NCBI GenBank assembly: GCA_037783545.1
Contig: JBBELK010000571.1
Coordinates: forward strand, 62,001-126,000
Length of the DNA: 64,000 nt
Direction of reading: 5' to 3'
Origin: Henricia sp. BOLD:AAB3569
Lineage: Eukaryota; Echinodermata; Asteroidea; Spinulosida; Echinasteridae
Shown here: positions 1-64,000 of the stretch, piece by piece
Layout: the number at the start of each line of letters is the position of its first letter
How positions within the stretch are numbered: position 1 is the stretch's first letter
Translations under genes and position numbers: made by a program
The notes under the pieces: model-generated
What the model was told of the DNA's origin: nothing
Database searches by the model: none
Seen by the model: the letters and a program-made list of their open reading frames with translations, nothing else

Positions 1-21
1 AACTGGGGTTGATCGACCAAC

Positions 22-136
22 ATGAACTTCATCAGAGCCTTGATTAGGCTGCCGTGGAAATCCAAAATTCATGTTGGAACTGACAACCTTGGAAACAAAT
101 ACTTTGAAATACCTAAAAAAGCAGCACTAACCAAGG
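22..136 (+). CDS. NDUFAF2: NDUFAF2 exon 1 (residues 1-38 plus 1 nt)
   Basis: ATG at 22 in context CAACATGA. It encodes MNFIRALIRL, then the conserved HVGTDNLGNKYFEIP motif. Donor at 137 (G|GTACAG), phase 1. The in-frame stop at 10-12 excludes an upstream start in the visible sequence. Confidence 0.92.
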
Positions 137-3100
137 GTACAGTATGACAGCTGTCACGGGTCACTAAACATCTCCTGGTTGTGACCTTTGACCCCATGTG
201 AAAGCGCCCTATATAATAACGTGATATTGTTGGGGAAAGATTACCATATACGGACACCCTCCGAGACCCCATGCGCTAATAAACCTTCGGGACAACTCAA
301 AAAAATGATAAGTTATTCCTTAAATTCATGGCAATTTTCCTTCCTAATTTTCCTGTTTTATCATCAAACTAACATTTTTATGGTTTATATGCCAGAAACA
401 GGAAAGATCCGGGTGACCGTGCATGGTAATGAACCCCTACAATTTTGTTGCTATGTGGTGCACACGGCAGGTGTGAAGATACAGAATTAATACCGTGTTT
501 ACCATATGAAAAAAATAGCATAAAGCAACCAAGGTCAGTAGGTGACAGTAACTTGCCCCGGCTTGGGTACCTGTGCCCTTGAGCAAGGCACTTAAATCAC
601 ACTTGCTCCATCCTTTGGAAGGGATGTAAAGCTGTTGGTCATGTGTGTTAGGTATCGGTAACACACTTTAAAGATCACAGAGCATTCTTTCGTGAAGAGC
701 AAGGGGATTCCCCGGTGTCTCTGGCTGTTTCTAATTCATCATGGGTTTCCTCACGCTTGCGAGTGACAGTGCAATGGGCACTTTTGAAGAATCCTTGGTT
801 TCAGTACCAGAAAGAAATAATAATAATACAAATCTAATTGTAATTGACAGGTGGATTCACAAAAGCCAAAAGAATCTTGGAATCGCCGTACAGCCATACT
901 GACTATCAAGAAGGAATGATTCCCATTGAATGGGAAGGTAAAATGGTGTTTTATAACTAATTTAAAGACAGATTACGTGATTGAAAAACTTTTAAAAACA
1001 GGAACAACGGCATTACATAACTAAAGAATAATGTTGATAAACTGCCTTGTAGAGATTTCAGCCACATAGATGCAGTAATACTTCAGAAAAGTATAAGAAA
1101 TCTATGCATGGTTTTTGTGTTGAATGAATGTTTGAAAAAATTGTCTGCAGATGATTTAAAAAAAAAAAGCACCTTCAGTTGGCAATTTCCCCCACAAAGG
1201 CACCACCTTTATTTACACTGAAACAAAATTAATATGGTGTTTGTTACCATTGCTATCGACACTTTTAGGCAGGTTTTTCTTGTCAACTCGTGAAGTAAAA
1301 TTTTTGGTAACTGCAAATGATGTATTGGGGCTTTAAAGTCAAATTTGGAAAAACCAGTCCGAGTATGACTTCAGCCCAATTCTCTGTCTACGTTCCAAGA
1401 AAAATTGCTTTAAAAAACTACAAATCCACTGCCCTATCTACACTACTCACAATACGTTAGGGATATTGGTGTGGTTCAATTTTGGATTTTTTTTTTCTTC
1501 AAATTTTTAAAATGACTTTCCCTATTCCTGTGACAAGGGTGTGTCTGTCATATGCAGATGCCTAATCATATACAAAATCATTCAAGCGAAATGCATACCC
1601 TTAATAAAATATTTGCGTAACACCACAATATCCCCAACTTATTGTGAGTAACTATATAACACAACATCTGGTATGGTGCCTGATCAGATGTGTTCGTTAC
1701 TTTGCCTAGTTGCGCTACCATGCAACACTTACAGAAAAATTGGGTCCATAGGGGAAAACCTGAGGGAGTATACCAACTGTGCCTTATAGCTAAGCTGGTA
1801 GAGCATCTGCCTAGTGAGTCGGAGGTCTCAGGTTCGAATCCCGATAAGGCCCTTACGATTTTTCTCTCATCCCAAGTTTGGTGTATACAAGGCCTACATA
1901 TTTCACACTCTTTTTTTTCTCAAAGCCTGGGTAAGAGGAAAAAGAAAAGACCCTCCAACTCCGGAAGAGATTGCTTGGCGGGAGCAGAAGATGCACTTAG
2001 TCAAGAGACGAGCTCAGGAATTTGAGGAGAAAGATCAGGAGGTATTAATTGAATAATTTCCAAGTTTTACATGAATCCACTTGACCGGACAAAATTGTTG
2101 TTGCTATGTGGTGCACGCGGCAGGTGTGAAGTACAGAATCAATACTGTGTTTACCATAGAGGGGAATGGTATAAAGCAACCAGACTGTTTGCTAGGCAAT
2201 GGCGTGCACCATGTAGCAATAATAGTATAGTATGTGGACTTTCTGAACTGCACCTCTATATAAAAGTGAATATAATAATTTTTTATTCCATTTTTGTTTT
2301 AGAGGCAGTTGCTTGATCACAAGGAGGGCCTTGTAGCTCAGCCTAGGCCTGCTCACACCAAGCAAATTGGTACGTTTTGGTACTGCATCAAATTGGCAGT
2401 ATAGACCTTATGCATGGCGGCCATGACAGAGGGCAGGTTTTCATATTCAAATGATGTGACAATAGACCCACAAAGTGCCTACTTGTGCATGACGCACTGT
2501 GACAATCTGACTGCCCTCTATCATGGCCGCCGTGCATAATGTCTATTGTGTGGATGCAAGTCCTCTGTCTACAAAACAAAATAACTAGTGAACTTCCAAG
2601 GCGCATATTACTCTGATCATTGGCCTTCATTTAAGGAGCGTGTCCAGATCACATTTCTGAGCCTCCCATTTTTTTTCCCGTGGGTGTTGAGATTTTGATA
2701 CCATATCATTTGTCATATTTTTCTCATTACCATTCTGAACTTTTGCGCTCCAATCGACATAGAAAAAAAAACTACCAATGTTTTGTGAACTAATTTATCC
2801 GGTTACATAAAGCAGTGCAGTGATTACACCAACCATTTTTGCTTCACATGGACTTGGATAGTATTTTACGGAGGTATTTTATGTGGTCGTTAGGTTAGAA
2901 TGAAATCCATTTTCTGGAAAAATCTGATCAAGCTCTTTTAAAAATCACTTCATGTTGTAGGACACGAGTCCAGGACTTGGACCAGACTCGAGACACATTG
3001 GAAAATGATTCGGACTTAAACATAGCAAGTCGTGATTCACGCATTTCAAAAAAAGAAAAAGATATATTATATTCGTGCGCTTAAAGGCACAGGCTCGTCA

Positions 3101-3653
3101 GCAATGCGCGCCAAATTCGGGCCACGAAATACGCAGCTCCATGCCTTTGCTATGGAGCTGCGTATTTCATGGCACAAATTTGGCGTGCGCGCATTGCTGA
3201 CGAGCCTGTGCCTTTAATGCAGGATTCTTGGGGGGAAACAGTACGACGCGTGATTATGTACACTGCCCCACCAGGCTGGCAAGGAGTGCTTGAGCACGTC
3301 ATTATTTCATATAATATTATCGTGTGTACGAAACTAGAGCAGTTTCATTTTAGCGAACAAGTGACTCGAACTCAAGGAAAGCTCGCGACTCAGACTCGAT
3401 ATTGGTGACTCGACTATAACACAGCCATATACCATCTCAGCTCCCTAGGGAGTGTACAGCCTCAGGACCCAAAGTTTTTGTCTACAAATGATTACTTTGA
3501 GGCATGTCACAATACCTTGTACTGAATTCTTTTGCAGGACATGCTTCTGCTCCAGTGTATGACAAGGTTGATTCTGCCGAATCTGTCAGCACGGGTAAAA
3601 CATTCGAGCCGTCGGCATGGCAGCCAGCGAAGTCTAAATCTAAAGCCGAATGA
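22..3653 (+). CDS. NDUFAF2: NADH dehydrogenase (complex I) assembly factor 2, complete 5-exon gene
   Basis: Joined CDS 22-136, 851-937, 1926-2041, 2303-2369, 3538-3653: 501 bp, 166 aa plus stop (the human protein is 169 aa). The family (B17.2L/mimitin, a paralogue of NDUFA12) is a mitochondrial matrix chaperone for late complex I assembly. Seen in the translation: HVGTDNLGNKYFEIP near residues 17-31 (family HVGTDQFGNKYYYIP), the diagnostic EWEAW at about 65-69 followed by RKDPPTPEEI, a charged helical stretch, and the C-terminal GHASAP...STGKTF block. All junctions are GT-AG and the phases agree (1,1,0,1). An in-frame TGA at 10-12 makes the ATG at 22 the true start. No classical presequence is obvious, as usual for the family. 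The 5' UTR is cut by the window edge. Introns carry a SINE and MITEs. Identity is based on recalled family sequence, not a search. Confidence 0.94.
540..830 (+). mobile_element. SINE-like dispersed repeat (family 4)
   Basis: Shares GAGCAAGGCACTTAAATCAC, GGGATTCCCCGGTGTCTCTG and TCACGCTTGCGAG with inverted copies at 28990-29230 and 34745-34995. Ends in an AATAATAATA tail. Confidence 0.65.
851..937 (+). CDS. NDUFAF2: NDUFAF2 exon 2
   Basis: Acceptor TTGACAG ends at 850; donor GTAAAA at 938. Begins GT (completing Gly39) and reads GFTKAKRILESPYSH, then EGMIPIEWE. This aligns with the human segment ending GDIPTEWE. Ends in phase 1. Confidence 0.92.
960..1345 (+). repeat. TTAA-bounded dispersed element, family C
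   Basis: Starts TTTAAAGACAGATTACGTGA and ends GCAAATGATGTATTGGGGC then TTTAAAG. Diagnostic internal words are CTTGTAGAGATTTCAGCCAC and CAGTTGGCAATTTC. Other copies or fragments: 19480-19826, 24063-24405, 26583-26790, 29590-29870, 38150-38820, and an inverted fragment near 63274-63395. No coding capacity. Lies in NDUFAF2 intron 2. Confidence 0.7.
1689..1890 (+). mobile_element. tRNA-derived SINE (family 1) in NDUFAF2 intron 2
   Basis: The tRNA-like head is 1781-1850, with perfectly pairing 7-bp acceptor ends GCCTTAT/ATAAGGC and a B box GGTTCGAATCC. It is followed by CCTTACGATTTTTCTCTCAT. The same head and tail recur inverted at 4385-4612 and 4622-4755. The recurrence with shared flanks identifies it as a SINE rather than a functional tRNA. 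It ends just before exon 3. Confidence 0.75.
1926..2041 (+). CDS. NDUFAF2: NDUFAF2 exon 3
   Basis: Acceptor after a T-run (TTTTTTTTCTCAAAG) ending at 1925; donor GTATTA at 2042. Completes the EWEAW motif and continues VRGKRKDPPTPEEIAWREQK, then a charged helix (HLVKRRAQEFEEKDQE). A tRNA-headed SINE ends only about 40 bp upstream and supplies sequence close to the polypyrimidine tract. Confidence 0.93.
2303..2369 (+). CDS. NDUFAF2: NDUFAF2 exon 4
   Basis: Acceptor TTTTTGTTTTAG ends at 2302; donor GTACGT at 2370. Encodes RQLLDHKEGLVAQPRPAHTK then QI. Corresponds to the proline-rich linker before the conserved KGHASAP block. Phase 0 in, phase 1 out. Confidence 0.88.
2402..2545. mobile_element. 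Palindromic TA-flanked MITE, family F
   Basis: Flanked by TA on both sides. The terminal inverted repeats read GACCTTATGCATGGCGGCCA and, from the other end, GACATTATGCACGGCGGCCA. The interior carries CAAAGTGCCTACTTGTGCAT. A second copy is at 60470-60613 with the interior in the opposite orientation. TA duplication suggests a Tc1/mariner-type mobiliser. Confidence 0.8.
2631..2941. mobile_element. TTAA-flanked MITE, family B
   Basis: TTAA at 2631-2634 and 2938-2941. Ends are AGGAGCGTGTCCAGATCAC and, inverted, AGAGCTTGATCAGATTTTTC. Internal words are TTGAGATTTTGATACCATAT and GTGATTACACCAACC. Other copies: 6889-7236, 25110-25439, 35735-35915 (inverted), 35930-36262. Fragments near 17330, 18399 and 33300. 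Confidence 0.75.
3081..3217. mobile_element. TTAA-flanked foldback hairpin MITE, family A
   Basis: An almost perfect inverted repeat over its whole length: AGGCACAGGCTCGTCAGCAA at one end and its complement at the other, with TTAA at 3081-3084 and 3214-3217. The loop is GCCTTTGC. Copies: 24250-24362, 63130-63270. Half copies: 17868-17924 and 63876-63939. The AGG start after TTAA fits Kolobok-like better than piggyBac-like ends (inference). Confidence 0.85.
3538..3653 (+). CDS. NDUFAF2: NDUFAF2 exon 5 with stop codon
   Basis: Acceptor TTCTTTTGCAG ends at 3537. Encodes GHASAPVYDKVDSAESVSTG, then KTFEPSAWQP and a basic tail, TGA at 3651-3653. Matches the human C-terminus pattern GHASAP...STGKTFQPGSW. 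Confidence 0.93.
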
Positions 3654-4055
3654 TGGACCCAGAAACGAGCTGCAGTGTATCATCATCATCAGTAACATTC
3701 AGAGTAAACGGGATGCTTCAAATTAACATGGAATATGTTAACCAGAGGGTCACAAATTTCAGGCGACTTGAAATACCCACATCTCCAAAGATTTTGAACC
3801 TGTGTACAACATACCATTCAGGTTTTAGAGGGAGTCTTACGTACGTTAATAAAAGGCAAGTGTGTGTAAAACATCCAAGGAATTTCCTTTCGGGTTTTAA
3901 AGGGGAGTCGTACGTTAACAGAAGGGAAGAGTGTGTGGAGGTATTGGGCGGTAGGGGATGGGGAGTCAACTGGTCTCATATCTGGCAGACTTAGAACCCA
4001 TGCCATAGATTTCTCTGTATAAATTAATGTAAATAAATTGAGCTGCATGTTTGTA
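3654..4055 (+). promoter_or_regulatory. NDUFAF2 3' UTR with polyadenylation signal
   Basis: The first well-placed AATAAA after the stop is 4032-4037, followed within 20 bp by a GT-containing stretch (GCATGTTTGTATAAATT). An earlier AATAAA occurs near 3848 and could be an alternative site. The end coordinate is an estimate. Confidence 0.5.
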
Positions 4056-4384
4056 TAAATTATGAAGAATTCATGTGGTAATGCCTTGCCTTGCTTATCC
4101 TGTGAGAGTCGTAGATGCTCGATTGTTGGGGTGACACGGTGGTTGCCTCCGCAGTTGGTGTGTCAGTGATTTCTGTTGAGCTGTCAGCTAGTTCGTCCAG
4201 TCTCTGCACTGCTTGCCTTAATAGTAATACAGTAATAATAAAATGGATTTAGCAAATACCCAACGTTAAATTAACATCAGGGCAATTTACAATGGCATAA
4301 ACAAGATAAAAATATATTTAAAATTGTAATTACAATGTCTTATCAACCCCCTATTAACGAACACAATATCTGGCATGATGCCTA

Positions 4385-4612
4385 ATCACCATTAAAATAA
4401 AATAACCAAACTTGGGATGAGTGAAAAATCGTAACAGCCTTATCGGGATTCGAACCCGAGACCTCAGACTCACCGGGTAGAGGCTCTACTACCAGCTGAG
4501 CTGTGAAACACAGGGGTAAACTCCCTCGGGTTTTCCCTATGAACCCAATTTCTCTCCTGGTGTTGCATGGGAGCGTAATTAGGCAAAGTAATGAACACAA
4601 CATCTGGTATGG
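4385..4612 (-). mobile_element. tRNA-derived SINE (family 1)
   Basis: Inverted copy of the 1689-1890 element, carrying CCTTATCGGGATTCGAACCC (complement of a B box) and the GGGTTTTCCCTATGAACCCA flank. Confidence 0.7.
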
Positions 4613-4621
4613 TGCCTAATC

Positions 4622-4755
4622 ACCATTGAAATGAAACAACCAAACTTGGGAAGAGAGAAAAATCGTAAGGGCCTTATCGGGATTCAAACCAGACAACTCT
4701 GACTTACCGGGCAGGCGCTCTACCAGCTGAGCTATAAGGCACACTCCCTCATAAT
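4622..4755 (-). mobile_element. tRNA-derived SINE (family 1), partial
   Basis: Second inverted copy directly adjacent to the 4385-4612 one. The tRNA-like part is at about 4672-4741, with a degraded B box. Confidence 0.65.
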
Positions 4756-5344
4756 TGTAAGGGCATTATTGTAATACATACTGTTTCAGCATAACATTGT
4801 ACCACAAACTACAAATACAGTATACGTGTATTTCTTTTTACCAATGTCTTATAAAGTTTATTTTCCTCATCACAAAAATACTATATGTTCCGCTGAATGT
4901 CATCAGCAAAACAAAAAATTGACATGCACACATTTTACATTCAGAATTATGGAAAAAGCATGGCAATTCATTGTAAAATAAAACAGACTAGAGAAATTTG
5001 CTAGAGTATGAATTTGTAAATCAGGGCTTGGTACAACAAACAAGTGAAGTCTAGAACCCATACATGAAATGAGACTTGCGCCTAATTATAGTGTATTTTG
5101 TTTTTACTGGAGACAAAATGCTCATTGCTGGTCTGATTTTTACTAAAGACGCATTTAATTCTACTACAAATGTAAATTGTAAACATCACAGGAAACAACC
5201 CATGCTTATAAAATGAATACATGTACATACATAATGCCGAAGGAATGATTTGGCTTGCGTCAGGGAGAATGAATTGGGGTTTGTTTTGCCCTACCCGACG
5301 TAACTTGGTATAATCAGTGCTTCCCCGAGATAACATGAGAAAAA

Positions 5345-5430
5345 CGTCATAGCGTGCTTGGGTGGGACTTGAACCCACAACCTCCTGCATACTAAGCAGA
5401 CGTCTTGACCACTGAGCTGGCCGGCGTTGA
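5345..5430 (-). mobile_element. tRNA-like SINE head (family 2)
   Basis: GGACTTGAACCCACAACCTC is an inverted B-box/T-arm and CCACTGAGCTGG an inverted A box. The arms are not those of a clean tRNA, and the flank has no terminator-like T-run, so I read it as a SINE or tRNA pseudogene. Confidence 0.5.
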
Positions 5431-6191
5431 GTAGCTGGCCCAAATTCATCTTGCGGAAAACAGCTCTGGCTTTAGCACAGTATATTAATCTCCAAGAATG
5501 TTTTACAGCAAACCGTGTCAAATCTTAAATACATTGGAATGTCAGAATCCAAGAATTACTTGCTGCTGCTCTAAATATTCAAATTCATTAATATTATACA
5601 AACTAAAATGAAATTAATAAAGATGAAAATCATTTTAATACACAGGTTGAAGGAAAACTACACATGACTGGTTGTTTGAAATTAAAGGATTATAACTAGT
5701 CACCCGAAACTTTCTTTAAAGGTTTCGTTCATGTATGCTAGTTGCTCCAATGATTCCACACATTGCAAGCAGTTTGTACTGAACGAAAATATGTTCTATA
5801 TACTACACAAAATTGTGACTGTACGGCGTTTGCCTGAATTCAATACAATTATCAATTTCTAGCCCTGCTGCCACATGTTTGAGTGACAGTCAGTTTCATA
5901 AACCAATAAAATAAAATCCCAACCAAACTTTATGCTTTTTAGAGAGCAAAAACAGACAAAAGTATTTCCATCAAAAATTTGTTTAAGTACAATCATTCAC
6001 TCTTTTTGTTTACTTCTGGTGGTGAGCTTAACATTTTTCAGTCAATACAAACACAAGAACAAAATGTTTATGCACCAAAATAGTGAATGAAAATTGCTAA
6101 ATCAGTTAACCAGTTGACGCCAGATTTTTTTTTTGCAAAAAAATACCTTCTAATTTGTTTTTTAAATGTGATTGGCCAAAAGTTAAGACCA

Positions 6192-6400
6192 GGGGCCAAT
6201 TTCATAAAGCTGTTCAGCAAAAAAAATTGCTTAATCCAAAATTAATCCTTTATAAAAATTGGTTAGCAGTCAAAATTGTATGTCAACTTGTGTTCTTAGT
6301 AAATGTACAGCAGAACACTAGAAATCTTGTGTTTGTCACTTTGACAAACACCGGTTCTTTTTGGTATGGAAATGTTTCTGCTAAACTGAAATTGGCCCCA
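6192..6400. mobile_element. MITE with GGGGCCAATTTCAT termini, family O
   Basis: Starts GGGGCCAATTTCATAAAGCT and ends AAACTGAAATTGGCCCC. The subterminal region is AT-rich with GCAAAAAAAATTGCTT. Other copies: 8405-8650 and 39671-39903, with a truncated one at 36922-36975. The open reading frame crossing it has no recognisable product. Confidence 0.75.
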
Positions 6401-6888
6401 GGTCAAGCACATTCATTGTATGAATCTACGCACCAAAAGTTCATACTTTGCAACACTCGGAGGCAGCCGCCACAGAGCGAAATTTGCTACACTGACAGGC
6501 TGACCACAGCCGTCAAGTTCAAAACACGGTGTGTACAAATGAATGGTAGACGTGTTTACACGTCAACCATGAAAGACAGCGGCAAAGCTGACGTTTCAAC
6601 TCGTCAACCACCCCTGTGACTATACATTGTCAGAATGTGTTAACACTGGCGTCAAGTGGTTAAACATGGTACAATAAGAGACTGATGTTCAAATCATTCA
6701 CTCAAATGAATGCAGTAACATTAAGTTTTTTTGAGAGTAAGTAAAAGATTTTTTAGAAAAAACAATTCTGCCGGTTCTAAATTTCTGCTTTAAATGTTTA
6801 TAAATTCTTAAAACAAACCATTTAGATTACATCAATTGAATACAACAACTGAATGCAACAACGATCCAACTACAAAACTACACAGTCT

Positions 6889-7236
6889 AAAAGGAGCGTG
6901 TCCACATCATTTTTGAGCCACCCATTTTTCCCATGGGTGTTGAGATTTTGATACCATATCATATGTCAAAATTTTCTCATTACCATTCTGAGATTTGACG
7001 CCCTCAATCCGTATATTTTCAACGATATCGTCAAAAAACCACTTATGTTTTGTAAACTAATTTATCTGGTTCCAAAAAGCAGTACATACAGTGATTACAC
7101 CAACCGTTTTGCTTCCACATCCAAATTGGAGATTGCAAATTTCCTGTTTTCTTCCCATGGATAGTATTTTGGGGAGGTATTTTATATGATTGTTAGGTTA
7201 GAAAAATTGTTTGGAAAAATCTAGTCACGCTCCTCT
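6889..7236. mobile_element. MITE family B copy
   Basis: Starts AAAGGAGCGTGTCCACATC and ends GTCACGCTCCTC. Contains TTGAGATTTTGATACCATAT and GTGATTACACCAACCG. The flanking TTAA is eroded. Confidence 0.7.
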
Positions 7237-8404
7237 ACCAACAGAACCTGTGGAGCTAGGTAGTCATTGAATTCAGGTAATTCAATTTCACGACAAAATA
7301 TTTTCGCAGTCGATAAAGCACCCAACTTTCAACATGCACTCCAACGAAGTTTGATTAGGCTATCACAACAATATATCATCCAGATTACAACCGTAATAAT
7401 CTCTAGGATACTAGAAAAATAGACTAACAATATTTGATGTTTTGTACAAACCTAACTCTGACACAGCCCCTAATAATAATTTGTACAATTTTATAAATGG
7501 AAGAATCTGATGATGGCTGCCCCAATCGGCAGAAAAGACAAAAACACATGCATCCATCTGAATGTATCTACATGTACATATACTGTACACACAATATCTG
7601 AATCATAAAAGTCATTACTCCGCAACTGTACAAAATCAAAAAAATACGTTTTCTGCTGTACATATACAGTATGTGATGAAGTCATACAGCTATGTATACT
7701 GTTGTACATTTCGGGAAAACTGTATTTTCTATAAATTCTTAGCAGAATTCTGGAAATGTACACATGTATTCCTGCCATGTTTTTATTAGAGAGATACACC
7801 ATTAACACAGAAAATCAACATGTGGATAATGGAAAATGTGACCACATCTCTAAAGTCCTGTATTTCATATGACCTCCGATGCGGTGCTTGGAATTATTCT
7901 CGTTACTCCTGAGTAAAGTGTGCACATTGCATGGGGGGTGGTCACTTCATACTAAAGGCAAGGCTACAACTGCGTTTGTGCGAAATAGCTTAGCAGTCAA
8001 AATAGCCCTCCACTGCTGTGAATGCAGATTATTATTGTGTTCTGTCAAAGATTACTTAAGTAAAAACGCCACCCTTTGTGTGTTGCCAAGGGGTGTATTC
8101 GAAACCCTGTTCGCGTGTTGCCAGAATACGAGAACGGGTTTCGAGAATGCCGAGAATAAACACGCGGACAAGATTCTCACTCCCCTCTCAGTGGGGAGTG
8201 GAATTAGTGAATGAAGAATACTCGAGAACAAAGATGGCTGACAAAGAATGAATGGCTCTGGCTGGAAGTGATTCAGCTGGCTACCGGCAATTTACTTTAG
8301 TAAGTTACCGGTAACTACATGTTTTTGACGGTACGTGAGAAAAACAACAGCATAAAACAACACACGGTCCTCTATCTATGTGGAGCTCACTTTGACTGAC
8401 AGCC

Positions 8405-8650
8405 AGGGGCCAATTTCATAGCGCTGCTTAACGGCCGATTTCCTGCTACTTCATAGGCATCGTTAACGGAAAGCAACTTGAAAACGTGCCTTAACCACAG
8501 GGCCAAACTTTTGTTAAGATAGTGACGCAACAATAGCCATCTCCAAGCGCGCGCATGCTTAAGCACGCTGCGGCCATGAAATAGCGCTTTTCTCGTTTGC
8601 TATAGTGAGCACGCCTTTTCAGCTAATGCAGCGCCATGAAATTGGCCCCA
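8405..8650. mobile_element. MITE family O copy
   Basis: Bounded by GGGGCCAATTTCATAGCGCT and GCGCCATGAAATTGGCCCC. The interior holds short complementary words (GCTTAAC/GTTAAG). Confidence 0.75.
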
Positions 8651-9721
8651 GAGCATTACCAACGTCCACCATTAAACAAAAAATGATGCATTCACACACT
8701 CATCTGCACTTTCGCGTTCGTAACTGTCAACCTACGAACACCGTTCTCAAGTCACTCGGTTACAGGGTTTTGAATACGCCCAAGGTAATACTGGGTCTAC
8801 AGTGAACACAGTTTGAATGTATGACTGGAAATAAAATGCCTCTTAGCTGTGCCAAAACTGCTAGAAGCCCAAAACTTGAAGCCGATACATCTCACAACTC
8901 ATATACCGTGGTACTTCTAAATCAAAAATTAAAAACCCCCTTGATTTAAAACCAAAATTGTTATCATCAAAATATGATCTAGCCACCGAGCACAAATTAA
9001 AACATAAAAACACACATTGTAAAAAGACTCAACTGCTCATGGCACAGGTTTTAAGATTTCTTCAGCAGTCGGCATGCACTATTTTCTTTACATTTTTGTA
9101 AAGCATATTAAAAGTAAGGTAAAGTCTAACATGCAAAAACGTTTTCCGAAATTAAAATAAAAAACAAATTTAAAACAAAAATCATGGCCTGTCATTTTGA
9201 AGCAAAATCAACTGAAAATGTACGTTTATAGAGTTAGACTTGCTAATTCTGTTTTGGCACTTTCAAACTTTCTGAATAAATTTTCTTGAATTGATTCAGA
9301 TTTCAGTTTAGTGTCGTTGGTATGCTGGGATGGTGCACCTAATGCGATATTAAATGTGCCTTTGGCCATCTGGTATAATTTCAGCCCCCAAAAATGCTTG
9401 GCTCAAGAGGCGCACAATGCAAGACAATGTGTCGTCTAAGACTTTGAATAGACGTATTAGACGATGTGCCCTCCAATGTCACAACAAACCAAAACATGCC
9501 CGGCGTTATGCGCATGCATCATGTTTTACGTAAATTTGGTTTATGAATGAGGTTGCATGCTAAATCATCTTCGAATGTTGTGACCTTTGACATCATTACC
9601 AAACCAAATTTATGCAAAACAGGATGCGCGCGCATAACGACGACTAATTTTCAACAGAGGGTGCTGTAGATATAAACAAAGAGCACACAGTCTATTGACA
9701 ATGTCTATTGTGAATAAGTCT

Positions 9722-10182
9722 ACACCGGTGTCACGATCTCAGATGTTCCGATGACGTCACGGAACATTTCAGCACGTTTCGTGCACGATCTCAGATGTTC
9801 CGCCTGCTCAGATGTCCCGGTGTAAAAGGTAAAACTGTCCCCTTGTAAATGTGTCCGCGTGCTTACTGGCCTCATCGTATTGTGTTTCTCTCTTCTGACT
9901 CTCAGTAAGACCTGCTGCGTAAGACCCCTTGCTTAAGTAATCAAACCTTTTTTTTCTTCTCTAAATACTGCGAAACGGCATGAACGCTCCGCCATGTCCG
10001 CGGCCGTCATCTTGCAAAAATGTCACTACATCTGCGCGCATCAAAGTACGAACATGGCGCGAATTCTGCTAATCAACTCAGCACTGCACCTAAACTGGTA
10101 TAAATACATACGCTGTGCGCATGACGTTCCGTGACGTAATCTACCATATTTGGTTATCGGAACATCTGAGAGCGGGACACCT
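9722..10182. mobile_element. Inverted-repeat element near the CDC14 3' end
   Basis: CACGATCTCAGATGTTCCG occurs twice at the left (around 9733 and 9784). The complement CGGAACATCTGAGAGCGGGA lies at the right, near 10157. The left end also carries ACACCGG and the right GACACCTGG. It lies about 200 bp downstream of the CDC14 stop, so probably within or next to its 3' UTR. Confidence 0.5.
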
Positions 10183-10382
10183 GGATGATGCATTTCATGC
10201 ACTATTCCACAGCTCCATCGTTTGAAGTAGTGTCGGTCCTGCAGGCTCCCTTGTGAGTTCAGCAACGCTACCCACACACAGCCTCCACTAATCTGAAGTC
10301 ATCTTGCCAACTTTCTAGACTGCCGTCTATTCCTAGAGTATGAAGAGGGTTTTACAGTGGTTCGTAGTGAGGCACTGATGCT

Positions 10383-10412
10383 CTAGTAGTATGAATACGC
10401 TGAGCGGTACGA
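10383..10412 (-). CDS. CDC14: CDC14 exon 15 (terminal)
   Basis: Acceptor TTCAAATTTGCAG. Encodes SYRSAYSYY then TAG. Compare human CDC14A, which ends SEYVHY. Phase 0 matches exon 14. The exon is short, so confidence rests on the C-terminal resemblance and phase. Confidence 0.7.
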   Translation of the reverse strand, partial: SYRSAYSYY

Positions 10413-13400
10413 CTGCAAATTTGAAGAAAAAAACAAAAAAATTTAAGCAGGAAGTACAGCAACTGAGTTAAAGGAAGAGGAAACACTTGCAGAAAGTTGC
10501 ATAATTCTCCAGTGGATCGCAAAGTTTGTTTTAAAGATAGTATACATGATTGGTAAACTGTTACAAATAGTTTTATCCCCCTGTGTGATTGAAGATATGC
10601 CTGATTAAAACCAACCTGTGCATATAATATTAATATTTTCAGAGGGAGGAGAGGGCAATGCTGTGCTGCTAATTGGCAAGTAAAATGAAAGAAGCAAATG
10701 GAAGCAATTTAGGGGTTAATAGCAGAATTACTACAAGCCACGTTACAACATTTAGCTGTCGACCTACGTGTACCGTACTTAAAACGGTACCTGTAAATAC
10801 TATACAATATTAGTTATCCCACGAGTGCGAGTGAAATACGGCATAATAGTGCGTCTGCGTCCTATATACCACGAGGCAGAGTAGTATATGAGACAGATGC
10901 ACTACATTATGCTGTATAGACCTTTATCACAGTGCGGTCATCTTCCCTTTTCCCCTATTAAAATGAACGTAACGAAAGCGAGGCTTGCCGAAATAAAATA
11001 GTTTGGCCCCGTGTTGAAAATGTTCATTGTGTGCATCACAATGGCATGCGCGCGGTGCGATCAAGAAAATGCGCAGCGCGGACAGTGATTCTCTAAAAAA
11101 AACAACGGAAGACTGCACGCGCTATCGCGCAGACACGCACACGCACTGATCATGCCCGACACGTACACGTACTATGCAGTGGGGAACAAGACAAAGATGG
11201 AGGCACCGTGATAAAGGTCTATTCCACGAGCGCAATAAAGAATTTATTTTCAAGCAAATAACGCACAAACGTTAAACGCGCACGCTTGGGCGAGAAGCGC
11301 ATGCAGAGAATCACGCGCATAACAAGCCGCATCGGACGCACATGCATCATGCTTGAATTCGCAGTCATGTAGTAAGCATCTCTGAATTATTCCTTGTAGA
11401 GGACGCAGTGCGTTCGAAGTACCAGGGCACATTACGCAGAGTGCGACATAAAAATCGGAAGGGATACATTGTGAAATTTCACACTGCTGTTGGCATAGAT
11501 CTACCAATCAGAAACACATACCGATAAGTAATGTACATACAGACATATTGTAAAATGAGCAGATTAGTAACAAACGGCAAATTTGATTAAAATCACACTT
11601 ATGGGTCATTCTTTAAAGTGGGATGGTCCAAAATAAAGCATGTGAAATGTCTTTTTTTTCATGCAACATGAGTAAATAAAAAATAGGAGTTCTGCATGTC
11701 TACACATATTTGGCATACTATGTAGCAGTCTCACATTTACTATCACTACATGTACTTGCAAAACACTAAAAAGGATGGAATTTTAGGTGGGTTTACAATT
11801 TTATTTGAAATTGACAATCTGAACATCAGTATTAAAGGCCCACTGTATTATAGACAGCCGAAGTATGGCGTGGGTTGCCATGGCAATAGGATCTAAACTA
11901 TCATGGCCGTCGGGAAAAGTACTATTGCAAAGCACAGGGACACGGTCCAGTGATTTTTAGTTTAGATCCAATTGCCTAGGCAACCAACAAAAGATGACGT
12001 ATTTACTTCGGCAGTCTAATTGCAATGACCCCAAAAGTTAATCAACAAGTTGACAGGGAAAACCTTACTCAAAGTAATAGCAACTATCCAATGAAATGTT
12101 TGCGCCCGAGATGATATAATTTTACCAAAAAATAGTCCATGAAGATGAAACTATTTAGATCGTTTGCAAACGATTTGCTTCTCATATGGGCGGTCCGAAA
12201 TGGGCACTGTGTACTGCGTGTGAATATTTGAAACACCCAGCCAAGACCCGTAAAACGCAAATGGATTTTCATGTTTTTGGAAAACGTGTTACATTTGACA
12301 GAGCTGAAATTTCTTCGGATGAGTTTGTTTATTCCCAGAATTGCTCAAAAACAGATAATCTATAGGGCCGTTACTAATTTACAGTGGGACACTCACAATG
12401 CTGATGCATAGAAAATACGGTCTACATGTATTCGATACGGTCTATTATGCAAATGTTACACGCTTCCAAATTGTGGAAATGTCCGCCTCCTCATGGAATT
12501 GCTCTTACAGTGCATAATTCACTCAGTGCGTTTTACGTGAAAGGAATAAAGAAACAAAACTCTGAGAAATGGTGAGAAAACGGTGCTGGTGATTGGTAGA
12601 AAAATCGGTCTATAGTTGCAACAGCATGCATGCATGACACACACAGACTCACCGCCTACTGTCACCAAACCTGTACAATTTATCATGCTCTGCATACAAC
12701 TGCTGTATCATCTGCAAAGGGACCAAGACCAAAACAGAAGGGATGGGGGATGACGATGGACCAAATGGTACACAAATATAACAGTAAAATACCACTTGCA
12801 CAATTACGAAATGATCTGGATACACAATCACAAGGGGTTAACTGGAAGGGACAAAAATTAAAGCCGCTAAACACCACTTCCATGAAAAATGTGATAACTT
12901 TATCAATTGAAAGCTGTCAGTGCCTAATATACGATAATCAATAGTTTCTGCTTCAAAACCCGCTAAATCCCACATTAAAGCTATCAAGAAACTCATTTTG
13001 TTTTGCAAAAACCGTTAAAAGCCAACTGCCTTTTTCCGTAAAAGCCGCTATGTCCACACAAGGCCCCAGATCAGGCCCCGAGATTTGGTCTCGTGTCGGC
13101 GGAGGGTCAAACGCCGAGCTCGGGATCAGTTTGTGGTTAGATAAGCATTTAATCTTTACCACATCCACTCCGCAGCCGCTGCAGGGGAAAAGCGCGCGAA
13201 ATTCAAGCGGACTTGCACACTAGCATAGTACAATGTACACTGTATGTACATGCACAGAACGTGACGTTTGACTGCAACTTTTGGCGCCGCGTCGCAAGAT
13301 TAACTACAGCAGCACTCAGAATCATGGTGGTTAACACCGACGCATTCTTATCAGGGGATCAATCTTGATCCCGAGCTCTGGACCAGTGTGAACATGGTCA

Positions 13401-15429
13401 TAGAACGCAAAACCATAGCACAGCAAACATGTTGATGTTCAAAATAATGTTCACAGCATATGCTACTGTCAACATAATCCCATATTTTTTTTCTCCACCA
13501 ATTTGAGGCAGGATGGCTTACTAGTTGTAAATTTCATTATAACATCATGCAAAAATTGTTAACACCGACATCTACTTCTACATATAACAAAATTAAACAA
13601 AAAGCATGCTTGCGCCTCTAAATAAATTAACAAACAAAAGCAAAACAAAATCAGGGTGGCGTAGCAGTATTTTCCTTGCCTTTGGAGTAAATGCCTCGCT
13701 CTTCACCTTTGTGGCCCTGGTTCGAATCCAGTCAAGGTGTGTGGATTAAGTTTCACTCTGCTGGATCCTATGGAGTTCTTCAACAACTAAAACTCAGCAT
13801 TTTTTGGGTCGTCTTTTCACAGGTTTCTTTAAGCTTTAATATAAGCTATAATGCCCCGGACGCTTTTGAGGAATCTTTGATTTTAGTAATACATGAAACA
13901 GGAATTAGTAAAACATGAAACAAACAAAAAAAAGATCTTGCATAAAAACCAGAAACTTGTATAGACGAATTAGCCCATCCTGCGCACTTCCGTATTGAAA
14001 CCGAGGCTCTTCGTGTCAAGTCGGTAGTTTGCGTGCGCTACGTGTACAAGTACAATATTGTGCAATGACTAAATGAGCGTTTGTGTACGTGTTTTTCTGC
14101 GTGGCATTTATGTGTAGGAGTGATTGAATATGGTTTTACACCCTAATGGGGTACCCAGAAGAATGGTACCCCACAAGGAACAAAGGCGAACAAAGGTACC
14201 CCACAAGGTAAGACCAGTGTTAAGCCTTTGGGAAGAGTTTGGACAAAGGAAACAATAGAGAACAAAGGGAAGTGCAAGAGGGTAACAAAAGAGGTACCCC
14301 ATAAGGGTGTAAAAACACGGTTGTGTGTGCATGCATGTGGGTCTGTCCACAGTAATGGGGTACATTTCCGTAACATTCAAGATCTTAGGTACCAGTTCAC
14401 TTCAAATGTCTTAATTTTATCTTTAAATTATCAAGCTAAACTGAGGAAATAACTTTTTTACCAAGGAGTAAGACAAATAGTCCTACAACATACATTTGTG
14501 AAAACCTCGTGCACAAATTTTCCTATTACGCATGTAACAAAGACGGAAAAAAATGTCACAAAATTGTCTGTCCACGTTACATGCGTAATAGGAAAATTTG
14601 TACACTTGCTTTTCAAAAATGTATGTTGTGGCAATTTCTTACCTTTTTGGGCAAAAGTTATCTCCTGAGAACAAAACAAGGACATTTCTTTAATTCTGAG
14701 ATAGACTAAAGACATCTGAAAGGAATTATTGACTTATTTTTCAAATGTACCCCATTACTGTGGACAGACCCATATGTATACATTAGTTCACTTCAGTTGC
14801 CTAACACAAAGAGCTGATCATTATCAAACACGGAAGTGCGCAGATAGACAAGTCTCAAATTAGTTAATTTGGGATTCGTCTATAATTTTACATTTGCATA
14901 AAAAGGCAAAGACAGACACTGCAAAGCAAACGTAAATGAAAGTGGGAGACACTGAGCGAGAGACAAGCTGGAACTTACTGGTGTAGGTCGTGAGTGGAAT
15001 TTCAGTGAGGTTGGCAACGTGTAGTCACCCACGTTATGCCCTGTGCTATATGTATACTCTTTGTTAATCCTAGTCGTGCTGAACACAAGAGTTGGTGGAA
15101 GATAAATGAGGAAGATTCTGGGTTGTGTTACTGGGTTAACATGCAATGGGGGTTTGTCTTGACATGTTACATTGTAGCAGGCAGGGTTACCACACAAATC
15201 TGAATGCAAAATCTCAAGACTTTTCCATGACTTTCCAGGATAAATAAAGGAGTTTCCACAACTTATTGATATAGTTTTTATATTAAGCGAGTCTTGTTTT
15301 TCAAACAGTGTTGTAAAGACTCGGACTTGAGACTCCGGACTCGAGTCGACTCAAGTCCCGATTTGACTTGACTTGAGATTAGAACTAAGAAGGCAGTATT
15401 TGACTTGACACTCGTGCAGAGGGAGCCTC

Positions 15430-15461
<32 letters not shown>

Positions 15462-18400
15462 CGGGGGCGGGGGGGGCGGGGGGGGGGGGCGGGGGCGGGG
15501 GGCGGGGGCGGGGGCGGGGGGGGCGGGGGCGGGGGGGGGGGGGGGGGGGGGGGGTGTAGTTAAACACTACAGAAACTCAAGACTGAGCTTTGTTTGAATA
15601 TGGAGCATTGGCCAGAACAACAAAAATACCATACACAAATGCAAGTTTCAGCATTTAGACTCAATTTTGAAATTAGCCTGAACAAATTTACTGTTGTGAC
15701 TACATGTATTTAATTTGACTTGACCAACATGCCTGACTTGACTTGACTTGACTTGGAACTCAAAGGCAGTTTGACTTGACTTTGGACTCGAGCAGATAGA
15801 GACTCATTACAACCCTGTCTCAGTGGCTAGTTGACACTTTTGGACTAACTCGCGAAACCCGTTTGAATTTCAAATGTACCTCATTATCGTAGAAAGACAT
15901 CCTAAATGTTGGCTAAATAAATCTGTCAAGTGGCAAAATGTTAGGGAATAGGACAGATGGCCTTCACCACATTGATCTTTGTTTGACAAGTTATCCCCCA
16001 CCATATGGCAACTTTAAGCCTTTTGCACACAAGAGCTATCTAAATACAAAGTCATTCATGGCCATTTGCTCTATACAGCTCGCCGTATGCAGTCAATGTT
16101 TGCTGCGTTTTCTGCCACGTGAGGCCATGTGACAAAAATCTGTCCCGTTTGATTTTTTGTACCGCTTTGCAAGGAAAAACATTCACTGAGCTACATGTAC
16201 GTGCCGAGCCAAACTGAATGTACTTGCCAATGACAAAAACAACCTGTTCAGGTAATTTTAGGAAGGCGACCCCACCGAAAAACCACCGTCTTGATGTCAC
16301 ATAAATAGGGAATGTCTTTTCAGTGGCTAGTTACATTCATTATGAATGTTTTTTTTTTTTAGTTTTAGGGATAATGACCCAGGGACCGCCGGGGTGAATT
16401 AATTCGATACAAATGTGGACGCAGTCAAGAACAACTTGGCTCCACCGGGATTCGAACCGCAGACCTTCTGCTTGACATGCAGACACCCTACCAATTACAT
16501 TTATGTTGGCTCAGCATGTAAGCTCATGTGGCCCCCAGCGAGTTTGCCTCATGCAAGTGCTCATGCAAGGCAAGAAAAATCAAACAGGACAGATATTTTG
16601 CTTTAAACGGCAAATATTGACCACTCATGGAGAGCTACGTGCTGAGCGAACGGATACTAATGACTTTTTGTTCAGCAGATAGCTTGTGTGTGCGACAGGC
16701 TTTATGAGCAGTTGAAATTGAACGGGCTGTGAATAAAGCATTTTGCATGGCTCCAACTGGAATGATTGCATAGTAATAAGATGCAATGAACATGACCTCG
16801 CATGTGCAAGATAACAATTAAAACTCATTTAAAAGAATAGAAAAATAAATTTAAGTTCTTCCAAGAAGATACAGGTTCATGTACATGTTCATGTTCATTA
16901 CATGTACTATTTGTTACCCTGTTGGGACATTAGTTATCTCCTAAGAACAGCTTAGTTATTTCTTAAATTTTGAGACATGATCAAAGCATTTGTACAACAA
17001 ATTTCTTCGTTGCCAAGTGTACCCCTTCACCATGTAAAGACCAAATCACCAAGCTACCTTTTGAGGGGTGAGCTGGCAGCCGCAGAGTGCCTGGTACTGC
17101 GCCGTGGGGCTGCACTGTGACAGGCTGCTGACGCTACCTTGGTGGCTTTCAGTGGTGACGTTGTGATGGGACTTGATGATGATGCCGCCAATCTGTCGTT
17201 TAAAAAAAAACTAAAAGTGTTATAAAACTTGGTGGGGGTGGGGGGTGGGGAAGGGGCAGGGGTAAAATCCTGTATCGTTAGCACTTGGAGCTCAGATTTT
17301 CCATAAAATATATTTCGTTCTAACCTGACAATCATATAAAATACCTCTCTAAAATATTATCCATGGGAAGAAAACTAAAAATTTGCAATCTTTACAGGCC
17401 GAGAGGGGCCACGGAAAATTTCCGCTCAGTCACGGCAGTTTTACAGGGCTATATTATAGTCCAGTGTGAACAGTTTCGCCTTGTAAAAATAACATGACCC
17501 TGCAGTAAATACTGGACTTGGGCAGGGAAACTTTACAGCGGGGTCGTGTTAACTTTCGGCATGAGCACTGGAAACAAATAACAAATGGGAATGCGTGGAA
17601 AGATAACACGGAGGAATGTTACTGCAAGGTCACAGTAACTTTCTGCAAGGTAGCGGGAAAAAGTCCAACAAATTTGTGGCACGAAATTCACCGCACTCCA
17701 TACCTTGCAGTTTTAGGGCAGTCAGATGCTACGATCCCAGAGGGTGCAGGCTCATTGGTGTACATACGTACATACAACACACTTACGTACGAACACGCGT
17801 GATTCGGCTAGTACACACAGTGCAGGAAATGAATACTGTTCGCTGTCAAGCGTGCCTATGGTATGGAGCGCGGTGAATCTCGTGCCACGAATTTGTTCAT
17901 CGCGCATTGACGAGCCTGTGCCTTGTGCCATCTGTTCTCTATTTGTGACCATGCAAATTGTGTGCATATTCACATGTCTACCAACTCATCTGTGCAACAC
18001 ATGCAGTGCCGAATTGTCAACTGTCAGACTAATTTTGCACAAAACCCCCAGAAAAGCAATAAATTCTTCTGTATTTCCAACTAATTTTCCCATGAACTGG
18101 CAGTCAAGCGATTGTTATTTTTTCACAAAATAAGGAAATTATGTATTTAGTATTGAGGCCCATTAAAATAAATGCAAAAATTTAATGGACTTCCGGACAG
18201 TACACGTAGCTGCATATGGCCTGGAATTTTTGGGTACCGCCTGGATTTTGTATTAATGATCCGGGATCAGCCTCTGATTTCAGCCTCTGAACTACTGGTA
18301 GTCGCAAAAACTTGTCTCAGACTGCACGATAGACTCGTTTAGTGAGAACGGGTCACATATGTCTGCTGGTTGAGTTTACAATAAAAAGTTATAATTTAAA

Positions 18401-21400
18401 GGAGCATGTTCAGATCACATTTTCCACCAAAAACGAGGGGGTCAAAAATGCAATCTGTTTATTGTTACAACCAATTACATTGCAGTGTCCAGAAACATGT
18501 ATAATGACCAGTGTCATATCTCATCATTTTTGTAATTTCTTCCTCACTTTTGTCATTTTAGTAAGCAGACACCCAGGCCTTGTGGGTCATGATTGCAAAT
18601 CAAATCAAAATGCTATATCACCTCAGAAGCATCTATCGAACGTCTTCCACATTTTCATGCATATAACTTTAAAAAATCACAGCAAAGTCTCTGCAGGCCT
18701 TTTTACTACAAACCAAGGCTGTCCGTGCAAAACCAAAATCTAATTGTAGGTGTATTTGTTGCACTTCACTTGTGACCATGCACTCAAAACTGTGGGTTAA
18801 TGGTTATGCTCAGACAGTGTTTTCAAATCGGTTTCGATTTTTTGGCTGAAATGGTTTATTTAGCAATACATGTGTTAAACATTTTGTCCGGGCGCGCTGA
18901 GCAGCGCCCTCATGCGGCAAATCAGTGTTCGCCGCGTGAGGGCGCTGTCCTAAACAAATGCATGCAACTGCCATGGCAGTAATTGACGACAGATTGGTTC
19001 GCCGATGCAATCGATATTATTTTGTCCTGGCGGCACACCCGGACAAAACCGGTAGTGGAGAATACTGCATGTAAGAGTTCATCTCGCTGCTTAAATGTGA
19101 ATTTAAACATGTGAATGTTATTGTGAATGTTATTGTGTCCAGTCTCAATGAGAAATTAACTTGACTTGGGACTTGAAGACCATTTGACTTGACTCGAGAC
19201 TTGAGCAGAGAGAGACTCGTTCCAACCCTAAACTAAAAGACATTCATGAAGAGATTTACAGAAAATTAATTTTACAAACGACTGCCGAATGAGTTTTAAC
19301 GAACACAATGTCTGAACACAAGCCAATAGCCAACCGATCAAACAAGCACTGCAGATGAGTACAAATTGTCTTCTTACTTTCTGCTAGATGCCCTAGCCCT
19401 AGTTGGGATTAATCCAAAGAAAAGATGAGGGGTCAGAGGCAAAAGATTGATAATAAACGGTTATGATGATGTTTACATTTAACGATTACATGATTGAAAA
19501 ATTAATTTAAAAAAAAAAACAGGAACAGCAGCATTACATAACTAAAGAATAATGTTGATAAACTGCCTTGTAGAAATTTCAGCCACATAGATGCAGTAAT
19601 ACTTCAGAAAACCTGAAAAATCCATGCATAGTTTTCAAATGGTAAAAAAAACATTCTGCACACAATTTTTAAAAAAAGGCACCTTCAGTTGGCAATTTCT
19701 CCCACAAAGGTAAAAAAAATCATGTGGTGTTTGTTATCATTGCTATGAAGACTTTTAGTCCTTTTTTCTTGTCAACTCGTGAAGTAAAATTTTGAGTCAT
19801 TGCAAATGATGTATTGGGCCTTAAAGACCCATCGTATCAGTTGTACGGGTATCTGAAAAAAAAAACATTCATATTAAACTACCCTGAAGAAATTACAGCT
19901 CCATAGATACATGTACAATAGTGTTTCAGAATATTGTTAGAATCCATGCATAATGTTTTAGTTAAATACATGTACATGTATCACTATGTGACATGTAAAC
20001 TGTAACATGCAAGTTAATGCTAAATAAACGAGTGCATGCCGTTTTTTAAACCACATTCAGTAATTTCAAGCCTAGCGTACATCAACCTTGCAACTGGAAG
20101 CAACTCAACTAATCATATGCTGTCAATGTGTGCATAGCGTGCTTATCGACAACAACTGATCAACTACCGGCAACTTGGAGCATACAGCCATGTCTACATT
20201 CCTAGAGCGCGCAAAACGACACGGCAACTCGGTAAAGTAGAGCCTACCGGTACTTTACACCGACCTTGCAACTGGAAGCAACTCTTTTGTCCACTCAAAG
20301 TAAATAGCCAAATCACAGCACAAAACCATTACATCCCCCCACCCCCCCAAAAGAAAAATAAAAAAAAAAATAAAATTAAATAAAATTAATACATTTGTAA
20401 ATTTAAATAAATCAAAATACAGCTCTGTTCTATGAACAAAATGATGAACATCACTGGGACTTGAAAAGGCTGTTTCAAGTCATAACATAAATTTAAAAAT
20501 AAATTGAACAGAAATGTTAATTTATAAAAAACAAAATTGTTAATTTATACATGTATACATGCACATGTAGCACACGCTGACTCGATTCAACACACAGATC
20601 ATGGCATCAACAGAATGCACAAGGGTCAGTCCACATATATTTAACCAAAGTCCAAAAATATTTCACTGCCATCTTCTCAAATCTTGCTTAAAAAAAGTAT
20701 CTTGTATGCATACATGTACACAAGCTTGACAAGACATCATTGACCTTTATCACGGTGCGTTCATCTTTGTCTTGTTTTCCATAGTACGATCAGTGCGTCT
20801 GCGCGACGGCGTGAGTAATCTTCCGTTGTTGTTTTGAAAGAATCACTGTCTGCACTGCGCTTGTACCATTGTTATGCACACAAAGAACAATTTCAACAAG
20901 CGGCTAAACTGTTTTTCCTGCAAGCGCCGCTTTGGTTACGTTTGTTTTAATAAGGGGAAAGGGAAGATGGCCGCACCGTGATAAAGGTCAATAGAAGAGT
21001 GGTACATTCTCGTTCGAACAGACTCGTAGTTTCTACTGACTAAATTCTACGATAGCAGATTATGTTTTGCAACCAAACAAACTGAAATCATGACATCACA
21101 TTTGCTCAGCAAAATTTAATTACCTCAAAAAGTTTCGGAGTGCTTGGTTGCTATGCATAGTAAAAAAAGAATGGGAAAACATAATACAAAACATTACACC
21201 TTGCAATGAGGCAATGTACAGGACGTCTGCAGGAGGCCGTGGGTTCTAGTCCCGCCCGAGCACGCTATGAGATTTTAGCGTGTCCTCGGGAAACGCACTT
21301 AGTATACAGTGTATACCTCGTCGTGAATGGGCAAAGTTACTTCCACTTAACATTGTTTGGACCGACGCAATAATTCCCTACTTCATACATGTACTCCTTT

Positions 21401-24400
21401 CAAACTGATTTCTACTTCTTAACAATAGAAAGTTATCTTCATGAATAGTTACACTACATGTATGCCGATTGTCGGTCCCGATTCCCGCCCAATTGTCAGT
21501 TTTTGGTGGATCGCCGAGGATCGCACGATCCAGCGCCCCGAATGCTGTCGGGCCGAAAGCAGCTTGAAAGCACCGCAACATTATTTAACGACACGGCAAT
21601 GTAGGTTCAATGATTCTGACACGTATCCTTCCTGATCGTGATCCCGATCCCTCAAGTACTCTTATAGACTCTTGCAGGATTCTTGCACTATAACGGCACT
21701 TTACTCCTGATACCCCCCTCGAATGTTCTTAGACCCTCCATGACACTCCTGATACTACGATTCCCGGCGATAAATTTGGCCCGACTGCTTTCACCTTCAC
21801 TCCCCCCCAACCCTGGTCTCCTCTCCAATCTTTCTTTGGCATGTCTTCACTAGTTCACGTCATAACTTGCTGAGAATCCTTTTTTAGATTCCACAACGAG
21901 GTTCTGAGATACGTGCCACATACGTGGAAGAATCGGGGGGTTGAGGGGAGGAGAAATACGTAGCAGATATATGGGATATGTGGAGGATTCAGGGTTGACC
22001 ACGTAAAACCCCGACGTTTGGGGAGAATCGTGGCGATATGTGGCAGAATCGGGGCAGATACATGGCAAGTACGGGGCAGATACCATCCGTACGGCAACAA
22101 TTGGAGATTCTCTCCTATATTTGTCTTAACAAATCCAACACGAATCAAACCCAGGTTTAACTCGGGTTGGGAGAAAAATCAAGTCAGGATTTAAACCCGA
22201 GTTATCTGGCAAAATAGGCAGATGTCCTACCAGTGATATTACTGACAACAGTTTAGAGATTTGTAATGCTATATGTACTGTCATTATCCTTACAGAACGC
22301 AGTGTTAAACAGCTGAGGAAAGAGGGAACAGCGAAGGGTGGGCTTGGTTACAAATGGGGTGTATGAACGTGAAATCTCACCTGTGGGGTTGTGATGTAGA
22401 CCTGGTGTGCAATTTGGGGTCGTCCAACCTGCAATGGAAGACAATGACAAACTTTCAGTGCGTGTTCTGCGCGATCATGTGCGGGTTTCTGTATTCAAAT
22501 AGTATTCAAATAATTACAAAAATAATAATAATAATAATAGACAGTTCTTATATAGCGCATTACAGATCCGACGGATCTCTCAATGCGCTTTCTGCATTAT
22601 TTCCCCTGGTCATTGGGCTCAGTAGTATCATTCCTTAATCCTTCTCAGCTCCCTGGGGAGTATACAGTCCCGTGCAGCTTATGCGCACAGGGACTAATCA
22701 AACACATTAGCTTTCTCTACCCTCACAGGTACCCATTTCCTCCTGGGTGGAGAGAGGCAATTCATGGCAAAGTGCCTTGCCCAAGAGCACACGCACCATG
22801 GACAAGCCGGGATGGGATTCGAACCCACGACCTGTGGAATGACCATAGTCTTGGATTTAACACGCTACACCGCTCGGCCATAGTGCTACAATAGGGTCTG
22901 CGATTGCCAAAAGAGTCAAAACAAATTAGAGCAGTCGCCAAAAAAACTAAGTCCAAACAAAAGAGGAACAATAGGACGTCCGCGGTAGGAGTACGGGTAC
23001 ACGACTGTGTGGATGTGTATTATAAAAACTAACCTGTGTGTGTAAGTCAGCTCAGTACCTCGTCTGTGTACCGAGAAAACAAATGCAAAACTGTGTCTAT
23101 GCTTTCGAGAAATTGTGCAAAGCCACGGTCCTACTTTGGCTGGTACAGTGTTTATACTGCACGAACAACGGAGTCATAAAATATTACAGTAGTTTAGGGA
23201 TTTAGTTTCTTTCCCATGACAGTGCTCTTGTCAAACAAAGGTTTTCCAATCCTCTTGCCACAGGGCCTCTTTAACCGCACTCCTCTATACGCACAACCGA
23301 GCCCCTGTTGAAATTCTCTCTCTTTCGTTGTGACGGCAGCAACAGAAAGTTTGTCGCCACTCTGGAACAATCAGAACGCTTGTAACATGGGGCATTCGGG
23401 GACAAAATTCACTACACGTGCACAGACTGTAAACATGTAAATGTCCGTGCTTGGCGAATGGCTGCTATTTCAATCCTACAGAGGCATTCCGTTCCATTCC
23501 GCTTGGCATTTTGCATCCCTTTTATTAATTTAAAAAACTGCGGAGTAAATAAAAATGTCGCCGGTATTTCGGTAGGAAGGGATAGTCATAAAAGAACAAA
23601 AACTCAATTCAATTTCGAGAAAAATATAGAAATTGTTTCTTTTCAGCATAGCGTGACCAATTTGATGAAACGGCGCTTAGCAGAGTGGAAATACTCCGAG
23701 TGATGGGTTTTCCATTCAAATGGTTCACTAAAATTTTGGACATTGCAAATCCTGTATATGGCTTAACTGACATTTGTGTCATTTTGTAGACATGTGTCAA
23801 AGCTGATGTAAGCAATGCACTCCCCCGTTGCCGATATCCCTTGCCCTGTCCCCTGGTCCACTCCTTCCCCTGCCCCCCAACCCGCAAACCCCTCAAGCCC
23901 ACAACATACTTCAAGGCTCCTGTCGTCGCCGACCGCGCTTTCCTCGAGCTCTTTAGCTGCCTGAGTTTGTCTCCTTGCGTCAGAGGTGCCGAGCTGTGGG
24001 ACTTGGATCGAAGTGAATAAGGCTCTTCATGTTTGCCCTTCAATAGAAACAAAATTTGACAAAATATCATTAAGGACAGATTACACGATTGGAAATTTTT
24101 TTTAAACGGGAACAGCATAAAAAAAAACAAAATGTTTGGCAACAATTTTTTTTTTAAATAAAGCACCTTCAGTTGGCAATTTCTCCCACAAAGGTACCAT
24201 TTTACACGAAAAAAAAAAAAAATCTGTTTTTGTCAAATTTTTCTTGTTGAAGGCACAGGCTCGTCAGCAATGCCTGCGCGCCAAATTCGTGCAACAAAAT
24301 ACGCAGCTCCGTGCCTTTGCTACACAAAGCTGCGTATTTCGTGGCACGAATTTGGCGCGCGCCAACTCATGAAGGAAAATTTTTGATCACTGCAAATGAT

Positions 24401-27400
24401 GTAATGCCATTTCCACGGTAACCGCAATGCCATTTGATTTGTTATTCAAGGAAAATTTATATATTTGAACGAGGATAAACCTGTACTGTTCTGAGCTAAA
24501 TTCCAATATTATGTAATGATCATCGGCTAAAAACGCATTTGTTAAAACTGGCAAAATGACACGACAGGAAAAGTACTAGGCACTATGTTGTGCTGTCACC
24601 AAGAACGTCAGTGCCTTTTGTGTTTACATATATAGGCCATGGCCGTATGACGCATGCAGAAAATGACAGAGTCGTTCAAGTGCTGTCCTGAAGACGGTTT
24701 CATGCAAAGGGGAGTAGCTTATGCAATTTTTGAAAATGTCATAGATCGCGTGAAATTATCGCAAAATTGTTGCGCAGGTTACCCAAGAAAAAGTTGCGCA
24801 AGCGGGCTTACGCAGATGCACAAGGTTTCGAAAAATCGGCCGTTAATGCCGTACGTGCAGCCTCGGCCAAATTAAATAAACACTTACGGCCTCGTACGTC
24901 CGATCGTTATCTGTGATGGATATATCATCGACAGCCCTGAGAATGTGTGAAACGCCTTGCTTGTAGTTCAGCTGCCCTTTTCTCATCTTGGAGCGGGAAA
25001 TGTCTCCTTGTACCCACATGCTGGCTTGCTTCCTGAAAGAGAAATGGCGGGGTTAAAAGCCATGGGAAAAATGGGGGGTGGAGACACTCAAAAATCTTGA
25101 CACGATCCTTTAAGGACATCACCCCCCTCCCCCCATTTTTCCCCACGGATGTTGAGGTTTTGATACCATATTATTTCTAATTTTTTCATTACTATTCTGA
25201 AATTTCGCATTCTCAATCCATATATTTTTAAGGATATAAAAAAAAACCACCGATGTTTTCTAAACTTATGTATCAATTCCATAAAGCAGTGCAGTAATTA
25301 CACCAACCTTTTTCGTTTCCACATCCAAATTGGAGATTGCAAATTTCCTGTCTTCTTCCCATGGACAGTATTTTTGGGAGGTATTTTATATGTTAAAATA
25401 AAATTCATTTTCTGGACAAATCTGAACACGCTCCCTTAAAATGTCCTAATCTTGTCATCAAGGATACACGTTTACTCACTCTTCCAAGAAGTATTGCTGT
25501 GGTCCTATAACGGAGCCTGGCCTGGTTATCCTCAGCCAGGCTACACATTCTGCTGCCGTCATCCGAAAGTGCTTCATCATGTAGCACCCTATGAGGGTTC
25601 CCGTTCGGCCCAGGCCAGCTGAATGGAGAAAAGTATATGAATTTAACAAAGCGATTAGCATTAAACCCCAAAAGGGGCCGTCCATAAAGTACGTACGCAC
25701 GGAATTACGACTTTTTGGACCCCTCCCCACCCCCCCCTGTACACAAAATTTGTGACGTCACATAACTTAAGGCCCAAAATAACTAAGGCCCAAAAAGGGT
25801 TACAAATAGTGTGACAACATGCCTTTCTAAAAACCCTGTGTACAAATTTCCAATATACGGTCGTAACCGGGATGGCCTAAAATGTAACACAAGTGTCCTT
25901 CCCGGTTACGAGCCTATATTGGAAATTTGTACACAGGGTTTTTAGAAAGGCATGTTGTCACACTATTTGTAACTCTTTTTGGGCCTAAGTTATCTTTTCA
26001 GAACAATTGAAACTTATTTCTTTTTTTTTGAGACCAGACAAAGGTATTTCTTGGAAAATATGGTCTGTGTTGCCAAAATGCCCCTTTTACTGTGGAAAGG
26101 ACCAACATACCGATGGTGCAAAATTCACTAATAGTCGCCGCTTTGCCTAACCGTATGCAACTGAAACCTAACTATTATCTCTTAGTAGCAGCTACTAAAA
26201 AACTGAAGGTCCTACTAACTAAACATAGAACTGATTAAACTTGACAAACTCCTTGAGCTGATGATACCCTACCTTTACAATGAACTGCACTACCGCCCTC
26301 CGCGTTCTCAGATATCGTCAGAAACTGCTGTACGATGGCGTCGCTTGGCACGCTTCCGTCGATAAAGAACAGGTCGTAGTGGTCGAACCCCGCATCGGTG
26401 AACCGTCGCGCATCATATATCTTTCTGTTGAGACGCACAACTGTGGTGATGTTGTTCTTGCGGAAGTAGGGAAAGTAAGCCTCTGGTGCGTGTAAAGGGT
26501 ATCCTTTATTTATAATGAAGAAAAATAATGACGATTGAGTTTGTAAAAATGCACACACTTCCAGCAAAGATCATGGGTGGTTAAAGACAGATTACATGAT
26601 TGGAAAACTTTTAAAAACAGAAACAAAAGGATGACAGAACTAAGGAATAATGTTGACAAACTGCCTTGTAGAAATTCCAGCCACGTAGATAAAGTAATAC
26701 TTTAGAAAACCATAAAAATCCATGCATGGTTTTTGTGTTGAATGAATGGTGAAAAAATTGTCTGGGGACAATTTCTTTTAAAAACGCACCTTGTACAGTT
26801 GAAGTCAGAAGTTTACACGTGTACACCACTACCATCATCACCCAAAATGGTAAACAGGACTACCCGAACCATTGCAAGGTGTGCAAGCTATGTTTTAAGT
26901 ACTGCAAGCACGTGAGGAATTCCACAAAATCACGACTTTAGTAAAGACTGTTACAAAAATGGTGACAACGCAAGTTTAAGCACACCAGTTTTAACACAGT
27001 TGTATGTAAACTTCTGACTACAGCTGTATATAGTGGTCATCCTAGGGACCAAAAAAAACTGGCCACTATAAACAGGTGGCCTCTTTATAGAGGTTGCTTA
27101 AGCATTATACACATGACATTTGGGACCAAAGACGGGTGGCCACTATAAGCAGGTGGCCTGTTTATCAAGGTGGCCTTGATAAACAGGTTTCACTGTACCA
27201 AACACCTTTTCAAGTAAATTGTTCTTTCTTCAAAGCAACTAGCACACAGCTACTGCAAGATTAAATATAAAAACCTACGTCATGTAGTTCATTTCACCCT
27301 CTATTGTTAAACAGTTTGTAAATAATGAATTACCATTTTCTATCTTGCTTTTGGGATGGGGTCCGCTAAAGGCAAGGAATTTTCCTGGTATAATCCAGTT

Positions 27401-30400
27401 GAAGTCACCGTTTTCCACTCTCTGCAAATATTTAAAAAATTCAAAATAATTAACATACTACGTATATTAAAGAAGTATATCTCACAGAACAAGAGAGACT
27501 GTTTTAAAAACAAGTGTAACCCGTACATTATTGTTATACAAAGAATAAGAAATATGACCTACTACAAACTTCCCCCAAAATGGCAATTACAGGAATGCCT
27601 TACATGGTCATTTTGGCGCCAACATTTTGTCCAAAAACTAGGCAAAGTCGTTTTTGCATGCAAGTCCTTCATGCATTCCTATGGCAATACGCAAAGGGGT
27701 ATGACGTGTGAATATGTACACTGCCCCACCAGGCCGGCAAGGAGCGCACGAGCACGTCACTATTTCACATACATACGAAACTATAGCAGATTCAGTTTCA
27801 TTTTGGCAAACAAGTGACTCGAGACTCGGACTCGAGGAAAGTGACTCGATACTCGGACTTGGACTCGAGGCTAATGACTCGAGACTCGGACTCACACTCG
27901 AGGTTAATGACTCGAGACTCAGACTCGAGACTCGGACTCGATATTGATGACTCGACTCCAACACTGGTCTGTAATGAGCGTTTAAGTATCAACATTTGTA
28001 CGTACCTCGTAATGCTCATACTCTTCCACGTCAAATGATTCAAAATTTAGAAAATTGTTAGTTATTGCTTTGTCGATGGCTTTCAGGCAGTCCAACAGTG
28101 TAAGGTTGTATGTGCAGGCTCCGTATGATGCATCCCTGTAGATGGAACAAAAATATTACACCTAAGTGAGTTGCAGGTATACATGTACAATATAATTATT
28201 AACTTCCACTAAAATCTTTTTTTAAGCTCATGTTTAAATTGTATTTTATTTTAGTTTTGATAATTAATGTTCTTTTTTTATAGTTACTAACACCCGGTTT
28301 ACAATCGATTCGCCTTTGCCGAATCGAACTCCGCAATTTCCAAAAAGGGGAGTTGAAGCCGGGTAGGCACTAAGTGTAAACGCAAAAGGTGAATTGAAAA
28401 AGGCGGATCAGACCCGGGTCTGATTCGCCTTTTTCAAGTCACCTTTGGGGTAGGGTTGAACCCCGCAATTGCGGGGTTGAACCCTGCAATCGTCAAGGTC
28501 GCTTGTAGTGTAAACGCTACCCGAATACAGATACGGCAATTTGAGTGTCCTTGGGGCGGTGCCCGCAGTGTAGTAGATTTAATTGACCAATCTGGCACTA
28601 GTGCAGCAACACCTAATAGCTCACGCATGCGCTGCAGTTACATTTAGTGGTGACTTTTGCGGTTTCTGAAGCGAGTTGAAGCGATTTGGGGTGTAGTGTA
28701 AACGCAGCAAATGTTCAGTTTTGTGGTCGCAATAAAAATGCTGGATCTGTATCCACCTTTGCCGATTCGAGTGTAAACGCGGTGTTAGCCTTCTATAGCG
28801 TAAACAGTTTTGTAATTTAAGCTGGCTCTCATACCCCATGCTGGGGTCGCAGCGGTTAATCAACCATTCAATCAACCATTAAACATCACGCACATTCCAT
28901 ATTCATATTCACATTGTACATTATAGTGGGTTTTATGAAGCCAAGTATCTTCTACGGTACCTGAATATAAATTTACATAGGTGGGTGGCACAATAGGCAG
29001 CAGAAAGCCAGAGACACTGGGGAATCCCCTTACTCCTCACAAAACAGTGCTCTGGGATGTTTTTAGTGCGTTACACAACACACTGGACCAAAGGCTTTAC
29101 ATGTATCCCTTCCAAAGAATGGAGCAATGAAGGTTAAGTGCCTTGCTCAGGGACACAGGTATCAGTTTCACCCTAGTGTTGTGTCAACGACCCAAACCAC
29201 TTGGCCATTTACACTACACCCATACTAAAGGCCTTTTCACACTATGAACGTCCGACCCCGTGTCGAAATCTACAGGGTTCCAACCCACCAATTTATCTCA
29301 ATTCACTCCGACCCTGAAAGTAATCTTGTAGAATTTGACATTAGCACACAGTTCTTGATCTGAACAATCATTTGTAATCTAAATTTGGAAAATTTTAATT
29401 TGAATTTTCACATGGATAAAAAAAAATGTGTTAAACACTAATTGTCACCTGCATTTGCACAAAATTCCTTTTGGTTGACTGATGCTCCTATATTTTGTTA
29501 CAAATAATGGAGGTTTTTATTTTATCTCATTAAAGGTCGTATACTTGTTTGGTACCCTGAAAAATATGGCATGATTTCCACTGGTAATTGAAAGCATAGG
29601 TCGAGAAAACTACCTTGTAGAAATTTCAGCCACATAGATGCAGCAATACTTCCGAAAACCTGAAAAATCCAAGTACGGTTTTTGTGCATGAATGAATCGC
29701 TTCAAAGATGGCCTACAGGCGATCTTTGGAGATTCAAATAGTTTTGCCATTTATCTCATGAATGGGGGCAATTCAGACGAAATAATTTCACAGGATGATT
29801 ACTACCATTACCATCTTGATTCAGAAATTGTTTTGGAGGGTAATTAGCATACAAGTACACTACCTTTAAACTGCTGGTATTTCTGCTGGTATACTAATAA
29901 AAAGTATACAAATATAGCCTAAAAAGGTCTCCAATGTAACAGGGGACACTGTATCCCAACTTCATGGAATGACCCATTTTTGAACTTGTTAAACAATAAG
30001 GTACAGTAAAACAGGATATGTACAGTGTTTGGGAAAGTGTTAATTACTCTGGTTCATACACGCTGGTACCAGTAGGTTGATGGCTGAAACAGATTGGATG
30101 GCTCGTGTTGCCTAGCAACAGACAACAGGTGGCTATGGTATCACAAGTACGTACATATGTACATATTTTAGTACATATATGACACCAAATGCCCTGATCA
30201 AGTGCTACATTAAATTTGCATGGCATGACATGCTGCATTATGTACAAGGTTTAAATATTGAAGTATATTGAAGTACATGTGTACATGTACATCTACATAC
30301 ACAGTAATACATACTGTACAGCATACCTACATGTAAAAATGTACAATGCACATACAGTTGAACAAGATGGCAAATCAAATGTTAGTTGAAATGCAGACAG

Positions 30401-33400
30401 CGTTTGCCCTTAACTTTTTTCCCCAACTGGCCAACAGGGCCAGTTGGCTTAAGTCTTCACTGGCCCGTCGGCATTTCAAGTGGCCCGGTTCGAATTTCCG
30501 GTTGTTCTTTTTACACACAGTCGACCCTTTGATGTTTGCAATAACCACATTTGAGTGGAAAAATTAGGAAAATTTGGTAGTCGTGAAATTTTCCCTAGTA
30601 CAAGTTTTATTTCAACTGGACAGCCGGACCATTTGGGGAGGCTTTCCAAATGGCCCGAGATGATTTTAACTTTCATTTGGCCAATGGACCAGTGCTAATT
30701 CGAACGCTGGCCGAGTGTAGAATTTTCACAACCAAATAAACAGTGTAAGTTGACCTCAAGAACTTGCAGGACTCCACGAGACTCGTCTCCCGAGACCTCG
30801 TATAGGAGCTTAAGCATGTGAAGTTACCGTTATTTCGGTATCATTTTCTTTTAAGAAGGCTTGAAAGTCATTTTTTTACTTTTGGAAAAAGTTCATGGAG
30901 CCAAAAGTTCATGAAATTTTTAATCTGACCTTTTATTTCTGTCTCTGAGATAAACTGGTAACCTTGGACGTAATATAAAAACCACGCATCGCTGGTAGTT
31001 CGCAAGTGGCACGGATATTTGTGCGCATATATTTGTGCGCATGTATTTGACGCGAATATGTTGCATTATACATGTAGCCCTTTTCGAAACCACTTTCAAA
31101 CAGAAGTGAATGTTGAAGTTGAAACCAGATATTTGGTTAAGCCACATTTATATAAATTTCTGAGATGCACCAAGCCATAAGGTACTTGCAAACCGGAAAC
31201 GAAAGGTCAAACATTTTAATTTGTTTTTGACAAGTTCAGACAACATTTTCTTCATTTTATTTATTGAATCGGTAGAATTTAAGGTGCCTTTTCCATTTAT
31301 TGGCGTTTGGGCACTGACAAACGCAGTACGGTAAAGTGATAATTCAAAGAAGATCGTCACAACGTTAAAACCCCTTCGGCATTCCCTGACTAGTCCCCAG
31401 AAGTGTGACCTGCCGCTAGACTTACACGGTCTATTACATGAACCGTACTACATGTACATATAATTTATTGTTCAAATTACAACATGGTGAATAGCCTCAA
31501 GCAGCAATAACCTAATTCAATTTATCACATGTACAATGTTTGTATACAAGACACCTAGCGTACACAAACAGCAGTATTTCACATTCATTGAAGGTAGTAT
31601 ACATGTACATGTAACGTACATGTACATGTAACGTACATGTACGTTTAACGTATTTTACCTGTATTATTAATTTCGCACAAAATGTTTGGACCTTGAACAA
31701 ACTAATTTTGTAGTTCAAAGTGTAGCGGTACTTTATTTTTAGTATTTAATTGAAATAGGGCTACATTTACTCTACAGTGCATACAACACACGTTTTAAAG
31801 TTCATATCAGCGCAATAATGGTAAACTATGTACACATGCACAGGTACAGGTACATGTACATGTACAGGGAAATTATTGTGCTATTTCTAAAATAGTGCAG
31901 TAAACTTTGTTAGTGCTCACATACATCTACTGATTGAGCAAAATATATTTACAGCCCTATTCCCTCCTGTTTTGTGTCATAAATGTGTTTTTCTTCATGA
32001 TCACGTCGCGATTCCAACCTGTCCGCCATGTTTTACTACTCGCGGTTACTAGGTGACGTCATTACACCGCGCCTTCCACCACAGACCCGCCCGCGAGCTT
32101 AGTAGTGTAAGCCTCTAGGGGAGTATCACATGATGGCTAAAAAAAAAATGCTCCAGTGTAAGTTGGTGTTCCACGAGGGAAGCATCTCGTACGCACCTAT
32201 AATGCGGCGCGTGCATACTCCCGTATCTTTCCCGACTCCCGTATCTTTCCCGACTCCCGTATCTTTCCCGACTCCCGTATCTTTCCCGACTCCCGTATCT
32301 TTCCCGACTCCCGTATCTTTCCCGACTCCCGTATCTTTCCCGACTCCCGTATCTTTCCCGACTCCCGTTTCCATGTGCAACCGACAATCAGACCTTGTGG
32401 CCATTTTGAGGGTGAAAACTGTTGCATTTGTTGGGCGTGTGTAGGCCGGAAACATTAGGAAATGTGATGCCTGCTAAACCTATTAGACCATAAATATCAC
32501 CTGTCGCATCCACATTTATTTTTTTTGGATATTTAAAGATAGTATACCGTACATGATTGGTAAACTGTTAAAAAAAGTTTTATCCCCCTGTGTGATTGAA
32601 GATATGCATGATAAAAACCAACCTGAGCAAAACCAGCTCCGTACTTTGTCTAACTTTTGAGAAAACAGTCAAAAGAGGGTTTGCAGTCATTTCGCCCCAA
32701 AACCACTTCGCCCTGAACCTTTTTGCCCTGAACCACGGCCTGTGCACATAGTGGTTTTAGGGCAAAGTGGCATTTGGGCGATGTAGTGTTTGGACGAAGT
32801 AATTTGGGGCGAAATGGCACTCGGGCGAAGTGGTTTTGGGCGAAATGGCACTTGGGCGAAATGGTTTTGGGGCGAATTGAATTTTCGTCTCATATCTCAA
32901 AGACTATAGCACTTCAGACAAAACCATTTCAGGGGAAGTTTTCTACGGTCATCATGTTTATATTGTGTAAGTTAGGCGTAAATCTGTGAACATTTCTGAT
33001 TTCGAGATTACCAATCATGTATACTGCCTTTAAGGTTCAAGTCACTCGGACTAAGCACTGCCTCACTTGATTCACAATCTAAATCAGTACATGTAGTCCA
33101 ATTTACAATGTACAAACATTTTACGCATGACACTGACAGTTATCATACGCCCTTACAAAACAAACAAACACCCATTCAAAACATATCAAGTGATGACCTA
33201 CAGATAGACATGTGAAAGTTTTGACTCATAACAATACTGTCCATCTGTACTGTGCTCACTGCTCAGGGTTAATTTTACCTTGCGAAATCAGTTCGACAGA
33301 TTTTTTTTTTCTTTTGGATTTCGTTTTTATGTAATAATCATATAAAATACCTCCCCAGGAAATCTGCAATCTTAAATTTGGATATGGAAGCAAAAAGGTT

Positions 33401-36400
33401 GGTGTAATTGTTGCAACGTGATTAGGAATCCACCTAAACTATGTAATAACGCCCTGTATCGCTCGATTCTTAATTCCGGTACCCAATTTATAAATGTGTC
33501 ATGGACGCTTGTGTTCTGTGCTGCTTGACCCTGGACTAGCTCCGGTCAGCTGGCGGGTACACATGCAAGTTTTCAGTTCCGTTGCAACCAAATTGGAAAT
33601 TGTTTATACTTTTACTCATAATGCACTCAAGTCTTGTTGTTATTTTAATGAAGTTTGACTCGTGTTTTACAAATGAAAGGGTAAAAACTTTGTTTTATTT
33701 ATTTGTTTGTTTGTCTTTTGTGCTAATTATAGCCTACTCTGTATTCTTGTGATTAAAACAGTAGAACAGCCGTGTTATTAACAAAATAATTCATGAGCAT
33801 ACATGTAGGCTTTCGTAGCAACAACTATTTCTTCAGATGCAATTTAACTAGATTTCACCTTCATTGGTCCTGATCAGGAACAATATGCCTTATAATTCAA
33901 GGGCTGTGGCCTTCACTTGCAAACGATATATCTTTTGTAACTCTAGACAAACAAAGACTTTGTGTACCGGGGGTATGTACTGTAGGTGGAGTTCACTACA
34001 TGCAGTGAAGCGTTAAAAATGTTCCATGCTGATGAAAAGTGCCATACGTGTAGTACTTGTGAATTTCATTTCAATGCCAAACAATTGTTCTACCGTATTT
34101 ACTATGTCTTTACTATGTCAAATACATTGTACATGTACATTGTACTGTAGCAAATGGCACACTTTCAGTTTCATTGTGTATGTACATGTATAGTACAATA
34201 CCGGTAGGTGTACATGTAGCTATTTTTCTACAGAAGCACAGAGATGTCATAAAATTATGAACATCCTGCAGCATCCTGTAAAGTGGTGTTCCCATTGGAC
34301 TCATTTTGGTAAAACTCCCGTGGTTGTGCGAGATAACTAGATTTAGGCTAATGGGGACGCACGGAGAATTAGCGTCCAAGTAAATTTACCGCGACCGAGA
34401 TGTAAAAGTTACAGGGCGAGAGAGGCCGCTGAAACTTTCCGCTCAGCCGCGGGAGTTTTACAGGGCCCTCGAAAAGTCCAATGGGAACAGTTTCGCCCTG
34501 TAAAATGAACACGACCCTGCTGTAAACTATGGCCTGCACGGCAAAAGTTTACTGCAAAGTCGCGGTAGCTTTCCGCATGGGCACTGAAAGCAATTGCATA
34601 TGAGAACGCATGGGAAGATTACACGAAGGAATGTTACCGAAGGTCGCGGTAACTTTCCGCGAGGCAGCGGAAAAGAAAGTCCAATGGGAACATGCCTTAA
34701 GCCTTATTTATCTTGCTCCCCGACCCACCCAAAATCACTAATTTTATCTGATGATTATTATTATCACTTTCTGGTACTGAAACTAAGGATTCCTCAAAAG
34801 CGCCCATTGCACTGTCGCTCGCAAGCGTGAGGAAACCCATGAGGAGAAGACGATGAATTAGAAACAGCCAGAGACACCAGGGGATCCCCTTGCTCTTCAC
34901 GAAAGAATGCTCTGGGATTTTTAAAGTGCGTTACCTAACACACTGGACCAACGGCTTTACATCCCTTCTGAAGGATGGAGCAAGTGTATCCTTCCAGTAG
35001 AAACAGCCTTAAATGGTTATTTGACAAATGACAAATTAAAACCTGCTCGAAAAAGGTTTTTACCGGTGCGCACAACGGTATTTTGCCAGTAGAAACAGCC
35101 GATAACGCTTTTTAATAAGCGCATCATTCCAACTACTGTGCGCACGCATCACAAAACCGGTATTTTGTCTCAGTAGAAACAGCCAAGATACCGGTTGAAG
35201 GCATTGCACACAAAAACCATTTATGCCGGTGCTCTCATTAAAAACAGGCTACAGGATATATAAGATGACTGACCTGAATGGTAGATGTGGAGGATTCGTT
35301 CCTGCAACGAGTGGTCGATAGGCCTCTTCTGGTGTTTTCTTCAAATATATAACCTACAGATGAGATAAATGCAATTATTATTTTAAAATTATAAGCATCA
35401 CCACCTTATGGGGACACGCAGATAATGCTGGATTCTTGTACAGCACACATATGTCTACCCTACAGGGTACTACTCCTTGCGCTTTTGTCTTTATTACCGC
35501 TGCCATCAGGAAATCACCAGAACCATTTTGCTTCAACTACATGTAGGTGGCTACCCGGCCAAGGCGCACAACCCTATTGGCAGTTAGATTATGGCATTCC
35601 CCCTAACAGCTCCCCAAATATCACTTGGGTTGATGAGGCGATTGAGATTAAGTGTCTTGGCCATGGCTACAAACATGTTGGAACAAGTGGGGCTCGAACC
35701 CACTGGTGTAATATCACTGCACTGCTTTATGTAACCGGATAATTTATTTTACAAAACATAGGTCGTTTTTAACGATATCGTAGAAAATATACGGATTAAT
35801 TCTGAGATTTCAGAATGGTAATAAAACAAATATGACAAATGATATGGTATCAAAATCTCAATACCCACGGGAAAATGGGGGAGGGGGGCAAAAATGTGAT
35901 CTGGACAGTGGACACATATTACATTTTTTAGACCCCATTTTTTCCATGGATGTTGGGCAGTTATTTTGATACCATATTTTTCTCATTACTATTGTGAAAT
36001 TTCATGCTCACAATTCACATATTTTTAAGGATATCATCAACAAACCACGGATGTCTACTCTTGTAAACTAATTTTTCCGGCTACATAACAGTGCCAGCAG
36101 TAATTACGCCAACATTTTTGGTTCCACATCCAAATTGGAGATTGCAAATTTCCCGTTTTCTCCCCATGGATATAGTATTTTTGGGGGAGGCATGATTTTA
36201 TATGATTGTTGGGTTATAACGAATTCCATTTTCTGGAATAATCGGAACAAGTTTCTTTAAAAGCAATGTGGGTCACAAATAGTTACTTACTGAGTAGGCT
36301 CCTACAAGGTAGGCTGCGTTGGCACGTTTCTTGGCATCAAACGACGTGTAGTGGACTATCTTCTTCTTGGCTAATGATAGGGACTATTGAAAATTAAAAT

Positions 36401-39400
36401 AAGAATAAATTCGGAAAGCTGGAAAAACTGACAAAAGTGGTGTTCCCATTGGACTTTTTTTGTTAAACTACCATGGTTGCTCAGTAGAATTACAAAACGG
36501 GGATACACAGAGAACTAGCGTCTGAGAGGGGCCGCGGAAAATTTACGCGCAGCCGCGGTAGTTTTACAGAGCTGTATTTTAGTCCAGTGGGAACAGTTAT
36601 CGTCCTGTAAAAATAACATGACCCTGCAGAAAATAAGAATGGGCTTGTACAGGGAAACTTTACAGCGGGGTCGTTATAACTTTCTGCTTGGGCACTGAAA
36701 ACAAATGGCAAATGAGAACGCACGGAAATATTACACCAAGGAAAGTTACTCCAAAGTAGCGGAAAACAAAGTCCAATGGGAACATGCCTATAGACATATA
36801 GAATGTCACGTACGGGGTAGTTGTTTGAACATCCCAAAAAAATGTACGCTTTGCGGTCAGACGCTGTACATGTACGACAAATAATTAAAATGATGCATCC
36901 GTGGTCACAGCACTGCTTCCTGGGGCCAATTTTATGGCGCTGATAAGCAAAAAATTTGCTTAGCACAGAATTTCTTGATAGACTTATTTCGAATTAACTT
37001 CAATCAGAAATATTGTCAAACAAGTGTTCGTATTTTTTATCAGATTTTTACATAGGCCAAACAAAATAAATGGTGCGTTTACGGTAACGGCCTAAAAAAA
37101 TCCAGGTAGGTAGGTAGGAAAATAATTTTATTTTTTCATTTTTTTTACATTTCAGTTCATGCATTTGCATGTTGTTTTGCAATGTTTGAAACTCACTATT
37201 AACCATGTTCATGTACAAGTGCAGAAAATGTTATGTTCATTGGAAATTATTGCAAATAGTGCTCATTTAAAGTTATCAACTTGAAAAATGGCAATAAAAA
37301 GTTACCGTAAACACACCATTTATTTTGTTTGGCCTTATCAGTATTTGTACGTACCAATACTGCATGGGAATTTAAAAACAATAATTAATAAATAAAAAAA
37401 TATGATAAAGCTGCACATACCTTTAATTTTTTGTTGACTTTACAACAGTATCTGTACAGCTGGCCCAGATTCAAGGGCCCAAAGTCTGCATAGAAGCTGA
37501 AAAACAAAGATTGAAATATCGGGTGTTAGATTCACAGCGTAGGCATAAACAGGAAGACACCACTCATTTGAGTGAACTTGCATAATTGAGTTAAACCGAT
37601 CAAAATCCATTCTTTAATTGGTTGATTTTTACATTAAAGGGCCCCTTATTTAGGATTTTTATCAATGAAATCTATGCTTTAAAACCACTCTACTCAGTTA
37701 AAGTCATAAAAATCCTATTTGGAGCTTGCTTTGGGGGTTAAAACAAAGGTTTTTAGTTTTTATGCTAATGCAAATATGCATATTCATGACCAAGGTCACT
37801 ATGTCACAAGAGGCAAACGCAGGAAAATCACATTCAACTGTGCACAAAAGATTCTACTTTTTTCTCAATTTTCCTGAAACTTTTGTAATCCATGGCTGTT
37901 TGAGTTTGTTTTACATGTTGCCTGCTGTAAGCCATGACAAAACAAGTCCAACTTGAAGTCTTATGTTTTTTCTTAACTTTTCCCTTCTGTCTTCCTTATG
38001 TGATGCACTCAAAACAGCGCCCTCTGTCTGTGATTTATTGCAGTGAAATCTTCAAAGTTAAAAAAGGCCACCTTTTATTGATTTTACATCCAAACGAATG
38101 TATGTCTTGCTGAACAAGTAATCCGTCATTATGAAGCAAAGCTTAGGCACAAAGTTGTTTAGAAAAACTTTTTAAAACAGGAACAACAGCATTTAACAGA
38201 AGAATATGTTGATAAACTGCCTTGTAGAAATTTCAGCCACATACCAGTATGTAGAGTAATACCTGTACTTCAGAAAACCTTTATTTTAAAAATGGTTTTG
38301 TGTTGAATGAATGGTAAAGAAAAAATATTCTACAGATTAAGTGCCTTTAGTTGGCAATTTCTCCCACAAAGGTACCATTTTACACGGGGAAATAATCATG
38401 TGGTGTTTGGTATCGTTGCTATATCAACACTTTTAGTCAACACATTTTTGTCAACTTGGGAAGTAAAATTTTGGTACAACGTAATGCACGTATCAGTTGT
38501 ATGACGCACTATACGACCCCCGGAAATGGTGCGTCACTTTACCGAGGTGTGTTACTTTCTCATGTACCATGCCGCACCCCTGTGTCACAAAAGTGACGGA
38601 CCTTTGCCACACAATGACGGTACCCTCAGTCAATTTTGTGACGCACCATTGATTTATTCTGACCATGACTGTCTTAAATGACGCACCCCCATAGTCATAC
38701 ATCATCGTTGACTGAACTGGTGGTAAATGACGCACCCATGACGCACCTCTCCCGGGGGTCGTATAGTGCGTCATACAACTGATATGTGCATAACTACAAA
38801 TGATGTACTGGGGTTTTAATAGTACTAGCTAAGTCATCCTGGCGACAAACGTCTTTTTGCATGTAGCATGCTTATGGCATTTATTCAATTTCAGGAAAAA
38901 TAGCCCTGGTGATCTTTCAGAAATGCTACTTTTGCCATGGAGTCCTTTATTTCATGGTGTCCCTGTAATTTCGAGGCAATCAAGGGCAATTTTTGCAGTG
39001 TTTCCTGCCCCCCTTTTACGGTGAATTTCTAAGCCTAGCGACTAGCGTACATTGTGTACATCGACATTGCAACTGGAAGCAACTCAACTCATCAGTGGCT
39101 GTCGTAGCGCGTTCATCAACAGCAACTGATCAGTTGCGCACTAGCAGCAACTGGGAGCATTCAGCCATGTCTACATTTCCAGAGCGCGCACATCAATACG
39201 GCAATTCGGTAAAGCCTGGAGTACATTTACCTCGCAACTGGAAGCAACTGTTGCTTGCAGTTGCCGTCAATGTACGCACACATGATTAGATGCACGCGAG
39301 CAACTGACACGTAGTACACGTATGACGTATATCGACGCAACTGACCGCAACTGGGTACAACTAGTTGCCAGAAAGTAGAACATGAGCAACTCGCGGCACA

Positions 39401-40699
39401 ACTGGGATTTTGCCAGTTGCCAGTAGTTGCAAGTGCGCGTACATCGACCTTTTTAAGCAACTGATCAGTTGCTCATAGTTGCTGTGAGTTGCTTCCAGTT
39501 GCCGGAAACACTGGTTGCCATAAGTTGCTTTAGCCTAACAGTGAAATCTCGTTACATGCAAGTCAGACTAACCTATCTTAAAAATGAAAAATTTAAAAGT
39601 TCAAAATGCAATGGTCCCCCGACCAATCAGAACATGAGAAATTGCTTTTCCCAACAGGGGTTATACAGAAGGGGCCAATTTCATTTTGCTGTTGAGCAGA
39701 AATTATTGCTTAAATAATGCAAAATTTGTTTGCTTTATAAAAATGTTTGCTTTACAAAATCTCATGTGATGTTTATTACAATTGACTGGTGTTTTGCTAT
39801 TCTTTGAAAGAACACAAGTTGACATACAATTTTGACTATATTAACCAATTTTGAATTCAGCAAATTTTTTTGCTAAATATATAGCTTTATGAAATTGGCC
39901 TCGGGTCATGTTGATTACGTTGACAAATAGTATATTTTTGTGTGATGTAATTTAATTTAATCTCACTTTTCATACACAAGTTCATCTCCAATGTTGAAAT
40001 AATGCGTGTTCAGGGTACTTCTCGGTTTCGTTCGCAAAGTTGCAAAGTAGAACCGATCTGAAACAGATACAAATGAAGAATCACAAGTAAATTAACATAT
40101 GAAAACCAAAACTACTGTATAAAAAGCAAAACTAAGTCTGATTAAAAGTGAACTTGCAGTGGTATAGACGGTGTAGGTCTCGCGGCAAGTCACACTTCCG
40201 GGGACCAGTCAGGGAATGGCAATGGGGTTTTACCATTGTGGCGATCTTCTTTAAATTATCACTTTACCGTATCACGTTTAACGGCCAGACGCAAATAAAT
40301 GGAAAAAGCCCCTTAAAATCTATCAATTTAATAAATAAAAAGAACAAAATGTGTCAGAGTTTGTCACAAACAAATAAAAATGTTTGACCTTTTGTTTCCA
40401 GTTTGCAATAAAAAATTTGCCGTCGGCAGTACTTACAAGATGATGTCGTACTGTATGAGTTTGCGCTTGTACGAGTCAGTTTAATAGTTCATGAACGAGT
40501 TGACCAAACTGCATATGAGTTATCAATGCATACGAGTTGGTTTATTTACGAGTTGACCTGTTTCAGGTTTAAGGCCTCAAACAACGACAGTGAACATAAT
40601 TTGTTTCTGTCAAAATGGGAATAAAATACCTTTAATTATTTCTGATGCACTCAGCAGATCATTTTCCTCAGCCATCATCGATGACAAAATATTCATCAT
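10383..40699 (-). CDS. CDC14: CDC14-family dual-specificity protein phosphatase, 15 exons
   Basis: Joined CDS (- strand): 40699-40630, 40057-39967, 37496-37421, 36383-36291, 35353-35274, 28135-28006, 27421-27334, 26503-26273, 25618-25480, 25032-24888, 24037-23910, 22428-22381, 17192-17058, 15078-14979, 10412-10383. Total 1584 bp, 527 aa plus stop (human CDC14A is about 594 aa). All introns are GT-AG and all phases join. CDC14 phosphatases remove phosphate from Ser-Pro sites set by CDKs and act at centrosome, nucleus or cilium. The N-terminal A domain (about 24-200) has DRFYFATLR and [11 protein letters not shown]. The catalytic B domain (about 210-350) has FFIDGS (general acid Asp258), [11 protein letters not shown] (nucleophile Cys285, Arg291) and the GPQQYFLEE loop. 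The tail is Ser/Thr/basic-rich. Cdc14a versus Cdc14b type was not resolved. An extra small exon between exons 14 and 15 is not excluded. Confidence 0.93.
10917..11221. mobile_element. TA-flanked MITE, family G
   Basis: Ends are GACCTTTATCACAGTGCGGT and, inverted, GACCTTTATCACGGTGCCTC, flanked by TA. A diverged copy in the opposite orientation is at 20741-20991. Located in the last CDC14 intron. Confidence 0.8.
11832..12372. mobile_element. TTAA-type element, family D, interrupted by a MITE
   Basis: Starts TTAAAGGCCCACTG and matches in inverted orientation the element at 62609-63133 (shared words TCGTTTGCAAACGAT and CTTCGGATGAGTTTG). The family H MITE at 11851-12018 is inserted inside it; the sister copy lacks it. 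Confidence 0.7.
11851..12018. mobile_element. TA-flanked MITE, family H
   Basis: Ends GACAGCCGAAGTATGGCGTG and, inverted, GACTGCCGAAGTAAATACGT, flanked by TA. Two further copies lie head to head at 61824-62162. Confidence 0.85.
14338..14772. mobile_element. Nested-palindrome element, family P
   Basis: Outer inverted repeats GGGTCTGTCCACAGTAATGG and complement at the far end. An inner palindrome of about 55-bp arms (14483-14538 with 14576-14631) is centred near 14557. A related element lies at about 25690-26105 and a fragment at 16900-17040. Confidence 0.75.
14979..15078 (-). CDS. CDC14: CDC14 exon 14
   Basis: Strong acceptor (pyrimidine-rich, ending TTGTGTTCAG) and donor GTAAGT. Encodes [20 protein letters not shown] then [15 protein letters not shown] nearer AG acceptor would place TAA in frame, so this one was chosen. 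Confidence 0.75.
15300..15810 (+). repeat. Degenerate TTGACTTGAC / GACTCGAG repeat block
   Basis: Short degenerate repeats of (T)TGACTTGAC and GACTCGAGTC surround the poly-G tract. Similar blocks lie at 2960-3010, 3360-3412, 19140-19230 and 27806-27965. Confidence 0.6.
15431..15555 (+). repeat. Poly-G / G4C-type low-complexity tract
   Basis: About 125 bp of G runs punctuated only by single Cs. The proline-rich reading frame on the other strand is an artefact of composition. Flanked on both sides by TTGACTTGAC-type repeats (15340-15415 and 15720-15800). Confidence 0.9.
17058..17192 (-). CDS. CDC14: CDC14 exon 13
   Basis: Acceptor ACGACAG, donor GTAGCT. Encodes the Ser/Thr/basic tail, [20 protein letters not shown] onwards. 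Low complexity but phase-compatible. The SP and TP pairs could themselves be proline-directed phosphorylation sites. Confidence 0.82.
18881..19047. repeat. Inverted-repeat element with TTTTGTCC(G/T)GG ends
   Basis: Bounded by TTTTGTCCGGGCG and CACCCGGACAAAA. Inner palindrome CAGCGCCCTCATGCGGC with GCCGCGTGAGGGCGCTG. Confidence 0.6.
20741..20991. mobile_element. MITE family G copy
   Basis: Ends TGACCTTTATCACGGTGCG at both sides, inverted. The interior matches the reverse complement of 10917-11221. Confidence 0.8.
22381..22428 (-). CDS. CDC14: CDC14 exon 12 (48-bp microexon)
   Basis: Acceptor CATTGCAG, donor GTGAGA. Encodes [17 protein letters not shown], resembling human DDTKGHPRAVSQPFR. Its phases (2 to 2) fit both neighbours exactly. 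Confidence 0.85.
22530..22900 (-). mobile_element. SINE (family 3) with TAATAA tail
   Basis: On the - strand it runs from a tRNA-like T-arm (complement of GGGATTCGAACCCACGACC, near 22812) through GTGCCTTGCCC to a TATATAGCGCATTACAG-type end and an ATT-repeat tail at 22530-22542. Confidence 0.65.
23910..24037 (-). CDS. CDC14: CDC14 exon 11
   Basis: Acceptor TCTATTGAAG, donor GTATGT. Contains [20 protein letters not shown], which matches the vertebrate ITQGDKLRALKSQR block. Phase 0 in, phase 2 out. Confidence 0.9.
24250..24362. mobile_element. Hairpin MITE family A copy inserted in a family C element
   Basis: AAGGCACAGGCTCGTCAGCA at left; the right arm stops at GGCGCGCGCC, then family C sequence resumes (CAACTCATGAAGG). 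Nested insertion with loss of the right end. Confidence 0.75.
24888..25032 (-). CDS. CDC14: CDC14 exon 10
   Basis: Acceptor CTTTCAG, donor GTAAGT. Encodes [20 protein letters not shown], which ends the catalytic domain, then an acidic stretch [16 protein letters not shown]. Confidence 0.92.
25110..25439. mobile_element. MITE family B copy
   Basis: Contains GATGTTGAGGTTTTGATACC and ends GAACACGCTCCCTTAA, with TTAA at 25436-25439. Fills most of CDC14 intron 9, immediately beyond the exon 9 donor. Confidence 0.7.
25480..25618 (-). CDS. CDC14: CDC14 exon 9 (phosphatase P-loop)
   Basis: Acceptor CCATTCAG, donor GTGAGT. Encodes [20 protein letters not shown] (Arg291 of the P-loop), then [20 protein letters not shown]. 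Confidence 0.95.
25781..25992. repeat. Long near-perfect palindrome (core of a family P element)
   Basis: Left arm about 25784-25857 and right arm about 25917-25990 are complementary over some 74 bp (left GTGACAACATGCCTTTCTAA, right its complement), with a 59-bp centre that also contains GTAACCGGG/CCCGGTTAC. Lies in CDC14 intron 8. Confidence 0.85.
26273..26503 (-). CDS. CDC14: CDC14 exon 8 (general acid and catalytic cysteine)
   Basis: Acceptor AATAAAG, donor GTAGGG. Begins [13 protein letters not shown] and contains [19 protein letters not shown] with the general acid Asp258. Ends VHCK with catalytic Cys285. The intron splits the signature after K. Confidence 0.95.
26794..27028. mobile_element. 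Tc1-like (Sleeping Beauty-type ends) MITE
   Basis: TA-flanked. Left end CAGTTGAAGTCAGAAGTTTA and right end, inverted, CTGTAGTCAGAAGTTTAC. The CAGTTGAAGTC-GAAGTTTACA motif is the terminus of the fish Sleeping Beauty group of Tc1 transposons (established knowledge). The 235-bp body has no transposase. In CDC14 intron 7. Confidence 0.85.
27334..27421 (-). CDS. CDC14: CDC14 exon 7
   Basis: Acceptor ATTTGCAG, donor GTAATT. Encodes [20 protein letters not shown] then PHPKSKIEN, the linker between A and B domains. Confidence 0.93.
27808..27965 (+). repeat. GACTCGAGACTCGGACTCGA degenerate tandem repeat
   Basis: Variable-length units built from GACTCGAG and GACTCGGA. The reading frames through it (Ser/Leu/Asp-rich) are compositional. 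Confidence 0.8.
28006..28135 (-). CDS. CDC14: CDC14 exon 6
   Basis: Acceptor CATCTACAG, donor GTACGT. Encodes [20 protein letters not shown] and ends with the conserved acidic [10 protein letters not shown]. The intron upstream of it is about 7.1 kb and the most repeat-laden of the gene. Confidence 0.93.
28287..28788. mobile_element. Inverted-terminal-repeat element with CTAACACC ends
   Basis: Starts CTAACACCCGGTTTACAATC and ends with the complement of CTAACACCGCGTTTACACTC. Inside are repeated words GTGTAAACGC and GCCTTTGCCGATTCG. About 500 bp, non-coding, in CDC14 intron 5. Confidence 0.75.
28990..29230 (-). mobile_element. SINE-like repeat (family 4), diverged copy
   Basis: Matches family 4 words CCAGAGACACTGGGGAATCC, CACACTGGACCAAAGGC and AAGTGCCTTGCTCAGGGACA. 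Confidence 0.6.
31180..31420. repeat. Dispersed repeat, family R
   Basis: Matches 40160-40440 in inverted orientation (shared TTGCAAACCGGAAACGAAAG-like end, AAAGGTCAAACATTTT, and CCCCTTCGGCATTCCCTGAC-like end). Confidence 0.6.
31590..31650 (+). repeat. ACATGTAC microsatellite
   Basis: Repeats of TACATGTACATGTAACG. Similar short runs occur near 30280, 31845 and 34125. Confidence 0.7.
32217..32370 (+). repeat. 18-bp minisatellite
   Basis: About 8.5 nearly identical copies of ACTCCCGTATCTTTCCCG. Every frame is open because 18 is divisible by 3, so the Ser-Phe-Pro-Thr-Pro-Val and Gly-Ser-Arg-Glu-Arg-Tyr hexapeptide readings are not evidence of a gene. Confidence 0.95.
32533..33033. mobile_element. 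TTAA-flanked element, family E, with GGGCGAA repeats inside
   Basis: TTAA at 32533-32536 and 33030-33033. Ends AGATAGTATACCGTACATGA and, inverted, AGGCAGTATACATGATTGGT. The centre (about 32690-32880) is a degenerate tandem of GGGCGAAATGGCACTT-like units, in opposite orientations on either side. A solitary end copy is at 10529-10640. Confidence 0.8.
34283..34698. mobile_element. MITE with GGTGTTCCCATTGGACT ends, family N
   Basis: Starts GTGTTCCCATTGGACTCATT and ends GTCCAATGGGAACATGCC. The interior has repeated GTCCAATGGGAACAGTT and CGCGGTAACTTTCCGC. Copies: 36437-36790, and a diverged one around 17390-17720. Confidence 0.75.
34745..34995 (-). mobile_element. SINE-like repeat (family 4)
   Basis: Inverted copy of 540-830, beginning at the ATTATTATTATC tail and ending at GGATGGAGCAAGTG. 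Confidence 0.65.
35274..35353 (-). CDS. CDC14: CDC14 exon 5
   Basis: Acceptor ATCTGTAG, donor GTCAGT. Encodes [20 protein letters not shown] then PPHLPFR. Confidence 0.93.
35430..35725 (-). mobile_element. SINE (family 5)
   Basis: The tRNA-like T-arm (GGGGCTCGAACCCACTGG) is at the right end. The body includes TGGGTTGATGAGGCGATTGA and GGCGCACAACCCTATTGGCA. The opposite-strand copy at 49600-49897 shares these words inverted. Lies about 70 bp from CDC14 exon 5, in intron 4. Confidence 0.7.
35735..36262. mobile_element. Two family B MITEs head to head
   Basis: 35735-35915 is an inverted, truncated copy (complement of GATTTTGATACCATATCATT). 35930-36262 is a direct copy ending GAACAAGTTTCTTTAA. 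They sit 29 bp from CDC14 exon 4. Confidence 0.7.
36291..36383 (-). CDS. CDC14: CDC14 exon 4
   Basis: Acceptor TTTTCAATAG, donor GTAAGT. Encodes [20 protein letters not shown] then [11 protein letters not shown]. Phase 0 on both sides. Confidence 0.93.
36437..36790. mobile_element. MITE family N copy
   Basis: Starts GTGGTGTTCCCATTGGACTT and ends GTCCAATGGGAACATGCC, with CAGTGGGAACAGTTATCGTC inside. Confidence 0.75.
37053..37337. mobile_element. MITE with GGCCAAACAAAATAAATGGT ends
   Basis: Left end at 37055 and right end, inverted, at 37334 share GGCCAAACAAAATAAATGGT and continue GTTTACGGTAAC with one mismatch. The interior is AT-rich. Located 84 bp from CDC14 exon 3. Confidence 0.8.
37421..37496 (-). 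CDS. CDC14: CDC14 exon 3
   Basis: Acceptor TTGTTTTTCAG, donor GTATGT. Encodes [20 protein letters not shown] then NKKLK. Confidence 0.93.
37635..38036 (+). repeat. Dispersed element, family S (uninterrupted copy)
   Basis: Begins TTAAAGGGCCCCTTATTTAG and ends near AGCGCCCTCTGTCTGTGATT. The second copy at 49323-50048 is nearly identical but carries a SINE and a 30-bp extra segment, so this copy defines the empty site. Confidence 0.75.
38482..38793. mobile_element. MITE with 33-bp perfect inverted ends, inserted in a family C element
   Basis: Perfect inverted ends from TATCAGTTGTATGACGCACT at 38491 and its complement ending 38784; imperfect pairing extends outward through GTAATGCAC/GTTATGCAC. 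The interior repeats TGACGCACC. It splits the 3' end of the family C copy (38150-38820), as shown by comparison with 960-1345. Confidence 0.85.
39030..39536. mobile_element. Element rich in GCAACTGGAAGCAACT motifs, family Q
   Basis: Many direct and inverted copies of the 6-mer AGTTGC (complement GCAACT) are spread over 500 bp, densest at the ends. A related partial copy at 20070-20300 shares CATTCAGCCATGTCTACATT-like and AGAGCGCGCA words. No transposase. Confidence 0.65.
39671..39903. mobile_element. MITE family O copy
   Basis: Bounded by GGGGCCAATTTCATTTTGCT and CTTTATGAAATTGGCCTC. Lies 64 bp downstream of CDC14 exon 2. Confidence 0.75.
39967..40057 (-). CDS. CDC14: CDC14 exon 2
   Basis: Acceptor CTGTTTCAG, donor GTGAGA. 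Encodes [20 protein letters not shown] then [11 protein letters not shown], the highly conserved start of the A domain. Confidence 0.93.
40630..40699 (-). CDS. CDC14: CDC14 exon 1 (start codon)
   Basis: Reads [20 protein letters not shown] then IIK, ending with a lone G before donor GTATTT. There are four in-frame ATGs, so the start may be any of 40699, 40696 or the MMA pair. The position is supported by phase-1 joining to the DRFYFATL exon. Confidence 0.75.
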
Positions 40700-41191
40700 G
40701 TTGTTCCCCCGTTCTGCCTCTCTTCGCAAGAGTTTCTGGCTTGTTTAATACGTACGGTCACGCCGTCCAAGCTTGTAAGCTGAAAGCGTTTGTTACAGTT
40801 ACCGTAGGCCCGGCCCCTACTTGCTCCAAAATCCAAGGGCTGCGTGCCAGACACGTTGCGTCGTCAAGCAGTTTGGTAGGACTACTCTACTGCTGGCTGG
40901 CCTCGTAACTATTAAACGTCAAGTTTTTAAACAATTTACTTGACCTCGGATAGCAGGATTTTTGATAAGTAAAAGTAAGGCCCTGATTTTTTTTTGTTAA
41001 TTCAAGTCCTTATCCTTATCGTCATCGCGTGATTTCGTTCGTTTTGCGTAGCTTGCTTGTTTTTTTATAAAGGAAAACGAACAAAATAAAAACGGTGCCT
41101 TTATGGGCGAAGTCACATGATTTTAGAAACTGTTCGTCAACTTCGTGGGCGTAACATTGCATTTGCAAAACGTACAACTTTTAGAGTTCAA
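40700..41191 (-). promoter_or_regulatory. CDC14 5' flank / putative promoter region
   Basis: About 490 bp between the CDC14 start codon and the target-site duplication of the giant element. It must hold the 5' UTR and at least part of the promoter if transcription starts nearby. I see no convincing TATA box; features include CGATGACGATAAGGATAAGG on the - strand. Inference from position only. Confidence 0.4.
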
Positions 41192-41200
41192 CACTGCAGC
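41192..41200 (+). repeat. Left target-site duplication, 9 bp
   Basis: CACTGCAGC immediately outside the left terminus ACCGGTGTG. The identical 9-mer occurs at 59676-59684 immediately outside the right terminus. Confidence 0.85.
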
Positions 41201-41216
41201 ACCGGTGTGAAGTTGG

Positions 41217-41330
41217 TTACTTATTCGACGTTCGACGTTCAATATTCAATAAGGAGCTGTTACTTATTCGACATTCAAAGGGGAGCTGTTACTTATTCGA
41301 CATTCAATAAGGAGCTGTTACTTATTCGAC
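41217..41330 (+). repeat. 29-bp terminal tandem repeat, left arm
   Basis: About four units of GTTACTTATTCGACATTCAA followed by TAAGGAGCT, the first and third with variants. The mirror array lies at about 59545-59660. Confidence 0.85.
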
Positions 41331-41437
41331 ATTCGATGTGCAGTGTAGTACGATTGTCTACGAAGTCCGTACGCACTGTATATCCGCATCCGCTGGTAGA
41401 CTGGTTCCTTGTCCTCATATTTTCTTCCCCTTCGTCG

Positions 41438-41666
41438 TATTGATCACGTTCACAGACGCCATCTTCGTAGGAAAAAGTGCTACTGCGTATTAAACGCTAT
41501 CAAGTACGCGCACGCACACGCTGTAACATGTTCCAAACATGCGCGCGTGTTGCTCGAAATTTGTTCGAAATACGGCGCAACCGATGCGCGACACAAAAAA
41601 ATACGCTCAAAATCATGATGCACGTGGCAATTTGTAGGAAGTGACGTCATTTGAACGTGATCAATA
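41438..41666. mobile_element. TA-flanked MITE inside the left arm only (family J)
   Basis: Ends TTGATCACGTTC and complement; TA at 41438-41439 and 41665-41666. The right arm lacks it and reads CGTCGTATAGTGG (complement of 59427-59446 region) at the equivalent site. Confidence 0.8.
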
Positions 41667-41681
41667 GTGGAGAACAGCGTA

Positions 41682-41875
41682 TCGCACATGGACAGGGGAC
41701 CAGCCTAATCCGCTATCAGCGCAAAACCATCGATATATAATTATTGGATAAAGTATGCAATACCAGTTGGCAATACGAAAATTGAAGCCATATATGTACT
41801 GCCGGCCGTTAATGTACACCACGAACAATGCTTGGCCTAGACTGCTCCCCGGTCCATGCGATCGCTTGTATTTCG
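41682..41875. mobile_element. Second insertion unique to the left arm
   Basis: The right arm reads TATCGGTGAATTATG continuously, whereas here about 191 bp (starting CACATGGACAGGGGACC) lies between TATCG and GTGAATTATG, with TCG on both sides. A related inverted sequence is at about 61136-61300 (GCGATCGCATGGACCGGGGA). Confidence 0.7.
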
Positions 41876-42069
41876 GTGAATTATGAACACAACAACTCTG
41901 ACAATCGTGGGTGAAATAAAGGATAAAAAGTGATATAATTTGCACTGCAATGGAAGGATAATTTTCAGATATGACTGCATTTGGTTTAGCTGTGGCATTG
42001 ATCTTTGAAACTCGAAGGTAATTCCTTCCTCTCCCCGATCCCCTCCCTCCCCTCTCCCACATAACGGCG

Positions 42070-45000
42070 GGTAATATATACGCCCGATTTCCCCCTGCCA
42101 CACCCCTGGGGCCAGGCAGCCATGGGTGGGGATGTATAGAGGGGAACTTTGGGTACTTGTATCCAGTGGTCGCTACCTGGCCCCGGGGGTTCTAGTAGTG
42201 TAATTCGTTAAGGATATATATCAGGCGTAGGCCCACAGGCAATGTATAAAGGCGGGTAATGTATACGGCCCGATTTCCCCCTGCCCCACCCCCGGGGTCA
42301 GGAAACCATCGGTAGGAATGTATAAAGGGGAACCTTGGGTACTTGTATCAAGTGGTCGTTACCTGGCCCCGGGGGTTGTAGTGGTATATTTCGTTCCATA
42401 TATATATCACGCAAAGACCTATACAGGAAATGCATAACGACGCGTAATGTATACGGCCCGATTTCCCCCTGCCCCACCCCCGGGGCCAGGCAGCCATGGG
42501 AGGGGATGTATAGAGGGGAACCTTGGGTAATTGTATCCAGTGGTCGCTACCTGGCCCCGGGGGTTCTAGTAGTGTAATTCGTTCCGGATATATATTATAA
42601 TATCAGGCGTAGGCCCACAGGCAATAAAGGCGGGTAATGTATACGGCCCGATTTCCCCCTGCCCCACCCCCGGGATCAGGCAGCCATGGGTGGGGATGTA
42701 TAGAGGGGAACCTTGGGTACTTGTATCCAGTGGTCGCTACCTGGCCCCGGGGGTTCTAGTAGTGTAATTCGTTCCGGATATATATTATAATATCACGCGT
42801 ATAGGCCCATAGGCAATGCATAACGGCGGGTAATGTATACGGCCCGATTTCCCCCTGCCCCACCCCCAGGGCCAGGCAGTCATGGGTAGGGATGTATAAA
42901 GGGGAACCTTGGGTACTTGTATCTAGTGGTCGCTACCTGGCCCCGGGGGTTCTAGTAGTGTAATTCGTTCCGGATATATATTATAATATCACGCGTATAG
43001 GCCCATATATAAACAATGCATAACGGCGGGTAATATATACGGCCAGATTTCCCCCTGCCCCACCCCCGGGGTCAGGCAGCCATGGGTGGGGATGTATAGA
43101 GGGGAACCTTGGGTACTTGTATCCAGTAGTCGCTACCTGGCCCCGGGGGTTCTAGTAGTGTAATTCGTTCCGGACATATATTATAATATCACGCGTATAG
43201 GCCCATAGGCAATGCATAACGGCGGGTAATATATACGGCCCGATTTCCCCCTGCCCCACCCCCGGGATCAGGCAGCCATGGGTAAGGATGTATAGAGGGG
43301 AACCTTGGGTACTTGTATCCAGTGGTCGCTACCTGGCCCCGGGGGTTGTAGTGGTATATTTCGTTCCATATATATATCACGCAAAGACCTATATAGGAAA
43401 TGCATAACGACGCGTAATGTATACGGCCCGATTTCCCCCTGCCCCACCCCCGGGATCAGGCAGCCATGGGTAAGGATGTATAGAGGGGAACCTTGGGTAC
43501 TTGTATCCAGTGGTCGCTACCTGGCCCCGGGGGTTCTAGTAGTGTAATTCGTTCCGGATATATATTATAATATCACGCCAAGGCCCATAGGCAATGCATA
43601 ACGGCGGGTAATATATACGGCCCGATTTCCCCCTGCCCCACCCCCGGGATCAGGCAGCCATGGGTAAGGATGTATAGAGGGCAACCTTGGGTACTTGTAT
43701 CCAGTGGTCGCTACCTGGCCCCGGGGGTTCTAGTAGTGTAATTCGTTCCGGATATATATTATAATATCACGCGTATAGGCCCATAGGCAATGCATAACGG
43801 CGGGTAATATATACGGCCCGATTTCCCCCTGCCCCACCCCCGGGATCAGGCAGCCATGGGTAAGAATGTATAGAGGGGAACCTTGGGTACTTGTATCCAG
43901 TGGTCGCTACCTGGCCCCGGGGGTTCTAGTAGTGTAATTCGTTCCGGATATATATTATAATATCACGCGTATAGGCCCATAGGCAATGCATAACGGCGGG
44001 TAATACGGCCCGATTTCCCCCTGCCCCACCCGCGGGGTCAGGCAGCCATGGGTGGGGATGTATAGAGAGGAACTTTGGGTACTTGTATCCAGTGGTCGCT
44101 ACCTGGCCCCGGGGGTTCTAGTAGTGTAATTCGTTCCGGACATATATTATAATATCACGCGTATAGGCCCATAGGCAATGCATAACGGCGGGTAATATAT
44201 ACGGCCCGATTTCCCCCTGCCCCACCCCCGGGATCAGGCAGCCATGGGTAAGGATGTATAGAGGGGAACCTTGGGTACTTGTATCCAGTGGTCGCTACCT
44301 GGCCCCGGGGGTTGTAGTGGTATATTTCGTTCCATATATATATCACGCAAAGACCTATATAGGAAATGCATAACGACGCGTAATGTATACGGCCCGATTT
44401 CCCCCTGCCCCACCCCCGGGATCAGGCAGCCATGGGTAAGGATGTATAGAGGGGAACCTTGGGTACTTGTATCCAGTGGTCGCTACCTGGCCCCGGGGGT
44501 TCTAGTAGTGTAATTCGTTCCGGATATATATTATAATATCACGCCAAGGCCCATAGGCAATGCATAACGGCGGGTAATATATACGGCCCGATTTCCCCCT
44601 GCCCCACCCCTGGGATCAGGCAGCCATGGGTAAGGATGTATAGAGGGAAACCTTGGGTACTTGTATCCAGTGGTCGCTACCTGGCCCCGGGGGTTCTAGT
44701 AGTGTAATTCGTTCCGGATATATATTATAATATCACGCGTATAGGCCCATATATAAACAATGCATAACGGCGGGTAATATATACGGCCAGATTTCCCCCT
44801 GCCCCACCCACGGGGTCAGGCAGCCATGGGTGGGGATGTATAGAGGGGAACCTTGGGTACTTGTATCCAGTGGTCGCTACCTGGCCCCGGGGGTTCTAGT
44901 AGTGTAATTCGTTCCGGATATATATTATAATATCACGCCAAGGCCCATAGGCAATGCATAACGGCGGGTAATATATACGGCCCGATTTCCCCCTGCCCCA

Positions 45001-48000
45001 CCCCCGGGATCAGGCAGCCATGGGTAAGGATGTATAGAGGGCAACCTTGGGTACTTGTATCCAGTGGTCGCTACCTGGCCCCGGGGGTTCTAGTAGTGTA
45101 ATTCGTTCCGGATATATATTATAATATCACGCGTATAGGCCCATAGGCAATGCATAACGGCGGGTAATACGGCCCGATTTCCCCCTGCCCCACCCGCGGG
45201 GTCAGGCAGCCATGGGTGGGGATGTATAGAGAGGAACTTTGGGTACTTGTATCCAGTGGTCGCTACCTGGCCCCGGGGGTTCTAGTAGTGTAATTCGTTC
45301 CGGACATATATTATAATATCACGCGTATAGGCCCATAGGCAATGCATAACGGCGGGTAATATATACGGCCCGATTTCCCCCTGCCCCACCCCCGGGATCA
45401 GGCAGCCATGGGTAAGGATGTATAGAGGGGAACCTTGGGTACTTGTATCCAGTGGTCGCTACCTGGCCCCGGGGGTTGTAGTGGTATATTTCGTTCCATA
45501 TATATATCACGCAAAGACCTATATAGGAAATGCATAACGACGCGTAATGTATACGGCCCGATTTCCCCCTGCCCCACCCCCGGGATCAGGCAGCCATGGG
45601 TAAGGATGTATAGAGGGGAACCTTGGGTACTTGTATCCAGTGGTCGCTACCTGGCCCCGGGGGTTCTAGTAGTGTAATTCGTTCCGGATATATATTATAA
45701 TATCACGCCAAGGCCCATAGGCAATGCATAACGGCGGGTAATATATACGGCCCGATTTCCCCCTGCCCCACCCCTGGGATCAGGCAGCCATGGGTAAGGA
45801 TGTATAGAGGGAAACCTTGGGTACTTGTATCCAGTGGTCGCTACCTGGCCCCGGGGGTTCTAGTAGTGTAATTCGTTCCGGATATATATTATAATATCAC
45901 GCGTATAGGCCCATATATAAACAATGCATAACGGCGGGTAATATATACGGCCAGATTTCCCCCTGCCCCACCCACGGGGTCAGGCAGCCATGGGTGGGGA
46001 TGTATAGAGGGGAACCTTGGGTACTTGTATCCAGTGGTCGCTACCTGGCCCCGGGGGTTCTAGTAGTGTAATTCGTTCCGGATATATATTATAATATCAC
46101 GCCAAGGCCCATAGGCAATGCATAACGGCGGGTAATATATACGGCCCGATTTCCCCCTGCCCCACCCCCGGGATCAGGCAGCCATGGGTAAGGATGTATA
46201 GAGGGCAACCTTGGGTACTTGTATCCAGTGGTCGCTACCTGGCCCCGGGGGTTCTAGTAGTGTAATTCGTTCCGGATATATATTATAATATCACGCGTAT
46301 AGGCCCATAGGCAATGCATAACGGCGGGTAATGTATACGGCCCGATTTCCCCCTGCCCCACCCCCGGGATCAGGCAGCCATGGGTAAGGATGTATAGAGG
46401 GGAACCTTGGGTACTTGTATCCAGTGGTCGCTACCTGGCCCCGGGGGTTCTAGTAGTGTAATTCGTTCCGGATATATATTATAATATCACGCGTATAGGC
46501 CCATAGGCAATGCATAACGGCGGGTAATGTATACGGCCCGATTTCCCCCTGCCCCACCCCCGGGGCCAGGCAGCCATGGGTGGGGATGTAAAGAGGGAAC
46601 CTTGGGTAATTGTATCAAGTGGTCGCTACCTGGCCCCGGGGGTTCTAGTAGTGTAATTCGTTCCGGATATATATTATAATATCACGCGTATAGGCCCATA
46701 GGCAATGCATAACGGCGGGTAATATATACGGCCCGATTTCCCCCTGCCCCACCCCTGGGATCAGGCAGCCATGGGTAAGGATGTATAGAGGGGAACCTTG
46801 GGTACTTGTATCCAGTGGTCGCTACCTGGCCCCGGGGGTTCTAGTAGTGTAATTCGTTCCGGATATATATTATAATATCACGCGTATAGGCCCATATATA
46901 AACAATGCATAACGGCGGGTAATATATACGGCCAGATTTCCCCCTGCCCCACCCCCGGGGTCAGGCAGCCATGGGTGGGGATGTATAGAGGGGAACCTTG
47001 GGTACTTGTATCCAGTGGTCGCTACCTGGCCCCAGGGGTTCTAGTAGTGTAATTCGTTCCGGACATATATTATAATATCACGCGTATAGGCCCATAGGCA
47101 ATGCATAACGGCGGGTAATATATACGGCCCGATTTCCCCCTGCCCCACCCCCGGGATCAGACAGCCATGGGTAAGGATGTATAGAGGGGAACCTTGGGTA
47201 CTTGTATCCAGTGGTCGCTACCTGGCCCCGGGGGTTCTAGTAGTGTAATTCGTTCCGGACATATATTATAATATCACGCGTATAGGCCCATAGGCAATGC
47301 ATAACGGCGGGTAATATATACGGCCCGATTTCCCCCTGCCCCACCCCCGGGATCAGGCAGCCATGGGTAAGGATGTATAGAGGGGAACCTTGGGTACTTG
47401 TATCCAGTGGTCGCTACCTGGCCCCGGGGGTTATAGTGTAATTCGTTCCGGATATATATTATAATATCACGCGTATAGGCCCATAGGCAATGCATAACGG
47501 CGGGTAATGTATACGGCCCGATTTCCCCCTGCCCCACCCCCGGGGTCAGGCAGCCATGGGTGGGGATGTTTAAAGGGGAACCTTGGGTACTTGTATCCAT
47601 TGGTCGCTACCTGGCCCCGGGGGTTCTAGTAGTGTAATTCGTTCCGGATATATATTATAATATCACGCGTATAGGCCCATGGGCAATGCATAACGGTGGG
47701 TAATATATACGGCCCGATTTCCCCCTGCCCCACCCCCGGGGTCAGGCAGCCATGGGTGGGGATGTATAGAGAGGAACTTTGGGTACTTGTATCCAGTGGT
47801 CGCTACCTGGCCCCGGGGGTTCTGGTAGTGTAATTCGTTCCGGATATATATTATAATATCACGCGTATAGGCCCATAGGCAATGCATAACGGCGGGTAAT
47901 GTATACGGCCCGGTTTCCCCTGCCCCACCCCCGGGATCAGGCAGCCATGGGTGGGGATGTATAGAGGGGAACCTTGGGTACTTGTATCCAGTGGTCGCTA

Positions 48001-49325
48001 CCTGGCCCCGGGGGTTCTAGTAGTGTAATTCGTTCCGGATATATATTATAATATCACGCGTATAGGCCCATAGGCAATGCATAACGGCGGGTAATGTATA
48101 TGGCCCGATTTCCCTATGCCCCACCCCCTGGGTCAGGCAGCCATGGGTGGGGATGTATAGAGGGGAACTTTGGGTACTTGTATCCAGTGGTCGCTACCTG
48201 GCCCCGGGGGTTCTAGTAGTGTAATTCGTTCCGGATATATATTATAATATCACGCTTATAGGCCCATAGGCAATGCATAACGGCGGGTAATGTATACGGC
48301 CCGATTTCCCCCTGCCCCACCCCCTGGGCCAGGCAGCCATGGGTGGGGATGTATAGAGGGGAACCTTGGGTACTTACATCCAGTGGTCGCTACCTGGCCC
48401 CGGGGGTTCTAGTAGTATATTTCGTTCCGAATATATATCACGCATAGGCCTATATATACATAATGCATAACGGCTGGTAATATATACGGCTCGTTTTCCC
48501 CCTGCCCCACCCCCGGGGCCAGGCAGCCACGGGTAGGAATGTATAGAGGGGAACCTTGGGTACTTGTATCCAGTGCTCGCTACCTGGCCCCGGGGTTATA
48601 GTGGTATATTTCGTTCCGAATAAATATCACGCATAGGCCTATATATACATAATCATGCATAACGGCGGGTAATATATACGGCTCGATTTCCCCCTGCCCC
48701 ACCCCTGGGGCCAGGTAGCCATGGGTAGGGATGTATTAAGGGGAACCTTGGGTACTTACATCCAGTGGTCGCTACCTGGCCCCGGGGGTTATAGTGGTAT
48801 ATTTCGTTCCGGATATATATTATAATATCACGCATAGGCATATGAAGGCAATGCATAGCCTAACGGCGGGTAATATATACGGCCCGATTTCCCCCTGCCC
48901 CACCCCCAGTGGCCAGGTAGCAATTGGTAGGGATGTATAAAGGGTAACATTGGGTACTTGTATCCAGTGGTCGCTACCTGGCCCCGGGGGTTATAGTGGT
49001 ATATTTCGTTCCGAATATATATATCACGCATAGGCCTATATATACATAATAATCCATAACGGCGGGTAATATATACGGCTCGATTTACCCCTGCCCCACC
49101 CCCGGGGCCAGGTAGCCATGGGTGGGGATGTTTTAAGGTTAACCTTGGGTACTTACATCCAGTTGTCGCTACCTGACCCGGGGGGTTATAGTGGTATATT
49201 TCGTTCCGAATATATATCACGCATATGCATATAAAGGCACTGTGCATAACGGCGGGTAATATATACGGCTCGATTTCCCCCTGCCCCACCCCCGGGGCCA
49301 GGTAGCCATGGGTAGGGATGTATTA
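42070..49325 (+). repeat. ~195-bp satellite array, left arm (about 38 monomers)
   Basis: Monomers recur every 188-200 bp. Anchor words are CGATTTCCCCCTGCCCCACC, GGGTACTTGTATCCAGTGGT and CTACCTGGCCCCGGGGGTT. Each monomer holds CCCCCGGGGCCAGG(C/T)AGC and, about 55 nt later, its complement GCTACCTGGCCCCGGGGG. Higher-order structure is visible: a 5-monomer block 43189-44154 (966 bp) and 6-monomer blocks 44155-45318 (1164 bp) and 45319 to about 46480. Reading frames in it are repeat artefacts. Inner copies (48400-49325) are more diverged. Confidence 0.97.
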
Positions 49326-50048
49326 AAGGGCCCCTTATTTAGGATTTTTATCAATGAAATATATGCTTTAAAACCACTCTACTCATGCAGTTAAAGTCAT
49401 AAAAATCCTATTTGGAGCTTGCGTTGGGGGTTAAAACAAAGGTTTTTAGTTTTTCTGCTAATGAAAATATGCATATTCATGACCAAGGTCACGATGTCAC
49501 AAGAGGCAAACACAGGAAAATCACACTTAACTGTGCACAAACGATTTCTCAATTTTCCTGAAACTTGTGTAATCCATGGCTGTTTAAGTTTGTTTTACAA
49601 TCAGAGGTTGGGGGTTCAAGCCCCACTTCGACCAACGTGTCTGTGTCCCTGGGCAAGGCACTTAATCCCAGTTGCCTCGTCAACCCAAGCGATATATGGG
49701 AAGCTGTTAAGGGGAATGCTACAATCTAACTGCTGATAGGGTTGTGCGCCTGACCAGCAGCCACCTAGTTGAAGCGAAATGGTTCTGGTGATTCCCTGAT
49801 GGCAGCGGTAATAATGGTAACAGCGCCTTGAACACCCTGCAGGTTGGATATGTGCGCTATACAAATCTAATCATTATTATTATTATTATTATTATTATGT
49901 TGCCTGCTGTAAGCCATGACAAAACTGGGGGTAGAAACTGCAGCAATTTGCCACAAGTCCAACTTGAAGTCTTATGTTTTTTCTTAACTTTTCCCTTCTG
50001 TCTTCTTTATGTGATGCACTCAAAACAGCGCCCTCTGTCTGTGATTTA
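49323..50048 (+). repeat. Family S element inserted at the inner edge of the left satellite array
   Basis: Starts TTAAAGGGCCCCTTATTTAG within a satellite monomer (GGGATGTATTAAAGGG). Degenerate satellite resumes after 50050 (GGTTGTAGCAGTTTAATTCG). Carries the SINE at 49600-49897. Confidence 0.75.
49600..49897 (+). mobile_element. SINE (family 5) inserted in the family S element
   Basis: Absent from the copy at 37635-38036, where TTTTACATGTTGCCTG is continuous. The head has GGGGGTTCAAGCCCCACTTC (B-box-like) and the tail is ATT repeats at 49871-49897. Related to 35430-35725. Confidence 0.8.
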
Positions 50049-50049
50049 T

Positions 50050-50160
50050 GGGGGTTTGTCGGGGGGAGAGGGTGGGGCTGGTGGGTTAGGCCGTGGTTGT
50101 AGCAGTTTAATTCGTTTCAAATATATATCATGCACGCCGCACTTGTAGGCCTATTAGGTG
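50050..50160 (+). repeat. Degenerate innermost satellite monomer
   Basis: TTGTAGCAGTTTAATTCGTT, then CAAATATATATCATGCACGC, resembles the 3' half of a monomer (TTGTAGTGGTATATTTCGTT, then CATATATATATCACGC). Marks the end of the left arm. Confidence 0.6.
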
Positions 50161-50179
50161 AGCGGCAAACCCGCAAAAA

Positions 50180-50960
50180 GACGCTTATTTGATGAGTTTA
50201 ATGTCCCCACACTACACAAAGCAACACCATACATCATTTAATTGGGCAGCCTAATATCCCAACCTCAAAGTTAGCATGATGTAGAGCTTAAAAGTTGGGG
50301 TAGGGTGATTTTTGGGCTATTTTTGTAAAACAAAAACCATTTTTGGTCAAAAATATGATTTCCAGATATCGATATTATCCACACATATCAGGCCTTATCC
50401 AAGAATCCAAGTTCTAGGTCGATGTGATTCTCTAGTAAACCAAAATGACATTTTGAAAAGTCTAAAATGTATACAGTAAGTAGAGTAGACGTTGGTATGA
50501 ATTTTCGATTTTCTCAAAACCATATTAATTTTATAAAGTAAAAAATAAATATAGGTCAAATTTTCTTTTTGTTGGGAACAAAATGCCCACACACGCCCAC
50601 ATCTCACATCATTAGATAGCTTAAAGTCTTAGCTTTAACGTTCAGCTTGACTATTTTTCAAAAGTGGCACAAGGGTAAATGTTTGGCTTTTTTTGTTAAA
50701 ACCCTGATTTTTGGTCAAATTACATTTTTAAGATATTCACAACATAAGGTCAATTTGATGCTCAGTAAAACCAAAATGAGCACATAAAATTTAAAAAATG
50801 TACAGCCTAAATATAGGAAACTTAAATGTAAATTTGCGTTTTTCTCAAAACTATATTTCTTACGTAAAAATAAAGGTAAAATTGTGACTTTCCCCAAACA
50901 AATAGACCAACATATATACTTATATCATACATTATTTTACAAATAAAAATTTTTTTTCTG
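50180..50960 (+). repeat. Diverged ~330-bp tandem units in the element loop
   Basis: Two tandem units share a CACATCATTAGATAGCTTAAAGTC-like start, a TTTTTGGTCAAA word, AGTAAACCAAAATGA/AGTAAAACCAAAATGA and TTTCTCAAAAC. A third, more distant unit lies at 54210-54400 (CACATCATGCATCATTGGAC). AT-rich; no credible coding region. Confidence 0.55.
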
Positions 50961-51049
50961 TTGTGTTTACTGGATCGTACCATTAAACATTATGGGGGGT
51001 TGTGGATTGGCGCGCCAAAATTTATCCAGTACAGTCAGGTACAGCTTCA

Positions 51050-52210
51050 GACATCCTTTCAGAAATCGCGAAAAGTTCATTTTCGAAAACCGCACTTTTG
51101 CTTGATTTTTATCCACTCAAAACGGATAAGTTGAAATAAACAGCGGTGTAAGTCGGCTGATATGTCGACTATCGAAAAAGGTGCAAATGCAATTTAGTGA
51201 TACAGCATCCTTGACAATAATTTTTAGATGGTCGTTGTGAAAAAAGGATCGTCAAAATGTCCCGTAATTAACCACAAAAGCCTTAACAGCTAGAATCCCC
51301 CCTTCCACATTTTTTTTTTCCTGTTAGGTGTATGTGTCTACAACATCATCACAACTTGTTTTTCACAAAAAATTGACAGACTTTTGCTTAAAACGTAAAG
51401 CAGTTCCGACCCTCTTCACCCAAATTCTGAAACGCTCGAGGTCACTCGGCTTGTTTATCAACAGGGTGTTGACGTCATCCTGAGAAACATACAAAACGGT
51501 CTGTGCAGTATTGAATGGAAAATACACGAAGTGAATGTTTATCATGCCTATTTTGTCCTTGTAATTCAAAATACAAACGTGAAAAACACTTCATGTAATA
51601 TGACAGCAATCTACTATTACCTGTTTTGTGAAAAAACGATGAAATTGTGGCTCACAGTGACTCTCTTTTGAAGTAAATACTGGTGCATTGCGACGGGTGG
51701 TTTTGTCACGGAACCAATGGCATTCACAGCGGTCTGTGTACGGTCCACTGCGGCGTAGTTTCCACGTGTTTGGACATCGGCCGTACAAGTTATAGAATGA
51801 GCGACTCATTTTTCTCTCTCTTGGTAATAGAAAAGAAAATCTTTCTGCTCTTTTTTTTCATAGTGTCTGGTAAAACATGCAACCACGCAGCTACTGGGCA
51901 TATCTCTGGCTTTTTGGAACAACAAAATTCTTCAAAAAACACCATCTAAAAGAGACGGTTTTCTAAGTTTTTTGCGTGTAAACGTATGGAGCTAACTATT
52001 GTGTTGACTTCTCTTTCTCAGGATTGCGTCACGGGGTCACGCGCATATCATGAATACCTATTGAGCGTTTCAGAAATCTCATTTTCGAAAAGCGCACTTT
52101 TGCTTGCAATTTATCCACTTAAAACCGACAATTAAAAAATAATAAAAATCCACGTCGGCAAGAGGGATGTTTGGACTATCGAAAAAAGCCTAAATGCTGG
52201 ATTTTCGTCA
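51050..52210 (+). repeat. Loop direct repeats containing CATTTTCGAAAANCGCACTTT
   Basis: 51060-51180 and 52070-52190 share CATTTTCGAAAA-CGCACTTTTGCTTG, TTTATCCACT and GACTATCGAAAAA. No recognised product in the intervening sequence. Small - strand frames at 51363-51569 and 51591-51809 have no family I know. Confidence 0.55.
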
Positions 52211-53880
52211 AGGGGGATTCTTCCTCTTTAACATTAATAAAAACGATCAATAGTCGAGTTATACGCTTTACCAGCCGTTCACTATCGCGCGAGACTCACG
52301 ACTTTGTTGGAAACAATTTCCTCTTCACTTGCCAGCTTTTTGCTTTGGATATCTCTCAATTTCTGCTGAAGATTTAACTGGACAACCTGGACGACCGAAT
52401 GGGTTTTTCCGTTTTCCGTAGAGGAGCTGACATTCATGGTTTGTCTTCACGAACGTACATAGTTCCACGGTACTGTACCAGTTTTTGGCGGGCAACGTAC
52501 GTGTGTGTACTGTGGGGCTAAATGTCACATTGTCCGGTAGACTGTCCACGGTGGAACTCGCTTTGGTTCTTTAGACTTTTTGTTAAAATTTTATGTTCGA
52601 TTTCGAAAAAAATCACAGCTGAATTTGATGCAGTACTGCAGTAATACCTTCAGTAATAAACTGTGTATCACACGGCCATACGGCTGGAAATAAAACTAAC
52701 TCCATAAGGACACGGGATTTCTCGGAACCGATCAATCACGTGACCTCGATTTTTAAAAAAATGCTTAAAACGGCCAAATTTTGTGGCTTCTTTTCAGGTT
52801 CTCTTCAATCTATTTCGGAAAGACTTTCAGAATCATGTATGGGTCTATTTCGAGCTAAAAATAGTCTAAGAAAGCCGGTTTTTCCCTTTAATATCTGGAA
52901 AATCATAATTTTGACCAAAAACGCGTCTTTTTACAATAAAATAAAAACCGTAAAAAACACATTAAAACAACTAATTATAACCTCCACACAATGCCTATTG
53001 TGAAAGTAGACATCACGCGTGCAAATAATGTTTTAAATTGGACCCAAAACTTAAAAGATAACTTAACAAATAGTAATACATATAATTAATAATTAAAATG
53101 TACACCATATATCGTACATTTGTAATATTTGACGATAAAAGACAATAGAAAGTAAATTGATGACGTCACAAATGCCGTTTTGCGAGCATGAGCATCCGGG
53201 ACCTTTACGTCAAAGGTAATTTTAGACGCTAGCTGTCAATGGTCAACCTTTTTAAAACCTTTTTTTCCGACGAAAGTGTGTAACCAATAAATAAAAGTTT
53301 TTGTATCACAAGAAAGCTAATGATCAACATATTCAGCCGCTAGGTCCAAATCAACCTGGTCACAATTAAACGAGTGAGGGATTGTGAAAGTCGGCGGTGT
53401 GCACAAAAACTCGCCGTTTTGCCAACTTCCCCACGCAAAAAACGACGACATTGTGCAGGTTTATAAGTTTTATTTCCGACGAAACCGAGGAACGTACTGC
53501 TATTATTTGTATGTTTTAGGCTTGAGGAATAGTTATTCAAATGAATTCCGGGCGGCCATGCTTGAAATTAACGTACTTTTTTTTATAATATCACTTTTTC
53601 GTACAAAAATAACAATTTTCCCTATGTCGGAGTGAGCGGATGAGACAACGTTTCCATATGAGGTATTAATGATATCCGCGTGACCCCGTGACGCAATCCT
53701 TAGAAAGACGAGTAAACACTGTCGGCAGTTACATTTACACGCAAAAACTCAGAAAACCGTCTCTGTTGGATGGTGTTTTTTGAAGATTTGTTCTCGTGCA
53801 AAAAGCCAGAGATGTGCCCAGTAGTTGTATGCTTTACCAGACACCATGAAAAAACAAGTTTTGATGGTGTTAATTTTTGT
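51825..53880. repeat. Inner inverted repeat in the element loop
   Basis: 51825-52060 and 53650-53880 are complementary with divergence: AACACCATCTAAAAGAGACGG pairs with CCGTCTCTGTTGGATGGTGTT, and GATTGCGTCACGGGGTCACG with CGTGACCCCGTGACGCAATC. The enclosed 1.6 kb (52060-53650) shows only short frames, none recognised. Confidence 0.75.
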
Positions 53881-54589
53881 AGACACATGATAAACAGGAA
53901 AACTTAAAAATGGACGGGGGATACTGGCTGTTCAAATAGACGGGTGTACGTATTTTAATGGGAAGAAGTACGCTACCTTCAAAAAATTTTAACAAAGGGT
54001 TTTCAACGGGTTCTAGTCCTACTGAATGCAGTGAATAATAGGAAAAAAGTCTACAAAAATCAAGCCACCGAAAATTGGTGAAATCTCGGTCAATTCCAAG
54101 ATGGCCGTCGTGACTTTAAAATTCGCTGAAATGGCTGTAACTTCTTTAATATTTGGAGTCGAGCAGTGATTTAAATGTCTACGCTATGGTTTTCAGGGCC
54201 AAGGAATTCAATGAAATCTATAAAATTTCAATCCAACCTTCGGCAAACAGACCCACATCATGCATCATTGGACAGCTTAATATCTCAGTTTCGGACTATT
54301 TTTGTCACAAGCCATCACCTTTTTGTCAAAAATGTAAAAATTCCGATGACATTATGAACATCCACAAAACAAGAGCTACACGTATAGGATACAGGCATTA
54401 GCAGGGGTTGAGACAATAATTTCTCTAACCTAACTGCTGAGTCAGAAGTATATTCTTTTATTAGTCAGTAATTTGCATAACATGATCCCCTCCTATGTCA
54501 AGGCTGGTTGCATCAGCCACCGTATACGAGCGGCTATAAGGGAATGCGCCACTCTGCTAGAATTGCCTCTCTGACAACCTGCAGAGAAG

Positions 54590-55712
54590 TTTTTGAGACG
54601 CGCAAGTCAGGAGGTTAGCTGATCCCACGCAGGTTTAATCAGGATAAGAAACTCAACAAACTTGTCCATTTCAGCCTAGCGTAAGGACATCACAGCCCAG
54701 CCTGAAGCCATACCAACCTAGCCCGTGGCCAACCCTGCCCGAAGACATCCTAGTCCAGCCCGAAGCCCTCTCAGTCCAGCTCAAAGCCCCCAGTCCACTT
54801 TAAAGCCCTCCCAGCCCAGCCCAAATCACCCAATAGCCAAGCCCGAAGCCACGCCACGCCAGCCCAGCCCGAAGCCCACCTAGCCCAAAGCCCTCCCAGC
54901 CCAAAGCCCCTCCCAGCTCAGCTTGAAGTCCCAAAGCCCAACCCAAAGCCTTCCCATCGCAGCCTGAAGCACACCCAGTGCAGTCGAAGCCTTCTAAGCC
55001 CCGTCTGAATGTCTCCTAGTCCTAGACTAGCCTAAAGAACTAGCCTAAAGCCCTCCCAGCCCAAAGCCCTCCCAGCCCAAAGCCCTCCCAGCCCAAAGCC
55101 CTCCCAGCCCAAAGCCCTCCCAGCCCAAAGCCCTCCCAGCCCAGCTTGAAGCCCGAAGCCCTGCCCAAAGCCTTCCAAGGGCAGCCTGAAGCCTTTTAAT
55201 TGCAGCCCAAAGCCCAACCAGCCCGGCCCGAAGCCTTTACGGCCCAGCCCGAAGCCCTCCCAGCCCAGCTTGAGGCCCGAAGCTTGAAGCCCGAAGCCCA
55301 GCCCAAAGCCTTCCTAGTGCATGAACGATATAAGCCCTTCCAGCCCGGCCCGAAGTCACCCCAGCCAAGCCAGAAACCTTCCTGATCCAGCCCGAAGCCA
55401 TTCCATCTCATCCCATCCCGGCCTAGCCCACCCCAACCCCAGCCGCAGTCCATGCCATCCCTAAGCCAGCCCAGCCCATTATGAAGCGACCCCTGCCATG
55501 CCCCTAACTTAACCCGGTCCTACCCGCCCCAATAGAGGACAACAAGGCATTGATCGACAACTACTCTAGAAACGCTTTCGAAACGCTCCAGCTATACCTT
55601 ATATTTTTGTTATACTTCTGAAGGCTCCAAGAAAATAAGTTTGTTGGGTTTTGTCTTGATTAAGCCTCATGCATGGGATGAGCTGACCCCAGTGAATCGC
55701 GCGTCTCAAAAA
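54590..55712. repeat. Proline/alanine-like CCCAGCCCRAAGCC minisatellite flanked by inverted repeats
   Basis: 54590-54667 and 55636-55712 are complementary (TTTTTGAGACGCGCAAGTCA versus complement of CGCGCGTCTCAAAAA, and CAACAAACTT). Between them, about 54690-55510 is a degenerate minisatellite of AGCCC(T)CCCAGCCCAA units. At 55045-55140 a 16-bp unit, GCCCTCCCAGCCCAAA, is repeated about six times. Apparent Gly/Leu/Trp or Gln/Pro/Ala proteins here are compositional. Confidence 0.8.
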
Positions 55713-55719
55713 CAGCCCT

Positions 55720-58700
55720 ATGGGTGCGGCAGGGGGAAATCGAGTCTTATATATTACGCGTCGTTATGCATTGCCTATAATTTATAGGCCTATGCGTGAT
55801 ATATATCTGGAACGAACTATACTAATAGAACCCCCGGGGCCGGGTAGCGACCACTGGATACAAGTACCCAAGGTTCCCCTCTATACATCCTTACCCATGG
55901 CTGCCTGATCTCGGGGGTGGGGCAGGGGGAAATCGGGCCGTATATATTACCCGCCGTTATGCATTGCCTATGGGCCTAGGCGTGATATTATAATATATAT
56001 CCGGAACGAATTACACTACTAGAACCCCCGGGGCCAGGTAGCGACCACTGGATACAAGAAGTACCCAGGGTTCCCCTTTATACATCCCTACCCATGACTG
56101 CCTGGCCCTGGGGTGGGGCAGGGGGAAATCGGGCCGTATACATTACCCGCCGTTATGCATTGCCTATGGGCCTATATACGCGTGATATTATAATATATAT
56201 CCGGAACGAATTACACTACTAGAACCCCCGGGGCCAGGTAGCGACCACTGGATACAAGTACCCAAGGTTCCCCTTTATACATCCCTACCCATGACTGCCT
56301 GATCCCGGGGGTGGGGCAGGGGGAAATCGGGCCGTATACATTACCCGCCTTTATTGCCTGTGGGCCTACGCCTGATATTATAATATATATCCGGAACGAA
56401 TTACACTACTAGAACCCCCGGGGCCAGGTAGCGACCACTGGATACAATTACCCAAGGTTCTATACATCCCCTCCCATGGCTGCCTGGCCCCGGGGGTGGG
56501 GCAGGGGGAAATCGGGCCGTATACATTACGCGTCGTTATGCATTTCCTATATAGGTCTTTGCGTGATATATATATGGAACGAAATATACCACTACAACCC
56601 CCGGGGCCAGGTAACGACCACTTGATACAAGTACCCAAGGTTCCCCTTTATACATTCCTACCGATGGTTTCCTGACCCCGGGGGTGGGGCAGGGGGAAAT
56701 CGGGCCGTATACATTACCCGCCTTTATACATTGCCTGTGGGCCTACGCCTGATATATATCCTTAACGAATTACACTACTAGAACCCCCGGGGCCAGGTAG
56801 CGACCACTGGATACAAGTACCCAAGGTTCCCCTCTATACATCCTTACCCATGGCTGCCTGATCCCGGGGGTGGGGCAGGGGGAAATCGGGCCGTATATAT
56901 TACCCGCTGTTATGCATTGCCTATGGGCCTATACGCGTGATATTATAATATATGTCCGGAACGAATTACACTACTAGAACCCCCGGGGCCAGGTAGCGAC
57001 CACTGGATACAAGTACCCAAGGTTCCCCTCTATACATCCCCACCCATGGCTGCCTGACCCCGGGGGTGGGGCAGGGGGAAATCGGGCCGTATATATTACC
57101 CGCCGTTATGCATTGTTTATATATGGGCCTATACGCGTGATATTATAATATATATCCGGAACGAATTACACTACTAGAACCCCAGGGGCCAGGTAGCGAC
57201 CACTGGATACAAGTACCCAAGGTTCCCCTCTATACATCCTTACCCATGGCTGCCTGATCCCGGGGGTGGGGCAGGGGGAAATCGGGCCGTATATATTACC
57301 CGCCGTTATGCATTGCCTATGGGCCTATACGCGTGATATTATAATATATATCCGGAACGAATTACACTACTAGAACCCCCGGGGCCAGATAGCGACCACT
57401 GGATACAAGTACCCAAGGTTCCCCTCTATACATCCTTACCCATGGCTGCCTGATCCCGGGGGTGGGGCAGGGGGAAATCGGGCCGTATATATTACCCGCC
57501 GTTATGCATTGCCTATGGGCCTATACGCGTGATATTATAATATATATCCGGAACGAATTACACTACTAGAACCCCCGGGGCCAGGTAGCGACCACTGGAT
57601 ACAAGTACCCAAGGTTCCCCTCTATACATCCCCACCCATGGCTGCCTGATCCCGGGGGTGGGGCAGGGGGAAATCGGGCCGTATATATTACCCGCCGTTA
57701 TGCATTGTTTATATATGGGCCTATACGCGTGATATTATAATATATATCCGGAACGAATTACACTACTAGAACCCCACTGGATACAAGTACCCAAGGTTCC
57801 CCTCTATACATCCTTACCCATGGCTGCCTGATCCCGGGGGTGGGGCAGGGGGAAATCGGGCCGTATATATTACCCGCCGTTATGCATTGCCTATGGGCCT
57901 TGGCGTGATATTATAATATATATCCGGAACGAATTACACTACTAGAACCCCCGGGGCCAGGTAGCGACCACTGGATACAAGTACCCAAGGTTCCCCTCTA
58001 TACATCCTTACCCATGGCTGCCTGATCCCGGGGGTGGGGCAGGGGGAAATCGGGCCGTATATATTACCCGCTGTTATGCATTGCCTATGGGCCTATACGC
58101 GTGATATTATAATATATGTCCGGAACGAATTACACTACTAGAACCCCCGGGGCCAGGTAGCGACCACTGGATACAAGTACCCAAGGTTCCCCTCTATACA
58201 TCCCCACCCATGGCTGCCTGACCCCGGGGGTGGGGCAGGGGGAAATCGGGCCGTATATATTACCCGCCGTTATGCATTGTTTATATATGGGCCTATACGC
58301 GTGATATTATAATATATATCCGGAACGAATTACACTACTAGAACCCCCGGGGCCAGGTAGCGACCACTGGATACAAGAAGTACCCAGGGTTCCCCTTTAT
58401 ACATCCCTACCCATGACTGCCTGGCCCTGGGGTGGGGCAGGGGGAAATCGGGCCGTATACATTACCCGCCGTTATGCATTGCCTATGGGCCTATATACGC
58501 GTGATATTATAATATATATCCGGAACGAATTACACTACTAGAACCCCCGGGGCCAGGTAGCGACCACTGGATACAAGTACCCAAGGTTCCCCTTTATACA
58601 TCCCTACCCATGACTGCCTGATCCCGGGGGTGGGGCAGGGGGAAATCGGGCCGTATACATTACCCGCCTTTATTGCCTGTGGGCCTACGCCTGATATTAT

Positions 58701-59222
58701 AATATATATCCGGAACGAATTACACTACTAGAACCCCCGGGGCCAGGTAGCGACCACTGGATACAATTACCCAAGGTTCTATACATCCCCTCCCATGGCT
58801 GCCTGGCCCCGGGGGTGGGGCAGGGGGAAATCGGGCCGTATACATTACGCGTCGTTATGCATTTCCTATATAGGTCTTTGCGTGATATATATATGGAACG
58901 AAATATACCACTACAACCCCCGGGGCCAGGTAACGACCACTTGATACAAGTACCCAAGGTTCCCCTTTATACATTCCTACCGATGGTTTCCTGACCCCGG
59001 GGGTGGGGCAGGGGGAAATCGGGCCGTATACATTACCCGCCTTTATACATTGCCTGTGGGCCTACGCCTGATATATATCCTTAACGAATTACACTACTAG
59101 AACCCCCGGGGCCAGGTAGCGACCACTGGATACAAGTACCCAAGGTTCCCCTCTATACATCCCCACCCATGGCTGCCTGGCCCCAGGGGTGTGGCAGGGG
59201 GAAATCGGGCGTATATATTACC
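55720..59222 (-). repeat. ~195-bp satellite array, right arm (about 19 monomers)
   Basis: Same monomer as the left arm in the opposite orientation. The segment around 56378-56638 is duplicated at 58697-58957, an offset of 2319 bp (about 12 monomers), so this arm also has block duplications. Outermost monomers match outermost monomers of the left arm in order. Confidence 0.97.
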
Positions 59223-59675
59223 CGCCGTTATGTGGGAGAGGGGAGGGAGGGGATCGGGGAGAGGAAGGAATTACCTTCGAGTTTCAAAGATCAATGCCAC
59301 AGCTAAACCAAATGCAGTCATATCTGAAAATTATCCTTCCATTGCAGTGCAAATTATATCACTTTTTATCCTTTATTTCACCCACGATTGTCAGAGTTGT
59401 TGTGTTCATAATTCACCGATACGCTGTTCTCCACTATACGACGAAGGGGAAGAAAATATGAGGACAAGGAACCAGTCTACCAGCGGATGCGGATATACAG
59501 TGCGTACGGACTTCGTAGACAATCGTACTACACTGCACATCGAATGTCGAATAAGTAACAGCTCCTTATTGAATGTCGAATAAGTAACAGCTCCTTATTG
59601 AATGTCGAATAAGTAACAGCTCCTTATTGAATATTGAACGTCGAACGTCGAATAAGTAACCAACTTCACACCGGT
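59223..59675 (-). repeat. Right terminal unique segment and 29-bp repeats of the giant element
   Basis: Complement of the left arm between 41201 and about 42070 minus its two insertions. In the outer part (59447-59675) I see essentially one clustered difference within the 29-bp repeats and none elsewhere. Confidence 0.85.
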
Positions 59676-59684
59676 CACTGCAGC
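59676..59684 (+). repeat. Right target-site duplication, 9 bp
   Basis: CACTGCAGC directly after the right terminus CACACCGGT; identical to 41192-41200. Confidence 0.85.
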
Positions 59685-60469
59685 TCCTGTGCTGTGCGCT
59701 TCGCCCCCGTTTGCTAGGCCGTAGTGCTATGCCAGGTTCCCGTGCTAGCTATGTACTACAGGGGAATCGATCGGTTTCAATCCTTCCGACAACAAAACGG
59801 TACAAACTTCCCTGCCGTCTTTCAACGTTGGTGACATTACCCCACACGTGCAGACACTACATCCAGCATGTGTTTATCATTGAGAAGTGATAGCGTTAAC
59901 TGTTACATTCTAAGGAGTATTTTAAACTCCATTTTTTGAACACAACTCCTTCGAAACTCCTGCCTTCAACGCCATGTTTGAACCCAGATCATCCCCCTAG
60001 CGATTACGTTTGCGCGTGCGCGAGGGCTCAACCAATACGATTACGTATTTGGCCTTGGTCAGGTTTATGCAAATTTATAGTAGCCGCGTTCGATTAGTCG
60101 GCTTTGATCGTGAAAGATATGATCAAACGGCGGGAACATGGTAACGTTCACGTTGATGAAGTCGTGTCGACGCTCGTGGATGAAGCTAAGCGAACCCACT
60201 AAATGAGGATCGGCAAAAACGACATCATGAACTCAGAAAATAATATGAACTTGGAGTTTTCCCCAACTGATTAAAAACGAATGTCCAAAATAAAATAAAT
60301 AAAATAAAATAAAATAATTTAAAAATTTAAAGGAGAGGTTGTAGGGATTTTACTTTAGATACATTTGTGACCTGCCACAAACTGAGGAATTTCCACAAAT
60401 GGCAAATTCACGTAATAAATCGATTTTTGGGTCTTTCATAGCCAAGACGCACAAGCTTAGACGTATCTA

Positions 60470-60613
60470 TAGACCCCTTGCACGGCGGCCATGACAGAGG
60501 GCAGTCACATTGTCACAGTGCGTCATGCACGAGTAGGCACTTTGTGGATCTATTGTCACATCATTTAAATATGAAAACCTGCCCTCTGTCATGGCCGCCG
60601 TGCAAGCGGTCTA
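60470..60613. mobile_element. MITE family F copy
   Basis: TA-flanked. Ends GACCCCTTGCACGGCGGCCA and, inverted, GACCGCTTGCACGGCGGCCA. The interior (CACTTTGTGGATCTATTGTC) is opposite to the copy at 2402. Confidence 0.85.
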
Positions 60614-61823
60614 TTATCTAGACGGGAAACGGGAAAATATTACAATAAGGACAATAATGACTTGCAATGGTTTCCTCATACATGTACCTACATGTACTCT
60701 CATAGCGCGCGATACACTATCCTGCCGCCTTATTTTGTGATGGTTGTAACAGAAAAAAAATCAACAGAAAATGTTCCCCTCGTGACTTCTGTCCAAAACG
60801 AATGGAGAAACGCGTTGACATGCAAGTACTAGCGTGAACCGTTTTTAAAAAAGTTGCCCAAGTCTGACTTCCCGCGTACAGCGCGCCCTCTGGACTAGTG
60901 GCATGTCTAATCTGTTTTCTTCCGTCTCGGAAAGTCTTTTCGAACTTCGCTCGTTCCCAGCGCCCAAACTGGGCGCTGGTACCATCGATAAATATACACT
61001 GGATTAACAACGACGTCTAAAATTGAAGCCACCGTCGCGTCCGCCATTGTACCCCACAAAATACAATGCCTTGCCTAGACTGGTCATGCTGTCTTCACTA
61101 GTCTACATTATGGTCTACATGTATTAAGTGAAATGCAAGCGATCGCATGGACCGGGGAGCAGTCTAGGCTAAGCAATGTTCGTGGGGTACAATGGCGGCC
61201 GGCGCATGGCTTCAATTCTCGTATAGCCAACTGCTATTGCATACTTCATCCAGTGTCTATATATCGATGACTGGTACAGGCTAATTTGTTTGCGCCCCCA
61301 TTGGCCAAAATTGTATACGACACGTGTCCTGCAGACAAGGTACGTATTGTACATAGTACACTTTATTCGTAAAATTGATTTTTGCACTTGATATATAAGT
61401 GTTAATATACTATTTATCAATTTTTGGTCCAGTAGTAAGCAACCCACAATGCTCCGCGCGTCTGTACATGTGACCTTTGCGTCACGGGTTTCCGTCACAG
61501 AAATCTGTGAAGGCACGTCAGCCCGTACTCTGTACCAGCGCCCAGTATGGGCGGTGAGAATGAGCGAAATTTCGAACCTGCCCCACCAGAGAATAATGAC
61601 GCAGGAGGGCGGGCTATCGGGAATTCAGACATCGGCAACCCTGTGAAATATTAATTGTTCGATAACTAAACGATGGTGGATTTTTTTTGTTGATGTCTTA
61701 TTCGAAATATATAGGGGCGCCTATAGGCTATCAATTCCAATTGTTTTCCCCGAGATGCCACTTCCAAAACGCAAAGACAATACATCTTTAACCAATCATT
61801 TTGTCGACACAAACTGCATGCTA

Positions 61824-61992
61824 TAGACTGCCGGAGTGAATACGTCATCTTTTGTTGGTTGCCAATGCAATTGGCTCTACACTAAAAACCACTGAACCGT
61901 GTCCCTGTGCTTAGCAATGGTACTTTTTTTCCGACGGCCATGATAGTTTAGAGCCAATTGCCATGGCAACCACGTCACACTTCGGCTGTCTA
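61824..61992 (-). mobile_element. MITE family H copy, left member of a head-to-head pair
   Basis: TA-flanked; ends GACTGCCGGAGTGAATACGT and, inverted, GACAGCCGAAGTGTGACGTG. Confidence 0.85.
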
Positions 61993-61999
61993 TTAACAA

Positions 62000-62162
62000 T
62001 AGACAGCCGAAGTGTGACTTGTTGCCTTGGTAATTGGCTCTAAACATCATGGCCGTCGATGTACCATTGCAAAAGCACAGGGGCACGGTGCAGTGATTTG
62101 TAGTGTATAGAGCCATTTCCTAGGCAACTAACAAAAGATGACGTATTCACTCCGGCAGTCTA
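62000..62162 (+). mobile_element. MITE family H copy, right member of a head-to-head pair
   Basis: Starts TAGACAGCCGAAGTGTGACT and ends CACTCCGGCAGTCTA. Separated from its partner by 7 bp, so the two form a ~340-bp palindrome. Confidence 0.85.
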
Positions 62163-62410
62163 TACGAGCTATATGATGACCAATGTGTGCACTGCTGGCC
62201 AATGACGGTAGCTCGGGTTGTGACGTATAGCCACGTGACAGTTGCACAACATTGTCATCGATCGGCGACACCGTCGTATTGCACACTACGACGGGTTGCT
62301 CGAGTCATATCAAGTCTATACGACAATGTGTGACGCACGGTGCCTCTTTTCCCTTGGAAATTCGGCCCAAGTCTTGCAGTTGTGGTTTTGACGATTTCTC
62401 CTCAGCAACC

Positions 62411-62600
62411 ATGAAGAACTCATTCTATATCCTCTGCTTAGTTTGGCTGATTTGTGTAACCGTAATGATACCGCAGGCAAGAGGAGAAATGTGCAGCGTT
62501 GTGACTCGAGCCAAACGTGTCAACAATCTTTCTATGCTCAGGAAAAAGGCTTTCGACGCCTTTAATGCCGAATGTCGAATGAAAAAAAATCATCAGATAT
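62411..62600 (+). CDS. Secreted cationic Cys-containing peptide, first coding exon (partial gene)
   Basis: ATG at 62411 in a good context (GCAACCATGA) opens MKNSFYILCLVWLICVTVMI followed by PQARGE: a clear signal peptide with probable cleavage near residue 25. The mature part starts EMCSVVTRAKR and is rich in Lys/Arg, with a helical LSMLRKKAFDAFNAECRMKK stretch. A consensus donor GTGAGT begins at 62601, leaving 63 codons plus one base; the gene then continues outside this exon. If unspliced, the frame runs to a TGA at 62624-62626 (71 aa, four Cys in the mature part), but those last residues overlap a TTAA-bounded MITE. An in-frame ATG at 62252 exists but would bury the signal peptide. Family unknown to me: a hormone-like or antimicrobial-like secreted peptide are only possibilities. 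Confidence 0.6.
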
Positions 62601-62608
62601 GTGAGTAC

Positions 62609-63133
62609 TTAAAGGCCTGTAGATGATCTGTTTTTGAGCGATTCTGCGAATAAAACCATTATAAATCAAAAGAAAGACATCAATAAACTCATCCGAAGAA
62701 ATTTCAGCTTTGTCAAATGTACCACGTTTAAAAAAACCATGAAAATCCATATTCATTTTCCTGGTCTTGGCGGGGGGTTTCAAATATTCGTTCTCAGTTG
62801 GTCGGGTATATGTGGCTTGCGTCATGCACTCTGTGGCGCACATACTGCGTGTGCGCGCGATCCATAAAAATGCATCGCGTTGGAACACGCACACGTAGTA
62901 CACAGCGCCCATGCATTTTGGACCGCGTAGATGCGAACCAAAAATAAGTAAATCGTTTGCAAACGATCTAAATAATTTCATCTTTACGGATTATTTTCTG
63001 GTAAAATTATATCATTTTGAGCGAAAACCTTTCAATGGATAGTTGCTATTAATTCACTCTTTACTTTCAGAACTTTCCCCCTGTAAACGCGATTACTTTT
63101 TGGGGTTATTGCAAATGATCCACTGGCCTTTAA
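62609..63133. mobile_element. TTAA-flanked element, family D (uninterrupted copy)
   Basis: TTAA at 62609-62612 and 63130-63133; ends AGGCCTGTAGATGATC and, inverted, AGGCCAGTGGATCATTTGC. Inverted relative to 11832-12372. Supplies an AATAAA at 62649-62654 downstream of the peptide exon. Confidence 0.8.
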
Positions 63134-63270
63134 AGGCACGAGCTCGTCAGCAATGCGCGCGCGCCAAATTCGTGGCACGAAATACGCAGCTCTGTGCCTT
63201 TGCTATGGAGCTGCGTATTTCAAGGCAAGAATTTGGTGCGCGCGCAATGCTGACGAGCCTGTCCCTGACT
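63130..63270. mobile_element. Foldback hairpin MITE family A copy
   Basis: Starts at the right-hand TTAA of the family D element (AGGCACGAGCTCGTCAGCAA) and ends TGCTGACGAGCCTGTCCCT. The far TTAA is degraded to TTGAA. Confidence 0.8.
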
Positions 63271-63540
63271 TGAAGGTATAGCACATCATTTGCAGTAACC
63301 TCAATTATTCTTTCATGAGTTTACAAGAAAAACCTTATTAAAGAATTATAAGGTACGGTACCAAACACCACATGAATTATTTCTTCCCATCCCACCACGT
63401 GCATATATGCATGTATAATCAGGACATACAGCACTCTCAGCAGAGTTAGGTATATATCGTTTTTACTTTTTTCCTTCAACTTTTCCTTGCATTTTTAACG
63501 CAATATAAACAAAATCATATATCGGGATTTTTCCGTGGGG

Positions 63541-63620
63541 GGCCCCTGGGGGGGAGGGGGAGGGGGGGGGGGGGGGGGGGGGGGGCAATTTGGTACTGAC
63601 AATTTGTGGGGGGGAGGGGT
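63541..63620 (+). repeat. Poly-G tract
   Basis: G-run tract of about 45 uninterrupted or nearly uninterrupted Gs, preceded by GGGGCCCCTGGGGGGGAGGG. Confidence 0.85.
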
Positions 63621-63875
63621 AGCTACGCCGCTGCGCAGTGGCAACAAACACGGCATGAGTTTATTTTAGTCTACGTACGTTTAATAACTGAAGGTGGTTT
63701 ACTAACTGTGTCCGCACACACATATTTACCATTCACCTAATTAACACCACAAGTTGTAAGTTGACCTCGAGGACGTGCGGGACTCCGAGAGCCTCGTCGA
63801 CTTCCGGAGACCTCGTACAGGAGCTGAACACGTGCAGCGATCGTTTTTCAGTACCGTCTGACCATGTGTGAGCTC

Positions 63876-63939
63876 GGAGCTGCGTATTTCATGGCACGAA
63901 TTTGGCGCGCGCGCATTGCTGACGAGCCTGCGCCTTTAA
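63876..63939. mobile_element. Half copy of hairpin MITE family A
   Basis: GAGCTGCGTATTTCATGGCA, then GCTGACGAGCCTGCGCCT and TTAA. Only one arm of the hairpin is present. Confidence 0.75.
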
Positions 63940-64000
63940 TGAATCAATATATTTTAAGGTCTTTTCCATTTATTTGCATTAAAAAATGCCTGCATTTCTG

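Follow-up and report, generated by a model that had tools for sequence, protein, structure and literature searches.

The 18.5-kb stretch described here is most likely a non-autonomous TIR DNA transposon of the foldback type (FB/Tetris-like), bounded by a 9-bp target-site duplication and observed at one locus, a reading to which we assign a probability of about 0.86. It lies within the window, i.e., the whole 64-kb stretch of DNA that was analysed. At this single locus were found matching inverted tips, inverted arms of tandem repeats that differ in length (37.4 vs 18.2 units) and a 9-bp duplication, for which the corresponding figure in Tetris is 8-10 bp. A foldback transposon had been proposed in an earlier note on this DNA, and the proposal is borne out by the inverted tips, the subterminal repeats, the tandem-repeat inverted arms, the 9-bp direct repeat, the dissimilar flanks and the failure to recognise a transposase in the 46 of 64 ORFs scanned. 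The interval given at that time, 41192-59684, places the junctions correctly and overstates the extent, as it includes both copies of the 9-mer; the element proper spans 41201-59675, or 18,475 bp (Table 1).

Table 1. Features of the element and its junctions (positions in the window).
Feature	Position	Strand	Remarks
Target-site duplication, left copy, CACTGCAGC	41192..41200	+	9 bp; longest direct repeat adjoining both tips
Left terminal tip, ACCGGTGTGAAGTTGGTTAC	41201..41220	+	Exact
Left flanking domain	41201..42059	+	443 bp alignable with the right domain; two nested inserts in addition
Left subterminal repeats, GTTACTTATTCGAC	41216..41330	+	Starts 41216, 41259, 41288, 41317
Nested 225-bp insert	41439..41663		Ends inverted over 12 bp or more (TTGATCACGTTC); lacking in right arm
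Nested 191-bp insert	41682..41872		Absent from right arm
Left satellite array	42060..49323	+	37.4 copies of the ~196-bp unit; a block recurs at 1164 bp (six units)
Middle domain	49324..55721		~6.4 kb; dispersed repeat at left edge, minisatellite region near right end
Right satellite array	55722..59232	-	18.2 units of the left array's satellite, inverted
Right flanking domain	59233..59675	-	443 bp, without inserts
Right subterminal repeats, GTTACTTATTCGAC	59546..59660	-	Starts 59546, 59575, 59604, 59647
Right terminal tip	59656..59675	-	Exact inverted copy of left tip
Target-site duplication, right copy, CACTGCAGC	59676..59684	+	9 bp; longest direct repeat adjoining both tips

Termini and target-site duplication

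The ends had been described as inverted copies of each other, and the 20-bp tips are indeed perfect inverted copies; with up to three mismatches allowed, the tip was matched twice in the whole 64-kb window, against no match in 100 shuffles. Directly outward of each tip, and in direct orientation as had also been claimed, stands the 9-mer CACTGCAGC. This 9-mer is not rare by itself, since shuffled windows hold a mean of 0.41 such 9-mers, and a third copy occurs at 3669-3677 on the opposite strand; it is its position that counts. When junction offsets from -4 to +4 were considered on each side, the longest direct repeat was the 9 bp at offset 0/0. Chance equality of 9-mer pairs outside the element is about 1.3e-5, and 32 of 2,000,000 sampled position pairs consisted of matching 9-mers. 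A search of the window for an empty-site copy gave no match across the junction.

The duplication includes the palindrome CTGCAG, which lies beside ACCGGT at both ends, and by opening a gap aligners can continue the inverted repeat across it. Given this palindrome, part of the CACTGCAGC match could stem from inverted homology, which leaves a small doubt. Carried to its full extent, such a reading would dispense with transposon insertion altogether: the satellite would have undergone an inverted duplication, and the 9-mer would be a part of the resulting gapped inverted repeat, the spacer being C at one end and TG at the opposite one. We consider this very improbable. Inverted similarity past the 9-mers (score 16, equalled in 56 of 500 shuffles) is not above that of shuffles, and BLAST of the satellite unit against the window returned only two matches outside the arrays, both weak, namely 37 bp at 81% in the middle domain (50095-50131) and 16 bp at 17241-17256. 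A target-site duplication is preferred because the alternative would require the remaining three bases of the 9-mer to agree by chance and, in addition, an indel exactly there.

The tip was also sought in other sequence collections. Neither the tip nor one satellite stretch had an exact match in the viral collection. The tip 20-mer had one exact match in the prokaryote collection, in a Woeseia MAG; this match ends after 23 bp and was taken as chance because about 0.5 such matches are expected in 257 billion bases and two strands.

Flanking domains and subterminal repeats

Each end carries four exact copies of GTTACTTATTCGAC, a sequence with no other copy in the window. These copies fall within a 29-bp tandem array and are candidate transposase-binding sites. 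They are accompanied at both ends by flanking domains that differ, left from right, by three adjacent substitutions across 443 aligned bp. The two nested inserts of the left arm total 416 bp, and part of the smaller one (41728-41872) is related at 83.4% to a sequence at 61132-61269.

Satellite arms

The arms, put by the earlier note at 8 kb and 4 kb of a ~195-bp satellite, measure 8,123 bp on the left (416 bp of it nested inserts) and 3,954 bp on the right, with a unit of ~196 bp. Within the left array, G+C in 2-kb windows is 0.53. No common inner TIR domain was seen between the arms, because the inner edges of the arrays stop at different points of the unit. Each unit contains an inverted repeat matching at 17 of 19 bp, which is suggestive only, as an equal or higher score was obtained in 5 of 200 mononucleotide shuffles. 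For Tetris, the flanking domain has been proposed as the source of the satellite; the idea found no support here: the best stretch shared by the two scored 19, a value equalled in 78 of 200 shuffles and thus not significant.

The right arm cannot be described simply as a truncated version of the left; the flanking domain together with about the first six units is colinear between the two. In register, units 1-6 are 97.0-99.5% identical (10 substitutions and four gap events over 1150 aligned bp), and identity then falls to 87.2% at unit 7. When gaps are allowed (29 openings), the outermost 3.7 kb of the two arms can still be aligned at 93.7%; the other registers listed reach 89-91%. Two right-arm units have equally good second partners on the left, R04 fitting L23 as well as L04 (97.5%) and R06 fitting L26 as well as L06 (98.5%), so that it is chiefly units 1, 2, 3 and 5, together with the flanking domain next to them, that fix the register.

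Recent block duplications were found in both arms by an ungapped offset scan. In the right arm, 55980-56843 and 58299-59162 are identical over 864 bp, without a mismatch, at a distance of 2319 bp; in the left arm, 43777-45168 and 44941-46332 show two mismatches in 1392 bp at a distance of 1164 bp. This latter distance occurs in both arms, as 450 bp of the right arm also repeats at 1164 bp with one mismatch. Units R14-R16 are identical to R02-R04 and carry the same differences from L02-L04 (four substitutions and two gap events), from which the 864-bp duplication of the right arm appears, on sequence comparison, to have arisen after the arms diverged. The correspondence is looser beyond the exact block, with seven substitutions and six gap events between R01-R05 and R13-R17. 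The inferred order of events could be mimicked by gene conversion within or between the arms, which with one copy of the element is inseparable from recent origin.

In a tree of 55 of the 57 units (all but the partial units L38 and R19), the two arms are mixed, with 12 changes of arm label, at least seven of which are forced by starred branches. The label is nevertheless somewhat clustered, 12 changes comparing with a shuffled mean of 15.2 and about 20 of 500 shuffles being as low. The innermost left units, L33-L37, form a separate group with support 91/96, not starred. Satellite variants common to both arms imply either that an array of several unit types predates the separation of the arms, or that the arms exchange units.

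Long inverted satellites are difficult to assemble, the exact 864-bp repeat could itself be an assembly error, and the array copy number in the assembly may be wrong. It could thus be supposed that two unlinked satellite arrays were fused into a false palindrome. That the whole structure is such an artefact is nonetheless very unlikely in our judgement, as the two arms have arrays of different length, do not share the nested inserts and order their units differently, and as their tips meet matched 9-mers on both sides, whereas an assembly error is not expected to make a target-site duplication.

Middle domain and coding content

The middle domain holds a dispersed repeat (49324-50049) that starts at the array edge and is also found, itself interrupted, at 37635-38038, and a minisatellite region at about 54.7-55.3 kb. 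Transposase genes were sought among the 64 stop-to-stop ORFs that overlap 49000-56000 and encode 50 aa or more. Pfam was run on 46 of these (E up to 1 or up to 0.1), the remaining 18 lying wholly or partly in the satellite arrays (8) or in the minisatellite region (10). No Pfam family reached its cut-off in the 46 ORFs, which had only sub-cut-off matches, the lowest E being 0.023, to a DUF; two ORFs of the outer arms likewise had no match in the Pfam scan. A gene with short exons could escape this ORF scan. The observation that no transposase is visible thus holds for the 46 of 64 ORFs scanned, and since none was recognised, the element, if mobile, would probably have to be moved in trans.

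Elsewhere in the window, a frame at 26235-26570 (-) matches CDC14A in PDB (E 5e-40), and another at 25476-25757 (-) matches the dual-specificity phosphatase family below cut-off (E 7e-7), matches that point to a eukaryotic and probably animal host.

Comparison with known elements

Inverted arms made of short tandem repeats, with units of tens of bp or less, are known from FB of Drosophila melanogaster and TU of sea urchin. Both resemble the present element in their tandem-repeat inverted arms and differ from it in unit size.

Among known elements, Tetris of Drosophila virilis comes closest, and the present element is a much longer-armed member of that kind. According to the accessible text of its description, Tetris is a foldback element with an outer flanking domain, tandem repeats of ~220 bp and TIRs of up to 1,735 bp, a non-coding middle in which no transposase was found, and duplications of 8-10 bp (Dias et al. 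2014, PMC4079207). Its repeats also build longer satellite arrays, and fibre hybridisation placed long arrays between two flanking domains (PMC4079207). The two elements thus share, as far as that text goes, a flanking domain followed by tandem repeats, the lack of a recognised transposase and a duplication in the 8-10-bp range. In contrast to the TIRs of Tetris reported there, none above 1,735 bp, the arms here extend over 8.1 and 4.0 kb, or 37.4 and 18.2 units. The present unit measures ~196 bp and is rich in G+C, whereas that of Tetris is described as ~220 bp and ~70% A+T, a base composition that argues against homology of the two. Moreover, the same text gives Tetris 37 bp common to flanking domain and unit as well as an inner TIR domain; no such common stretch was found here, and no such domain was seen. 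The arms had been called exceptional in advance: this is justified for their length relative to the TIRs of Tetris, and not for their kind, Tetris itself having ~220-bp tandem repeats inside its TIRs.

Two further families deserve comparison on the basis of the portions of their descriptions that are accessible. First, Tm1 of root-knot nematodes, a Mutator/foldback family, has composite TIRs in which the number of tandem repeats differs between ends, duplications of 8-10 bp, most often 9 bp (45 of 53 complete elements), and non-autonomous copies (PMC3169594). It is like the present element in the unequal number of repeats at its two ends and in the 9-bp duplication, and unlike it in its 13-15-bp repeats, its size (examples of 1,080 and 2,593 bp), its asymmetric 7-bp end motifs and its known transposase-bearing copy (PMC3169594). 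Second, Galileo of Drosophila, in the P superfamily, has long foldback-like TIRs, which in one subfamily contain ~210-bp tandem repeats varying separately at each end; additional transposase-binding sites are carried by tandem repeats (PMC3573991, PMC3688188). Foldback form and arm repeats that vary separately at the two ends are thus shared with Galileo as described there, which differs in having 7-bp duplications, TIRs of up to ~1.26 kb and a known P-superfamily transposase with a THAP domain.

In the portions of further literature that could be consulted, a 2025 review counts Tetris as one of the satellites that arose when short arrays within transposons expanded; in a review of giant eukaryotic transposons the word foldback appears once, on another subject; and a 2026 survey of D. 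virilis transposons names Tetris in its reference list only. The titles and abstract openings consulted, the full texts of subscription papers being mostly outside reach, contained no foldback element with arms this long, and we do not claim that none is in print.

Superfamily assignment

The resemblance to Mutator that had been suggested is sustained by the duplication, whose length agrees with the ~9 bp of Mutator elements (MULEs), a weak indication as other superfamilies come close; in other respects it is drawn by analogy, no transposase having been recognised in the 46 of 64 ORFs. Target-site duplications of about this length are also made by Merlin and hAT elements. Galileo, with its tandem repeats inside foldback-like TIRs, belongs to the P superfamily, so that foldback form does not fix the superfamily. 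A foldback element of a non-Mutator superfamily with duplications about this long (P/Galileo-like, Merlin or hAT) is consequently a serious contender, if short of probable. Set against it are, in the accessible text of the respective papers, the 7-bp flanking sequences of Galileo (PMC3573991, PMC3688188) and the 9 bp that is the commonest length in Tm1 (PMC3169594). Mutator membership is plausible, judged from duplication length and by analogy.

Proposed history of the element

By analogy with Galileo, a transposase supplied in trans would bind the tips and the subterminal repeats; the element would have been cut out elsewhere and joined here with a 9-bp stagger, and the duplication would be the record of this staggered insertion. 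To judge from the sequence of the two arms, the ancestral arm was probably ~1.6 kb long and consisted of the flanking domain and about six satellite units. Following arm divergence, each arm would have grown separately as multi-unit blocks were duplicated in tandem, either by unequal exchange or by slippage during replication. Other repeats would meanwhile have entered the middle and the left flanking domain. The large satellite was probably produced as a side effect of expansion and is probably not required for movement.

It could be argued instead that the whole 18.5-kb element, with its long satellite arms already present, transposed here as one unit. The duplication does adjoin the outer tips of both arms, and the satellite variants common to both arms, with their seven or more forced label changes on the unit tree, would also be in keeping with this. 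Nevertheless, recent block duplications are seen in both arms, that of the right arm appearing later than arm divergence, and in-register identity falls after six units; together these suggest that much of the length is a later addition, unless the arms diverged before insertion. Transposition as one unit is therefore possible but doubtful, and the block duplications are more consistent with the later addition of at least part of the length than with movement of the whole 18.5 kb. The claim of an 18.5-kb transposon is upheld as regards the element itself, and movement of all 18.5 kb at once need not follow. More broadly, an 18.5-kb element that moved as a unit would make satellite arrays of higher-order structure into mobile arms that a trans-acting transposase spreads; this notion strikes us as rather unlikely.

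Significance

With growth of the arms after their divergence as the favoured reading, the element represents an unusually large, sequence-resolved case of a known path leading from transposon ends to satellite DNA. Mirror symmetry persists in its flanking domains and in roughly the first six units, whereas the deeper units have undergone separate recent block duplications. Such a path was inferred for Tetris, in the accessible text, from assembled arrays and hybridisation (PMC4079207); here the order of events, with arm divergence apparently followed by block growth, is legible in a single insertion. Comparison of alleles could tell arrays that grow after landing from arrays that travel ready-made.

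Insert and repeats within the element

One difference between the two inverted arms of the proposed foldback-type transposon is a nested insert of the left arm, which is bordered by TA on both sides, whereas the right arm lacks it and carries TATA at the corresponding site. Thus, no net duplication accompanies the insert, and the difference could reflect either an insertion into the left arm without duplication or a former insert of the right arm whose excision spared both TA copies.

The consensus of the satellite unit tandemly repeated in both arrays (42060-49323 and 55722-59232) contains an internal inverted repeat, in which ACCCCCGGGGTCAGGCAGC pairs with a nearly complementary stretch at 17 of 19 bp; when the unit was shuffled 200 times, 5 of the shuffled versions scored as high. 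In the middle domain between the arrays, one copy of a dispersed ~400-bp repeat starts directly where the left array ends (49324), and this copy is broken by another repeat, related to 35436-35701.

Features mapped within and outside the element
Feature	Position	Strand	Description
tRNA-like sequence	1780-1852	+	
tRNA-like sequence	5354-5418	-	
Putative CDC14-like phosphatase exons, two frames	25476-26570	-	
Tandem array	32217-32368		18-bp unit; 8.4 copies; 100% matches
Nested insert	41439-41663		225 bp; left arm; ends inverted over ≥12 bp (TTGATCACGTTC)
Dispersed repeat, two copies	49324-50049; 37635-38038		~400 bp
Inverted repeat pair	51853-52059; 53661-53854		~200 bp; 81% identity; middle domain
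Minisatellite region	54729-55297		AGCCCAAAGCCCTCCC-type units; middle domain, close to right array

Sequences outside the element

The stretch containing the forward-strand tRNA-like sequence recurs at 4405-4599, and this tRNA-like sequence may therefore be a tRNA-derived dispersed repeat. Judging from sequence matches, the two reverse-strand frames resemble CDC14-like phosphatase exons: CDC14A is the top PDB match of the first (26235-26570), and the second (25476-25757) matches the dual-specificity phosphatase family, below the family cut-off.
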